From Erythrobacteraceae bacterium Alg239-R51 (GTDB lineage: Bacteria > Pseudomonadota > Alphaproteobacteria > Sphingomonadales > Sphingomonadaceae): DNA of 64,000 nt. Position numbers and translations under genes: made by a program. The DNA is taken from positions 434,001-498,000 of the forward strand of contig CAMZOI010000001.1 of NCBI GenBank assembly GCA_947331495.1, in the 5' to 3' direction. Positions 1-64,000 of the stretch are shown here, one piece after another (position 1 is the first letter of the stretch; the number at the start of each line of letters is the position of its first letter). Under the pieces are notes generated by a model. That model was not told the origin of the DNA and searched no databases. It saw only the letters and a list, made by a program, of their open reading frames with translations.

Positions 1-1
1 G

Positions 2-850
2 TATCATTTCCCCTCGCAATATCTTCCTCAAGCCCGCCAGCTTGAAAACGACTGGATCCTTTACCGCGAAACCCGCGTATCGGGCGGCCGGATGGCCTAC
101 ATCGCGACGGCTTTCGTTGAGCGGATCGATCCCGATGAGGCTGATCCAACCCATTACTACGCGCGCGTCAGAGACTATCTACCCTTCGATGATGCGGTCT
201 CCTACCGCGACAAGGACGGACGCTTTGCCGAACGCTTCCTTCGCGAGATGGCCCGTCCTGGCGATGCCGGAAGGACGCTGCGCGGAAAATCGGTGCGCAC
301 GCTCGATGGCGATGATTTCGTCGCCATCGTCAATCAGGGGCTGAGCGAGACACTCGACCCGGCCAACCGGATCAGGCTCGAGCTCGACGAGCGGTACATC
401 GACGATACAACCGCCGCGCTCCTTGCCGATGATTTTGGCGAACGCCGGATCGAGCAGGTCCTGGTGAACAAGAAAATCCGGGCCGCCAGTTTCCGCAATC
501 AGGTTCTCGATGCCTATGACAGCACCTGCGCCGTCACGGGATTGCGGATCATCAATGGTGGTGGGAAAGCGGAGGCACAGGCGGCCCATATCTGGTCCGT
601 CGCCGATGGAGGACCCGACGTCGTACCCAACGGCGTGGCACTCTCGGCTACGGCCCATTGGCTGTTCGACCGGCATCTCATCACATTCGACGATAACCTT
701 TGCCTGCTCGTATCGCACAACAAGGTGCCGTCCGACCTGTTGAAGCTCTTCCCTCCTTCAGGACAGAAGATCAGGCTTCCGGTCGATCCGAGGGATCACC
801 CCCGCCCGGACTTCGTTGCCAAGCATCGCGCGCGTTTTGCGGGGTTCTGA
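2..850 (+). CDS. HNH endonuclease, 5' end outside window
   Basis: The reading frame is already open at base 2 and has no stop until 850, so the true start lies to the left of the window; the ATG at 92 is probably internal, because the residues before it read as normal protein. The last 130 residues resemble the HNH_2 family of putative restriction endonucleases: a region beginning RAASFRNQVLDAYDSTCAVTG, where a conserved basic and Cys-containing segment is followed by AQAAHIW, NGVALSATAHWLFDR and HLITF. The two His-containing segments match the expected metal-binding HNH core. Such proteins are usually stand-alone nucleases in defence islands. It ends 10 bases before the end of the convergent S24 repressor gene. 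The nuclease fold is well supported; the target is unknown. Confidence 0.8.
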   Translation, partial: YHFPSQYLPQARQLENDWILYRETRVSGGRMAYIATAFVERIDPDEADPTHYYARVRDYLPFDDAVSYRDKDGRFAERFLREMARPGDAGRTLRGKSVRTLDGDDFVAIVNQGLSETLDPANRIRLELDERYIDDTTAALLADDFGERRIEQVLVNKKIRAASFRNQVLDAYDSTCAVTGLRIINGGGKAEAQAAHIWSVADGGPDVVPNGVALSATAHWLFDRHLITFDDNLCLLVSHNKVPSDLLKLFPPSGQKIRLPVDPRDHPRPDFVAKHRARFAGF

Positions 851-860
851 TTTGGTAGGA

Positions 861-1496
861 TCAGACCGCGCGTCCGAACCAGATGACACGGCCGACCACC
901 TGGATCTCGGACCGGTCGACATCATCCCAACTGGGATAGGCCGAATTGTCGCTGCTGATGGTGATCTTGCGGCCACCGGGCTTGAGCGTCACGCGCTTGA
1001 CCACCAGCGCATCGTCGGCGCGCAGGACGTAGATGCCGTCACGTAGCCGCGAACCCTGGTCCGACGCATCGACGAGCACTTCGTCGCCATCGCTGAGTGT
1101 CGGCTCCATGGAGTCGCCAAGGACATGGATGATCGAAAGGCTGGCACTCTTTGCTCTGGTGAGCCTGGCAAGCCAGCGTTCGTCGAAACCGAAGCGGGTA
1201 TGGGCGGTCTCGCTTTCGGCAATCGCTCCAAAGCCCGCCGATGCATCGACATTGAGCACGGGTATTTCAATCAACCCGTCACGCATGGGTGCGGGCGGTC
1301 CGCCAAGCACTTGCTCGTCGACCCCGAAGAAGCTGGCAAGCGTGCGCCGGTCATCGTCATCCAGCTTTCGCGGCGAGCCGCGCTTGATGAACTGCTGAAT
1401 GTAGGACGAGTTTCGTCCGATCATCCGCGAGATCGAGGAATATCCGAGCCGTCGCTGCTGGATCAGGCGATCAAGCTCCTCTCTGACATGTTCCAT
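861..1496 (-). CDS. S24-family (LexA/CI-like) self-cleaving repressor
   Basis: 211 residues. The first 65 form a small helix-turn-helix region (SYIQQFIKRG resembles a recognition helix). Residues 80-205 are a peptidase S24 domain: candidate cleavage site Ala87-Gly88, nucleophile in GDSMEP (Ser129), and general-base Lys167 in VVKRVT. In this family, RecA filaments formed after DNA damage trigger self-cleavage and lift repression. It is divergent from the small gene at 1609, with a tandem repeat and an SOS-like box in the gap. The likely role is repressor of the adjoining module. Cleavage and RecA dependence are inferred from the family; the dyad residues are seen. Confidence 0.88.
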   Translation of the reverse strand: MEHVREELDRLIQQRRLGYSSISRMIGRNSSYIQQFIKRGSPRKLDDDDRRTLASFFGVDEQVLGGPPAPMRDGLIEIPVLNVDASAGFGAIAESETAHTRFGFDERWLARLTRAKSASLSIIHVLGDSMEPTLSDGDEVLVDASDQGSRLRDGIYVLRADDALVVKRVTLKPGGRKITISSDNSAYPSWDDVDRSEIQVVGRVIWFGRAV

Positions 1497-1529
1497 CGTG
1501 TCGTTCCTTCTGACGGTCTGAGGAGAGAA

Positions 1530-1561
1530 GGAAATCTCCTAGACTCGATGGAACCTTCCTA
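1530..1561. promoter_or_regulatory. Tandem 12-base repeats, candidate S24 repressor operator
   Basis: GGAAATCTCCTA (1530-1541) and GGAACCTTCCTA (1550-1561) match at 9 of 12 positions and start 20 bases apart, about two helical turns. They lie in the 112-base gap between the divergent repressor and the small basic protein gene, the place expected for an autoregulatory operator. Function is inferred from position and spacing. Confidence 0.45.
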
Positions 1562-1565
1562 CTAA

Positions 1566-1580
1566 GAACAAAACAGGAAC
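1566..1580. promoter_or_regulatory. SOS-like box GAAC-N7-GAAC
   Basis: GAAC, seven bases (AAAACAG), GAAC. This is exactly the direct-repeat form of the LexA site used in alphaproteobacteria (GTTC-N7-GTTC on the other strand). It stands 28 bases before the start of the gene at 1609. A second perfect copy stands at 48228, at the tra promoter. LexA or the neighbouring S24 protein could be the reader. Confidence 0.6.
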
Positions 1581-1608
1581 ACAAGTGTTGAGTGAGTCGA
1601 GGAAGGCC

Positions 1609-1791
1609 ATGAAATTGCTGGATCGAATTGAGCGACATCTGAAAGAATCGCACATGTCGGCGACACGGTTCGGTCGTCGGGCAGTTGGCGATCCGCGCTT
1701 CGTGCTTGACCTGCGCGCTGGTCGCAGGCCGCGTAGAAGGACTATTGAGAAGGTGGAGTATTACCTGAAAACAAGAAATCCGCTTCAATAG
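1609..1791 (+). CDS. Small basic DNA-binding-like protein
   Basis: 60 residues from the ATG at 1609, which follows a GAGGAAGG ribosome site; an upstream TTG at 1585 is less likely. The protein is rich in Arg/Lys and contains ATRFGRRAVGDPRFV followed by a predicted recognition-like helix (RRTIEKVEYYL). This pattern recurs in short sphingomonad proteins with a helix-turn-helix look next to regulators. It is divergent from the S24 repressor and lies directly downstream of the SOS-like box, so it may be damage-inducible. No function can be assigned. Confidence 0.6.
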   Translation: MKLLDRIERHLKESHMSATRFGRRAVGDPRFVLDLRAGRRPRRRTIEKVEYYLKTRNPLQ

Positions 1792-1936
1792 TTCTTCGAA
1801 ATTCACGAAATTCTCATGGGTTTGTCGCAACCTGCCTTGGCGCGAGCTCTGCGGTCCGATACCGTCTAGCTCATTCAGGGTTTCTCCGTCCGGTTGCATT
1901 TCGCAAGCTTGGCCTGCTTCCGCACCGGTTCGCAGG

Positions 1937-1957
1937 AGCCCGTTACCTTTACGGGCT
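1937..1957 (+). other. Perfect stem-loop just before zorA
   Basis: AGCCCGT (1937-1943), a 7-base loop, ACGGGCT (1951-1957). The stem ends 12 bases before the zorA ATG and a few bases before its GGGGG ribosome site. A U-run is absent after it, so a classic terminator is unlikely; it may be a leader hairpin that affects zorA translation, or the worn end of an upstream terminator. Confidence 0.4.
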
Positions 1958-1969
1958 TCTGGGGGCTGC

Positions 1970-3895
1970 ATGGAAATTACCGAATGGCTTGGCCATGGGC
2001 TGATCTACTTCTTCACGGAAATCCCGCTCATCGGCGATGCGATGGCGGCATTTCTAGCGATCGTGCTGATCGGAACAGCATTCGCAATCGCGTACCGTTA
2101 CAAGCGGCAATATCATGCCCCTCTTGCTGATGCGATCGACGCCCGCGTTCGCCTGCTCGACGAGATAACCGGCGGCAGCACCGCCGATGTCGATCAGGCG
2201 CGCCTAGAGTTCGCGCGCCGCTTCAATGATATCGACGCCCAGATGATGGAGGCGAATGACTCTGAGGCGCTTCCGCTGCGCAGAACCTGGGAGGAATATC
2301 GCGAAACGATCGTCGATCCCTCGGCCGATGTTCTCCAGAACTCCGCTCGTCCGGAACACTTCTTCGTCAATCTTGGCGACCGTCATCGCGGGCTGAACTG
2401 GTTTGCGAATATCTTCATCGCCATCGGCCTGTTGATCACCTTCCTGGGCATCATCGCAGCTCTCTCGACACTCGACTTCAGCGGCGGTGTCGATGCGATG
2501 CAGGAGCGGCTCAATGATCTCATGAAGGTAGCGGGAGCGAAGTTCTGGGCCTCTGTGGGGGGCATCGTGGCTTCCATCGTCCTTCGATCCTACGACTACC
2601 GCTTCGGCAAGCGCATCAATGATGGGCTGTCCATGCTGTGTGACAAACTCGAGCATGGAATGGCCTATCTGCCGCCGCAACGGATCGCGAGCGATCAGCT
2701 GGCACAGCTCAAAGAGCAGACCCCGGCACTCCGCACCTTTTCCGAACAGCTTGCTGCCGCCCTCGACGGGGCCTTGGAAAAGCAGATGGCGCCCATGATT
2801 ACGCACCTGGGGTCGATCCAGCAGGGCATCGACAAGATCAGCGGTGGCGGGGGTGAAGCCGTCCGCGACGCGATCGCTTCAAGTGCCGGTGCAGAGATGG
2901 CGGGCCTCGCAGATGCCATTGGCGCAATGACCGTCTCGATGGCCACGATGTCCGAACGTATCGAAAAACAGACCGGCGAAGCTGACCGCCAGATCGAGGA
3001 AGCTGTCAGGCGCTTTGGCCAGGCTTCGGAAGAGATGCGGTCAGCATTTGGCGACCTCAACCGCAATTTCGGCGTCGTAGCGGACCGAATGCGCGAAGAA
3101 AACGAGCAGGCAAGCGAGCTTGCCAGACAGCGGATGGATGAGTTGCTGAGCAATCTTGGCAATACGCTCGACGATATGAAATCCGGACTCGCCTCGGCGG
3201 CCAGTCAGATGGGTGAAGCCTCGGCACGCGCGGCGAATGACGCGGCCCGGATCGGCCAGGAGGCAATGGAAAAGTCATTTTCCGAGTTCGTCGAACGGTT
3301 CAACCAGACCGGCGGCCCGCTGGTAGGCAGCATGAAAGACGCGGGCGATGCCATTTCTACGTCTGCGGACCGTCTCTCGACCGCGCAAAGTGCTATCGGA
3401 GATCACGCGCGAGCGATCGAGCAAGTCGCCGCTCGCTCGAGCGATCTGGCGACGGCGTTCGGAACGGTTGCCAACGACGTTGAAGCGGCAACCGCGCCTG
3501 TACGCCAGTCGGCAGTCTCGATAGCCGAAGCAGTCAAATCGGTTGAGACCATTGTTTCCCGAAATGCGCAGTCATCCGAGAGCGCTCGTGACGAAATGCG
3601 CCAGCTTGCGGCAGCGCTAAGCGAGACCGCGAGTGCGGCCTCCTCCGCATGGTCGGAATATCGTGCTCGCTTCGAGGATGTGGACCGCGCTCTTGGTGAC
3701 GCAATCGAGAAGATCTCGGATGCTGCCGGCAACCATGCGTCGAACCTCAACGAACGGGTTGGCCAGATCGACAAGGCTCTGGGCGATGGTGTGGCGCAGC
3801 TCGCCGGCGCACTCGAACCGCTCACGACCCTGCGGGATACCGTCGAGGAACTTGCCGGCATCCTTGCAAACCAGAACAGGGAAGCCGCTGAATAA
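1970..3895 (+). CDS. zorA: Zorya protein ZorA, MotA/TolQ-like proton-channel subunit with long coiled-coil tail
   Basis: 641 residues. Membrane segments are seen at about 24-42, 143-167 and 189-208, the last two forming the MotA/TolQ/ExbB-type channel pair. From about 215 to the end the protein is a long Ala/Glu/Ser-rich coiled coil, the cytoplasmic tail typical of ZorA. In Zorya, ZorA5B2 complexes form a proton-driven inner-membrane motor that senses phage entry and recruits the cytoplasmic effectors ZorC and ZorD. A GGGGG ribosome site precedes the ATG. The stop overlaps the zorB start by one base (TAATG). The family is assigned from topology, length and the full zorABCD neighbourhood. Confidence 0.92.
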   Translation: MEITEWLGHGLIYFFTEIPLIGDAMAAFLAIVLIGTAFAIAYRYKRQYHAPLADAIDARVRLLDEITGGSTADVDQARLEFARRFNDIDAQMMEANDSEALPLRRTWEEYRETIVDPSADVLQNSARPEHFFVNLGDRHRGLNWFANIFIAIGLLITFLGIIAALSTLDFSGGVDAMQERLNDLMKVAGAKFWASVGGIVASIVLRSYDYRFGKRINDGLSMLCDKLEHGMAYLPPQRIASDQLAQLKEQTPALRTFSEQLAAALDGALEKQMAPMITHLGSIQQGIDKISGGGGEAVRDAIASSAGAEMAGLADAIGAMTVSMATMSERIEKQTGEADRQIEEAVRRFGQASEEMRSAFGDLNRNFGVVADRMREENEQASELARQRMDELLSNLGNTLDDMKSGLASAASQMGEASARAANDAARIGQEAMEKSFSEFVERFNQTGGPLVGSMKDAGDAISTSADRLSTAQSAIGDHARAIEQVAARSSDLATAFGTVANDVEAATAPVRQSAVSIAEAVKSVETIVSRNAQSSESARDEMRQLAAALSETASAASSAWSEYRARFEDVDRALGDAIEKISDAAGNHASNLNERVGQIDKALGDGVAQLAGALEPLTTLRDTVEELAGILANQNREAAE

Positions 3896-4623
3896 TGGAA
3901 GGCGTAGTTCGCCGGAAGCCGCCTGAAGAGGGCGAAAGCTATTTCATGTCCATGACGGACATGATGGTCGGCCTGCTTCTTATTTTCATCATCCTGTTAG
4001 CCTACTTTGCCCTCAATCTGCAGACCAAGACCGAAGAGCTGACCGGCGCAAACAGGACCCGCGCCGAGATCCTCAACGATCTGCAGCAGTCCTTGAAAGA
4101 CCGAGGGCTCCAGGTAGAAATCGACACAAAGACCGGAGTTCTGAGGCTCCCCGACGATGTCCTGTTCGACAAAGGCCAATGGGAACTGACGGAGAGGGGG
4201 CAGGCCGCCATCAGCAAAGTTGCCAGCGCCATGGTCGAGGTTCTGCCGTGTTATACCGCCTCCGATCTTTGCGAAGGCGAACGCTCGCCGCATTTGATCG
4301 ATGCTGTCTTCGTCGAGGGGCACACGGACTCCGACGTCATGTCTGGAGGCATGAACAACTATGGACTTTCGGTGCGCCGGGCAGAGACGACCTTCACCAT
4401 GCTCCAGCGCAACCAACCAGCCCTGCGCGGTTTTCTCAATAGACCGGCGGGAGAAGACGGCTCGGCACCGATCCTGAGTCTGAGCGGCTACGGTCCCGAC
4501 CGTCCCGTCGATCGTGGAGACTCCGAAGAAGCCAAGAAGCGTAATCGTCGGATCGACTTGCGCTTCCTGATGACGACGCCAAGCGCCGGTCTCGACCGCG
4601 ACATTTTGAGGCAGGAGCAATGA
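3895..4623 (+). CDS. zorB: Zorya protein ZorB, MotB/OmpA-like stator subunit
   Basis: 242 residues. A short cytoplasmic N-terminus carries Asp22 just before a single membrane helix (about 23-42), the position of the proton-carrying Asp in MotB. The periplasmic part is an OmpA-type peptidoglycan-binding domain: EGHTDSD at 141-147, LSVRRA at 158-163 and NRRIDLRF at 217-224. ZorB pairs with ZorA and anchors the motor in the cell wall. The stop and the zorC start share ATGA, implying translational coupling. Confidence 0.93.
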   Translation: MEGVVRRKPPEEGESYFMSMTDMMVGLLLIFIILLAYFALNLQTKTEELTGANRTRAEILNDLQQSLKDRGLQVEIDTKTGVLRLPDDVLFDKGQWELTERGQAAISKVASAMVEVLPCYTASDLCEGERSPHLIDAVFVEGHTDSDVMSGGMNNYGLSVRRAETTFTMLQRNQPALRGFLNRPAGEDGSAPILSLSGYGPDRPVDRGDSEEAKKRNRRIDLRFLMTTPSAGLDRDILRQEQ

Positions 4624-6026
4624 GTTCGCTGCGGTCTGCAATCGCGAGAATGGAGGCCCTGGCATCGGCTGGACTGGCGAAACCTCCGACGACACAGCCT
4701 GAGTTGCAGCGACAATTGGCAAAGCTCGATGCATGTGTGGGCGAAGCAGAGCCCGTCGTTGAGCTTAAGCCATTCTTACGGGGAGCGGCCGATACCGGCG
4801 CAAGCGGGTTACCGCGGTTTCAGCTCAACAGGGTCCTGCGCGGCGCATGGTGTGACCCGGAATTCGATGAGCTGGGCGTGGCGGCGCTCGAACGCGCCGA
4901 CGTCGATCATCGGCGCAGTTCCGATCAGGCCGTGATCGATGGCTACCTTACCTATTTCCCGACAGACCGCTCGATAATGCCGATGCTCGCAGAAGCTGCC
5001 TCCCGCGCTGCCGGTCGGCATGACTGGGCGTGGCGCGAGCGTGGCGCACGGTGGGATCTGTTCAAGCCGCAGATAGGACCAGCGAAAGTGGCACGCGATT
5101 TTGTCACGCGCGATGCAGACGGCATTTCCTTTTTGATGCGCGAGACGGGCCTTGGTGCAAACCTTGCAGCGAGCGGGTTTGGTCAGGCAACTTTCGCCGA
5201 GACCTGCAAGGCAACCGCACAGCTTCAGCCTGCAGAAGCAGTCGGCCCGCAGCGCAGTATCCTGCGTATGTTTGATACAGAAGCGCAGGCAGGACAGTTG
5301 GAACTGGTTGTCCGCGCCCTGCTAGAGCCCTGGATTAGGACCAAACCCGAACCCGAGCATCGCAAGGCAATTTCCGAGTTTCTGCTCGATCAGGTGGGTG
5401 ATCCGCGTCTCCAGCGTACCCGATGGGACAGGATCGTGCGATCGCTCGCTGAGTCGATCGGCGAAGAACGCGCGCGCGAGGTTACCCAGGTGTTCAAGCG
5501 CTGGCTTACCGAAGTCGCCATGCGCGAGTTCTTCCGCGCCATCGCAAAGACCACGGATCGGCCTGATCAGTGGGCACAGCGCGAGAAATTCTGGATGGCA
5601 TACCTCGATGAGGGCCTCGTCAGCGATGCCTGGCCCGCTTTGGGCATCCGGGCGCGCAACAGGATCGAGGATCTCATTCGTCAAAGTGGTGAACGCCCGG
5701 AATATGGCATCATTCGGGGCGGTCCTGCTTCGTCTTCATCCATCATCATGCAGATAGGCGACCTGCGCATATCGGAATGGAGCGATAACGGATCCTGCCG
5801 CTTCTGGAGTGACACCGATCCCGGAGCTCCGAAACTCTACGCAAAGGTCTACGACGGCGGGAAGCTGCGGACCACCAGCGGACGGTCGGATTTCGAGTAT
5901 GAGTCCCATGTCCCAGCGAGTCCTGGATGGGAAGGCAAGTTCGCCGGTATCATCCATCGCCGGACATCAATCGCGCATCCTCGTTTCGGGAGAGGCCGGG
6001 GCCGCAACTGGAATGATCGATGGTAA
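4620..6026 (+). CDS. zorC: Zorya type I protein ZorC (EH-signature domain)
   Basis: 468 residues, soluble, no signal peptide or membrane helix. The C-terminal third (about 320-455) fits the EH_Signature family: FWMAYLDEG and AWPALG, then a segment with Glu in LRISEWSDNGSCRFW and His in FEYESHVP, with a further His in GIIHR. ZorC is the type I cytoplasmic effector that works with ZorD after ZorAB is triggered; it is reported to bind DNA. Overlaps zorD by 7 bases and zorB by 4. Its presence with an SNF2-type zorD makes this type I rather than type II (zorE) or III (zorFG). Confidence 0.85.
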   Translation: MSSLRSAIARMEALASAGLAKPPTTQPELQRQLAKLDACVGEAEPVVELKPFLRGAADTGASGLPRFQLNRVLRGAWCDPEFDELGVAALERADVDHRRSSDQAVIDGYLTYFPTDRSIMPMLAEAASRAAGRHDWAWRERGARWDLFKPQIGPAKVARDFVTRDADGISFLMRETGLGANLAASGFGQATFAETCKATAQLQPAEAVGPQRSILRMFDTEAQAGQLELVVRALLEPWIRTKPEPEHRKAISEFLLDQVGDPRLQRTRWDRIVRSLAESIGEERAREVTQVFKRWLTEVAMREFFRAIAKTTDRPDQWAQREKFWMAYLDEGLVSDAWPALGIRARNRIEDLIRQSGERPEYGIIRGGPASSSSIIMQIGDLRISEWSDNGSCRFWSDTDPGAPKLYAKVYDGGKLRTTSGRSDFEYESHVPASPGWEGKFAGIIHRRTSIAHPRFGRGRGRNWNDRW

Positions 6027-9000
6027 CGACCAAGTTCATTGCCACACAGAACGAGGACGGCGGTGAGACGATTGCGCTTCTCCGCGAGCAGCCAGGCGGG
6101 CTTTTCCGGCGAGCATCAAGCGAAATCGTGCCGGTCTCGGAGTGGCCAAGAGCAGCCCCTGAAGCTGGTCAGGCCGCTCTGGCGCTGGCTCGAGCTCTCG
6201 ATAACGATGGTCAGATCAGCGAGGAGGCGGAAGGCATAGTCCTTCCACCGCAGATCGTTGCCCGGCTCGATGAGGCCGACGCATTCGCCCTCGGTCTTCC
6301 TCCGGCTACATCCATAACCCTTCAGCTCAACTCGGGAGGTTCGCTCGCTGAAGGAACAATCAAGGTCGATACGAAATGGGTCCGCCGCGGTGGTTTGCCG
6401 GTTCGAGCCGACATCGCTGGCGCGCGTCTGCGAGAGGGCGGGCGTGTCGGACGAATTCCCGAGCCGATCTATTCGGCCTTCCAGGCCGCACTTGCAGTCA
6501 ATGCGGCTGATGATCCCGATCAGCGCCGTGCTGCCTTTGCCGAGCTTCGTTCGACGCTCGGAGATGACATCGGCACCGGCATCGAGGCGGACGGCTTTCT
6601 CGAGCGTGTCCGGATTGCCTATGCCGCCAATTTTTCACTCAACGCAAAGACCGACCATGGACGTTTCGACTTCGACCCCGTCCTCTTCTCGAGAAACGTA
6701 AGCGAGAGCGCTGAGGGTGACCTGGTCGACGAAGAAGAAGCGTCGCTGCTTACCCCGCAGGACAATCAGCATTTTCAGCGCAGGTTCCGGGGTCAGGACG
6801 GCGGGCGGCGAAGCTATCTGCTTTCCGACGGAACGCTCCTTTTTCTTGACCCGATGCTGGGCAAGGCCCTCGACATCGTGCGCGCAAAGCAGGTGGGCAA
6901 CTCACAGGAAAAGCGCGAATTCCTGCGTTCGCCGCAACGTATCCTGCGTGAGGAGCTCAAGCTTGACGCGGCAGGCGATGACGAGGCAGCTGATCGTCTC
7001 TTCATCGAGACACAGCAGTTTTCCGAGCGGGTCAGCGGGATCGAGGTCTGGCAAAAGCCGGTTTTACCTTGGATCAAACCCAAGCCGAACAGCTGGCTGC
7101 CCGAAGGGTTTGGATTGCGGATCGGGGATCCGCCCGACGCGCGTCATGTCGAGTTGGCTCCAGGTGAAGCTGAAACGATCGCAAGCGAAGTCGAGACAGC
7201 GATTGACACAGGCAAGGAAACGATCGCCTGGCGCGACGAAAGCATCCCCGCGACGCCTGCAACCCTGCAGGCCGCGCGAGCAATTGCAGACCTTGAACGT
7301 GAGATCGCTGATGAGGTCGAGGGACGCGCCTCGGACAGAACCGAACGCGAGAGCGTCGATATCTTCTTCCTTCAGGTCGGAGAGAATTTCGAGCAGCTGG
7401 ACTATGCGCGGCTGCCTCGTCCCGACGCTGAACTGCAGGATTTCGATGTTCCCGAGCTCCCCAAGGGACTGAGATCGGAACCCAAGCCTCACCAGGTGCA
7501 GGCGTTCGCCTGGTTTGCCGAGGCCTGGGAGCGCCGAATGCCGGGCGTCTTGCTCGCCGACGATATGGGGCTCGGAAAGACCTTCCAGGCGCTCATGTTC
7601 CTGCTCTGGCTGCGCAACAAAACGCCTCACCCGAAGCCCGTCTTGATTGTCGCGCCCACAGGCCTTCTGCGGAATTGGCAAGCCGAGCTCTCGCAGCACA
7701 TTGAGGCAGATCTCATGGGGCCTGTTGTCGAGGCGTTCGGCGCAAACCTGCGCAATTTCCGTCTCGAGGCTGGGAGCGATATTCGCGGGGGAACATCGCG
7801 TCTCGACGTGTCCGAATGGAATGACGCCGGAATCGTCCTGACGACCTACGAAACAATGCGCGATTATCACATGAGCTTCGCGCGCATTCCGTTCGCTGCA
7901 ATCGTCTACGATGAAATCCAGAAGCTCAAGAATCCTGCCAGCCAGATGACCCGCGCCGCAAAGGCGCTGAACGGCACAATCCAGATCGCCATGACTGGCA
8001 CACCGGTCGAGAACCGGTTGCAGGACCTGTGGTCGATTGCCGATACGGTCTATCCCGGTTTCCTCGGCTCGAGCCGGGAATTCGAAAGCAGCTTCCCCGC
8101 GAACGATCTCGAGCGCCTTGGCGATCTCCAGCACCGTCTGATCGAGCGCGACAAAGAATTTCCACCTTTCATGCTGCGCCGGATGAAGGGCGAAATCCTG
8201 ACCGGGTTGCCGGAGAAGAAGGCCCGCAAATATCCGGTCGAGATGCCGACCGCGCAAGCGCAGGCCTACGACCTCGTGCTGGCCAGAGCGCGAGCGCTAC
8301 GGGAAAGCGGCGAACAGGGTGCGATGCTCAAAGTGCTGCATATGCTGCGCGGTACATCGCTCCACCCGTCACCGCCGCGCGGAATTTCGAATATCGATGA
8401 ATACATCGGGCAATCTGCACGGCTGAAGAAGACCTTCGAAATCCTTGAAGAGGTCAGGCAGCGCGGCGAAAAGGCTCTGCTATTCTGCGAAGATCTCGAG
8501 ATGCAGGCCTTCCTCGCGATGGCAATTCAGGAGCGCTTCGCGCTCGAGCGCCGCCCGATGTGCATCAGCGGGAAGGTTGCGGGCCATAAGCGCCAGGAGA
8601 TGGTGACTGCCTTTCAGAGTTCGCCGGCTTCATTCGACGTTCTCATCCTGTCTCCCAAGGCTGGCGGCGTGGGGCTCACGATCACCGCCGCAAACAATGT
8701 GATCCATCTGTCCCGCTGGTGGAATCCGGCCGTTGAAGATCAGGCGACGGACCGCGCCTACCGGATCGGTCAGACCAGGCCAGTGACCATTCACATCCCG
8801 ATGGCTGTCCATCCGGACGAGGCGATCGGACCTTCAAGCTTCGACCAGCGTCTCGATGCCCTCATGGAGCGTAAGCGTTCGCTGAGCAGGGGTCTGCTCA
8901 TGCCGCCGGAGAGTGATCGCGATGTAGAAGACTTGCTTTCCGATGTGCTCGACGGGCGCCCTGCAGAGAACCGGGATCGAAGTAGTGCGTATGCCGCCGC

Positions 9001-9835
9001 CGGGCAGACGGCAGTGGACATTAAAGACACCGATTACAGCGCCAGTATTCGACATGCAGAACCGCCTGCCGCACCAGTGGCAGAGCCGGAGACCGAGGAG
9101 CCGACGGGCGATGAGGAGATTGCTCGCTCCCGCGGACCCGCGAGCGAAAACACAATTAGTTCCGCAAACCCTGATCCGGCTGCGGAGCACGCGGCAGAAC
9201 CAAGGTTAGAAGAAGCGGCGCGCTCGCAGTCCCACTCTGATCGTGCCGAGGCAGCATCGAGCAATGCCGAGCGCAAAAACCGGCGCCCCATTCTCTCCGT
9301 GCGTACTCCCATCGAGGCGGCTGAAGCGCGCGTTCCCTTCGTTCAGCGGGTCGTGTTTGAACAATATGGACAACGCGACTGGACGATTTTCGAGCAGTAC
9401 GCGCGCGACGCACGAATTGAACGGCTCGAAATCCAGGACCCCTATTGTTGCGCTGACGAGCAGGCTCGCGGGCGCCTCATCAATTTCATCGGTCGCTTTG
9501 AACAGCTCGCTTCGGAAATCGCGGCCGTTCAAATTGTGACGTTCGACGCTGATTCCGTGCAGACTCGTGACCCTGAAAGCACGCGTGACCAGCGTCAGGA
9601 CCTTGAAGATCGGTGGAACCGTATGCTGGCCTCCGTCCCCCTCCACCTCGCACAGAAGTCACGGCGCTCGGGCGGCGACCTGCACGATCGTTTCGTGAGG
9701 GCTAAACTGGAGAATGGCGATACCGTCATCTGGGATCTTGGACGGGGTATCGACGGTGTCATGAACGCGCGCTGGTCTTGCGTCGTGAATGCTTTTTACG
9801 AGGGCTCGATTTCGACCTCTCGGGCAATGCACTGA
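6020..9835 (+). CDS. zorD: Zorya type I protein ZorD, SNF2 helicase with C-terminal extension
   Basis: 1271 residues. An N-terminal domain of about 480 residues is followed by an SNF2/Swi2 ATPase: Walker A DDMGLGKTFQ near 512-521, DEAH-type box YDEIQKLKN near 630, and the helicase C motifs GGVGLTITAANNVIHL, WWNPAVEDQATDRAYRIGQ near 880-925. In Zorya I this protein translocates on and degrades phage DNA with its own nuclease activity. After a low-complexity Glu/Ala/Pro linker (about 980-1100) comes an extra domain ending in LHDRFVRAKLENGDTVIWDL and GRGID (about 1221-1245), which resembles the PLD-like MIT C-terminal domain. The protein is longer than the ZorD I remember (about 1,080 residues). 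Overlaps zorC by 7 bases. Confidence 0.9.
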   Translation: MVTTKFIATQNEDGGETIALLREQPGGLFRRASSEIVPVSEWPRAAPEAGQAALALARALDNDGQISEEAEGIVLPPQIVARLDEADAFALGLPPATSITLQLNSGGSLAEGTIKVDTKWVRRGGLPVRADIAGARLREGGRVGRIPEPIYSAFQAALAVNAADDPDQRRAAFAELRSTLGDDIGTGIEADGFLERVRIAYAANFSLNAKTDHGRFDFDPVLFSRNVSESAEGDLVDEEEASLLTPQDNQHFQRRFRGQDGGRRSYLLSDGTLLFLDPMLGKALDIVRAKQVGNSQEKREFLRSPQRILREELKLDAAGDDEAADRLFIETQQFSERVSGIEVWQKPVLPWIKPKPNSWLPEGFGLRIGDPPDARHVELAPGEAETIASEVETAIDTGKETIAWRDESIPATPATLQAARAIADLEREIADEVEGRASDRTERESVDIFFLQVGENFEQLDYARLPRPDAELQDFDVPELPKGLRSEPKPHQVQAFAWFAEAWERRMPGVLLADDMGLGKTFQALMFLLWLRNKTPHPKPVLIVAPTGLLRNWQAELSQHIEADLMGPVVEAFGANLRNFRLEAGSDIRGGTSRLDVSEWNDAGIVLTTYETMRDYHMSFARIPFAAIVYDEIQKLKNPASQMTRAAKALNGTIQIAMTGTPVENRLQDLWSIADTVYPGFLGSSREFESSFPANDLERLGDLQHRLIERDKEFPPFMLRRMKGEILTGLPEKKARKYPVEMPTAQAQAYDLVLARARALRESGEQGAMLKVLHMLRGTSLHPSPPRGISNIDEYIGQSARLKKTFEILEEVRQRGEKALLFCEDLEMQAFLAMAIQERFALERRPMCISGKVAGHKRQEMVTAFQSSPASFDVLILSPKAGGVGLTITAANNVIHLSRWWNPAVEDQATDRAYRIGQTRPVTIHIPMAVHPDEAIGPSSFDQRLDALMERKRSLSRGLLMPPESDRDVEDLLSDVLDGRPAENRDRSSAYAAAGQTAVDIKDTDYSASIRHAEPPAAPVAEPETEEPTGDEEIARSRGPASENTISSANPDPAAEHAAEPRLEEAARSQSHSDRAEAASSNAERKNRRPILSVRTPIEAAEARVPFVQRVVFEQYGQRDWTIFEQYARDARIERLEIQDPYCCADEQARGRLINFIGRFEQLASEIAAVQIVTFDADSVQTRDPESTRDQRQDLEDRWNRMLASVPLHLAQKSRRSGGDLHDRFVRAKLENGDTVIWDLGRGIDGVMNARWSCVVNAFYEGSISTSRAMH

Positions 9836-9915
9836 AAAACCTGACCTTCATCATTGATTATGAAGTAACGTTCAGAGATGTTGAGGTAAGTGAGGGTGTT
9901 GTCTGGCATCCATGA

Positions 9916-12900
9916 TTGCGAGAGGTGCCGGGGGTGAGTGCGGGGATGGAAGGACGCGATTTCAAATCTGAAATCGACGCGGCGCAAAACGACCCGGTTC
10001 GGCTGCGCAAGATTGCCGATGACATTCACGCTAGCGGCGGTTCGCGTATCCTGATGATCCGAGCGATCCAGCTGGCCAGGGCAGCCGACAGCGGACCGCA
10101 TCCTTTGGGCAAAACCTGCGGGGACCTTGGCCTACCGCGCCCGACTGGCCTCCCGCTTTACCGCTACAAGCTCGCACCGGGAATTTTTCAGCGGATCGAA
10201 GCGAAGCTTGCTGCCAATCTCGCATCGGACTTGCTGCGACCGTCACTAGCTCCAGCTTTCGTCATATGGGCGGCAGACTGGTTTCGGCGCTCCTACCAGG
10301 GCGGCATGCAGCGCTGGGCCGATATCGAAGCGGTTTTGGGGCTCCAGCTCCCACAATCGGAATGGCGGGCACTTGCAGACCGCGGTTTCGATGCCTGGGG
10401 CGTTGATCCTCTTATCACTGCACACGGAAATCAGCGTCTCTCCAATCTCGCGCGGCATGGGGGCTTTCCTGCGGCGGCAATCGCAGGCGGTGCGAGCTGG
10501 CCGCGTCGCTTCCTAGAGCGGGCAGTCGGTGAGCTTCTCGGGGCAGACATTCAGGACATCGCTACCGCTGTTTCGATCTGCGAACGCAACGAATATTTGC
10601 TTCCCTCAATCTGGCGCAGCCCGGAAATGCACGCAATCTGCGGGGAACTTGCCCTCAAGATCGTCGAACTTCGTGCTTTCATCGACAAGGAAGTGCCCGG
10701 TGACGGCCGCCCTTATTCGGCCCGGCTTGACCACGCTTACGAAGACTGGCGCGATGAACTGCCGATGACACTCGACGGGGCTGCTGCGGGCCTCATCGAT
10801 ACGCTCCTTGAAGCCAGAAAGCTGACCGGAACTGGGAGCATCCGGGTTGGACGGTTGATGCGGTCGCAGAACGGTGAATGGCGCGAAAGTCTGGATTTCC
10901 ATCTCGAAGGTCGCTGGGACGACAGGGATCGTGTGCTGTCCGCAGGAGAATATGTCCGGGTGTTTCTTCAGCCCTCGGGTGCTTTGGCGGACCGCATCTC
11001 CGGTCGGCTGGCTTACCTGGAGGTTGAATCAGGCAATTGCTGGATCGCGCGCGCTATGCGTAGCGAAGCTGCGATCGATTTTCCCTTGGACCTCTCCGTT
11101 ACCGCCGAATTCCATGCCCGCGGCGAAAGACTCGCCCAAAGCTTTGTCCTGCCGGGCGGCAAAGCGGTTGGGGACGGACTGCGGATATTCGAGCGGCAGA
11201 CCGGAGACACGGAGCTAGGCACGTTTTCCCTTATCGGTCAGGGGTCGGGTGGTTATCGCGCCGAACCAGTCTTTGTCGATGTTCCGCAGGATTGGATGCT
11301 TCGCGGCAAGGACAGCAATACAGAGATCGAAGTCGAAGATTTTGCCTTTGCACCTGGTCGTTCGCTCTACCGCTGTGCTGGCCAGATCATCGCCGAGAAG
11401 CCCAATGGCGACGCATTTCTGGTGCGGACGGGGCAGAGTGCAGATCGTAAGGATCGCCTGACCATTGTCGCCCAAGAGGCGATCGGTGTGCAGGCGCCCG
11501 GCGGCGAACGGTTGATCAAACATCCGCTGCATGCAGAAGTCGAAGACGGGGTTTCCCGGCGCACTGCAACGCGCGGAGAGGTCGGCTGGCGGTTTGCAGG
11601 GGAAAGCAGTTGGCGCGATGATCTTGTCAACGCGGGCCCTGGGCACTGCGAGTTCGCCTGGCTCGATGGAACGACCAAGCATGTTCGGGACCGGACGAGT
11701 GCACTGGTTCTGCCGACTGAATTCGCACTGAGCCAGCGGATCAATGCGGCCCATGCGGAAATCGCTTTGGAAGGTTGGACCGGAGAAGCGGTGCTCAGCG
11801 ATGAAACAGCGACTGCGAACCATCGCTGGCGGGTGCGCGTCGATCCGCCCCGTCGCGCGCTGCTCGGCTTGCGCCTCACCCCCGACCATGGCTCCACCTT
11901 CAACCTCAATGTACCTTTGCGATCGAAAGAATGGCTGACGAACTGGGATGGCGGACTTCTTAGGCGCGATGCTGTCCTTGGCCTCGCCGATCTTCGTGAC
12001 ACCGTTGCCCGCGCGCCAGGCCGTGCGATGCTGATGGGCGAAGTTGCCCATCACGCTGGAGCGTCGCTTGAGGCGAGTTGGAAGGTCGATGTCGAACTGG
12101 GCCTGTCGGCTCTGCGCAACGATATTGCCGCCTTGATGCGGCCGCTCGGCATCGATGCCCAGGTCCGGCTCGACTTTCACAACGGCAGCAATGACAACTG
12201 GTACGTCACGGAATTCGGCAATTCTCTTGAGTGGGAACCTTCGGGAGGGCTGCGTCCGAAAACGGCCATTGTCGGCGAGGATGTCCGCGTTGGCGGCCGC
12301 TTTCTTGGAGCGCCCGAGAAAGAGGTGGATTTCGGTCCGTTTGACGGATTGCTTGGCGGCCTCGGAGGGCAATTGATTCAACTGCCACGATTGCGCGGTC
12401 CATGGCTCGTCTATCTGCGGGAAGGTGCTCGCGTCCTCACGCGGCCAAAGTTTATCGACGGCGATCCGGTTCACGACGTGCCGCAACACAGGCTCGGCCG
12501 GGCCATGGCACAGCCTCTTTTGCAAGCGCGCGAGGACCTCGTGAGGCTGGCGGAGGAACTCGCTGCCGAGCCCATGTCTTCCGAAGCGACCCAGACCATT
12601 CGTGCAGTCATGGACTTGGCGCTGTCGCTCAATGGCTTGCCTCCGCAGACCTTCGAAATCTTCAGCAAGTTAGAGATTGCCGGTCCGCTTGCGCCGCTCC
12701 TTCTTTATCGCTGCGAGGAACAACACCTCTCGACGATCCTCGAGCTGTTTGATGGCCTGTGCTCAAGCTGGTCCCTTTTGCCGATCAAGGCCTGGGACAC
12801 TGCCTTTCAGGCTCAAGGTAATTATCTGGTCAGCCGGCTCGATGACCCTCAGTGGGCGTTGGCAAACATCACGGAACGTCAGAACGAGATCGCGGCGCGT

Positions 12901-13245
12901 GCGCCGCAGCTTGCACCCCTCATTTGCCGGGACTTCTCGCCGCTCAGCTGGGAAGAGCTGCGCAACCACTTCACGAGCCATACAAGCGAGGGCATCAATA
13001 TGGATGCCGGCGGCTTCAACCCTTTTCGGCCTGCTTACAGCGAGCTACTGCCGAGAGAGAACTTCGTCGAAGCGCTGATGCGGGTCTTCGATGCTCCTTT
13101 CGCCGCTGCTCTGTCCGCTACCGGACGTGCTTCTCTTGAGAAGGAGCAGGTCCTGACCGTCAAGGACGTCGAACGACGTCACCCCGACTACTTTGCCAAA
13201 GCCTTTGGCTATGCCCTTTCGGAGCTCAAGAATGGCCGCCAGTGA
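9916..13245 (+). CDS. druH: Druantia type III protein DruH (STY4851/ECs_5259 family)
   Basis: Up to 1109 residues; no known enzymatic motif, no signal peptide, no clear membrane helix. The size, lack of recognised domains and position directly before a 2,000-residue DruE-like helicase match DruH of Druantia type III, annotated as STY4851/ECs_5259 family. The start is uncertain: TTG at 9916 is the longest, GTG at 9934 or ATG at 9946 are plausible and remove at most 10 residues. It lies 80 bases after zorD and overlaps druE by 14 bases. Molecular role unknown; both genes are needed for Druantia III in published work. Confidence 0.78.
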   Translation: MREVPGVSAGMEGRDFKSEIDAAQNDPVRLRKIADDIHASGGSRILMIRAIQLARAADSGPHPLGKTCGDLGLPRPTGLPLYRYKLAPGIFQRIEAKLAANLASDLLRPSLAPAFVIWAADWFRRSYQGGMQRWADIEAVLGLQLPQSEWRALADRGFDAWGVDPLITAHGNQRLSNLARHGGFPAAAIAGGASWPRRFLERAVGELLGADIQDIATAVSICERNEYLLPSIWRSPEMHAICGELALKIVELRAFIDKEVPGDGRPYSARLDHAYEDWRDELPMTLDGAAAGLIDTLLEARKLTGTGSIRVGRLMRSQNGEWRESLDFHLEGRWDDRDRVLSAGEYVRVFLQPSGALADRISGRLAYLEVESGNCWIARAMRSEAAIDFPLDLSVTAEFHARGERLAQSFVLPGGKAVGDGLRIFERQTGDTELGTFSLIGQGSGGYRAEPVFVDVPQDWMLRGKDSNTEIEVEDFAFAPGRSLYRCAGQIIAEKPNGDAFLVRTGQSADRKDRLTIVAQEAIGVQAPGGERLIKHPLHAEVEDGVSRRTATRGEVGWRFAGESSWRDDLVNAGPGHCEFAWLDGTTKHVRDRTSALVLPTEFALSQRINAAHAEIALEGWTGEAVLSDETATANHRWRVRVDPPRRALLGLRLTPDHGSTFNLNVPLRSKEWLTNWDGGLLRRDAVLGLADLRDTVARAPGRAMLMGEVAHHAGASLEASWKVDVELGLSALRNDIAALMRPLGIDAQVRLDFHNGSNDNWYVTEFGNSLEWEPSGGLRPKTAIVGEDVRVGGRFLGAPEKEVDFGPFDGLLGGLGGQLIQLPRLRGPWLVYLREGARVLTRPKFIDGDPVHDVPQHRLGRAMAQPLLQAREDLVRLAEELAAEPMSSEATQTIRAVMDLALSLNGLPPQTFEIFSKLEIAGPLAPLLLYRCEEQHLSTILELFDGLCSSWSLLPIKAWDTAFQAQGNYLVSRLDDPQWALANITERQNEIAARAPQLAPLICRDFSPLSWEELRNHFTSHTSEGINMDAGGFNPFRPAYSELLPRENFVEALMRVFDAPFAAALSATGRASLEKEQVLTVKDVERRHPDYFAKAFGYALSELKNGRQ

Positions 13246-16200
13246 TCCCCTCCCTACATCCCGATTGTCGCCGATGGAGGTACACCAGCGGCTGAGGACT
13301 GGGCTCGCCGAAGCCGTGGTCTCGCGGGCGGGTATCCGGCACGAAGGGCTCAACGCTTTTCTCCGGAGCACGCTTGCCGGTACGGACCCAGCAAACGGTA
13401 GCCTCCTTTCCGAACAGCTTTTTCAGGCTGCTCCCGGCTATGTATCCTCAGGAAAGAGCCCCAACCAACTTCAAGCGCTGCTGCATCAGCGCACGATCGA
13501 AGCGATCACCCAAACGTCGGATACTGATCTACGCTTCGATTACCCTGCCTACGCGCACCAGCTGTCGACGTGGGAACTTCTCAGCACGCAAGAGCCGCAA
13601 TCGGTTCTGGTTTCGAGCGGCACGGGGTCGGGAAAGACCGAATGCTTCCTGGTTCCGATGCTCGATGATCTGGTCCGGGAGTCCGCAGAGCAAGGTCCTC
13701 TGACAGGGGTTCGGGCGCTCATGCTATATCCGCTGAACGCTCTTATCGCGAGCCAGGAGAAGCGCCTCACAGCCTGGACCAAGCCGCTTCGCGGCGATGT
13801 CCGCTTTGCCCTCTACAACGGATTGATGGGAACGGCGCGAAAGTCCAATCGCGACAAGGCCGAGCACGAGATACCGCATCAGGTTCTTTACCGCGAAACC
13901 CTCCGGGCCAACCCACCGCCGATCCTTGTTACCAACCAGACGATGCTCGAATACATGACGATCCGGCGCGAGGATCGTCCGATCCTCGACGCGTCAAAAG
14001 GCAAGCTGCGCTGGATCGTTATCGACGAAGCGCACAGTTACATCGGCTCGGCAGCGGCGGAGCTCTCGCTCCTGCTTCGCCGGGTGATGAACGCATTCCA
14101 TGTGACGCCCGATCAGGTCCGCTTCGTTGCGACGTCGGCGACCATCGGCTCTGCTGACGACCAGAAGGCCCGCGACGACCTTCAGAGATTCCTTGCCGAC
14201 ATTGCTGGCGTTCCGCTTGAGCGGGCGCATGTCGTTGTGGGAAAGGCTCAGCCGGTCAACCTCTCGAAAGTCCTGACAGCGTCCGATGATCCGGCAGCTT
14301 CGTCGGTTGCCGAGAGGCTGGAAGGCGAGCCTCAGACTCTGGCCTCGCTTAAAGCACTCTCGCCGGACGCCGAAAGGATTTTGCTCGATCTTTCGGCCCA
14401 TAATGCCAGCGAAGCGAAGCCTGTCCTGCCGATGCGAGCGCACAGCTTCACGCGGGCAGTTGCCGGGCTCTGGACCTGCATCAATGTCGACTGCCCGGGC
14501 GAGATGCGGCCCAAGGATTGGCCATTTGGCGCTGTGCTCTTCGACCATCGGGACCAATGCCCCCATTGTCAGTCGATGGTGTTCGAAATTCAGAACTGCC
14601 TCGATTGTGGTGAGCCCTTTCTCCCGGCCGATGACATGGGAGACAGGATCGTACCGCGGCGGAGTGATCATGATGCAGATGAGTTTCGCGAAGATAGCTA
14701 TCGTGATCGCGATCATGATGATGACGATGATGAAGACGAGCATGAGGGGATCGGCCACCCACGGCTGATTGCCATCAACCCCAAATCCGAAGCGACGGCG
14801 ACCGCTTTCGATGTATCCAGTGGCGAGTTCACTGGGGAAGCGGGGCATTTTCATCTGACCCAGCTCGACGAGGGACGTTGCCCGGCCTGTCTCGGAAACA
14901 AGCGGCGCGGGCGACCGGCGGTCTTTCCCTTTCGCTTTGGCACACCGTTCCTCACCCAGAATGCTGCACCGATCCTCCTTGAGGGTGTGTCGCCACATCA
15001 GGCGGAGCACGCCCTGCCGTTCGATGGCCGTCAGCTGATCAGCTTTTCGGACAGCAGGCAGGGAACAGCTCGCTTTGCCGCCAATATTGAAACCAACGGT
15101 GAGCGGGGCTTCGTTCGCGGCTTTATCTACCATGCCGTTCAGAAGGCTGCCCACGGTAACGACCTGACCGAAGAGCGCAGGGAAGAGCTGCTTAAAAAGA
15201 AGTCTGCTCTAGCGAACCTCGTGGCAGACATGCCTGGGTTCAAGGATGATATCGCCAAGATAGACGCGGAGCTCGCGGGCGGCGCGGCAACCGGAATATC
15301 CTGGAAGGACCTCGTATCCGGGCTCGCTTCTGAGCCAGCCATTGGCATGATGGCCAAGGTCTGGGACCTCGATCGCAGCGAACGGTTTCACGATAACCGG
15401 GAAGCGCTGGCCCGCTTCATGCTCTTGCGCGAACTTGCCCGTCGTCCGCGCAATGCCAATGCGATGGAGACGCTTGGCCTGGCACGGCTCCGTTTCCCGG
15501 ATATCGAGCGGATTGGCCCGGATAGGCTACCTGAGCTTGTCGGCCAGAAGGGCTATTCGATCGAAGATTGGCGCGGCTTCCTCTACTACATGGTCGACTA
15601 TCTTCGCGGCCAGTTTGCCCTTGAGGTGGACGACGGTGATGCGCGTTGGATGCCTGGGCGCGCGCGGCCTCGCAATGTGATCGGGCCCGACCAGCCCCCT
15701 GGCGCCAAGCGCGACGTCTCCTGGCCTTTGGTCAACACTAAAGGGCGTCAGCCCGACTCCATTCTTCTCTTGGCGTCAGCCCTGAACCTTGACCTCACGT
15801 CACAGCGCGACCGCCATGAAATCAATCAGGTCATGCATGCCGCCTGGAATCAGCTCGCTCCTCTTCTGTCGGGCGTTGGTGGCACATTCAGCCTGCGATT
15901 GGAGAAAACCGCCGAGGTCGAAGCGGTGTCCAAGGCTTGGCAATGCCCCTTGACCCGGCGTGTCCTCCCCCGCCTGGTCTTTGGCAGGTCACCCAATCTG
16001 GTGAGTGCTGGCAAGATGTTCGCCAACAAGCCAGCGCGTGAAATTGAGTTTCCGCGTCTACCAAGGACAAGGCCTCTTGCGTTAGATGGCCAGAAGGAAA
16101 TCGCAGCCTGGCTCCAGACCAACGAAGAAGTCGCGGCCCTTCGCGAGGGTGGCATCTGGATGAACTGGCACGATCAGGCCGCGCTCGCCACGCCTTATCT

Positions 16201-19195
16201 GCGAGCCGAGGAACACAGTGCCCAGCAGCCCCCGCACAGGCTGCGCGAGTTCGAGGAGCAATTCAAGGAAGGCGATATCAACCTGCTCGCCTGCTCCACC
16301 ACCATGGAAATGGGTGTCGACATCGGTTCGATCGAAGGCGTGCTGATGACCAATGTTCCGCCCTCGATCGCCAACTACAACCAGCGGGCCGGTCGGGCAG
16401 GCCGCCGCGGCCAGGGTTTTTCAATAAGTCTCACAATTGCCCGCAATACACCTCTCGATCTTGAGACGTTCGCCGATCCTGCGGGCTATTTGCGCCGCAA
16501 GCTCGCATCGCCGCGCGTTTCGCTTGATTCAGATCGGATCGCACAACGTCACGCGAACGCCTATCTTCTCGCCCAATGGTTTCGCGAGGTTGAGGGTGAG
16601 TTTGCCCGCACTAAGACCGGGGATTTCTTCGGCTGTCGCGCTGACCTTCGTCCTTTCGAAGGTCTCGCTCCCGTGGATGCCTTTTGCGAATGGCTCGATC
16701 TACCAACAACGGCATCCGCAACCGAAGAGGGTCTGCTGCGGCTCCTCAGGGGAACAGGTCTCGAATACGACAGCGAAATCCGCGGACATACGGCGGAGAT
16801 GTTTGGGCAGGAAGCTGCGAATTTCCGTCGTACATGGCAGCGCCTAAAGGAAGACTCGGACGCGCTCGAAGGGCCGGCAAAGAAGGCCATCGAGTTTCAG
16901 GCGCGGCGATTGTGCAAGGAGTTCCTCTTGAAGGAGCTCGCCAATCGCTCGCTTATCCCTGGGAGCGGTTTTCCGACATCAGTTGTCCCGTTTGATACCC
17001 TCTGTGCCGAGACGCAGAAGGCGCAGGAGCGCAACCGTTCGGAAGAGGAAGGCGCGCGTGATCGGCGCTATGAATGCCCGACGCGCAACGCCGATATCGC
17101 CATTCGGGAATATGCCCCAGGGGCAGAGGTCGTGGTAGACGGACTGGTTTGGAAATCGGCCGGGGTCACCCTCAACTGGCTTAGCCCGATCGACAGTGGC
17201 CAACGTGAACCGCAGAACCTTCGTTGGGCCTGGTGGTGCGACCATTGTGGTGGGGCGGGCAGCGATCACCAGATGCCAGACCAGTGTGCCCATTGCGGCG
17301 AACGAAGCATTACCATCGAGCAGTTTCTTGAACCGGCTGGGTTCCGGGTCGACTGGAGCGCTCAGCCGCATGCCGACACCGATCAGGCTGTCTATATCGA
17401 ACCCAAGTCCCCGAAGGTCAGTGTCGGTGATGCCCTTTGGCAACCCATGCTGCAGCCTGAAACCGGTCGGATCCGGGCTTCGCATGAAGGTTACATCTAC
17501 CATCATTCGCGTGGACCCAACGACCAGGGTTACGAGATTTGCCTGGAGTGTGGACGGGCCGGGGATGCAGGGACCGACGCTCTCAAAGACCATCGGCCGC
17601 TCACGCCGAGGGACCGAAAGGCGATAGACCGCTGTCCGGGCAATGACGAGGGTTATGCGATCACGAGTGCTCTGGCGCTGGGCCATGAAGTTCTAACCGA
17701 TGTGGTTGAGCTACAATTGCCTGGGCTGGAAAGTGACGGTGCGGCCTGGGCGCTTGGCGCAGCCGTACGCGAGAGTCTTGCGCGCTGGCTTGGAATCGAG
17801 CCGCGCGAGCTCGGGATTTCCGTGGCAGCTCGAGATGGCAAGCTCGGTCGCAGAGTGCCGTCTGTTTACATCTTCGATGAGGCATCTGGAGGTGCCGGAT
17901 ACGCTCCGAGACTTCTCGATGACATCTATCATGTATTCGAACGAGCGGCCCGTGTCCTCGATTGTCCCAAGGAATGCGAGATGGGGTGTTCGGCCTGCGT
18001 CCTCGCTGCCGATCTCTACAAGCAGCAGGGACGTCTCGACCGGCGGTCTGCTCTCCTCGCGGTCCAGGCGTTTCTTGAGACGAATGCTGAACTGCCGCAG
18101 GAAGATCGTGCGGTCCCCGATGCCAGGGCAATAAATGACGCGGCAAACACACTCCTTTTGAGAGCACGAAGCGGAGACAGCATTTCCGTCTTGTTGCCCA
18201 CCGTGTTCGATCTGGCAGAGCTGACTTCTACCAAGATGCGCACCTTCTTTTCTGCCGCCTCGGCCCGCGGCGTTCCGGTGACGCTCGTGCTTGATCCGGG
18301 TTCCTTTGATAAGCTCGAAGAGGTCGAACGGCGCTTTTTGCGCGATGCTTCGGTGCGTTTCGAATTCTCTTTGGCCCTGGGCAAAGGAGAAGACGCACCC
18401 TTCGAGAGCAAACGCCTGGCCGAATTGATCTCGTCTGATCGTACCACAGGGTTCTTCTCACGCGATGCGAACGCGGCGCAGCCGGGGGAGCGATGGGGTC
18501 TGGGTGATACGCATGCTGTCGTTGCCGGTACTCTCAGCGGCCACACCGCCTACAGCCCGATCAACCCGGATGATCTGGAGCGACAGGTTGCGGCTGGTGA
18601 TCAGGTCGAGCTGATGCAAGGTTTCGGGCAATGCCCGGTTGGCCAATTTGGCAAACGCTTTGGCTCGAAACTGAAACAGCAGATGGAAGCGGCTGGTGTT
18701 TGGAGGCCTGGCAGTCTTGTGCGGATCACCTACGCCGACCGCTACCTGAACTCTCCGCTGACTATGCTCCTCTTCCTGCGGACGTGCGAAGCTCTATCCG
18801 CTGACTTAAAGGCTGATAGTCCCGTTGAAGTCGATATCCTGGTTCAGCCACTAAAGAACGATCGTAGTCCTTATCAGATCAAACACGATTGGACTTATGA
18901 GGATGACCGAGCGGAAGTAGCCGAGCTTTTGGGCGAAAAATTTGGCCTCGATGTCGATCTTCAGGTCACGCAAAATTCCGACCATGGCCGCAAGCTCGAG
19001 CTTGAATACGCCGATGGTCAGAAGGTGCTCGTGCTGCTCGACCAGGGTTTTGGATATTGGCGAGTAGCTGGTAGCCCGCCGCGACATGACTTTCGTTCGG
19101 CACCCGCTGCGCAGGCGAGTGAGCTTTTGCGCTCATCGGCTGCGGTTTCCGGCGTGGGAGAGAGCTACTACGCAGTGAAGAGAGGTGCGAAGTGA
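13232..19195 (+). CDS. druE: Druantia protein DruE, giant DEAH helicase with DUF1998 domain
   Basis: About 1987 residues from the ATG at 13232, chosen because GGAG stands 7 bases before it; an earlier ATG at 13193 lacks such a site. Superfamily 2 motifs: Walker A SSGTGSGKTECF (about 130), DEAH in VIDEAHSYIG (about 265), motif VI QRAGRAGRRG (about 1051). Cys-pair clusters near 415-465 (CPHC, CLDC) and 1336-1357 (CDHC, CAHC) are probable zinc sites. The DUF1998 region ends with four Cys in CPKECEMGCSAC (about 1578), as in MrfA-type helicases. About 400 further residues follow. A strongly acidic run lies near 490-510. The nearest alternatives, DrmA/DrmB of DISARM or Dpd helicases, are shorter and have other partners. 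Confidence 0.82.
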   Translation: MAASDPLPTSRLSPMEVHQRLRTGLAEAVVSRAGIRHEGLNAFLRSTLAGTDPANGSLLSEQLFQAAPGYVSSGKSPNQLQALLHQRTIEAITQTSDTDLRFDYPAYAHQLSTWELLSTQEPQSVLVSSGTGSGKTECFLVPMLDDLVRESAEQGPLTGVRALMLYPLNALIASQEKRLTAWTKPLRGDVRFALYNGLMGTARKSNRDKAEHEIPHQVLYRETLRANPPPILVTNQTMLEYMTIRREDRPILDASKGKLRWIVIDEAHSYIGSAAAELSLLLRRVMNAFHVTPDQVRFVATSATIGSADDQKARDDLQRFLADIAGVPLERAHVVVGKAQPVNLSKVLTASDDPAASSVAERLEGEPQTLASLKALSPDAERILLDLSAHNASEAKPVLPMRAHSFTRAVAGLWTCINVDCPGEMRPKDWPFGAVLFDHRDQCPHCQSMVFEIQNCLDCGEPFLPADDMGDRIVPRRSDHDADEFREDSYRDRDHDDDDDEDEHEGIGHPRLIAINPKSEATATAFDVSSGEFTGEAGHFHLTQLDEGRCPACLGNKRRGRPAVFPFRFGTPFLTQNAAPILLEGVSPHQAEHALPFDGRQLISFSDSRQGTARFAANIETNGERGFVRGFIYHAVQKAAHGNDLTEERREELLKKKSALANLVADMPGFKDDIAKIDAELAGGAATGISWKDLVSGLASEPAIGMMAKVWDLDRSERFHDNREALARFMLLRELARRPRNANAMETLGLARLRFPDIERIGPDRLPELVGQKGYSIEDWRGFLYYMVDYLRGQFALEVDDGDARWMPGRARPRNVIGPDQPPGAKRDVSWPLVNTKGRQPDSILLLASALNLDLTSQRDRHEINQVMHAAWNQLAPLLSGVGGTFSLRLEKTAEVEAVSKAWQCPLTRRVLPRLVFGRSPNLVSAGKMFANKPAREIEFPRLPRTRPLALDGQKEIAAWLQTNEEVAALREGGIWMNWHDQAALATPYLRAEEHSAQQPPHRLREFEEQFKEGDINLLACSTTMEMGVDIGSIEGVLMTNVPPSIANYNQRAGRAGRRGQGFSISLTIARNTPLDLETFADPAGYLRRKLASPRVSLDSDRIAQRHANAYLLAQWFREVEGEFARTKTGDFFGCRADLRPFEGLAPVDAFCEWLDLPTTASATEEGLLRLLRGTGLEYDSEIRGHTAEMFGQEAANFRRTWQRLKEDSDALEGPAKKAIEFQARRLCKEFLLKELANRSLIPGSGFPTSVVPFDTLCAETQKAQERNRSEEEGARDRRYECPTRNADIAIREYAPGAEVVVDGLVWKSAGVTLNWLSPIDSGQREPQNLRWAWWCDHCGGAGSDHQMPDQCAHCGERSITIEQFLEPAGFRVDWSAQPHADTDQAVYIEPKSPKVSVGDALWQPMLQPETGRIRASHEGYIYHHSRGPNDQGYEICLECGRAGDAGTDALKDHRPLTPRDRKAIDRCPGNDEGYAITSALALGHEVLTDVVELQLPGLESDGAAWALGAAVRESLARWLGIEPRELGISVAARDGKLGRRVPSVYIFDEASGGAGYAPRLLDDIYHVFERAARVLDCPKECEMGCSACVLAADLYKQQGRLDRRSALLAVQAFLETNAELPQEDRAVPDARAINDAANTLLLRARSGDSISVLLPTVFDLAELTSTKMRTFFSAASARGVPVTLVLDPGSFDKLEEVERRFLRDASVRFEFSLALGKGEDAPFESKRLAELISSDRTTGFFSRDANAAQPGERWGLGDTHAVVAGTLSGHTAYSPINPDDLERQVAAGDQVELMQGFGQCPVGQFGKRFGSKLKQQMEAAGVWRPGSLVRITYADRYLNSPLTMLLFLRTCEALSADLKADSPVEVDILVQPLKNDRSPYQIKHDWTYEDDRAEVAELLGEKFGLDVDLQVTQNSDHGRKLELEYADGQKVLVLLDQGFGYWRVAGSPPRHDFRSAPAAQASELLRSSAAVSGVGESYYAVKRGAK

Positions 19196-19395
19196 ACCAT
19201 TTTGGCCTCGCCGCGCGGTCGCATTGGTCGAGCCTTATGGCAAGGGCACTCAGAGCGCTCGCTTGGATCGACTGCTACAAGCACGACGCCTTCAATCTTG
19301 AAGCCAACCAGGGCAGTGGGGCGGATCGGACGGCTTCGGGCTACGGCGAAGATGGATTTGATATTTTTTGTGAGCCCGCGAGCTCCCGCTTGTAA
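19192..19395 (+). CDS. Possible small protein after druE
   Basis: 67 residues from a GTG that overlaps the druE stop (GTGA). It occupies the 226-base gap before hsdM. No recognised motif; a few Trp, Cys and acidic residues but no clear hydrophobic core. A second frame over the same bases is also open, so coding is not certain. It could be a coupled accessory peptide or untranslated spacer. Confidence 0.25.
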   Translation: MNHFGLAARSHWSSLMARALRALAWIDCYKHDAFNLEANQGSGADRTASGYGEDGFDIFCEPASSRL

Positions 19396-19421
19396 GAACC
19401 GATCAGAACGAGACCTGAGCA

Positions 19422-21464
19422 TTGAACACACAGACATCAACGACTGCAAAAGCCAACAACACCCACACGTCACTCGCTGACTTCATTTGGAAGAATGCGG
19501 ATGATCTTTGGGGTAATTTCAAGCACGTCGATTTCGGCAAGATCATTCTTCCCTTCACTCTTCTTCGACGCCTGGAGTGTGTTCTTGAGCCCACTCGGGA
19601 AGAAGCCGCCAAGATGCACAAAATGGCCATCGAAAACGGTCTCGATGTCGACGTCATCCTCCGTCAGGCAACTGGTTACCCGTTCTACAACACATCAAGC
19701 TACAGCCTCGAAACATTGGGGGCTGGCCGCACACGTCAGAACCTTGAAGACTATATCGCGAAGTTCTCCGGCAACGCGCGGGTAATCTTCGAGCAGTTTG
19801 ATTTCATCAACACAATCAGTCAGATGGACAAGAAGGGCGTTCTCTACAAAATCTGCCAGAACTTCGCTGCCATCGACCTGCATCCTGACGCCGTTCCAGA
19901 GCGGACCATGTCCAATGTCTATGAACACCTGATCCGCCGGTTCGGGGCCGAGGTGAACGAGGCGGCCGAGGATTTCATGACGCCCCGCGACGTGGTTCAC
20001 TTGGGCATCGAGCTTTTGCTCGAACCGGATGATCAAATGTTTATCGACAACCCCGGCATCATCCGCACGCTCTATGACCCAACAATTGGCACCGGCGGCT
20101 TTGTCTCAGACGGCATGGAACACGTCCAGTCATTGCAAGATCGCTATGGCACCGCCCCGACGCTAGTCCCCTACGGACAAGAGCTAGAATCCGAAACCCA
20201 CGCGGTTTGTCTGGCAAGCATGCTCCTGAAGACGCTCAAGTCGGATCCCGGTCGCGATTTGTCCCAGAACATCAAGCTCGGCAGTACGCTCTCAGCCGAC
20301 AAATTCCGCCACGAGAAATTCCACTACTGCGTCTCTAATCCGCCTTTTGGCAAGAAATGGGAATTGGACCAAGCCGAAGTCGTGCGCGAACACCGCGACC
20401 AGAATTTCGAAGGGCGCTTTGGCCCCAAGCTGCCGCGCGTCAGCGATGGCTCGATGCTGTTCCTTTTGCACCTGCTCAGCAAACTCGAAGACCCCGAAAA
20501 GGGCGGCGGGCGGGCGGCAATCGTGTTGTCGGGCTCTCCCCTTTTCAACGGTAGTGCCGGCCAGGGTGAGTCCGAAATTCGTCGTCATCTGCTTGAGCAA
20601 GACGTGGTTGAGGCGATCATTGCCTTGCCGACCGAGATCTTCTTCCGCACGGGGATTGGCACTTACATTTGGGTCTTGTCCAATCGCAAGTCAGAGGAAC
20701 GGCGGGGTAAGGTTCAGCTGATCGACGCGACCGAGATGTTTGAGCCGGTCCGCAAGAGCGAGGGCAACAAACGGCGCAAAATCGGGGACGATCAAATCCG
20801 CGATATTGTGCAGCTCTACGCCGACTTCGAACCGACGAAAAAAAGCCTCATCCTCGACGCGGAGGAGTTTGGCTATCGGCGAATTCGAGTGCTGCGCCCC
20901 CTGCGCCACAAAATCGTCGTGTCTGACACCGGTTTTGAGGCGCTTGCTGAACATAAGGCCTGGGAGAAGCGCACCGATGATCAGCGGCACGGCTGGCGCG
21001 AGGTGTTGCTGGAGCATGCAGGCACCGACCATGACTGGCACTGGATCGACAAATTTGCCAAGTCGGTGGCGAAAAAGGACGCGAGCTTCGGCAAAGCCGA
21101 TGCGGCGCTGATCAAGGCATTTCAAAAGGCCTTTGGCGTGCGGGATGAAGATCTTGACCCAGTGAAGGACAAGAAGGGCAACCTGATCCCCGACGATGAT
21201 CTGACAGACTATGAGAACGTGCCGATGGGCACTGATATATACGACTACCTCGAAACCGAGGTAACGCCCCACGCCTATGATGCCTATATCGACGAGACCT
21301 ACGTTGACGAAACCGATGGTGACATCGGGATCGTCGGCTATGAGATCAACTTCAACCGCTATTTCTATGAATACGTGCCGCCGCGCGATCTGGACGAGAT
21401 CGATGCGGAGCTGAAGGCCATTGAGGCCTCGATTGCTGAAGTCTTGGCTGAGGTGACCGAATGA
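19422..21464 (+). CDS. hsdM: Type I restriction-modification system, DNA N6-adenine methyltransferase subunit
   Basis: 680 residues, starting at TTG 19422 (no upstream ATG in frame gives a better fit, and the N-terminus SLADFIWKNADDLWG is normal for HsdM). The HsdM N-terminal helical domain is followed by the methylase: AdoMet motif I in DPTIGTGGFVSDG (about 220-232) and catalytic motif IV NPPFG (about 307-311), which marks a gamma-type N6-adenine methylase. With HsdS it methylates the recognition site; with HsdR it forms the restriction complex. The stop overlaps hsdS by ATGA. Confidence 0.95.
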   Translation: MNTQTSTTAKANNTHTSLADFIWKNADDLWGNFKHVDFGKIILPFTLLRRLECVLEPTREEAAKMHKMAIENGLDVDVILRQATGYPFYNTSSYSLETLGAGRTRQNLEDYIAKFSGNARVIFEQFDFINTISQMDKKGVLYKICQNFAAIDLHPDAVPERTMSNVYEHLIRRFGAEVNEAAEDFMTPRDVVHLGIELLLEPDDQMFIDNPGIIRTLYDPTIGTGGFVSDGMEHVQSLQDRYGTAPTLVPYGQELESETHAVCLASMLLKTLKSDPGRDLSQNIKLGSTLSADKFRHEKFHYCVSNPPFGKKWELDQAEVVREHRDQNFEGRFGPKLPRVSDGSMLFLLHLLSKLEDPEKGGGRAAIVLSGSPLFNGSAGQGESEIRRHLLEQDVVEAIIALPTEIFFRTGIGTYIWVLSNRKSEERRGKVQLIDATEMFEPVRKSEGNKRRKIGDDQIRDIVQLYADFEPTKKSLILDAEEFGYRRIRVLRPLRHKIVVSDTGFEALAEHKAWEKRTDDQRHGWREVLLEHAGTDHDWHWIDKFAKSVAKKDASFGKADAALIKAFQKAFGVRDEDLDPVKDKKGNLIPDDDLTDYENVPMGTDIYDYLETEVTPHAYDAYIDETYVDETDGDIGIVGYEINFNRYFYEYVPPRDLDEIDAELKAIEASIAEVLAEVTE

Positions 21465-22711
21465 GATCCTTCGGCGCCATTAAGTCAATTCCCGAAACTG
21501 CTGTTCCCGAAGGCTGGTCACTCAAGCCGCTGAAGCAGCTCGTTCGCAAGATTTCGAAGAAAAGCAAGAACAAGACGAACGTCGTTGCCCTAGAAAATAT
21601 CGAGAGTTGGACTGGGAAGCTTGTACCGACTGAGGCGGACTTTGACGGCGACGGCATAAGTTTCAAAGATGGTGACATCCTCTTTGGAAAATTGCGCCCT
21701 TACCTCGCAAAAGCATACCTCGCGCGTTCAGACGGTGAAGCTATTGGCGATCTTTGGGTTCTTCGCCCAGACGATTCCTGTGAGCCTCGGTTTGTAGCTT
21801 ACAAACTCTTGTCGCAGGTGTTCATCGAGACTCTGAACGCTTCTACCAACGGGGCCAAGATGCCTCGTGCAGAATGGGCATTCGCCGGAGCTCTTACCTC
21901 CCCGACGCCTTCGAAGAACCTTCAAAAAACCATTGCGGATTTTCTCGACCGTGAGACTGGACGGATCGATGGATTGATCGAGAAAAAGACGCAGTTCATC
22001 GCTCTGCTCAAGGAAAAACGCGCGGCCGTCATCGACCACGCTGTTACCAAGGGCATCGACCGAGACGCCGAAATGAAACCCTCGGGGGTAGATTGGATTG
22101 GCGATATTCCAGCACATTGGGATGTGCCACGTATCGCGACGTTGTTTCGCGAAGCTTTTCGAAAGCCAGACCCGGATTTGCCGGTGCTTTCCGTGTCGAT
22201 CCATGATGGCGTGTCAGACGGCGAGCTGTCTGATCAAGAACGCGATCGCAAAGTCGCTTTAAGCGAAGATCGTACAAAATATCAGGGTGTTGAACCCGGC
22301 GACCTTGTTTATAATATGATGCGTGCTTGGCAGGGCGCATTTGGTGCGGTGGCAGTATCTGGACTGGTCAGCCCAGCCTATGTTGTTGCACGACCTATCG
22401 CCGAATTCCGAACCAAGTTTCTGGAGCACCAATTACATACCAAGAGCGCGGCTGAGGAGATCCGGAGATTTTCCCGAGGAATCGCAGATTTTCGTATGCG
22501 GCTGTACTGGGAGTATTTCCGCGACATCCGCGTTTGCCTGCCCCCACTTGCAGAGCAGGATGAAATCCTGAGCTACATCGAGCACGAAACAGCGCGTATC
22601 GAGGGTCTGATTGAAAAGACGGAGCGCTCTATAGCGCTTTTGAAAGAAAAACGCGCTGCGCTCATAACGGCGGCGGTGACCGGCAAAATTGATGTGAGGG
22701 CCGCAGCATGA
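21461..22711 (+). CDS. hsdS: Type I restriction-modification system, specificity subunit
   Basis: 416 residues with two target-recognition domains, each followed by a conserved helical spacer. The two spacers are recognisably repeated: IADFLDRETGRIDGLIEKKT...LLKEKRAAVI near 160-195 and ILSYIEHETARIEGLIEKTE...LLKEKRAALI near 370-405. This tandem layout sets a bipartite DNA target. The first TRD begins PEGWSLKPLKQLVRKI; the second after PSGVDWIGDIPAHWDVPRI. Four-base overlaps with hsdM and hsdR show an intact operon. The target sequence cannot be read from this. Confidence 0.94.
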   Translation: MRSFGAIKSIPETAVPEGWSLKPLKQLVRKISKKSKNKTNVVALENIESWTGKLVPTEADFDGDGISFKDGDILFGKLRPYLAKAYLARSDGEAIGDLWVLRPDDSCEPRFVAYKLLSQVFIETLNASTNGAKMPRAEWAFAGALTSPTPSKNLQKTIADFLDRETGRIDGLIEKKTQFIALLKEKRAAVIDHAVTKGIDRDAEMKPSGVDWIGDIPAHWDVPRIATLFREAFRKPDPDLPVLSVSIHDGVSDGELSDQERDRKVALSEDRTKYQGVEPGDLVYNMMRAWQGAFGAVAVSGLVSPAYVVARPIAEFRTKFLEHQLHTKSAAEEIRRFSRGIADFRMRLYWEYFRDIRVCLPPLAEQDEILSYIEHETARIEGLIEKTERSIALLKEKRAALITAAVTGKIDVRAAA

Positions 22712-25700
22712 GCGACTTGCACCACGAAAAGCACCTTGAGGCCTACTTCGTCAAAAAGCTGATGGAACAGGGCTGGCTGCTCGGCGACACCAAAGGCTTT
22801 GACCAGGATGCCGCTGTCTATCCCGACGATCTGGAGGCCTGGATCAAACAGACCCAAGGGGCGAAATGGGAAAAGCTCGTCGCCCTGAACGGTGACCGCG
22901 CCCGCGAAACCTTGCTCTCACGTCTAAATGGAGCCCTAGAGAAGCACGGCACCATACAGGTTTTGCGCCGTGGCTTCGCCATCGCAGGCTGCGGACAAAT
23001 CGATATGTCCGAGGCCGCACCCGAGGACCAGCGCAACGAGACAATCCTCGAACGCTATGCCGCCAACCGACTGCGCGTGGTGCCGCAGTTGAAGTACCAT
23101 CCCGGTCGCGAGCTTGCGATCGATCTAGGGCTATTCATCAACGGGCTGCCCGTTGCGACCGTCGAACTCAAGACTGATTTCACCCAGTCCGCCGAAAGCG
23201 CGCGCGAGCAATATAAGCGCGACCGCCTGCCCGAAGACCCCGCCACCGGGCGCAAGCACCCGCTGCTCACATTCAAGCGCGGCGCCATCGTGCATTTTGC
23301 GATGTCCGATAGCGAGATTTGGATGGCTACTAAGCTGGCGGGAGAGAATACCTATTTTTTGCCCTTTAACCGTGGCCATGACGGTAAAGGCGGCAATCCC
23401 CCTCGTGAGGACGGCGAATACCCTGTCGCCTATTTCTGGGAAGAGATTTGCCAGCCGGATGCCTTCCTCCGGATCTTTCATAGCTTCGTATATGTCGAGA
23501 AGAAGGATGTGGTGGACCTGAAGGGCAATTGGTCCGTCAATGAGACGCTCATCTTCCCGCGCTTCCACCAGCATGACGCGGTCAAAAAAATGATCGCAGA
23601 TGCCAAGGAGAATGGACCTGGCCAAGCTTACCTCTGCGAACACAGTGCAGGTTCGGGCAAGACATCTACGATAGCCTGGACAGCGCATGACCTGACCAAA
23701 CTGCGCCATGACGACGGCAAGGCAGTCTTTGACACGGTGGTCATCGTGACAGACCGGACTGTGCTGGATGGCCAGCTACAAGACGCCGTCCAGCAGATCG
23801 ACCACCGCAAGGGCATGATCGCTGCGATTGATCGAGAGACAAGCTCCAAGACGAAGACCGCGCAGCTGACGGAAGCCATGCTGAAGGGCGTCCCGATTAT
23901 TGTCGTGACTCTCCAAACCTTCCCGCATGCGATGGAAGCGATCCTGACGGAAACATCGTTAAAGGACCGCAGCTTTGCCGTGATCATCGATGAGGCGCAT
24001 ACCTCGCAAACCGGCAGCACAGCCTCGAAGCTGCAAGCGACCCTCGCACTCTCGTCGGCAAAAGACACCGCAAATATGACGGTCGAAGAGCTTTTGACCG
24101 AGATCCAGAAAAGCCGTGCCCGCCCGAAAAACTTGTCCCATTTCGCGTTTACTGCGACGCCAAAGCACTCGACCTTGATGCTGTTCGGACGGCCGGAAGA
24201 CCCATCGCGACCGGCGGCCCCAGATAACCTGCCGCGTGCCTTCCATAAATACGAGATGCGCCAAGCCATCGATGAGGGTTTCATCCTCGACGTGCTAAAG
24301 GGCTATGTATCGTATAAGACGGCCTTCAATTTGGGGAAAGAACTAGAAGACAAGAAGCGCGTGGACGGCAAGGCAGCCAAACGGGCGCTCGCCAAATGGA
24401 TGAGCCTGCATCCCACGAACGTCACCCAAAAGGTGCAGTTCATCATGGAGCACTTCCGGCACAACGTATCACCTCTCCTTGATGGAAAGGCGAAGGCAAT
24501 GGTGGTGACGAGCTCGCGTGCAGCAGCTGTTCGCTACAAGAAATCTTTCGATGCCTTTGTCGCGGCCAATCCTCAATACAAAGACGTTCGCGCGCTCATC
24601 GCTTTCTCGGGGAAGCTCAGCGGCAAGGATGTCATGCATTCCGACGATGCACAAATTGCTGGTGAGCTGTTCATATGTGACGAGGATGCGGAATTCACCG
24701 AAAGCAACATGAACACGGGCGTTCAGGTCAAAGACCTTCGAATCGCATTTGATCGTCCAGAATTCAGGGTCATGTTGGTGGCCAACAAATTTCAGACGGG
24801 TTTCGATCAGCCGAAGCTTGTCGCCATGTATGTCGACAAGAAGATCGCGAACGAAGTTGAAATCGTTCAAACGCTGTCGCGCCTCAATCGCACATTCCCA
24901 GGAAAAGAAGAGACCTTCGTTGTAGACTTCGTAAACGACCCAGAAGCAATCCGAGCGGCCTTCAAGAAATACGATTCAGGCGCGCAAATCACCGAAGTTC
25001 AAGATCCCAACGTAATCTACGATTTGAAGGACGCACTCGACGCGCAAGGTCTTTACTCGGATCAAGACATCGAAGCCTTCAAGATAGCTCGCTTCGAAAC
25101 GGCCAAGACTTTCGACACCGGAAAAGAAGATCACCATAAGGCGATGTTTGCGGCCACCCAAGGGCCAACCGACAAGTTTAACGCTCGCCTCAAAATGCTG
25201 CGTGAGGAAGCCGAGCGGTGCGAATCTGAATTTCAGAAGGCAACCGAAGCCGGAGATGATGCCGCCGCGAAGAAAGCCGAGCATGAAAGGGTGCAAGTAG
25301 AAGAAGGCATTGGCAGCTTGCTGGAGTTCAAATCGGGCCTGTCGAGATTCTCCAGAACATACACGTACATTGCTCAACTGCTGGACCTCGGGGATCCCAG
25401 CGTGGAGAATTTTGCGGCTTTCACAAAACTTCTCGCAAACCGCCTTAATGGCGTTCCCCCTGAGCACGTCGACTTAAGAGGTATTTCCCTAACGGGCTAC
25501 GACATCAAAAAGAATGATGCACAAGGCGAAGGCGGAGATGATCCCGATCCGAATTTAAAGCCCGTGGGAGCCGGTGGATCGAAATCGCCAGGGAAACTTC
25601 CTGTCTACCTTCAAGAGCTTATCGAACGACTGAACGGTATCTTTGGCGAAGCTGCTCCGATCAAGGATCAAGCGAGCTTCGTGAACCAAATCGCGTCGAT

Positions 25701-25941
25701 CACTCGCGAAAACAGTATCGTGAGGGCCCAGGTCAAGGAAAACTCCAAAGAGCAGGCTTTGAAAGGAAGCCTTCCAGGAGCGGTTCAAGGAGCGGTGGTG
25801 CGTGCGATGGGCTCAAACAATGCTCTGGCCACGCATCTCCTTAAAGAGGACAGGCAGGGCCTAGGTATCCTTACCAACCTTATTTACGATCTGATCAAAG
25901 AGGGCAGAGACATCGATCTTGGAGACCTCGATGGTGCATGA
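22708..25941 (+). CDS. hsdR: Type I restriction-modification system, endonuclease/translocase subunit
   Basis: 1077 residues. N-terminal nuclease domain with the PD-(D/E)xK signature VATVELKTD (about 149-157); SF2 motor with Walker A EHSAGSGKTST (about 311-320), DEAH in VIIDEAHTSQTG (about 426), FTATP motif III, and a later RecA-like domain with VANKFQTGFDQPKL and QTLSRLNR. The C-terminal third is helical, with Glu/Lys-rich coiled coil near 825-875, for docking to HsdMS. It translocates DNA and cuts unmethylated sites at a distance. It appears intact, so the system should be active. Confidence 0.95.
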   Translation: MSDLHHEKHLEAYFVKKLMEQGWLLGDTKGFDQDAAVYPDDLEAWIKQTQGAKWEKLVALNGDRARETLLSRLNGALEKHGTIQVLRRGFAIAGCGQIDMSEAAPEDQRNETILERYAANRLRVVPQLKYHPGRELAIDLGLFINGLPVATVELKTDFTQSAESAREQYKRDRLPEDPATGRKHPLLTFKRGAIVHFAMSDSEIWMATKLAGENTYFLPFNRGHDGKGGNPPREDGEYPVAYFWEEICQPDAFLRIFHSFVYVEKKDVVDLKGNWSVNETLIFPRFHQHDAVKKMIADAKENGPGQAYLCEHSAGSGKTSTIAWTAHDLTKLRHDDGKAVFDTVVIVTDRTVLDGQLQDAVQQIDHRKGMIAAIDRETSSKTKTAQLTEAMLKGVPIIVVTLQTFPHAMEAILTETSLKDRSFAVIIDEAHTSQTGSTASKLQATLALSSAKDTANMTVEELLTEIQKSRARPKNLSHFAFTATPKHSTLMLFGRPEDPSRPAAPDNLPRAFHKYEMRQAIDEGFILDVLKGYVSYKTAFNLGKELEDKKRVDGKAAKRALAKWMSLHPTNVTQKVQFIMEHFRHNVSPLLDGKAKAMVVTSSRAAAVRYKKSFDAFVAANPQYKDVRALIAFSGKLSGKDVMHSDDAQIAGELFICDEDAEFTESNMNTGVQVKDLRIAFDRPEFRVMLVANKFQTGFDQPKLVAMYVDKKIANEVEIVQTLSRLNRTFPGKEETFVVDFVNDPEAIRAAFKKYDSGAQITEVQDPNVIYDLKDALDAQGLYSDQDIEAFKIARFETAKTFDTGKEDHHKAMFAATQGPTDKFNARLKMLREEAERCESEFQKATEAGDDAAAKKAEHERVQVEEGIGSLLEFKSGLSRFSRTYTYIAQLLDLGDPSVENFAAFTKLLANRLNGVPPEHVDLRGISLTGYDIKKNDAQGEGGDDPDPNLKPVGAGGSKSPGKLPVYLQELIERLNGIFGEAAPIKDQASFVNQIASITRENSIVRAQVKENSKEQALKGSLPGAVQGAVVRAMGSNNALATHLLKEDRQGLGILTNLIYDLIKEGRDIDLGDLDGA

Positions 25942-26032
25942 ACCGCACAAAAGCTCTGAATAAAACGTCCGGATGGCCAGGCAGTTGGAGCCTGATAAGA
26001 AATACAGTGTGTTGGGAATTTAGGAACACTAG

Positions 26033-28180
26033 ATGAAGATTTCTCAGGCCCTAGACAAAATCGACGAGAAGCAGCTCTTTGTGCCGGCCTTCCAACGCGA
26101 GTACGTTTGGAAGCGCGACGATGCGAAGCAGTTGGTAGACTCCCTTATCAAGGAATATCCAACGGGGACGATGCTGACCTGGGAGACCAATAACCCTCCC
26201 GAATTGAAGGGCCCTCACAAATACGATGAGAAGCAGGGCGCTGTAAGGATCCTTCTGGACGGGCAGCAGCGGCTGACAACCTTGTACATGCTCATTCGCG
26301 GTGGTTTGCCACCCTACTATACTGCTCCGGAAATTCTCAACGACACGCGCGGCCTTTATGTGAATGTCGAGACCAGAGAGCTGGAGTACTACAAGAAGCT
26401 CAAGATGGAGAACGACCCGCGCTGGCAGAATCTGACCGATATTTTTCAGCGCAAGATCCGAGCTAAGGATGTCGTCCGCGCTTTGGAAGACAAGGGCGAA
26501 GAGGTGTCTCGCGAACGCGACGATCTGATCGACGACAACGTGAAATCCATCGAGAACATCCTTGACCGGGAGTTCCCCGAGCAAACGATACCGGTGAAGG
26601 CGACAATTCGCGAAGCGATCGACATCTTCTATAAGGTCAATGCGAGCGGCGTCTCGTTGACCGAGGCCGAATTGGCTCTAGCCCAGATTTCAGGTTATTG
26701 GCCGCAGGCGCGTGACACGTTCAAGGCAAAATTGACCGAACTCGAAGGCAGGGGTTACGTCTTCAAACTTGATTTTGTCGTCTACGCCCTGCTCGCCTGT
26801 TTGCACCATTCCGGTTCGAATATGCGACTTCTGCATGACCAGGCCAATGATGCGCCCATCCGGGCGGCTTGGAAGAAGCTCGAAGAGCAAACTCTCGATT
26901 ACGTTGCCAATATCATGCAGTCCCATGCATTCGTCGATCATACGGACGAAATCAACTCGGTGTATGCACTGATACCGATTATTGCTTATTGCTATCAACA
27001 GGATAGCCATCTCTCAGAGATGCAGATTAAGAAGCTGGTCAAGTGGTTCTACTATTCCCAGATCCGCTATCGCTACATCTCTCAGCTGCCCCAGAAGCTC
27101 GATCGAGATCTCCGCGTGATCAAGGAATCCGATCAACCATTCGATGAGCTGCTGCAGGTTATAAAGGACGAACGGCCCCTAGAGATTGTCGCCGACGAGT
27201 TCGTTGGGCGCGCGATATCGCATCCCCTATTTCCGATGATGCGATGGTACTTCAAGAGTCAGGGCGCAACTTGTCTGACGACAGGAGTCAAATTGGCTCA
27301 ACCCATGGGAAAGAAGTATCAGCTCGAAAACGATCACATTTTCCCGTTCTCGAAACTGCGCGACGCTGGATACGGCAAAGAGAACCGTTTGAAGTATTCC
27401 CTCGCGCAAGAGATCACCAATCGCGCCATTCTCACACAGATCGCCAATCGGGCGAAGAGTGCGACGAACGCAGAAGATTATCTTGCAGAAATCGACGATA
27501 AGAATCCGGATGCGCTAGCCAAGCAATGCATCCCTTCAGATCCAGAGCTCTGGAAAATCGAGAATTACGAGAGCTTTCTCCACGCTAGGCGAACGATGCT
27601 GGCGAATGCATTGAATGGGTTCTTGAGCTCGATCACCGAAACCAAAGAGGCGGAGGCACCCATCACACTGGCTGAGATGATTGCCGAGGGTGAAAGCGAA
27701 GAGTTGGAGTTCAAGCAAACTTTGCGTTGGGATATCAAGGAAGCCAAGGTCAACAAGGGTCTCGAGCAGGTCGTTGTCAAAACTATTGCCGCATTTGCCA
27801 ATAGTTATGGTGGCGGAACACTGCTCATCGGCGTTTCCGATGTCGGTGAAGCAGTCGGTCTGGATCATGATTATGCGTCGCTGGGCGATGCTGACAAAGA
27901 CCGGTTTGAAATTCACCTGCGCAACCTTTTTGCCGATGCATTCGGGCAAAATTTCACCGCTTCGAAACTGAAGATTGCATTCCCCGAAGTGGAGGGCAGC
28001 GAAATTTGTCAGATTGATGTTAGGCCAGCCGATGCTGCGGTTGTCATCAGCGTTGCAGACAAGAACGGGTTAAAATCCGAAAAGCTGTACGTTCGGAGTG
28101 GCAACTCTTCACCGGAAATGCCCATGAGCGAAGTGCAGGCCTTCCTTGGAAAGCGCTTTGGTTCAACCGCTTTGCTTTAG
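26033..28180 (+). CDS. DUF262/HNH nuclease fused to AlbA_2 (Schlafen-like) domain
   Basis: 715 residues. Residues 1-230 are DUF262 (GmrS/SspE-like): PAFQREYVWKRDDAKQLVDS near 18-37 and LLDGQQRLTTLYML near 80-93, a ParB/Srx-type NTP-binding motif. Around 429-480 is an HNH core, LENDHIFPFSKL then NRAILTQIANR, as in the DUF1524-type partner of GmrSD enzymes. From about 550 an AlbA_2 domain follows: EGESEELEFKQTLRWD, then IAAFANSYGGGTLLIGVSD. GmrSD relatives cut modified phage DNA; AlbA_2 domains bind nucleic acid and occur in Schlafen proteins. It stands alone, 91 bases after hsdR. A defence function is inferred; target modification unknown. Confidence 0.82.
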   Translation: MKISQALDKIDEKQLFVPAFQREYVWKRDDAKQLVDSLIKEYPTGTMLTWETNNPPELKGPHKYDEKQGAVRILLDGQQRLTTLYMLIRGGLPPYYTAPEILNDTRGLYVNVETRELEYYKKLKMENDPRWQNLTDIFQRKIRAKDVVRALEDKGEEVSRERDDLIDDNVKSIENILDREFPEQTIPVKATIREAIDIFYKVNASGVSLTEAELALAQISGYWPQARDTFKAKLTELEGRGYVFKLDFVVYALLACLHHSGSNMRLLHDQANDAPIRAAWKKLEEQTLDYVANIMQSHAFVDHTDEINSVYALIPIIAYCYQQDSHLSEMQIKKLVKWFYYSQIRYRYISQLPQKLDRDLRVIKESDQPFDELLQVIKDERPLEIVADEFVGRAISHPLFPMMRWYFKSQGATCLTTGVKLAQPMGKKYQLENDHIFPFSKLRDAGYGKENRLKYSLAQEITNRAILTQIANRAKSATNAEDYLAEIDDKNPDALAKQCIPSDPELWKIENYESFLHARRTMLANALNGFLSSITETKEAEAPITLAEMIAEGESEELEFKQTLRWDIKEAKVNKGLEQVVVKTIAAFANSYGGGTLLIGVSDVGEAVGLDHDYASLGDADKDRFEIHLRNLFADAFGQNFTASKLKIAFPEVEGSEICQIDVRPADAAVVISVADKNGLKSEKLYVRSGNSSPEMPMSEVQAFLGKRFGSTALL

Positions 28181-28209
28181 GCGCGCAAACCATTCGGGGC
28201 AGGATCAGC

Positions 28210-29514
28210 TCATCTCAGAGGAATGTCGCGGAAGCCGTTCTGAGCCTTGAGTGCCATTTTTGGGGGAACACCGGCAGTTCGCGTCAACTCGCTCCACTTC
28301 GCGAGGGCTGAACGAATGTCTGAGGCAATGGATTTGATTTCGGCTGTCTTGAGATCGGCAAATTTCCCGAATTCTAGAAGATCGTCGAACTCGAAACCGT
28401 CCGTTTTGCCGGCCAGAGACATCTGGTGCTCGTTGGTCCAGTCCCCGTCAGGATTGTAGGCGTAGACGACATCGAATGCGGGCGAGAGGCTCCAGCGACC
28501 CGAGCTATCCATGAGGAAGGCGATGTTCTTGGTGTGGTCGTCCTGGTTGCGAATGAAGACATTGAGCAGCGCGCGGCGCACCTGCTCCTTGATCGCTTCG
28601 CGTCCGAGACCGAGCATGCGGATGGTCTCGATCGCCTGCTCATAGCTGTAGGCTCGAGCGAGGTTGAAATCGAAATGGCGCATCGCGCAGAGCGACTGCA
28701 TGTGGAGCTTCTTGCCGTCAGGCGTGCGATCGAAGCGCTGTGTCATGAAATGTGCCCGCCCGCCTTCTTCGTGCAGGCGAGAGCGAGCCATGTCGATGCC
28801 AGCCTCTCGGGCTAGCAGATAGCAGGCGTACTCAAGCCGGCCGAAGCCCATCGGATCGGCTAGCTCCTTGTCTGCATTGCCCGACACGCCGTCGAACTTG
28901 ACGAGCCATTGCGTATAGCCGGGCCCTGCAGTCAGCTGCCCTGAATGGAATTCTCCGGTCGCCTCGTTCCAGGCGAGGACGGCCTTGGCCCGGGCGCCGC
29001 CGGCGGAGGTTCCGACGCGCAGGATCTCTTGAAGTGCGCGATGATTATTTTCACCCTTGAGCACACCGGCCAGTTCTTCACGCGCGGCAATTACCCTGTT
29101 GGCGAGCTCAACAAGCGGCGCGATATCGACCGGCCGGCCCTGTTCACGGCGCTCACCGGTAGCGGGCTCGAATTCGAGCGCGCCCATGCCTCGGCGACCG
29201 GTATAGCAAAGGCGCTCGACCGGATCGAAGCTGTCGGCTGCGCGGCCCTGCTCGGCAAGCCAACGGTTGATCAGGGCGTTACCAAACTTGTCGGGCAGGC
29301 TGTCGGCCAGCATGCCCGGTAACCCTTTGAAGGTCTCGTAATTCAGCGCGGGAAAGTCGTAGACGCCGCTTCGTAGGGGCATTGTGAGTGGGGCGACCTC
29401 GATGCCGCTGCGGCTGAATTCCGGAGTGAATTCGAAAACCCCGACATCGCGATCCTCATCCCAGAGGACGGCTCCGATCTGACGACCCCAGAGATTGACT
29501 ACGGCACGCGTCAT
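28210..29514 (-). CDS. hipA: HipA-family Ser/Thr kinase toxin
   Basis: 434 residues. The N-terminal couple_hipA region (VNLWGRQIGAVLW, then GVYDFPALNYETFKGLPGML) is followed by the kinase fold, with GTSAGGARAKAVLAWN as the Gly-rich/ATP segment near 165-180, catalytic NQDDHTKN near 321-328 and the metal-binding SPAFDVVYA near 343-351. E. coli HipA phosphorylates glutamyl-tRNA synthetase and causes growth arrest; the substrate here is unknown. It overlaps hipB by 4 bases and is convergent with the DUF262 gene. It may act as an addiction or phage-triggered module at the edge of the island. Confidence 0.92.
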   Translation of the reverse strand: MTRAVVNLWGRQIGAVLWDEDRDVGVFEFTPEFSRSGIEVAPLTMPLRSGVYDFPALNYETFKGLPGMLADSLPDKFGNALINRWLAEQGRAADSFDPVERLCYTGRRGMGALEFEPATGERREQGRPVDIAPLVELANRVIAAREELAGVLKGENNHRALQEILRVGTSAGGARAKAVLAWNEATGEFHSGQLTAGPGYTQWLVKFDGVSGNADKELADPMGFGRLEYACYLLAREAGIDMARSRLHEEGGRAHFMTQRFDRTPDGKKLHMQSLCAMRHFDFNLARAYSYEQAIETIRMLGLGREAIKEQVRRALLNVFIRNQDDHTKNIAFLMDSSGRWSLSPAFDVVYAYNPDGDWTNEHQMSLAGKTDGFEFDDLLEFGKFADLKTAEIKSIASDIRSALAKWSELTRTAGVPPKMALKAQNGFRDIPLR

Positions 29515-29870
29515 GGGGCCTCGTCACCCCAGCTCCATTCCTCGCCAGCCTCGCCATCAGAAGACTTGCGCACCCTTTGCCGTGCCTTGCCGGTGTCGGA
29601 CCGGGGATCGAGCGGGCTCAGCTTGGCGTCCGGCATGACATCCAGAAGGCGGTCTTCAATTTCAAGTGCACGCATTATCCTGGCAAGGCTATCGATGGTC
29701 CCGCCATTGCCGGCTTCCAGGCGGGCAAGCGTTGAACGCGAGATTCCTGCCATTTCCGCAAGCTCGGCCTGCTTGAGATTGCGTGATATGCGATATGCTT
29801 CGATCTGCTTCCCGAGGTCGGATAGCAGCACCGAGAGAGGGCGCAGATCTGATGTATCATAATGTGGCAT
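29511..29870 (-). CDS. hipB: HipB-like XRE antitoxin and autorepressor
   Basis: 119 residues. A Cro/CI-type helix-turn-helix lies at about 14-70: IEAYRISRNLKQAELAEMAG, then SRSTLARLEAG. The C-terminal 35 residues are polar and probably disordered, ending in WSWGDEAP, the sort of tail that binds HipA. The ATG at 29868-29870 directly adjoins a palindrome, as expected of an autoregulated antitoxin. Coupled to hipA through ATGA. Confidence 0.9.
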   Translation of the reverse strand: MPHYDTSDLRPLSVLLSDLGKQIEAYRISRNLKQAELAEMAGISRSTLARLEAGNGGTIDSLARIMRALEIEDRLLDVMPDAKLSPLDPRSDTGKARQRVRKSSDGEAGEEWSWGDEAP

Positions 29871-29955
29871 TATCGAGACATTATCTCGGTTATGGAGCTT
29901 TGTGTAGCGATTTTGCGTCTTTACATGACGACACTTAATGTGTCAATATCGAGAC
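29871..29955. promoter_or_regulatory. hipBA control region with palindromes
   Basis: CGAGA-N5-TCTCG at 29874-29888 abuts the hipB start. The same half site TATCGAGAC occurs at 29871-29879 and 29947-29955. Between them GACACTTAATGTGTC (29930-29944) is a near-perfect palindrome with one mismatch. The region is markedly AT-rich compared with the flanks. HipB dimers usually bind several such sites over the promoter. Confidence 0.55.
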
Positions 29956-30013
29956 GTAAATTGGCTAATCACCGATAATGCATCAAATTTGCTACTTTAT
30001 GTAGGTCGGAGCG

Positions 30014-30223
30014 ATGGAAATGGATGACGAGAAGGATCAAAGCGACCAGACGAACTGGAAGGGTCTACGAGAGATCGACCGTGCCATCTCCGAAAATCGC
30101 CTCACATCATACTCTTGGAAGAAGGCCTGGGCCGACCCGTGGGGCAGGATCAAGCTCATCGCAATCTTCGTGGCGCTGGCTGCTTTTGTTGCGTTCGTAA
30201 TCGTCAACGATGTGATCCTTTAA
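30014..30223 (+). CDS. Small single-pass membrane protein
   Basis: 69 residues: a charged N-terminal half (DEKDQSDQTNWKGLREIDRA) and one hydrophobic helix near 47-66 (IKLIAIFVALAAFVAFVIV). A GGAG ribosome site stands 5 bases before the ATG. It is divergent from hipBA, and its stop overlaps the end of traG on the other strand by 4 bases. Function unknown; it may be an entry-exclusion-like or toxin-like peptide, but nothing shows this directly. Confidence 0.55.
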   Translation: MEMDDEKDQSDQTNWKGLREIDRAISENRLTSYSWKKAWADPWGRIKLIAIFVALAAFVAFVIVNDVIL

Positions 30224-32931
30224 GGGCGCCGCCACTCCTTTATTGCATCTGCCGCCTCCTCGCTCGCGCCTGTGGCGCCTTCTGTTTGGCCATCCAAGTA
30301 GCCTCTCACTGATCCGATCCGCCCGCGACCTTGCAGACGCACCCGCTCGACTTCATCCGTGATGCCAGACCGATCCGGAGCATCGGGCATTGAGGGACCA
30401 CCCGAAGAGCTCACGGCTCCTCTTGCGCGTACCTGCCCAGCACTTCCGATTCCGGGGCGGCTGACCGGAGCGAAGTCGGGCAGCGAAAGGTCGGCTTCGA
30501 TGTCGTCCTGAAGCCGATCAGCATAGCTATCGACAAACCGTGATTGCAGCTGCCGACCCCGCGCGCTCATCTGGAACTCGATGTCATCGAAGCGCACCGG
30601 CCCGTAGTAGTCGCGATTGGCTTCGATCTCGGCCATGCCCCATTCGCGATAGGCCTGGCTCAAGTTCAGCGTGCCTGCGGCGCTGTTGGCCTCGTACCAG
30701 CTGGCCTGGTTCTCGAGGCGGCTGGCCATCTCTTCGGCCCGACGCGCCTCTCGCGTATAGCTCTCGGCTTCGGTCAGCGATCGGCTAAGACCCGACGAGC
30801 TGGTCGATACCTGCGATACTGAGCTCGAGCTCGTCTCGCGCAAGAAACCTTCACGCGTGTTCGACCAGTTGCGACTGTCGGAAAGCTGGCGCAGCGCTCC
30901 CATGATCCTGCCGCGGTCTTCCGAGGCGATCCCGATATCGCTGTCCGTCCAGCTCTGATTTCGGCCTCCCCTGACGCCAAGTTGAGCAGTGCCAGGGCCT
31001 CTTTCTCCCTTGAGACCCAAAGAAGCATCGCCGTTGAGAAACCATGAAACCGTGATGTCGTCAGACGCGCGCCGGGATAGGCCAAACTGCTGCTGGAGCG
31101 TTCTTGAGGCATTGTCGACTTCGCTGAATGCCGTGCCGATGCTGTCGTTCGTACCAACGCCGCCGACAGTATCGGAGCTCTGACCCTGGCTGTAGGCGTT
31201 GCGAATCTCGCTAAACCGGGTGAGCGCAGAGCTCGTCGATTGCTGGGCGAGGTTGGCATAGGTCTCGCTCTGCGTCCGGCTTTGGCTTGCCATCGTTCCG
31301 AGGCGGCCGGTGAAGTCCTGCCCCAGCGTCGGCGTGAACGGATAGCTTGAATTCGGGACAGCAGCGAACTCGCCATCGGGGAAGCTGGTGGTTTGCGTGC
31401 CGCTGTCGCTGAAACCACGCGTCTGGGCCGCGCCATAGGCAATATTGGGGGCAAGATTGCCCTGCGCATACTGACGGGAAAACACCGTCGAATTGTCGAT
31501 GTTCGAGTTGCCGAGTGAGACATTGCCGGTGCTCGCTTCGCGCGAGGCTTCCTCGGCCGCGTTCTGACTCGGGTTGAGATAACTCGTTGCCTGGCCCGAA
31601 ATCGCCAGCGCACCACGTGCCACCCCGCCGGCAAGGAACGGGATCGAGGCGACAAGATAGCCCGCCAAGATGCCGATATCGCTGTTGACGTCGCTCATGC
31701 CGGCAAAGGTCGCGAGGCTGAGGCCTGTGCTGCCGCCAGCGGCGGCGACATCGCCCGCGCCTTTGAACATCAGGATCATGTGCAGTATGACGAAGAGTGG
31801 TCCCCACGCCGCAAGGTAGAAGAAGCCGGTGACGTAACCTCTCAATGCAATGGGTCCGGTCCGCGGCATCAGGAACAGCGGAAACAGGACAGGGAACAGC
31901 GCGTAGAACACCACCGTCAGTACGACATTGAGGATTGGGACCCATTTCATCGCGTTGTGCGCGATCGAAGAATAGGTCCGCTCGGTCTGAATATCGGCCC
32001 GGGTCTGCGCGAAGACGTCAATACTGCCGGTGCCGCTCGCCCCTGCAAAGCCGTGCATGGCCTGGTTCATGGCATTGATCGTCAACACCTGGCGGAAAAT
32101 GTCGCTCGCGCTGCGCGAGATGCCGGTAAGATACTGATAGGCAATCGGGAGGTCGGCCATGAGCTTGGCCTTGGCGAGCGCTTCGGTCTGGCGCGGATAG
32201 AGTTGGCGTCCCGCGACAAGCGTCATCTCGTCAATGAGGCTCGCCCATTGCCCCGAAAGCGCGGTGTAGGCTTCGCGGCAGGTGATGATCGAGGCCGTCA
32301 CGCTGTCGTCGGCCTGCCGGGTCAGGAATTTCTGCGCGCGCGCCGCGCTGCCGGGTGCGATCGTCGCCCAGATATCATCGCTCTCGGACAGCTCCTTCAT
32401 CGAGTAGCGGCCGAGCAGCAGATCGTAGAACACGCATTGCCGGACATGCTCGTCGAAGTTCGCAGCAAACTCCGGATCGGAAATGCGCAAGCTCCGCGTC
32501 GATTCAAGCAGCCGCGCGCCATAGATCATGCCGTTCTTCGAGTAGTTGAGGTCGTCCGGCAAGCCGAAGACGAGCTCGGCCGAGCGGGTCAGATAGTCCC
32601 CCGCCTGGCTGGTGAAACTTGCCATCAGGGCGAGCCCGAGCGGAACATTGGCCACCGTTGCCGGTGCAAGGCTTGGATTGACCCGGTCTGTCACATGGAC
32701 GTCCATGCGCGGCACCATCAGACACATGTAGATGAGCGTCGCACCGAGGAACCAGTTGAGCCATGCGCGCCAGTCCTGGTTGAACGCGACCACGATGACC
32801 GCGAGCACCATGCCCATCACCAGCGCGACCTGAATCAGGCTCTTGTAGCCGCCCGCTCCGGTCCAGGCGGCAACGGCATTGAGGACATTGACGATATACT
32901 CGCCGCCGCCGACCGTGAAAATCTCGACCAT
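30220..32931 (-). CDS. traG: F-type conjugation protein TraG
   Basis: 903 residues. The N-terminal TraG_N region has several hydrophobic segments (VALVMGMVLAVIVVAF near 36; LNWFLGATLIYMCLMV near 58; later pairs near 330-450), including LYPRQTEALAKAKLMADLPI-type conserved text in the periplasmic part. The C-terminal half (about 470-903) is Ser/Gln-rich, polar and probably extended, as in F TraG, where this part is needed for mating-pair stabilisation. Last gene of the tra operon, 12 bases after traH. Confidence 0.9.
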   Translation of the reverse strand: MVEIFTVGGGEYIVNVLNAVAAWTGAGGYKSLIQVALVMGMVLAVIVVAFNQDWRAWLNWFLGATLIYMCLMVPRMDVHVTDRVNPSLAPATVANVPLGLALMASFTSQAGDYLTRSAELVFGLPDDLNYSKNGMIYGARLLESTRSLRISDPEFAANFDEHVRQCVFYDLLLGRYSMKELSESDDIWATIAPGSAARAQKFLTRQADDSVTASIITCREAYTALSGQWASLIDEMTLVAGRQLYPRQTEALAKAKLMADLPIAYQYLTGISRSASDIFRQVLTINAMNQAMHGFAGASGTGSIDVFAQTRADIQTERTYSSIAHNAMKWVPILNVVLTVVFYALFPVLFPLFLMPRTGPIALRGYVTGFFYLAAWGPLFVILHMILMFKGAGDVAAAGGSTGLSLATFAGMSDVNSDIGILAGYLVASIPFLAGGVARGALAISGQATSYLNPSQNAAEEASREASTGNVSLGNSNIDNSTVFSRQYAQGNLAPNIAYGAAQTRGFSDSGTQTTSFPDGEFAAVPNSSYPFTPTLGQDFTGRLGTMASQSRTQSETYANLAQQSTSSALTRFSEIRNAYSQGQSSDTVGGVGTNDSIGTAFSEVDNASRTLQQQFGLSRRASDDITVSWFLNGDASLGLKGERGPGTAQLGVRGGRNQSWTDSDIGIASEDRGRIMGALRQLSDSRNWSNTREGFLRETSSSSVSQVSTSSSGLSRSLTEAESYTREARRAEEMASRLENQASWYEANSAAGTLNLSQAYREWGMAEIEANRDYYGPVRFDDIEFQMSARGRQLQSRFVDSYADRLQDDIEADLSLPDFAPVSRPGIGSAGQVRARGAVSSSGGPSMPDAPDRSGITDEVERVRLQGRGRIGSVRGYLDGQTEGATGASEEAADAIKEWRRP

Positions 32932-32943
32932 GCTGCCTCACCC

Positions 32944-34380
32944 TTATGGAACGATGGAGCGGGACTGCATCCCGCGCGACCAGTCGAGCGCGGCGGCCAT
33001 CGATGGCGACATCGAGGCGGCGAGCATGTTCTCGATCATCGCGGTCTTCTCGATGATCTGCATGATCGCGGAGACCCGCGCCTGTCCGGTCGCTTGCCTC
33101 TGGGCGAGGCTTGACCGGACTTCCGCGACCTGAGCGCGCCAGATCGCGAGTTTCGCTTCATCGGCCGCAATGAAGCTCGCCATCGAGCGTCCGGCCTCGG
33201 CTGTGATGCGTTCGAGGATGGCATAGAGAAGATCGATGCTGGCGATCTCGGCCAGCGTGTCGCGGTCGTCGGTTGCCATCCCGCGTCCATAGGCCGCCTG
33301 CACGGTGAGGATCTTGTAGAGCGGCACCGATGCCACCTGGAGCAGCTCCTTCTCCTCGTCGCCGATCGCTGTGTCGCTGCGGATGGCCTCGACCATGCTG
33401 CCGATGAGCTGGGCAACGCGGGGCCGGATGGCCTTCGCGCTCGTGAGGCTCATCTGCTGGAAAGTGGGGTTGAGGCACTGGTCGGGCTCGTCACACTGGA
33501 ACACCCGCACCGACTGGCCTTGCGTCCCGTCGAGCAGCGCGGTCACCAGCGTCGAGGAGGCATCGCCTGCGAAAGGCACGAACTTGCCTGGTTCGTCATC
33601 GCGGGGCGGCACGTAGATCACCGTGCCGATGAGCGTCATCGCATACTCGGCGAGGTCGCGGTCGAAGGTGCCACCAGGGTTGAAGAAGGCGCTCTGCTTG
33701 AGGACATGCCAGGTGTAATTGCGCGGTACACCGGGATTGACGTCGGCATAGTCGGCGCCGGCGCTCTCATTGGTCGAGGCGCGCTGACCCCTGGTGCCGC
33801 AACCGTGTTTGGCGGCAGCATAGTCGGTGAAGATACCTTCGGAATTGCCGATCGCTTCGCAGATCGCCTTGTCGGCGAGATCGCCCTTGGGCCAGACGCC
33901 GCCGACCAGCCCCTGCGCCATCTCGCAGGAGTTGATCGAGAGATTGTTCATGAGCTGCGCCTTCTGGCTGAACTCCTGCATGATCTTTGAGCACTCGGGG
34001 CAGACGGTATCGATCGCGAGGCTGAAGGCGAACCCCACCGCATTGTTCGCGACGGCCTTCAACAGCGCGACCATCTCGCTCGCGTTGATGAAGGAGAAGG
34101 ACCCGGCGAAGATATCGATGCCGCCGCAACCTGCGCGGGCACGCGGCAGCTGGAGGTTGGCGATGCTGGTCGTCTTCTGCGGGAAGCGCGTCCAGACATT
34201 GCCGAGGCTGTAATAGCCCGCCGACTGTCCTTCGAATGCGCTCGGCCCGGTGACATTGGCCGCAGCGCCCATGTCGTCCATGAAGCGGTCCATGCTGTCG
34301 CCGACGTTTGCGGCGACGGGGGACGCGACCATGCTGGCGGCAGCTATGGTGAGCGCCGCATTGCGGATGCTAGTAATCAT
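32944..34380 (-). CDS. traH: F-type conjugation protein TraH
   Basis: 478 residues from the ATG at 34378-34380, which gives a clear signal peptide (about 1-24, ending SPVAAN). A longer frame upstream is only traF read in another phase. The periplasmic protein contains conserved CGGIDIFAGSFSFIN, Cys-containing segments (CPECSKIM, INSCEMAQG) and a C-terminal coiled coil, as in TraH of the F pilus assembly complex. The start overlaps the traF end by 11 bases. Confidence 0.92.
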   Translation of the reverse strand: MITSIRNAALTIAAASMVASPVAANVGDSMDRFMDDMGAAANVTGPSAFEGQSAGYYSLGNVWTRFPQKTTSIANLQLPRARAGCGGIDIFAGSFSFINASEMVALLKAVANNAVGFAFSLAIDTVCPECSKIMQEFSQKAQLMNNLSINSCEMAQGLVGGVWPKGDLADKAICEAIGNSEGIFTDYAAAKHGCGTRGQRASTNESAGADYADVNPGVPRNYTWHVLKQSAFFNPGGTFDRDLAEYAMTLIGTVIYVPPRDDEPGKFVPFAGDASSTLVTALLDGTQGQSVRVFQCDEPDQCLNPTFQQMSLTSAKAIRPRVAQLIGSMVEAIRSDTAIGDEEKELLQVASVPLYKILTVQAAYGRGMATDDRDTLAEIASIDLLYAILERITAEAGRSMASFIAADEAKLAIWRAQVAEVRSSLAQRQATGQARVSAIMQIIEKTAMIENMLAASMSPSMAAALDWSRGMQSRSIVP

Positions 34381-35200
34381 GTCCGGCTTCCTTCGAGGTG
34401 AGGAGGTAGATGCGGTCCTGCAGCTCGTCGGCCGAGAGCACGCCGTATCCGATCGGGATCGGGCGCCTGGCCACGCTGTCCCAAAGCACGAGCGCCGGGG
34501 TGATGCCGGGTTCGAGCCCCATGCGGGGCCGCTGGCCGCTTTCGACCTTGTAGTCGGGGAAGTGCCTGGACGGCCCGCCATCGGTCGAGATCGCCCGGAC
34601 CGTGATATGCCAGCGGTCCGCCACCGAGCGCACGATCGGGCTCATCACTTCGCAGGCGCCGCAGGTCTGGGCGAAGAAGTAGAACAGTCCATAGCGTTCG
34701 GAGAGCCTGGCCATCACCGCGTCGCGGTCGGCAGCGCGCGCGTCCTGCCATTGCTTCTTGGCGAGTGCGCCGACCGGTCGTTCGAGCGTGTAGTCGAGCT
34801 CGGGATCCTGCCAAATCGCGCGTTGCCAGACATCGGAGAACAGCGAAGCCCGGTCGAGCTGGGCACGCTGGAAGCGGATATAGGCGGTGACGTTTTCCGG
34901 CGTCGGATAGAGGATCGCGCGCGCCTTGAGTTCGCGCAGTTCCCCCGTGACCGCGTCCAGCTCCTGCGTGGCGGTCACCTGGGCTGGTGGCTGCGCCATC
35001 TGCGGCTCGTCTGCCGGCACCGGCTTTACGCAATAGAACCAGTAGCCGAGCCTGCGCTGCTCGCAGTAGAGGCTGTCTGCCGAAGCAGCTGGCTTTGCCT
35101 GGCGCGCTTCCTGGGCGGCTGCCCGAACGGGGAGCAGTGCAGCGAGAATCATGGCCAGTGCTGGGAGGGCCAGCATCGGCAGTGATTGGCGGCGCGTCAT
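34370..35200 (-). CDS. traF: F-type conjugation protein TraF, thioredoxin-like
   Basis: 276 residues from ATG 35198-35200. A signal peptide is followed by SLYCEQRRLGYWFYC. The C-terminal half is a thioredoxin fold with an intact CxxC in FAQTCGACEVM, so unlike the F-plasmid TraF it should be redox-active. It probably helps disulfide formation in the Cys-rich TraH, TraN and TraU. Shares ATGA with traN. Confidence 0.9.
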   Translation of the reverse strand: MTRRQSLPMLALPALAMILAALLPVRAAAQEARQAKPAASADSLYCEQRRLGYWFYCVKPVPADEPQMAQPPAQVTATQELDAVTGELRELKARAILYPTPENVTAYIRFQRAQLDRASLFSDVWQRAIWQDPELDYTLERPVGALAKKQWQDARAADRDAVMARLSERYGLFYFFAQTCGACEVMSPIVRSVADRWHITVRAISTDGGPSRHFPDYKVESGQRPRMGLEPGITPALVLWDSVARRPIPIGYGVLSADELQDRIYLLTSKEAGHDY

Positions 35201-44591: not shown

Positions 44592-45904
44592 TTGGAGGGG
44601 CTCCTGACGTGGACGCCGTCGAGAAAGACGATCTCGACCTCGATGCCGGTCGGCATCTCGACGACGGGTTGGTATTGTTCGGCGCGTTCGATGAGGTATC
44701 GGCTGACGGTGTCGGCGGCTTCGCCGGCACCCTGGCCAAAGCCACCGGCGAGGATGTCGGTCGGCGACAGCGCCTCGCGCTGACCGTTGGCGCCGACCTG
44801 GCCGGTAAAAATGCCGTTGGCGTTGGCGGAAAATCCGCGGCCGAAGCCGCCCACAATCCCGGCGAGCAGCGCCTGGCTGACAAGGCTGCCTTCGCGGCTG
44901 ACCACGCGGCCGCGCACGCCCGACTTTCCGGCGAAGGAGATGAACCCCTTGACCTCGCTCACCGCGAAGCGCCCACCGGGTTGCGCGCAGGTCATGCGCA
45001 CCAGCTTGACGTAGACCTTCTCCGCCGAGAGATCGCCGCGCGCCGCGCCATTGACGAGGCAGCCGGTGATATCGGTGGTGAGCAGTTTGTTGCCGCGCAT
45101 CACCGAGCGGGCCGGACCGGTGATCCGGAGCACCACGGGAAGCGGATCGCTCTGGCTGGCAACGCCGGTCGAGGCATCGACACCCACGATGACCGTTGCC
45201 GGTGCGTAGCTGTTGGGCGGAAGGTAATCGCGGCTCGCTTCGAGCAACAAGGCTGGCGCAGTCTCTGCCGCACGCGGCTTGCCGTCCTTGCCCGTCTCCG
45301 CGCTGAAGCTCATCAGGCTGAGCTGTCCGCCTTGCGTTTCCGGCGCTCCTTGCGGTGGCTGGACAGCTCCGCCGGTGCCGACGCCGGGTCCATAGGCAGG
45401 TGGCGGTGGCAGTGGCGGCGCGGCGGCAGGTGCCTTCGCAGCTTCGCTCAGCTGTGATCGCAGATTGGCATTCTCGGCCGAGATCGCGTCGATCGCCGCC
45501 TGGCCGTCGGAGCGCATCTGCGCGTTCTCGCTGCGCAGGGCTTCGAGCTCCTGTTCGATCTCGGGGCGCGGCAGCTGGGCCTGCTGGAGATCCTTGATCG
45601 CGCGGCCCTGTGCATCGAGCCGGTTACCGTAGCTCGCGACGAACTCGCGCTGCGAGAGGTTACGATTGACGAGGCCGCCGGTGTCGATTGTCGCCGCACC
45701 ATTGGCATCGGTGCCAGCCTCGTCGCCGTCGCCGCCGAAAATGAACATGCCGCCGCCGATGAGCGCGATGGCCCCGATCCCGGCGAGCAGCATCTTCTGG
45801 CGCTGTGCGATCTGCGAATTGAGGTTGCGCCGTCCGCTTTCTCGCGCTTCCGGCGAGCCCGGCAGAGGCCTCTTTCCGGCGTCCTTCTGTGGTGCCTCGG
45901 CCAT
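44588..45904 (-). CDS. traB: F-type conjugation protein TraB (VirB10 family)
   Basis: 438 residues: cytoplasmic N-terminus, membrane helix (about 35-53, MLLAGIGAIALIGGGMFIFG), a coiled coil (about 95-165), a Pro-rich linker (PPLPPPPAYGPG) and the C-terminal TrbI/VirB10 beta-barrel domain with SYAPATVIVGVDASTGVAS and GFSANANGIFTG. It spans the envelope as the core-complex scaffold. The start and the traK stop overlap by one base. Confidence 0.93.
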   Translation of the reverse strand: MAEAPQKDAGKRPLPGSPEARESGRRNLNSQIAQRQKMLLAGIGAIALIGGGMFIFGGDGDEAGTDANGAATIDTGGLVNRNLSQREFVASYGNRLDAQGRAIKDLQQAQLPRPEIEQELEALRSENAQMRSDGQAAIDAISAENANLRSQLSEAAKAPAAAPPLPPPPAYGPGVGTGGAVQPPQGAPETQGGQLSLMSFSAETGKDGKPRAAETAPALLLEASRDYLPPNSYAPATVIVGVDASTGVASQSDPLPVVLRITGPARSVMRGNKLLTTDITGCLVNGAARGDLSAEKVYVKLVRMTCAQPGGRFAVSEVKGFISFAGKSGVRGRVVSREGSLVSQALLAGIVGGFGRGFSANANGIFTGQVGANGQREALSPTDILAGGFGQGAGEAADTVSRYLIERAEQYQPVVEMPTGIEVEIVFLDGVHVRSPSK

Positions 45905-46719
45905 CAGTCGAGTCCTCCCTTGGCAAAGACTAGGAAGGCACTGGTCGCTTCACCGGGAGCGAGTGCATCGCGGCCATAGGCAAAAGCGAGCGCGCCTGCG
46001 GCACCTTCGCGCTCGGAGCCAAGCGCAAGGCTTTCCTGGCCGAGGTTGCGCACGAGGAAGCGCTGTCCGGTAAGTTCATCGCCCTGGTATTCGGCGACCA
46101 GCTGGACCTCGATCCCGCCGGTACGGCGCGGAGCCGACAGTTCGGCGCGGGCAGTGAATCCGGGCAGGACGGCATCGCTCGCCATCGCCTCGATCAGGCG
46201 GATCGCGGCGTCCTCGGGACCGGTCTCGGTCTCCCATTCGGTGGCCGCGGCTTTAGCGAGCGCGGGATTGGTGATGAAGAGCTGGGTCGCTTCCTCGCCG
46301 CCGAGACGGCAGGCGAACTTGTAGACGTAGCCCGCCTTGCTGGTCGCAAAGAAGCTGACCCGGGCAGCGGCAAATTGCGGGGGCACGGAGATATAGATGT
46401 CTCCGCGCACTGGCTCGTGCGTCACCTGGAAATCATTGTAGGGAAAACCGCTCGCGATCTTCGAGACATTGGCAAAGCCGTCATCGATAAGCGCGATCCG
46501 GGTGAGTTCGCCGCGAGCGAGCTCGCAGTCGATGGTCGCGTTGTCGGCCGCTTCGACGAATTGGTCGGCATACGCCGGGACCGGCGCGAGCGCGAAGGCA
46601 AGCACGGCGAGGCCGGTCAGCTTGAGCCCGGGATCGGGGCGCCTTGTCGCGCCGATCGCGAAACAGGCAAGGCCGGTTCCGGCAAGCGCAGCAGCGAGGG
46701 GAGATGGGAGAAGGCTCAT
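45904..46719 (-). CDS. traK: F-type conjugation protein TraK
   Basis: 271 residues with a signal peptide or N-terminal anchor (FALAPVPAYADQF). The TraK secretin-like core starts near FVEAADNATIDCELA and includes YISVPPQFAAARVSFFATSK. It forms the outer part of the core complex with TraV and TraB. The N-terminal part before the signal is longer than usual, so the true start could be further in. Overlaps traE by ATGA. Confidence 0.85.
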   Translation of the reverse strand: MSLLPSPLAAALAGTGLACFAIGATRRPDPGLKLTGLAVLAFALAPVPAYADQFVEAADNATIDCELARGELTRIALIDDGFANVSKIASGFPYNDFQVTHEPVRGDIYISVPPQFAAARVSFFATSKAGYVYKFACRLGGEEATQLFITNPALAKAAATEWETETGPEDAAIRLIEAMASDAVLPGFTARAELSAPRRTGGIEVQLVAEYQGDELTGQRFLVRNLGQESLALGSEREGAAGALAFAYGRDALAPGEATSAFLVFAKGGLD

Positions 46720-47285
46720 TGGCCGGGTTCCTCCTTGTCGGTGGGAAGTTGCTCAAAGCCGGCGAGCGCAAGGCTGAGGCCACGCTTCGACCAGCGGAAA
46801 CGGAAGGAGCGGCGCTGGCTCGCGATCACCTGCGTGCCGACAAAGGTCTTGAGCGTGCCGGTGACGGTCGAGGTCAGGGCCTTGGGGTCGACGTGCATTT
46901 CCGCGATCACGAAGGCCTGGCTGATGTCCGAGCCGCGCTGTTCCTCGACGATTTGGACGAGCTCGGCCTTGAGGCGGCCGTGCGCGGCGGGATCGGCGAG
47001 CTTCAGGATGTTCGTCATCCAGTAATCGAGGCTTTCGGGCGCCCGGTTGAGGAGCATCAGTGCCGTGTCGCGGGTGACAAGTTCGAGATAGGGCGCGTCG
47101 ATCCCGCCGCTCGAGACGGTGATCCGCTCTGAGGTGATCGGCACCAACACAACCTGCTCGTCGCGGGTGACCGCGGCGCCGAGGCTGACCAGCGTGGTCA
47201 GGCCCAGGACACCTGCCAGCACGGCAAAGCGGTTGCGTTGCCGCAGGTAGGTCTGCGCCTGTTCGTGCGCGAATTCTGCTCGCAT
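46716..47285 (-). CDS. traE: F-type conjugation protein TraE (VirB8-like)
   Basis: 189 residues; one membrane helix near 20-40 (FAVLAGVLGLTTLVSLGAAV) after a charged N-terminus. Conserved YLELVTRDTALMLLNRAPES and FRFRWSKRGLSLALAGFEQL. It forms part of the inner-membrane assembly platform. The gap to traL is 12 bases. Confidence 0.92.
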   Translation of the reverse strand: MRAEFAHEQAQTYLRQRNRFAVLAGVLGLTTLVSLGAAVTRDEQVVLVPITSERITVSSGGIDAPYLELVTRDTALMLLNRAPESLDYWMTNILKLADPAAHGRLKAELVQIVEEQRGSDISQAFVIAEMHVDPKALTSTVTGTLKTFVGTQVIASQRRSFRFRWSKRGLSLALAGFEQLPTDKEEPGQ

Positions 47286-47297
47286 GGTTCGCCTCCC

Positions 47298-47585
47298 TCA
47301 GCCCGCCAACAGGCGGCAGTGGGAGGGCGGCGTGGCCTTCAACCCGAGAAAGCTCCCGGGTAGGTACCAGTACGCAGCATGCACCAGTGCCGAACCGGCG
47401 CCGCGTGCCTTTGCCTTCCGCAAGGCAAGCCAGGCCCCGGCGGCCAGGCCGATACCGATGAAGATATGCTGCGAGAGAATGCCCCAGGCGAAGGGAATAA
47501 GGATCCCTGCAAACTCGTCGATGGTCCAGAAGCCGATGAGCTCCGGGTCGTCGAGCCGCCGTGGAACGAGGTACCTGTCGGCCAT
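47298..47585 (-). CDS. traL: F-type conjugation protein TraL
   Basis: 95 residues with hydrophobic stretches near 25-42 and 43-56 and the family text YLVPRRLDDPELIGFWTIDE. Small inner-membrane pilus assembly protein, between the pilin gene and traE as in F. Confidence 0.9.
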   Translation of the reverse strand: MADRYLVPRRLDDPELIGFWTIDEFAGILIPFAWGILSQHIFIGIGLAAGAWLALRKAKARGAGSALVHAAYWYLPGSFLGLKATPPSHCRLLAG

Positions 47586-47616
47586 GCCGCCCTCCTGTCG
47601 TGACCGGATCCGCTGA

Positions 47617-47949
47617 TCAGATGACCGCGGTCACGACCGAGGTGACGATCGGAACGCCGGTGCCGACACCGATGCCGACGCCGACCGGCACCGCGACCTG
47701 GCCGAGCGAGAAACGCCCGGAGGCGAGACCGATCAGGCCGCCCGCAAGGCTGAGCACAGTGATGATCTTGCCGCCCGAACCTTCGAGGAAGTCGGTGAAC
47801 TTGGTCAACGCGGGATCGAAGGTGGTATCGGCCCCGGCAAAGGCGGCACCGGCGCAGGCCAGCGCCACGCAGGCGGGAAGAATGTAGTCGCGGCCGCGAG
47901 CCCCGTTGGGCGAGCGCTGCTGGACCGGAAGGGCAGTCTTGGTGGTCAT
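47617..47949 (-). CDS. traA: F-type pilin TraA
   Basis: 110 residues from the ATG at 47947-47949; the open frame upstream to 48096 has no good start site. A long signal-like N-terminus (ILPACVALACAGAAFAG) is followed by mature pilin of about 70 residues with two hydrophobic helices (IITVLSLAGGLIGLA and VAVPVGVGIGVGTGVPIVTS), as in F pilin. First gene of the operon. Confidence 0.88.
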   Translation of the reverse strand: MTTKTALPVQQRSPNGARGRDYILPACVALACAGAAFAGADTTFDPALTKFTDFLEGSGGKIITVLSLAGGLIGLASGRFSLGQVAVPVGVGIGVGTGVPIVTSVVTAVI

Positions 47950-48313
47950 GGATGGAAACTCCGAGGATTGAACATCAGCCAGCGATGCGTTCGCTGTATG
48001 TTCTTTCCTCTCCCCGGAGCCGGGCTGTAGGAAATCGGGAATTGGATTTTGGGGCTTTCGACCAAGCAAAAAGCGACATCGGGAGGTGCGATGCACGGGA
48101 TTCGCGCAGGCTGATCGCGCAACAGCGCTGACTGTGCCGGCATCTGAGCGAAGAGAGCCGCGATATGCGCGCAGGCGACCGAAATTCGCGCGAATCGTCG
48201 GAGGAAGCTGATCGTTCCTTCCTCTATGTTCTCTAAATGTTCTTTTTGTTTTCCTACAGGCTTCCTTCGCGGTTAGCCGGAGAGTCGATCACTCTGGAGA
48301 TAAGGATTCGTCG
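47950..48313. promoter_or_regulatory. Divergent tra control region
   Basis: 364 bases without a gene between traA and the XRE-like regulator. It holds CAGCGA-N5-TCGCTG at 47980-47996 in the traA leader, the perfect palindrome ATTCGCGCGAAT at 48184-48195, a related TTCGCGC at about 48104, and an AT-rich stretch with an SOS-like box at 48228-48242. These are natural operators for the XRE/AlpA regulators and LexA. Confidence 0.55.
48228..48242. promoter_or_regulatory. SOS-like box GTTC-N7-GTTC
   Basis: GTTC, TCTAAAT, GTTC: a perfect match to the alphaproteobacterial LexA site, 72 bases before the start of the XRE-like regulator. It is the same form and orientation class as the box at 1566, where read on the other strand both give AGAAC-N7-GAACA-like text. 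Confidence 0.62.
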
Positions 48314-48805
48314 ATGACCAACATGGCGCTCTTTGCCGAACAACAGGTTCGCGCCGACCTCGCCCGGCTGCTTTTGGCCGCCGTCGAAGCCAGCGGCCGT
48401 GCCCGCTGCGACATCGCTCGCGACGCGCAGATCCATAAGGATGCCCTGCGCCGTGTTCTTGCGGGCGAACGCTCGGCCAGCCTCGGCGAAGCCTTGCGCA
48501 TTCTTGCCGCGAGCGGCGTCGCGCCGCACGCACACCTGCTCCTGTTCCTCGTCAGCGGCGGCGATCACGCGATTGCGTGGCTGCAATCGGACCTCGCGCA
48601 ATTCTTCGAGGACTTTTCCGGCGAACTGCCTTCAGCGCTCGAGCGTGTCTTGGGCAACCAGGTTCACGATGTGAAGCCGCGCTGGGCCAAGGGGACCGCG
48701 CACCGCGTCGCCCGCTTGCTCTCCGACCACATCGACGAGCTCGAACGCAAGGATGCGCTGCTTGGCGATGTCTTTGCCGGTGCCGAGGGAGGCCATCGTG
48801 GGTGA
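48314..48805 (+). CDS. XRE-like transcriptional regulator of the transfer region
   Basis: 163 residues from the ATG at 48314, preceded by GGAGATAAGG. Residues 8-60 form a Cro/CI-like helix-turn-helix (RLLLAAVEASGRARCDIARD, then HKDALRRVLAGERSASLGEAL). The remainder is helical. Divergent from the tra operon and coupled to the AlpA-like gene, so it probably controls conjugation. Confidence 0.75.
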   Translation: MTNMALFAEQQVRADLARLLLAAVEASGRARCDIARDAQIHKDALRRVLAGERSASLGEALRILAASGVAPHAHLLLFLVSGGDHAIAWLQSDLAQFFEDFSGELPSALERVLGNQVHDVKPRWAKGTAHRVARLLSDHIDELERKDALLGDVFAGAEGGHRG

Positions 48806-49013
48806 AGAGATAGACAAAGGAGCGACCGAAACCCGGCGGGTGACGCGGCTCATTCGCCTGCCCGAAGTTCAGCATCGCGTCGGGCTTGGCCGTTCGACAA
48901 TCTATCGCTGGATGGCCGAGGGCAAGTTTCCCAAACCCGTACAGCTCGGAGGCTATTCCGTGGCATGGTCGGAAAGAGAAGTCGAAGCCTGGATTTCGGA
49001 CCGCCTGAAGTGA
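48798..49013 (+). CDS. AlpA-family transcriptional regulator
   Basis: 71 residues from the GTG at 48798, with GAGGGAGG 5 bases upstream and an 8-base overlap with the preceding gene. The AlpA/MerR-like winged helix reads RLIRLPEVQHRVGLGRSTIY then RWMAEGKFPKPVQLGGYSVA. AlpA proteins often control integrases or transfer genes in mobile elements. No integrase follows it here. Confidence 0.85.
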   Translation: MGEEIDKGATETRRVTRLIRLPEVQHRVGLGRSTIYRWMAEGKFPKPVQLGGYSVAWSEREVEAWISDRLK

Positions 49014-49189
49014 CCGCTTATTGGTCTGGAGCTGACTGGTTGGAGGCGGACGTGCCATCGACAGGGGCAGTCAAAGGCATCCTTTGCGCGGTCGCCGGAT
49101 CGAAGCAGTCGGCCCGATACCCTCGAGTATTGGGAGCGCTCGTCGCTGCAAGAACCGAGCTGCTTTCGGAAGCCACCGGCGCCTATTAA
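49010..49189 (+). CDS. Possible coupled small protein after alpA
   Basis: 59 residues from a GTG overlapping the alpA stop (GTGA). AYWSGADWLEADVPSTGAV and an Ala/Leu-rich end, no known motif. Coupling and similar base composition suggest it may be real, but it could be a worn fragment. Confidence 0.3.
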   Translation: MTAYWSGADWLEADVPSTGAVKGILCAVAGSKQSARYPRVLGALVAARTELLSEATGAY

Positions 49190-49222
49190 GGAACATACAA
49201 GATTGAGTAGGTCGAGCCGATC

Positions 49223-49783
49223 ATGACAAAGTGCATCGAACAAGATTTCCCGTGTCAAAATCAAGAGTACGATGCGTTCGATCAAATAGCGCTCTTAGAA
49301 CTAAGCCAGCCAATTTCTGCCCATGAGTTGGTGAACGAGAGCGCATTTTGTGCGGAACTGCCGGTCGACGACGAACTCCGTATTGGGAACATAACGTACA
49401 AGCTCTATCTTAAATTCCTCCGTGGTCAGACAGGCCTCTATCACCTGTGGGTAGACTATGACGCCTGCGACGACCATGGCAATTACACGATGTTATGCGT
49501 GTATGTCGGGAAAGGGTTTGCTGAGCTTCGCGTTGATAGCCACGTCAGAAAAAAATGGCCGAAGAATGCCCAGCTATACGTGACATTCACCAGCATGGAG
49601 AATCGTCTCTCTAAGTACTACGAGCAATTGTTTCTCGATGTGTACGATTTCGAATTAAACAACATTGAGAATCCTGGCGCAGAACATCTGTTTGCGGTTT
49701 GGGATGAGGAACGCCATCACTTGGAAACGCACTTGAATGAGGTTTCCAATCTGAGCAAAATTCAAAGTTTCGACGACTGGTAA
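49223..49783 (+). CDS. GIY-YIG-like nuclease domain protein
   Basis: 186 residues. Core pattern of the GIY-YIG fold: LYHLWVDYDA (GIY strand), then LCVYVGKGFAELRVDSHVRK, which carries the YVGKG strand, an Arg and a His at normal spacing, and a later Glu in YYEQLFLDVYDFELNN. The ~65 residues before it have no known match. Codon use is visibly more AT-rich than the tra genes, suggesting recent gain. It lies between the alpA region and a decayed zone. The family call is from motif reading and is moderate. Confidence 0.5.
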   Translation: MTKCIEQDFPCQNQEYDAFDQIALLELSQPISAHELVNESAFCAELPVDDELRIGNITYKLYLKFLRGQTGLYHLWVDYDACDDHGNYTMLCVYVGKGFAELRVDSHVRKKWPKNAQLYVTFTSMENRLSKYYEQLFLDVYDFELNNIENPGAEHLFAVWDEERHHLETHLNEVSNLSKIQSFDDW

Positions 49784-49977
49784 GAAGTCGTAATCCGACC
49801 GGCCTCAGGTCGAACGAACTCCAGTCTACAGCCCACGCCGTTACCGGTCTGGACGTCTGGTGTTTTGGCGCAGAGCGGCGGCGATATTACACCCCAAAAG
49901 CGACCGCCGAGCACGAATATGGCCGCATGATTCTTCAAGAGATCGCACACCTGCGTGGAGCAATGAGAGCTTCCGGA

Positions 49978-50620
49978 TCAGATCGGCTTAATGCCTTCGA
50001 ATTGGACATCGGCAGCGTGTCCCCGCCAGATAGGCCTTTCAACGTTTTCCGCCAACGCAAAGCCAAAAGATGCGAAATTCCCCAAGTGACTGAGAGCTTC
50101 GCATTGCTTAGCGATGGCCTCTACGTTGCTCGGGATCTGAGCCACCTTTTCTGGATATCGCGCTGCTCGTACGATTAACCACTCGGGTCCATTGTCTCCG
50201 ACAAACCAGATGTTCGGATCGACGTTGGGATTTGAGTGAGTGGACATGATCTCGAAACCCTTCCTTTGGAGCCATTGCTTGACAACTTGAACTGCAAAAT
50301 CAAGTAGTTCCCAGTCGGCAACCTCAATGAGTTCATCTGAGACCAGGGAAAACGGATCGACCGATTGCGCGTTTCTAAGGTCGATCAAGCCCCAACCGCC
50401 CAACTCCGGTTTCCAGCCTGTCAGCGTCCTTCCCATCGGCCAGAGGCACGGAAAGCCTTTCCAGCCTTCGGCCCACACTTAAAAGACCATCCCGATTGCC
50501 CGGGGTCTCTGCCCTGTCTTCCACATCTTCGAGGCGCACAAAGAGCACCTGATTCCCGATGCGGAATGATAGGTGCTCGAGAAAAGGCGGGTGAGTGTCC
50601 GTCGTCAGAACATTTGACAC
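49978..50620 (-). pseudogene. Frameshifted hypothetical gene
   Basis: Two frames join into one protein: the first from 50620 (SFRIGNQVLFVRLEDVED, then PGNRDGLLSV) and the second to 49978 (AEGWKGFPCLWPMGRTLTGW, then FVGDNGPEWLIVRAARYPE). One extra base in the GGG run at 50472-50474 (minus strand) breaks the frame; removing it gives GLLSVAEGWKG. The restored protein, about 213 residues, resembles a family of uncharacterised proteins seen beside mobile elements. Loss of function or a sequencing slip are both possible. Confidence 0.6.
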
Positions 50621-50669
50621 ACCTCGCGGCGTAGATCAGCGGAGTGCGGGCCTCGTCTTGGATTGATGT

Positions 50670-52110
50670 TTAGGCGGCGAGCTTACGGTGTAGCAAGCGC
50701 CGATATTCGAGTGTCTGTCGCTTGATCCTTTCTCTTCGTTTGATGACGGCAGGTGCCCTGCCGAAGTAGGCATCGGCGGGCGTCACATTGTCGATGCTCT
50801 CGTGGTAGCGCTGGTGGTTGTAATGCTCGACGAACGCTTCGATCTGTTGTTCGAGATCGCCGGGCAGGAAGTAGTTTTCCAGCAGCACGCGGTTCTTCAG
50901 GGTCTGGTGCCAGCGCTCGATCTTGCCCTGGGTCTGCGGATGAAAGGGTGCGCCGCGCACATGGCTCATCTGGTTCGCCTCGATGTATTCCGCCAGTTCT
51001 CCGGCGATGTAGCTCGGGCCATTGTCGCTGAGCAGGCGCGGCCTGTGTAGCACATTGGCATGATCGCAGCCTGAAGCGACCAGCGCCATGTCGAGCGTGT
51101 CAGTCACATCCTCGGCACACATGGTGGTGCAGAGCTGCCAGGCAATGATGTAGCGCGAGTAATCGTCGAGCACGGTGGATAGGTAGACCCAACCCCAACC
51201 GATGATCTTGAAGTAGGTAAAATCGGTCTGCCACATCTCATTTGGACGCGTGGTCCTTGTATGGAACGCCTCTGCCGCTTTGATAACCGTGTAGGCCGGG
51301 CTGGTGATCAGGTCATGGGCCTTCAAGAGCCGGTAAACCGTAGCTTCGGACACGAAGTAACGCTTCTCGTCGGTGAAGCGGACGGCCAACTCACGCGGTG
51401 ACAGCTCGGTCTGCTCGAGCACCATCTCGACGATCTGGTCCTGCAGCTCGGGCGCAATACGGTTCCACACCCGGCTTGGCGTGGATGGCCTGTCTGCCAG
51501 CGCCTCCGGCCCGCCTTCGAGGAAGCGATCCTACCAGCGGTAGAAGGTCCGCCGTGCCACGCTAAGCTGGTCCAGCGTGCGCTTGGCCGGGAGATGCGAC
51601 TGCTCCACGATCCTGATGATCTCCAGCTTCTCTGATGCGGGATACCTCATGCGTCGTCGTCCCCATCCGCGATGATGCTTTTTTTGAGCAGCCGGCTCTC
51701 CAAAGTGAGATCGGCCACGCACTCCTTCAGATCGCGGGCCTCACGGCGCAGATCCTTCACCTCTTCTGTGGTCGCGGTACGTGCCGTATCGCCAGCGAGC
51801 CTGCGCTTGCTAGCCTCCATGAACCCCTTGGACCAGGTTTAATACAGGCTCTGCGCAATCTCTTCGCGGCGACATAGCTCGGCAATGGAGTCATCGCCGC
51901 GCAGGCCATCGAGCACGATGCGGATTTTGTCCTCGGTCGAAAAGTGTCGGCGGGTCTTGCGGCGGATATCCTTGATCACCAGCTCGGCAGTCGATTTTGC
52001 ATTGGAGGATCTTGGCTTCATCTTCGTTCCTTCGTCACTACGACGAAGCCCAAATCCTCCTTACTTCACAACCTCAAATCTGTGCCATAGGCGCTAACGG
52101 GGGACACACT
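50670..52110 (-). mobile_element. IS3-family insertion sequence with two nonsense codons
   Basis: The transposase is read from ATG 52019-52021 to a stop at 50670. OrfA text includes HFSTEDKIRIVLDGLRGD with SLY then a TAA at 51839-51841 where Tyr is expected; RRTFYRW is followed by TAG at 51531-51533, again where Tyr is expected. The catalytic part from about 51470 is intact: WQTDFTYFKI (first Asp), LLSDNGPSYI (second Asp) and GKIERWHQTLKN (Glu). The right end is near GGGGGACACA at 52110; I could not find a matching left terminal repeat, so the 3' end may be trimmed. Not autonomous as it stands. Confidence 0.8.
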
Positions 52111-52434
52111 GAATCAGCGACTTAGCCTTACTGCAAGCAGAGCTTTTCAACAGAATAGGGCCGGTAGCGGACTGGCTTCTATTGGCAAGCCCGACACGGA
52201 ATGCTGCCGTTTCATCCCAGATTCTGTTGCCAGCTCTAACCCTTAGGAAAGAGATTCATCTTTCGTCGCTGCGCACTTCCGTTTGTGCGGGAGTTACTAC
52301 TGTTAGGCTCAGGATCTCGGGTTGTTGTGATCGTTTGGTTTCAATTGCGGCTCGCGGGTTGCCATACCAATGCTCGTGCACGAATCGGATGTTCGCAGAA
52401 GCAGGGCAAAGTGTGGTTGCGCTCGCCTGTTAGG
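52111..52434. other. No gene seen
   Basis: 324 bases between the IS end and the JAB gene. Several short open frames but none with conserved text or a good ribosome site. Probably debris from rearrangements. Confidence 0.5.
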
Positions 52435-52971
52435 TTAAGGCAACTCGACGGTTAGCCCATAAGCCTCGTTCCCTGTTTCGCGCAGCTGACGCTTGATAGC
52501 AGCAGGGGTGAGGTAAAAAGTGCCAAGCGCATCTTTCTCGACTTGCCGGAGCAAGACCTTGCCCCGATCACCCCAACACTGAAGGTAGAAGGTGGTTTCT
52601 CGACCGTCGCAGATAGGGAAAATCATCTCTGCTTTGCGCTGTCTAACGATGTCATACCAATTGCGTATATCGATGGATGAAGGCGAAAGAGAAAATCCGG
52701 GATGGCTGTGCCATTCGCCAATCCAGTCCATCTTTCCGCCGGATTTACGCCACCGCCTTAGTGCAGCTATTCTGTGTCCCTTAGGTGAGCGCTGGAAGCG
52801 CGTCGAACTTTGTCGATCCCATGGCAATGGTCGGGTGATCTCAGTCACATGAAGGTAAAGACCCTTGCGCAGCCCTAGTACCAGCCCCCCAGCTTCTAAC
52901 GGGCGATGCTGCCGCGTACATTTTAGCATTTTCTCTGCCGCTGCATGATCGACAAGAATGCCCTCGATCAT
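52435..52971 (-). CDS. JAB/MPN metalloprotease, Cap3-like deubiquitinase-type
   Basis: 178 residues from the ATG at 52969-52971, which shares ATGA with the upstream E1 fragment. JAMM features: EAGGLVLG (Glu near the N-terminus) and EWHSHPGFSLSPSSID with the H-x-H-P...S-x2-D metal site. In type II CBASS, Cap3 removes the cGAS-like enzyme from the targets to which Cap2 links it. The gene appears intact, but its partner is cut off. Confidence 0.8.
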   Translation of the reverse strand: MIEGILVDHAAAEKMLKCTRQHRPLEAGGLVLGLRKGLYLHVTEITRPLPWDRQSSTRFQRSPKGHRIAALRRWRKSGGKMDWIGEWHSHPGFSLSPSSIDIRNWYDIVRQRKAEMIFPICDGRETTFYLQCWGDRGKVLLRQVEKDALGTFYLTPAAIKRQLRETGNEAYGLTVELP

Positions 52972-53742
52972 GACCGATCCCTCGACAGGCATGATGGGCA
53001 CGTTTTGTGAGCTGAAGGAGACGTTGGTTTACGCTCGATGCCGCGCTCGTGGTCGAGTACGATCGTGCGAAGCCGCGCCCCCGGCTTATCGTTGGCCCAA
53101 CCTATCGCCATGTCGCAAGCTAATCCGGCAGCGGTGGCAGGCGCAGCAACGGAGTAAGGAATATAGTTCCCATCTCCGCAGGTCGCAGGGGCCATATTGG
53201 CTTCGACCCCCGGTTTGAGAGCTGGGAAACGCGGCCCTGCGTCCATAGAGGGCCTCAGACAGCGAAAGCAGCATTCATCGCCGCGTACATTCAGAAAAGC
53301 CTGAACAGCTGCGCCGTTACCGCTTATCCAGCAATGCAGAATGGCATCAGCCGATATGCCGTCCTCATAAAAAAGTTCATTCAGCGCATATTGCGTGTTC
53401 CAATCACCTGTCGCGTCGACGAGTAGATTTGCGTCAGCCAGCACCGTCTTTTGAGCTAGCGCATCGCCAACCGTGGCTCGGATGTCGCATTGGGGGTGAA
53501 AAGACTTTAGCTCCTCAGCCAGTGCGCTCGCCTTCGTTTCTCCTATCCGCGAATGACCGAGATAATGTCGCCCTATATTGCCGGCAGAAAGCACCTGACC
53601 ATCAATCAGCGTCAGGGGTGCACTCGCGCCCGCGCCACCCTGCATAAGGAATTTGGCAAGATGGCTTCCAAGCGTGCCGCAACCTACAAGAGCGATGGCC
53701 TTCCCGTCCAATGTTCTGATCCCGTGCAAATTGACGGACGAG
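52968..53742 (-). pseudogene. E1-like (ThiF/Cap2-type) adenylation domain, 5' end lost
   Basis: About 250 residues remain. [18 protein letters not shown] is the Gly-rich ATP loop of E1 enzymes, [19 protein letters not shown] the next conserved block; CCFRC and CPSC are a zinc-binding pair at the C-terminus. Upstream of about 53738 the frame runs into the opposite strand of an IS3-family orfA, so the expected E2 domain of a Cap2 E2-E1 fusion has gone, together with any upstream CD-NTase and effector. Order (cap2-cap3 at the 3' end) fits a type II CBASS operon; other E1-JAB modules (Bil type) are possible. Confidence 0.75.
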
Positions 53743-54843
53743 ATGAAGAGAACGAGGTTTTCAGAAGACCAGATCATCGGCGGACTGGAGGTGTCCGAGG
53801 CTCGACGCCTGCGAGCGCTCGAGAGCGAGAACGCGAAGCTCAAGCGGTTGCTGGCCGATTCGATGCTCGACCAGGCGGCGCTGAAGGATCTCCTGGCAAA
53901 AGGGTTCTGACGCCCGCCGCGAAGCGGGAAGCTGTGGCTCATCTCCAGACCTGTCACGGGATGAGCGAACGGCGGGCGTGCCGTGTCATAGATGCCGATC
54001 GCAAGAGCGTGCGTTACCGTTCCACGCAGGACGATGATGCCCAGCTCCGTGAGAAGCTGCGCGAGCTGGCCAACCAGCGTCGGCGGTTCGGTTATCGCCG
54101 CCTGCATATCCTGCTACGCCGGGAGGGCGTGATGATCAATCGCAAGAAGACCCAGCGGCTCTATCAGGAGGAAGGGCTGGCTGTCAGCCGACGACGCAGT
54201 CGTCGGCGGGCTGTCGGGACCAGAGCACCTGCTCCGGTGCTTGCCCTGCCGAACCAGCGCTGGAGCCTCGACTTCGTGCACGATCAGATGGCGTCAGGAA
54301 GACGGTTCCGCGTGCTCAACGTGGTCGTTGACGTGACCAGGGAGTGCCTGGCAGCGGTGCCGGACACGTCGATCTCTGGTCGCCGCGTCGTTCGCGAGCT
54401 GACCGCGCTGATCGAACGGCGTGGGAAGCCCGGCATGATCGTCAGCGACAACGGCACGGAGCTCACCAGCAATGCCGTGCTGGCATGGTGCGAGGAGATT
54501 GGCGTGGAGTGGCATTACATCGCTCCGGGCAGACCGATGCAGAACGGCTACGTGGAGAGCTTCAACGGCCGCATGCGCGACGAACTGCTGAACGAGACCC
54601 TGTTCATCAGCCTGGACCATGCCCGCGTCGAGATCGCCGTATGGGTGGAAGACTACAACCGAGAGAGACCGCCCTCATCCCTTGGCCACGCGACACCGGC
54701 GGCGTTCGCCGCCGAACTAGATAAGCAATGGCCTGCTTCGCCACGCCCTACGGGCTCCGCTGCGCAGCCCATTGCTTCAACCGCGCTCATACGCAACAAC
54801 GCGGCTCGGCTCTAAACCCAGCGGGGGGAAAATCAGGGGGTCA
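53743..54843 (+). mobile_element. IS3-family insertion sequence with shortened orfA
   Basis: OrfA (53743-53910) reads [13 protein letters not shown] and then joins directly [20 protein letters not shown]; the normal helix-turn-helix between them, about 35 residues, is missing in frame. OrfB follows by a -1 shift at the AAAAG near 53896 and runs to 54815, with an intact DDE triad: [20 protein letters not shown] and [15 protein letters not shown]. The right terminal repeat reads TGACCCCCTGATTTTCCCCC from 54843 inward. The left repeat is missing or cut, consistent with an adjacent deletion into the E1 gene. Confidence 0.8.
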
Positions 54844-54970
54844 CGTCACTCATTGGAAGGCGGCTATCGCGACGCAATTCGCTCTGAAAGTCGTGGGACT
54901 ATTTTGCAGGTCTTCGAGGAACAGACCTGCTAATTTTCGCCCTGCAGTTAATTCCATTAGGATAACGCTG

Positions 54971-55384
54971 TTAGCATACGTAGGCACCGCGGCCGCTAGC
55001 CAAAAGGTTGCCAGTAGGACCGTATACACGTGTTTCAGCGACCGAGATATTTTTACCGATCTTGATTATTTTGCCCGATGCTACGAGTGGTCCCGAGGTT
55101 GCCGGGCGGTGGTAGTCGACCCTCAGATCGGCGGTCGCCTTGGCCCCTGTACCTTGCGACAATAAGGTGTAGAGCCCGGTTAAATCGATCAGAGAGGCGA
55201 GCACGCCGCCATGCGCTGAACCGATTGCCGGGTTTGACACGATCTCGTCGCGCCAAGGCATCTCCAGTTCAAGCTGCTCGTTCGAACATGACCGTAAAGT
55301 GAGGCCAAGCCACCGGTGAAACGGGGCAATCTGCAGGATCTCTTCGAGGCGCTTAGGATCGATCCTTGTCGGATTATCGGTCAT
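54971..55384 (-). CDS. PaaI-family hotdog thioesterase
   Basis: 137 residues. The hotdog core shows NPAIGSAHGGVLASLIDLTG, the PaaI-type active segment, and later ATADLRVDYHRPATSGPLVA. Such enzymes hydrolyse acyl- or aryl-CoA thioesters in the cytoplasm. It is translated after the alpha/beta hydrolase with a 4-base overlap, so the two probably work together. Substrate unknown. Confidence 0.85.
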   Translation of the reverse strand: MTDNPTRIDPKRLEEILQIAPFHRWLGLTLRSCSNEQLELEMPWRDEIVSNPAIGSAHGGVLASLIDLTGLYTLLSQGTGAKATADLRVDYHRPATSGPLVASGKIIKIGKNISVAETRVYGPTGNLLASGRGAYVC

Positions 55385-56268
55385 GTAACGGCTCCCTGCG
55401 CACTGTGATTACGCTTGAGAAAATCGAGTATCACTGCCGAAAAGGCATCGTTGGCATCGCCAACCACCATATGTGTTGCCTCTGCGATGTCGGTGTATTC
55501 AGCGTGTGGAGCAAGTTCGAGCAATTGCGCGACCGCGTCTTCGGAGACCAGATCGCTCGATCCGCCGCGAATAACATGCAATGGCAGCGAAAGCCTGCAG
55601 GCTGCATCGTTCAGCGCATCAAATTGGCGTTCCTGATGAGCCGGATCGCTTCGCTTGGCTAGCGTAATGTTGCGGATAAAGGCCGGATCCCAATGCCAGT
55701 AGTAGCGGCCGTCTTCCTTCTCTCGCAGATAGCGCCGTAAACCCTTGCCGGCTCCGCGCTTGCGGCGATGTGGCATGTAGCGCGCGATGACCTCTGCCGC
55801 TTCGTCCGGTGAAGAGAAACCGGTCTCCACGTGCTCCTCCATAAAGCCGACTACGCGCATAACGCCCCCCGTCTCCATACGCGGCGCGATGTCGACGAGA
55901 GTGAGCGACGCGAAGCGACCCGGCGCAAGGTGTCCTTCGGCGATCAGTCCGGCCAGCCCGCCAAGGGAGGCCCCGACGAGCGCTGGCTTGCGGTCCATTT
56001 TTGAAGCAATCGCAACGAGATCTGAAGCGAAGTCGCGGGTTTCGTAAGCGCCCTCGGCAGACCATTCGCTGTCGCCGTGACCGCGCATATCAATTGCGAT
56101 CGCACGGAATCCCGCATTGGCGAGATCGGCTGTGACACGTTTCCATGCGTGACGGGTCTGGCCGCCCCCATGCGCGAGCAAGACCGGTAAAGCATCGGCA
56201 TTTCCGGTCGCTTCGGCTGCTATGGAGATGCCACCATCTCCCCCGATATGGAAAGTTTGCGACTGCAT
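55381..56268 (-). CDS. Alpha/beta-fold hydrolase
   Basis: 295 residues. Oxyanion motif LLAHGGGQTRHAW, nucleophile elbow VGASLGGLAG (Ser near 103), Asp near the DLVSED segment and His in the final TDIAEATHMVVGD. This is the canonical alpha/beta hydrolase triad order. Likely an esterase or related hydrolase in an operon with a thioesterase. Its promoter region holds overlapping palindromes. Confidence 0.9.
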   Translation of the reverse strand: MQSQTFHIGGDGGISIAAEATGNADALPVLLAHGGGQTRHAWKRVTADLANAGFRAIAIDMRGHGDSEWSAEGAYETRDFASDLVAIASKMDRKPALVGASLGGLAGLIAEGHLAPGRFASLTLVDIAPRMETGGVMRVVGFMEEHVETGFSSPDEAAEVIARYMPHRRKRGAGKGLRRYLREKEDGRYYWHWDPAFIRNITLAKRSDPAHQERQFDALNDAACRLSLPLHVIRGGSSDLVSEDAVAQLLELAPHAEYTDIAEATHMVVGDANDAFSAVILDFLKRNHSAQGAVT

Positions 56269-56284
56269 ACCGCAACCTCTATAT

Positions 56285-56305
56285 TGTAAATCGGTTTACA
56301 GTAAA
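56285..56305. promoter_or_regulatory. Overlapping palindromes in the hydrolase-marR gap
   Basis: TGTAAA-N4-TTTACA at 56285-56300 and TTTAC-A-GTAAA at 56295-56305 share a half site. They lie over the expected promoter of the hydrolase, 17 bases upstream of its start. A MarR dimer could bind either site, giving repression by occlusion. Confidence 0.6.
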
Positions 56306-56344
56306 CGGCTTTATTTCCTGATCGGCTATGGTAGGTAGCCCAGG

Positions 56345-56821
56345 ATGGCTGCCACGACGGACTATGACCTGGATACAAAGGGGGCAAGTTTCCTCACCGA
56401 TACCGATCGGCTGTTCTTTCTTATGGAGGAAGTGACCCGGCGTTTGCGCAGGACCGTCGATTCTTCGGTTGAACAATTCGGGCTTACGCGGACGCAATGG
56501 CGTACATTGGCTTATCTCTTTCGGAGCCCAGGCATGACCCAGACTGAGCTGGCTCGGGAACTGGAACTAGAGCGCGCTAGCATCGGCCGGACTATTGATC
56601 GCCTGGAAGAACTTGAGCTGGTAGAAAGACGCAGCGCGAAGAACGACAGGCGCGTTTGGCGGGTTCATTTACGCCCTGCCGCAATCGAGCTACTTCCCAA
56701 AATGCGAGTAGAAGCTGATGCAGTGTATGCACGCTTGCTCGGGGGGATCCGTTTGGGGGAGCTGGAGCGCTTACGCGGATCGCTGGCTAGGATGCATGAC
56801 AATCTGGGCAGCGAGCCATAA
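56345..56821 (+). CDS. MarR-family transcriptional regulator
   Basis: 158 residues. Winged helix at about 45-110: TRTQWRTLAYLFRSPGMTQT, then ELARELELERASIGRTIDRL, and wing SAKNDRRVWRVHL. Divergent from the hydrolase-thioesterase operon, which it probably represses until a small ligand binds. The start is ATG; the ribosome site is weak. Confidence 0.88.
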   Translation: MAATTDYDLDTKGASFLTDTDRLFFLMEEVTRRLRRTVDSSVEQFGLTRTQWRTLAYLFRSPGMTQTELARELELERASIGRTIDRLEELELVERRSAKNDRRVWRVHLRPAAIELLPKMRVEADAVYARLLGGIRLGELERLRGSLARMHDNLGSEP

Positions 56822-57126
56822 TCACTCGAAATCGAGCCCATGCCCCGCGTTCACGCCCGCGTTTGCCCTTCAGGGGGTCTGATGCTCAGATGAGGGACGC
56901 CGAGCGCATGCGATCATAACATCCCGGCATTCGTGGCAGGCGAGGTGGCCGGAGCCCTCGCACTCACCCAGCGCCGTTCGGTTCCTTATCAGCTTGAGCG
57001 ACCATCGGATTCAGTTTCTGCTGTAGCGTGAAATCAGCGAGTGTTTGCATGGCGGCACTGCTAGCGAATATGGTTGACGCTGAGCTTGAACACGCCAGGC
57101 TTGCGCGAGCCTTCCAAGATAGCGCT

Positions 57127-57615
57127 ATGGAAAAGCATATGCCGAAAGATGAGATACGTGATTACGCCCCCAACGAAAAGGATGACATCCTTTATTTGCT
57201 AGAAGAGGTGAACAGGACCGCTCGGCGGACCTTCGACGCTCTGATCGTGGGGCTCGACCTCAATCAAACACAATGGCGGATCATCGCGTCCTTGTTGCGA
57301 GAACCTACGCTAACACAGACCGAGATTTCTCGCCTGCTCGAGCTTGAATCGGCGACGATAGGACAGGCTGTCGCAGTTTTGGTTGAAAAAGGTTTGATCG
57401 AGCGAGTGCGGGCGGCGCACGATCGAAGAGTTTGGAACCTCCACCTCACCGAGCAAGTAAGAACCATCTGGCCGGAACTGCGCGAAGCGGCTGATCGACT
57501 CCACGAAATTCTCTGGAAGGGAATGTCTGCGCCTCAAATCGACTTCCTGCGTGCCATGCTTCGAAAAGTTGCGGAGAATCAGAAGCAGGCTGACACTTGC
57601 GAAGCAAGCCGATGA
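57127..57615 (+). CDS. Second MarR-family regulator
   Basis: 162 residues from the ATG at 57127; a longer start at GTG 57028 is possible but its extra text is unlike the family. Same architecture and sequence style as the preceding MarR (NQTQWRIIASLLREPTLTQT, DRRVWNLHL), so the two are probably paralogues from a duplication. Coupled to the UbiB-like gene by ATGA. The 206-base gap before it holds nothing I recognise. Confidence 0.85.
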   Translation: MEKHMPKDEIRDYAPNEKDDILYLLEEVNRTARRTFDALIVGLDLNQTQWRIIASLLREPTLTQTEISRLLELESATIGQAVAVLVEKGLIERVRAAHDRRVWNLHLTEQVRTIWPELREAADRLHEILWKGMSAPQIDFLRAMLRKVAENQKQADTCEASR

Positions 57616-59198
57616 AGCGCGATCTGGAAAACAGTGTCGGTGAACTGACGCGGCTAGCAGAACTCGGTCAGATTTTCGCCCGGCACGGTCTGAAAAATCT
57701 CGGAAGCTTGCTTGGCATTATGCCGGTTTCGGAGAAGGAGCCAGATACCGAGGACTTGCGTCCTGCATCGGTGGTGGCGCTGTTGCGCGATGTCGGCCCT
57801 GTCGGGATAAAGCTTGGCCAGCTCCTCGCGACCAGAAGCGACCTGTTTACACAACCCTGGATTTCCGCGTTCGGCACTCTCCACGACCAGGTGGAACCGC
57901 TGCCGTTCGATAAGATTGAACCGGTGATTGTATCGGCTTGGGGCAGCGACTGGGAACGTGAATTCGCGGCTTTCGAGAGAAACCCGATCGCCTCCGCCTC
58001 TATCGCACAGACATATGTCGCAACCCTGCTGGACGGAAGCGAGACTATCGTGAAAGTCCGCCGACCCGGCATGGCGTCCAGGATCGAGGCGGACATGAGG
58101 CTGTTGACACGGCTCGCGGGCCTCGCCGAGCGTCGGTCAAGCGACATTGCCCGCTATCGACCCGTTGAATTCCTTCAGACTTTCGGAAAGAATTTAGCGC
58201 GGGAGATGGACCTGGCGGCAGAAGCACGCGCCTGTGAACGGATTGGCGGTTATCTGGAGATGCTTGGGGTGAAGACCCCCGAGATCCACTGGGAACTCAC
58301 AGGCATGACGATCAATGTGCAGGAAGCCCTGGTCGGAAAACCCGCGTCGCGGCACCCGGCAACTGATCCGGCAGGGAATGCCCGGTTCGCGAAGCGCTAT
58401 GCCGATGCAGTGTTGCGGATGATCCTTCTCAATGGAGAGTTTCATGGCGACCCGCATCCCGGCAATGTTTTCTGGATGGAAGGGAACCAGGTAGGCTTTA
58501 TCGATTTCGGCTCGGTGGGCTTTCTCAGCGGCGCGCGGCGTCAGGAAATTGTCCGACTGATTTTCGCTATCGCGAACGAACAGATAGACAAGGTGGCCGA
58601 TCTGCTGCTCGACTGGGCAGGCAATCCACTCGTGGATCGCGCGCAATTGGTGATGGACCTGGATGAGCTGATCGCGGAATTTAGCGGCACAGCTCTTGCC
58701 GGGATAGAATTCGCGGCAATTTTCGATCGGGTTTTCGGATTATTGCGCGATTATCGCCTCGTATTGCCGCCCGACCTCGCTATTTTGCTGCGCACCCTGC
58801 TGACCGCAGAGGGCTTCGTTCGCTCTTTGGCGCCGGACTACAATATCGCCGAAGAAACGAAGCCGATCGTGATGCAATTGTTTGCCGAGCGATTTTCGAT
58901 CGGAGCCGCGCGGGATCATTTGGCCAAGGTCCGCAGTGGCCTGCTGGATTTCTCGGCATCGCTGCCCGAGCTAATCGAGAACGTTGCCTCGGTCGCTCGA
59001 TCGGGTACGATTCAGGTTTCCATCGACCCAGCCAGTCTGAACCATCTGACGCGGGAAGGGCACCGCAGCACCCCCGTCAAGGGTCCCGTGGTCGGCGCGT
59101 TGATCGTCTCTGCCGCTTTGCTGGCCGACCAATCGTTGTTACTAGCAGGAATTGTTCTGGCTTTCGCGGGAATAGCACTCATCCCTAGATGGAACTGA
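57612..59198 (+). CDS. ABC1/UbiB-family atypical kinase (AarF-like)
   Basis: 528 residues from ATG 57612. Ala-rich and KxGQ-type motif PVGIKLGQLLATRSDL near 60, invariant Lys in IVKVRRPG near 148, catalytic HGDPHPGNVFW near 278-288 and FIDFG near 298, all hallmarks of the ABC1 family. Two C-terminal membrane helices (about 490-525). Family members support ubiquinone biosynthesis or lipid trafficking; as a solitary gene coupled to a MarR regulator this may be a stress-regulated paralogue of chromosomal ubiB. Confidence 0.88.
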   Translation: MKRDLENSVGELTRLAELGQIFARHGLKNLGSLLGIMPVSEKEPDTEDLRPASVVALLRDVGPVGIKLGQLLATRSDLFTQPWISAFGTLHDQVEPLPFDKIEPVIVSAWGSDWEREFAAFERNPIASASIAQTYVATLLDGSETIVKVRRPGMASRIEADMRLLTRLAGLAERRSSDIARYRPVEFLQTFGKNLAREMDLAAEARACERIGGYLEMLGVKTPEIHWELTGMTINVQEALVGKPASRHPATDPAGNARFAKRYADAVLRMILLNGEFHGDPHPGNVFWMEGNQVGFIDFGSVGFLSGARRQEIVRLIFAIANEQIDKVADLLLDWAGNPLVDRAQLVMDLDELIAEFSGTALAGIEFAAIFDRVFGLLRDYRLVLPPDLAILLRTLLTAEGFVRSLAPDYNIAEETKPIVMQLFAERFSIGAARDHLAKVRSGLLDFSASLPELIENVASVARSGTIQVSIDPASLNHLTREGHRSTPVKGPVVGALIVSAALLADQSLLLAGIVLAFAGIALIPRWN

Positions 59199-59275
59199 TA
59201 AGACCATACGCTGTGAACGCTTCGATCACGGCCGCCCGGCACCGATGTTGGCTACATCAAGGGAGAAGAGTGGAA

Positions 59276-60046
59276 ATGACCGAACAGAAACCTGCCGAGG
59301 CGGTGCCTGCCGCCACCATGCTGCTGGTGCGGGATGAACCGGAGTTTCAGGTTCTCATGGTGAAGCGACATCATCAGATCGACTTCGCATCTGGAGCACT
59401 GGTCTTCCCTGGCGGGAAACCCCATTCAGATGATTCTTTGGAGGAATGGGCCGCTTACTCTGACGGGTGGGATCAGGTCGATACGACCCAAAGAATTTTA
59501 AAGATCGCTGCGATCCGCGAAGCTTACGAGGAGGCTGGCATTTTGCTGGCGGTCAACCGCGATGGCAGCCCTTTCGAAGGGGCCTGTGACCCGGACAGCC
59601 GCCGGGCAGTCGAACAGGGGGAAAGATCGTTCCTCGATGTCGTCCGGCAGTCCGATGTGATCTTGCGGCTCGACAGTCTCACCGATTTTGCCCGGTGGAT
59701 TACCCCGGTCTTCATGAAGAAACGGTTTGACACCTGGTTCTACGTCGCTCGAGCCCCCGAACGCCAGATTGCCGCGTGCGATGGCTATGAGACGGTGGAT
59801 GCAGAATGGCTATCACCCAATCGTGCTCTGGAGATGGGCAAATCGGGCGAGCGCACGGTCATTTTCCCGACCCGACTGAACCTGGAACTGTTGTCCGAGG
59901 CGAACAGTGCTGCGGACTGCGTAGATCGCGCGCTGGCGCGCACGATCGTGCCTGTCCTGCCGCGGGTCTTGCAGCGAGATGGCAAGAATATCCTGACCAT
60001 CCCGGAGGATGCAGGTTACGGCCCGGCGAGCGAGGTAGTTGGGTAA
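59276..60046 (+). CDS. Nudix hydrolase (NUDT19/RP2-like)
   Basis: 256 residues from the ATG at 59276, preceded by GGGAGAAGAG. The Nudix box is split by a long insertion: FPGGKPHSDD, about 30 residues, then AAIREAYEEAGILL, an arrangement typical of the NUDT19-type enzymes that cleave CoA or related diphosphates. It follows the UbiB-like gene by 77 bases. Substrate is inferred. Confidence 0.85.
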   Translation: MTEQKPAEAVPAATMLLVRDEPEFQVLMVKRHHQIDFASGALVFPGGKPHSDDSLEEWAAYSDGWDQVDTTQRILKIAAIREAYEEAGILLAVNRDGSPFEGACDPDSRRAVEQGERSFLDVVRQSDVILRLDSLTDFARWITPVFMKKRFDTWFYVARAPERQIAACDGYETVDAEWLSPNRALEMGKSGERTVIFPTRLNLELLSEANSAADCVDRALARTIVPVLPRVLQRDGKNILTIPEDAGYGPASEVVG

Positions 60047-60296
60047 ACGGTGCATCAAGGCAGTCAGTCGAAAGAGATCAGCTAAATGCCTTGAGTGTCT
60101 TGCCCCGGACGGTTTGAAACCGAACGATCTGGCCCCGCTCCTAGATTGGCGACCGCTGTTTCATATCCGTCTGCTCGATCGCGATTGAGAACCTCACACA
60201 GCTCGGAACGGAGACTGTTCTTTTAATCCCGCGCGGCCGAACTTTGGTCAAAACGCTCGCTGCCCTGCGCAATAGATTGAGTGGCCAACACCAGAC
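60047..60296. other. Intergenic, no gene seen
   Basis: 250 bases between the Nudix gene and the IS3 end. A short perfect or near-perfect repeat CGGTTTGAAACCG (60109-60121) could serve as a stem, without a U-run. Otherwise nothing I recognise. Confidence 0.4.
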
Positions 60297-61294
60297 TGAA
60301 TAGCCCCGAATTTTCTAGACGCCCTCGGTGCTCATCATCTGCTGCCTTTCGAACTCTACGGGTGACAGCATCCCGTTCCTTACATGCTTGCGTATCGGGT
60401 TGTAGAACATTTCGATGTAATCGAACACATCCTGCCTGGCCTCGTCGCGTGAGCGATAGGTCCTTCGCCGGATACACTCGCGCTTGAGCAGGTTGAAGAA
60501 GCTCTCGACCACGGCGTTGTCATGGCAGTTGCCACGGCGGCTCATCGAGTGTTCCGGATTGTGGGCCTTCAGGAACGAGGCCCAGTCCATGCTGGTGAAC
60601 TGCGATCCCTGATCCGAGTGGATCAGAACCTTCCCCTTCGGCTTCCTGCGCCACACCGCCATCAGCAATGCCTGCAGGACCAGGTCGGTGGTCTGGCGGT
60701 TCTGCATCGACCAGCCCACCACGCGGCGGGAGTAAAGGTCGATCACTACCGCCAGATGGGCAAAGCCCTCCTGCGTCCTGATGTAGGTGATGTCGGTCAC
60801 CCATGCCTTGTCGGGTGCAGCGACATCGAACTGGCGGACCAGCGTGTTGTCGACCACCCTGGACGGCTTGCCGCCATAGCTGCCCGGCCTGCATTTGTAG
60901 CCGATCCTCGCCTTGATCCCGGCCAGGCCGGCAAGACGAGCCACCCGGTTCGGGCAGCAGGTCTCGCCCTGATCGTGCAGGTCGTCGTGCAGCTTGCGGT
61001 AGCCATAGACCTTGCCGCTCTCTTCCCACGCCTGCCGGAGCAGCTCGGTCTGCCGAGCATCTTCCTTCGCCCGCCTGCTCAACGGGCTCTTCAACAAGGC
61101 GTTGAAGCCGCTGGGCTGGATGCGAAGACACCGGCACATCGCGCGCACCGAAAACAGCACGCGATTCTCGGCAACGAACGCGTATCTCACTTTGCATCCC
61201 TGGCAGAACGAAGTGGCCGTAGGTCAAATACGCATCGTCGCCGCCTGTCCTCAAAATTTGGAAAGAAAGCGTCCACAAATCTAAGGGCTATTCA
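60297..61294 (-). mobile_element. IS3-family insertion sequence lacking orfA
   Basis: Terminal repeats are seen: TGAATAGCCCCGAATTTTCT from 60297 and, read inward from 61294, TGAATAGCCCTTAGATTTGT; 19 of 25 bases match. OrfB (GTG 61188-61190 to 60315) is intact with VTDITYIRTQ (Asp), LIHSDQGSQFTS (Asp) and NAVVESFFNLLKRE (Glu). Only about 104 bases lie between orfB and the end repeat, so orfA has been deleted. The 998-base element is too short for a complete IS3 member. No target duplication is evident. Confidence 0.85.
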
Positions 61295-61315
61295 AAATTT
61301 GCGATCCCAGGTGCT

Positions 61316-62366
61316 AGAGCGGTTTCCGCCCGGTCCGAATCGCGAGGGATTCCCAAGCCGGTGATTTTCTGATTCATCATGCTGGCAGGTGAAGGAGGCC
61401 AGTATGGAATGGGTCAGCCTCTCTCGATGGATTTACGTTCGCGGCTGCTGGGCGCGGTTGACGCGGGGATGAGTTGCCGTTCGGCGGCCGACCGGTTTGG
61501 TGTTGCCCCTTCGACAGCGATCCGGTGGCAGGCGCAGCGCCGCGCGACCGGGAACTTTGCACCCAAGCCGCAAGGCGGGGACACGCGCTCGCGCCGGGTC
61601 GAGGAGTATCGGGAGATGATCCTGGCTCTGTGGGAAGCGCGCAAGGACATCACGCTCGACGAGCTTCGGGCGGAACTGAGCGGCATCGGTCTGGTAGTGG
61701 CGAACTCGACGCTTCATCGCTTCTTCGTGCGTCACGGCATCACGCGCAAAAAAGACCGGCCACGCGATCGAGCAGGACCGGCCCGACGTCCTGAGCCAGC
61801 GCCGCGCCTGGTTCGAAGGGCAACTCGACCTCGATCCGGAGCGTCTGGTCTTCATCGACGAAACGTGGACCGCGACCAACATGACCCGCAGCCATGGCCG
61901 GTGCGCCAGGGGCGAGCGTCTGAGGATGGGCTTCCCGCATGGGCATCGCAAAACGACCACGCTGGTGGCCGGCCTGCGGATGAGTGGAATGATCGCTCCG
62001 ATGGTGCTCGACGGGCCGATCAACGGCGACTGGTTCGAAGCCTATGTCGTCCAGGTTCTCGTACCCGAGCTGCGCTGTGGCGACATCGTCATCATGGATA
62101 ACCTGTCGAGCCATAAGCGCGCGTCGGTGCGCGAGCTGATCGAGGCGGCAGGGGCAACACTGCTGTCCCTCCCGCCCTACAGTCCCGACTTCAATCCCAT
62201 CGAGAAGGCCTTCGCCCGGCTCAAGGCGATGCTCCGCAAGGCAGCGGAGCGAACCGTATCCGGCCTGGGACCTGATCGGCAGGCTCGTCGACCTCTTCCA
62301 GCCCGACGAATGCGCCAACTACTTCAGCTCCTGCGGCTATGACCCAGAGTGAACGGAATCCGCTCT
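61316..62366 (+). mobile_element. IS630-family insertion sequence, damaged
   Basis: Terminal repeats AGAGCGGTTTCCG (61316) and, inverted, AGAGCGGATTCCG (62366). The transposase starts at ATG 61409 after GGAGG. Helix-turn-helix CRSAADRFGVAPSTAIRWQ, then a probable programmed -1 shift at A6 (61748-61753: AAAAAAG) joins RKK to KTGHAIEQDRPDV. The catalytic triad is in the second frame: VFIDETW, IVIMDNLSSHK and NPIEKAFARLK. A second shift near 62264-62270 (a base missing where CTGTGG would code LW) ruins the last 30 residues. TA flank on the left only. Confidence 0.85.
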
Positions 62367-62389
62367 CAACCTTGTATATCTTGGGGCTG

Positions 62390-62699
62390 GCATGGCACCG
62401 AGCGGGAACCGGATCGAGGCATTCCTGGCTGATCGCGGTTATGATGCCGATGCCATCCGCGAGGAGATCGTCGCTGCCGGCGTCGAGGCTGTGATCCCCG
62501 CAAGGAGCAACCGCCGCAACCCCGCCCCACATGATCGGGAGAAATGCCGCTGACGTAACCTTATCGAGCGATTGTTCAACAGACTGAAGAACTGGCGCAT
62601 GGTTGCCAACTCACTACGACAAAACCAAAGGGTGCTACCTTGGCTTCGTAGCTTTCGCCTCAGTCAAACTACGGATATCCTTTGTCCACGCGGCCTAGA
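62390..62699 (+). pseudogene. IS5-family transposase fragment
   Basis: C-terminal remains of an IS5/IS427-type transposase: LADRGYDADAIREEIVAAGV then VIPARSNRR, TGA in place of a Trp before RNLIERLFNRLKNWR, a frameshift near 62603, then YDKTKGCYLGFVAFASVKL to a TAG at 62697-62699. No terminal repeats found. Confidence 0.75.
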
Positions 62700-62875
62700 G
62701 CACTGCTGGCCAACATCTTCGTCGTACGGAGGCACGCAATCTTCCTGTAACAGGTCGACGGCCCGCCAAGGCCGTATAAAATGTATTGGCGCTCCGTCAG
62801 GCTGCGGCTCGGTTATAGGTTTCTGTCTGGATAAGTCGGATAATCTATCTGCCGGGTGAACTACGGTAGAGAAAC

Positions 62876-63532
62876 TTATAGCCCGTTTGGACCTTCGAAG
62901 GAGATGTTTGCGTTCTTGTTTTCCAGCACACCCGATCCCATAACGAAGAACTGGGTTCTGGCGCGTAATCGCTCAAGGCTGTTGTCCATACCCACCCTGT
63001 GACTGATCGCGTCTGCATGAACGTCGCTTACGAATAGCCCAAGAAACAATTCAGCAAGTATATGCGGTGGTGCGTTCAGTTCGATCCCTCTATCTTGCCA
63101 GTCCGCAAAGAGCTGTTGGAGCGAATCAAGGGTCCGCGTGGCCGTACGTTCGAAAAACCGTCGGGCGAAATCCTTGTCGCTTACGCTTCGTGCGATGACG
63201 ATTCGAACCAAAGCGACTACTTCCGGATCTAGGAAGTGGGCCTGAAAACTTACTGCAAGGCGGTGAAGGATTTCGTGCGGCGTACCGCCTTTTTCAGCTG
63301 CCTCGCGGACCAGCGTCGCGCCGGAAGATGCCTTTTCGAAAACAACAACCTCGAGTATCCCTTCTTTGTTGCCGAACAGCTTGTAGACCGTAGCCAAAGA
63401 GCCGCCTGCACGATCGACTATGTCACCCAGCGTCGTGCGTTCGTAGCCCAGTCTAACGAACAATTCCCTGGCAGCTTCGATGAAGGCTCGCCTGCGGCGG
63501 TCAAGTCGGTCACATTCGGTTTGATCGGTCAT
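62876..63532 (-). CDS. TetR-family transcriptional regulator (AcrR-like)
   Basis: 218 residues from ATG 63530-63532; the open frame before it is the promoter region. Helix-turn-helix at about 14-60: AFIEAARELFVRLGYERTTL, DIVDRAGGSLATVYKLFGNK. The C-terminal domain is of the TetR_C type. Divergent from the efflux membrane fusion protein, with a palindrome between them. Confidence 0.9.
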   Translation of the reverse strand: MTDQTECDRLDRRRRAFIEAARELFVRLGYERTTLGDIVDRAGGSLATVYKLFGNKEGILEVVVFEKASSGATLVREAAEKGGTPHEILHRLAVSFQAHFLDPEVVALVRIVIARSVSDKDFARRFFERTATRTLDSLQQLFADWQDRGIELNAPPHILAELFLGLFVSDVHADAISHRVGMDNSLERLRARTQFFVMGSGVLENKNANISFEGPNGL

Positions 63533-63574
63533 TTTAGCGCAAACCTCGACGAAAACGGGTTGCCGGACAACAGC

Positions 63575-63588
63575 GTAATATCTATTAC
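63575..63588. promoter_or_regulatory. Candidate TetR operator
   Basis: GTAATA-TC-TATTAC, a perfect 14-base palindrome in the 97-base gap between the TetR gene and the efflux gene. The position fits control of both. Confidence 0.6.
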
Positions 63589-63629
63589 ATCTTCGCACAT
63601 GCACAAAAGCTGACTGAAAGCCGCCACCC

Positions 63630-64000
63630 GTGAAATCCAAAATTGTATTCTTAGCCGCAGCCCTCTTGCTCGTCGGCTGTGCCGAACCGAATGAAGAAAT
63701 GGCGCCTCAGGCGATTCCGGTCCGCACGGTAACAGTAGCTGCGCAAACCGTTCCGAACATAATCGAACTACCTGGACGGGTCGAGCCGGTACGCGTGGCA
63801 GAGGTGCGCGCCCGGGTTACGGGGATAGTGCAAGAGCGGCTTTACGAAGAAGGAACCGACATAAGAAATGGACAACCACTTTTCCGCATCGATCCGCGCG
63901 AACTGCGCGCCAGTTTGAACCAGACGAGGGCTGCACTTGCCCGCGCACGGGCAACAGCAGCCAATGCCCGGGCCGTGGTCGAACGTTACCGCCCGTTGAT
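63630..64000 (+). CDS. RND efflux membrane fusion protein (AcrA family), 3' end outside window
   Basis: 123 residues to the window edge, from GTG 63630. Lipobox LLLVGC (Cys17), then VTVAAQTVPNIIELPGRVEP and VRARVTGIVQERLYEEGTDI, RNGQPLFRIDP, ELRASLNQTRAALARARATA, the lipoyl-type half motif and hairpin start of the family. Links inner-membrane RND pump to an outer-membrane channel. The pump gene would lie to the right. Confidence 0.92.
   Translation, partial: MKSKIVFLAAALLLVGCAEPNEEMAPQAIPVRTVTVAAQTVPNIIELPGRVEPVRVAEVRARVTGIVQERLYEEGTDIRNGQPLFRIDPRELRASLNQTRAALARARATAANARAVVERYRPL

Follow-up and report, generated by a model that had tools for sequence, protein, structure and literature searches.

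Do a Zorya and a Druantia antiphage system that lie head to tail on one strand form a single inherited unit, or are they two systems in the same neighborhood? The window (the whole stretch of 64,000 nucleotides analyzed here) raises this question, as zorABCD is followed there directly by druHE. We regard it as somewhat probable that the block is a mobile antiphage cassette holding a complete Zorya I and a Druantia III, inherited largely together and most likely expressed as one transcript from upstream of zorA. A less probable reading, though one with real weight, is that two independent systems stand side by side, linked by complementary phage ranges and a common element and having no common transcript or mechanism. 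A preliminary description of the window had reported a type I Zorya joined to Druantia III in an alphaproteobacterium, which the PADLOC matches bear out; beyond that description, we find recurrence of the block, apparent joining on more than one occasion and, in the window, a place among the cargo of a conjugative element.

Gene content of the block and its junction

1970..3895, + strand: zorA, 641 aa, MotA/TolQ-like motor protein with a long tail (PADLOC ZorA1, 1209 bits, residues 1-641)
3895..4623, + strand: zorB, 242 aa, MotB/OmpA-like (PADLOC ZorB1, 273 bits; Pfam OmpA above cut-off)
4620..6026, + strand: zorC, 468 aa, EH_Signature protein (PADLOC ZorC1, 816 bits; Pfam EH_Signature, 131 bits)
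6020..9835, + strand: zorD, 1271 aa, SNF2-type helicase (PADLOC ZorD1, 1990 bits; Pfam SNF2-rel_dom and Helicase_C)
9836..9945, + strand: junction of the two systems, 110 bases, length held at 96-113 in 17 loci
9946..13245, + strand: druH, 1099 aa (PADLOC DruH3, 2365 bits; solved DruH 9tud, E 4.6e-10)
13232..19195, + strand: druE, 1987 aa, YprA-type helicase with a Zn-binding module and a PLD-like end (PADLOC DruE3, 2084 bits)

All six ORFs are open on the + strand, and their best PADLOC models (types as in PMC8565338) belong to Zorya type I or Druantia type III, which upholds the family assignments made earlier; the failure of HMM searches to match ZorC, DruH or DruE, raised there as a counter-indication, did not occur (816, 2365 and 2084 bits). 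The Zorya type I set is complete by PADLOC (zorA, zorB, zorC and zorD together), and druH adjoins druE in the Druantia type III pair. Positions and overlaps agree with the preliminary description: 1 base for zorA/zorB, 4 for zorB/zorC, 7 for zorC/zorD and 14 for druH/druE, the last assuming that druE begins at ATG 13232 (with TTG 13193, which gives the longest ORF, it would be 53).

The membrane-helix Asp of Zorya type I is present in ZorB, where Asp22 aligns with residue 24 of the solved chain 8vvn_B; D24N is a tested ZorB mutant (PMC11890865). ZorD carries a Walker A motif (GLGKT at 517) and a DExQ-type motif (DEIQ at 631), and the solved ZorD-like chain 8qy7 matches it at 310 bits. DruE contains the Pfam families DEAD, Helicase_C and MZB, with GSGKT at residue 132 and DEAH at 265, and matches the solved chain 9tu7 at 876 bits. 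The alignment of DruH to 9tud spans residues 104-501 and 915-972 only (nucleotide-binding residues have been reported in E. coli DruH).

A single gap separates the halves, as the preliminary description held, and its length of about 80 bases needs correction. That figure presumes a druH start at TTG 9916; GTG 9934 gives 98 bases, and ATG 9946, which we prefer because the DruH model begins there, gives 110. Across 17 loci of the clade to which the window belongs (window counted), the gap measures 96-113 bases. It is 941 bases in L027 and 1035 bases in L028, each holding one whole co-directional ORF that abuts the druH start or overlaps it by 4 bases, with druH still open. That these ORFs run the same way and touch druH argues against systems that merely stand side by side; since an ORF replaces the gap in these two loci, any druH promoter there is not conserved throughout. 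The two ORFs are unrelated to each other (L027:9146-10000, 284 aa; L028:9021-9998, 325 aa); that of L028 matches DUF6745, that of L027 matches no Pfam or PADLOC family, and both are possibly extra components or anti-defense genes. When the gap was scanned in a simple way, neither a terminator nor a + strand promoter turned up, and the - strand gave one weak promoter site; this says little, as the scan likewise detects no + strand promoter ahead of zorA. Within the junction, an AT-rich stretch at 9849-9881 (around ATCATTGATTATRAAGTAA) is kept in many relatives at up to ~25% divergence and could be a regulator or promoter site.

Recurrence and origin of the joined order

A DruH alignment, run against one genome from each of 84,980 species, found 45 loci. 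In 17 of the 20 close loci (L026-L045; DruH 61-97% identical to that of the window) zorD precedes druH on the same strand, with the other zor genes present as far as the contig reaches. One of these 17, L043, has broken genes. In one more genome, that of Novosphingobium umbonatum, a contig ends at the join, so that ZorABCD and the DruH start lie in L067 and the remainder in L039. The ZorABCD–DruHE order is thus found in 18 of 19 judgeable close loci (L042 is too short for judging). The order and the 96-113-base gap are held down to 71-74% DruH identity while other neighbors change, again contrary to what mere adjacency would lead one to expect; genes downstream of the block differ among joined loci. 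The halves are also found apart, which favors independent systems: L045 has DruH and DruE with no adjoining Zor gene and no ZorD in its genome, and L119 has a close ZorABCD with no Druantia nearby. Among the 24 distant loci (L046-L070 minus L067) the systems are joined in three (L054, L059 and L065), several of the unjoined ones being short contigs that cannot exclude joining.

We compared these counts with samples drawn from the order and the phylum. Of the 396 genomes in the order sample, 9 have DruH, 15 have ZorC and five have both; ZorC is thus present in 5/9 DruH-positive genomes versus 10/387 others (Fisher p = 4e-6, only a guide because the genomes are related). Both systems are joined in all five double-positive genomes (the window, L013, L014, L016 and L017). 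As ZorC controls we took 36 stretches (10 of them belonging to the order sample and 26 to the phylum sample) with ~9-11 kb on each side, some contig-limited, and found no DruH match at E 1e-6; matches to the DruE profile in them were weak only (56 bits in L117, 61 bits in L120). In the phylum sample ZorC occurs in 37/398 genomes, the window among them (10 of the 37 are not among the fetched stretches), and DruE in 11 genomes; ZorD lies beside DruH in none of the six DruE flanks inspected besides the window (four were left out), and no further joined case was seen in the phylum samples.

A ZorB-like gene (55 bits) lies ~14 kb from druHE in G637, and an EH_Signature match lies 16-28 kb from druE in G572, G629 and G637 (one genus), an arrangement that by gene content is a looser, island-level link of druE to a Zorya-like set. 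The ZorB-like gene of G637 adjoins an ~800-aa ORF with a C-terminal EH_Signature match (L224:15306-19901), and together they may represent a variant of Zorya in which the ZorC-like protein is fused.

Among 28 plasmid records with DruE, nine were inspected by the same profiles and held no ZorA, ZorB or ZorC; a 235-bit ZorD-profile match lies downstream in plasmid record L253. Plasmid matches to ZorC were confined to one Azospirillum record (28.7% identity) and those to DruH to four records (24-26% identity, three of these inspected). The window DNA at 9600-13300 has no plasmid match, and a search of viral_contigs with the DruH alignment yielded no relative.

Trees built with FastTree from DruE (25 sequences) and from ZorA+ZorB (26 sequences) bear on how often the systems were joined. 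On the DruE tree joined systems occupy three places, a further point against two independent systems side by side. The window clade is sister to unlinked L045 (support 1.00); Altericroceibacterium L054 is sister to unlinked L057 (1.00) and has the reversed gene order, DruHE before ZorABC, with zorD present in its genome; and Asticcacaulis L059/L065 fall outside the clade holding the window clade and L054 (1.00), with unlinked L010, L012 and L066 (0.82). The ZorA+ZorB tree likewise places L059/L065 with unlinked systems (1.00), and has L054 and unlinked L119 adjoining the window clade in a branching order of support 0.44. The trees firmly indicate at least two joinings, and suggest three separate ones, one in reversed gene order. 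The third is proposed because of the DruE tree and the reversed order; as the Zor genes of L054 adjoin the window clade, two of the three could be one Zor lineage whose Druantia half was swapped.

Correlations of protein distances over 13 loci are as high across the junction (ZorD–DruH, 0.925) as within systems (ZorC–ZorD, 0.905; DruH–DruE, 0.881), with ZorB–DruH lowest (0.670). Trees of the Zorya and Druantia halves have 6/10 splits in common, and the rest differ among close relatives. Strict co-inheritance was rejected, as the alignment of each half rejects the topology of the other; the halves have therefore recombined among close relatives, and this shallow recombination favors two independent systems. 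In G205 druH is kept, ~200 bases of zorD are left and an 847-base insertion with transposase-like ORFs splits druE; ORFs upstream resemble, by eye, type I restriction and GmrSD genes. This single case fits the idea, without proving it, that druHE is of little use after loss of zorABC.

The carrier element and its cargo slot

92-850, + strand: backbone gene, HNH (Pfam HNH_2)
861-1496, - strand: backbone gene, S24 peptidase-like regulator (Pfam Peptidase_S24), found beside other cargo
1758..28349, no strand: variable cargo slot holding the cassette (blastn of relatives with S24 at 99-100%)
19422..25941, + strand: type I restriction-modification hsdM-hsdS-hsdR, second cargo module (PADLOC MTase_I and Specificity_I; Pfam HSDR_N)
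26033..28180, + strand: third cargo gene (Pfam GmrSD_N and C-terminal SLFN_AlbA_2; best PADLOC candidate HEC-05, 158 bits)

Genes for a TrwC-type relaxase and a TrwB-type coupling protein lie upstream of the block, and matches to TraG, TraH, TraN, TrbC, TraC, TrbI and TraK lie downstream. These genes mark the carrier as a conjugative element with transfer genes of the F type, and backbone matches in relatives show that the block in the window occupies a variable cargo slot of it. The slot edges are approximate: on the left, backbone matches stop at 1708-1773, and on the right they restart at 28328-28349. Thirteen of 60 genomes of the genus, that of the window among them, encode the S24 protein at 99-100% identity. 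ZorABCD–DruHE stands beside it in three (the window, L026 and L027/L189), six have other cargo with backbone on both sides (L190, 2.7 kb; L195 and L196, 8.5 kb; L197-L199, 5.3 kb), and in the remaining four (L191-L194) the right slot edge is not reached. Type II methylases and a set with an MzaB match are among the alternative cargo, and that relatives fill the slot with other defense-type genes is what two unconnected passengers would predict. The set with the MzaB match, which includes an SNF2 helicase near ZorD/DpdE, is found by itself in the slot in G161/G782 (L196:2548-8891) and behind DruHE in L027 (19339-23297), so cargo modules are shuffled.

The hsdM-hsdS-hsdR module also varies among relatives: the HsdM match is at least 1480 bits in L029, L033, L035 and L036 and weak (72-83) in L026, L028, L030 and L044. 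The protein encoded at 26033-28180 in the same cargo is an unusual GmrSD_N–SLFN_AlbA_2 fusion. At the right slot edge, a HipA-family kinase gene (28210-29514, - strand) is retained by relatives of the element whose cargo differs.

We considered S24 and HNH as parts of the cassette and rejected them as element backbone, S24 being 99-100% identical beside other cargo. S24 is found upstream in eight joined loci at 83-100% identity and in L037 and L041 at 57%, and was not found upstream in L030, L031, L032, L034, L038, L040 and L067. Of these seven, only L034, L040 and L067 retain ~2 kb before zorA, and there neither S24 nor HNH was found in that span. Farther downstream, a tRNA-Glu (45494-45575), considered as an insertion site, lies inside an opposite-strand ORF matching TrbI. 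Past the transfer genes, a 379-aa ThiF-family (E1-like) ORF (52968-54107, - strand) is overlapped by an opposite-strand transposase ORF (53553-54815).

End domains, known systems and meaning

9263..9832, + strand: ZorD C-terminal domain, residues 1082-1271 (MIT_C-type PLD-like fold, HDR motif)
18575..19192, + strand: DruE C-terminal domain, residues 1782-1987 (MIT_C-type PLD-like fold, HGR motif)

The end domains of ZorD and DruE are predicted to adopt one common fold (MITD1-type, PLD-like), and profile comparison shows them to be homologous; that they have this fold in common is a new point. MITD1 is the best among the fold matches listed, and as solved DruE 9tu7 is not among these, the ranking says nothing about 9tu7, with which the DruE C-terminus aligns over residues 1668-2086. 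ZorD in PMC11890865 is said to have an Mrr-like nuclease domain, whereas the window ZorD has no Pfam match to an Mrr family at E 0.01 and its C-terminus folds as the MIT_C type. At least 12 of 36 inspected ZorD end otherwise than in an Mrr-like nuclease, and the best PADLOC ZorD model spans the window C-terminus; an Mrr-like domain is therefore not defining for Zorya type I. We rejected the ZorD end domain as a sign of joined systems, as its motif is present in 10/17 unlinked ZorD inspected; the domain is also found in unlinked DruE.

It is improbable that the two systems form one merged machine, in which the ZorAB motor would recruit both helicases, the homologous MIT_C-type ends would let ZorD and DruE act in a relay on the same ends of phage DNA (one at entry, the other during replication) and joining would have happened more than once because the helicases already had a common domain: the occurrence of motif and domain in unlinked proteins speaks against it, a common fold shows no contact, G205 is one case, and E. 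coli DruE and DruH gave no stable complex (PMC13192584).

Published work describes related pairings. Synergy of Zorya II with Druantia III in E. coli, which works via RecBCD, is reported in a 2026 preprint (PMC13192584) that presents DruH as a likely sensor and DruE as a helicase-nuclease and used ZorE in its association survey. As in that pair, DruH and DruE of the window accompany a Zorya motor, and ZorA and ZorB are common to both. The E. coli pair is type II, has the nickase ZorE beside ZorAB and often lies within 20 kb, whereas the window has type I ZorC and ZorD in that place (PADLOC) and the systems are directly joined. Zorya II–Druantia III–ARMADA arrays on satellite-like elements (PMC12458937) are likewise conserved defense arrays with Druantia III on mobile elements; those comprise a type II Zorya, the third partner ARMADA and tRNA-integrating phage-like elements, in contrast to type I and a conjugative element here. 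In P. aeruginosa, Zorya I and Druantia III occur together in genomes more than expected and have complementary phage ranges (PMC10889362), which lends weight to independent systems side by side; this is co-occurrence at genome level, and a joined gene block is not mentioned in the accessible part of that paper. The block resembles Zorya type I as described in PMC11890865, a ZorAB motor with a recruited ZorCD nuclease module, and differs in having a Druantia partner, the word Druantia not occurring in the text of that paper. We found no account of a joined type I Zorya–Druantia III cassette in the literature searched (most subscription papers lay outside the search). The components are known already; the joined type I form is the new point.

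For the cassette reading that we favor, these likenesses point to a possible order of events. ZorAB would sense envelope injury as the phage enters and then bring ZorC and ZorD to DNA. DruH would detect late phage proteins, and DruE would load onto DNA with exposed single strands and then cut. Both layers would converge on one and the same damaged phage DNA, much as has been described for Zorya II with Druantia III, with ZorD replacing the nickase ZorE. The synergy of the E. coli pair needs RecBCD (PMC13192584), whereas the host of the window has AddA (986 bits, above cut-off; alphaproteobacterial AddA) and no RecB above cut-off (best match 232 bits versus a curated cut-off of 696). Our guess is therefore that AddAB would stand in for RecBCD.

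The recurrence of the block in alphaproteobacteria, together with its transferable element, suggests that the pair is kept for working well together, and repeated joining points to selection for the Zorya I–Druantia III pair. The synergy between Druantia III and a Zorya that has been published is based on type II (ZorE) and on RecBCD in E. coli. A tight natural type I version in an AddAB host makes it testable whether any Zorya, or only ZorE, helps Druantia III, the help in question being the shaping of common DNA intermediates, and the homologous end domain of ZorD and DruE offers a concrete site at which to seek the coupling.
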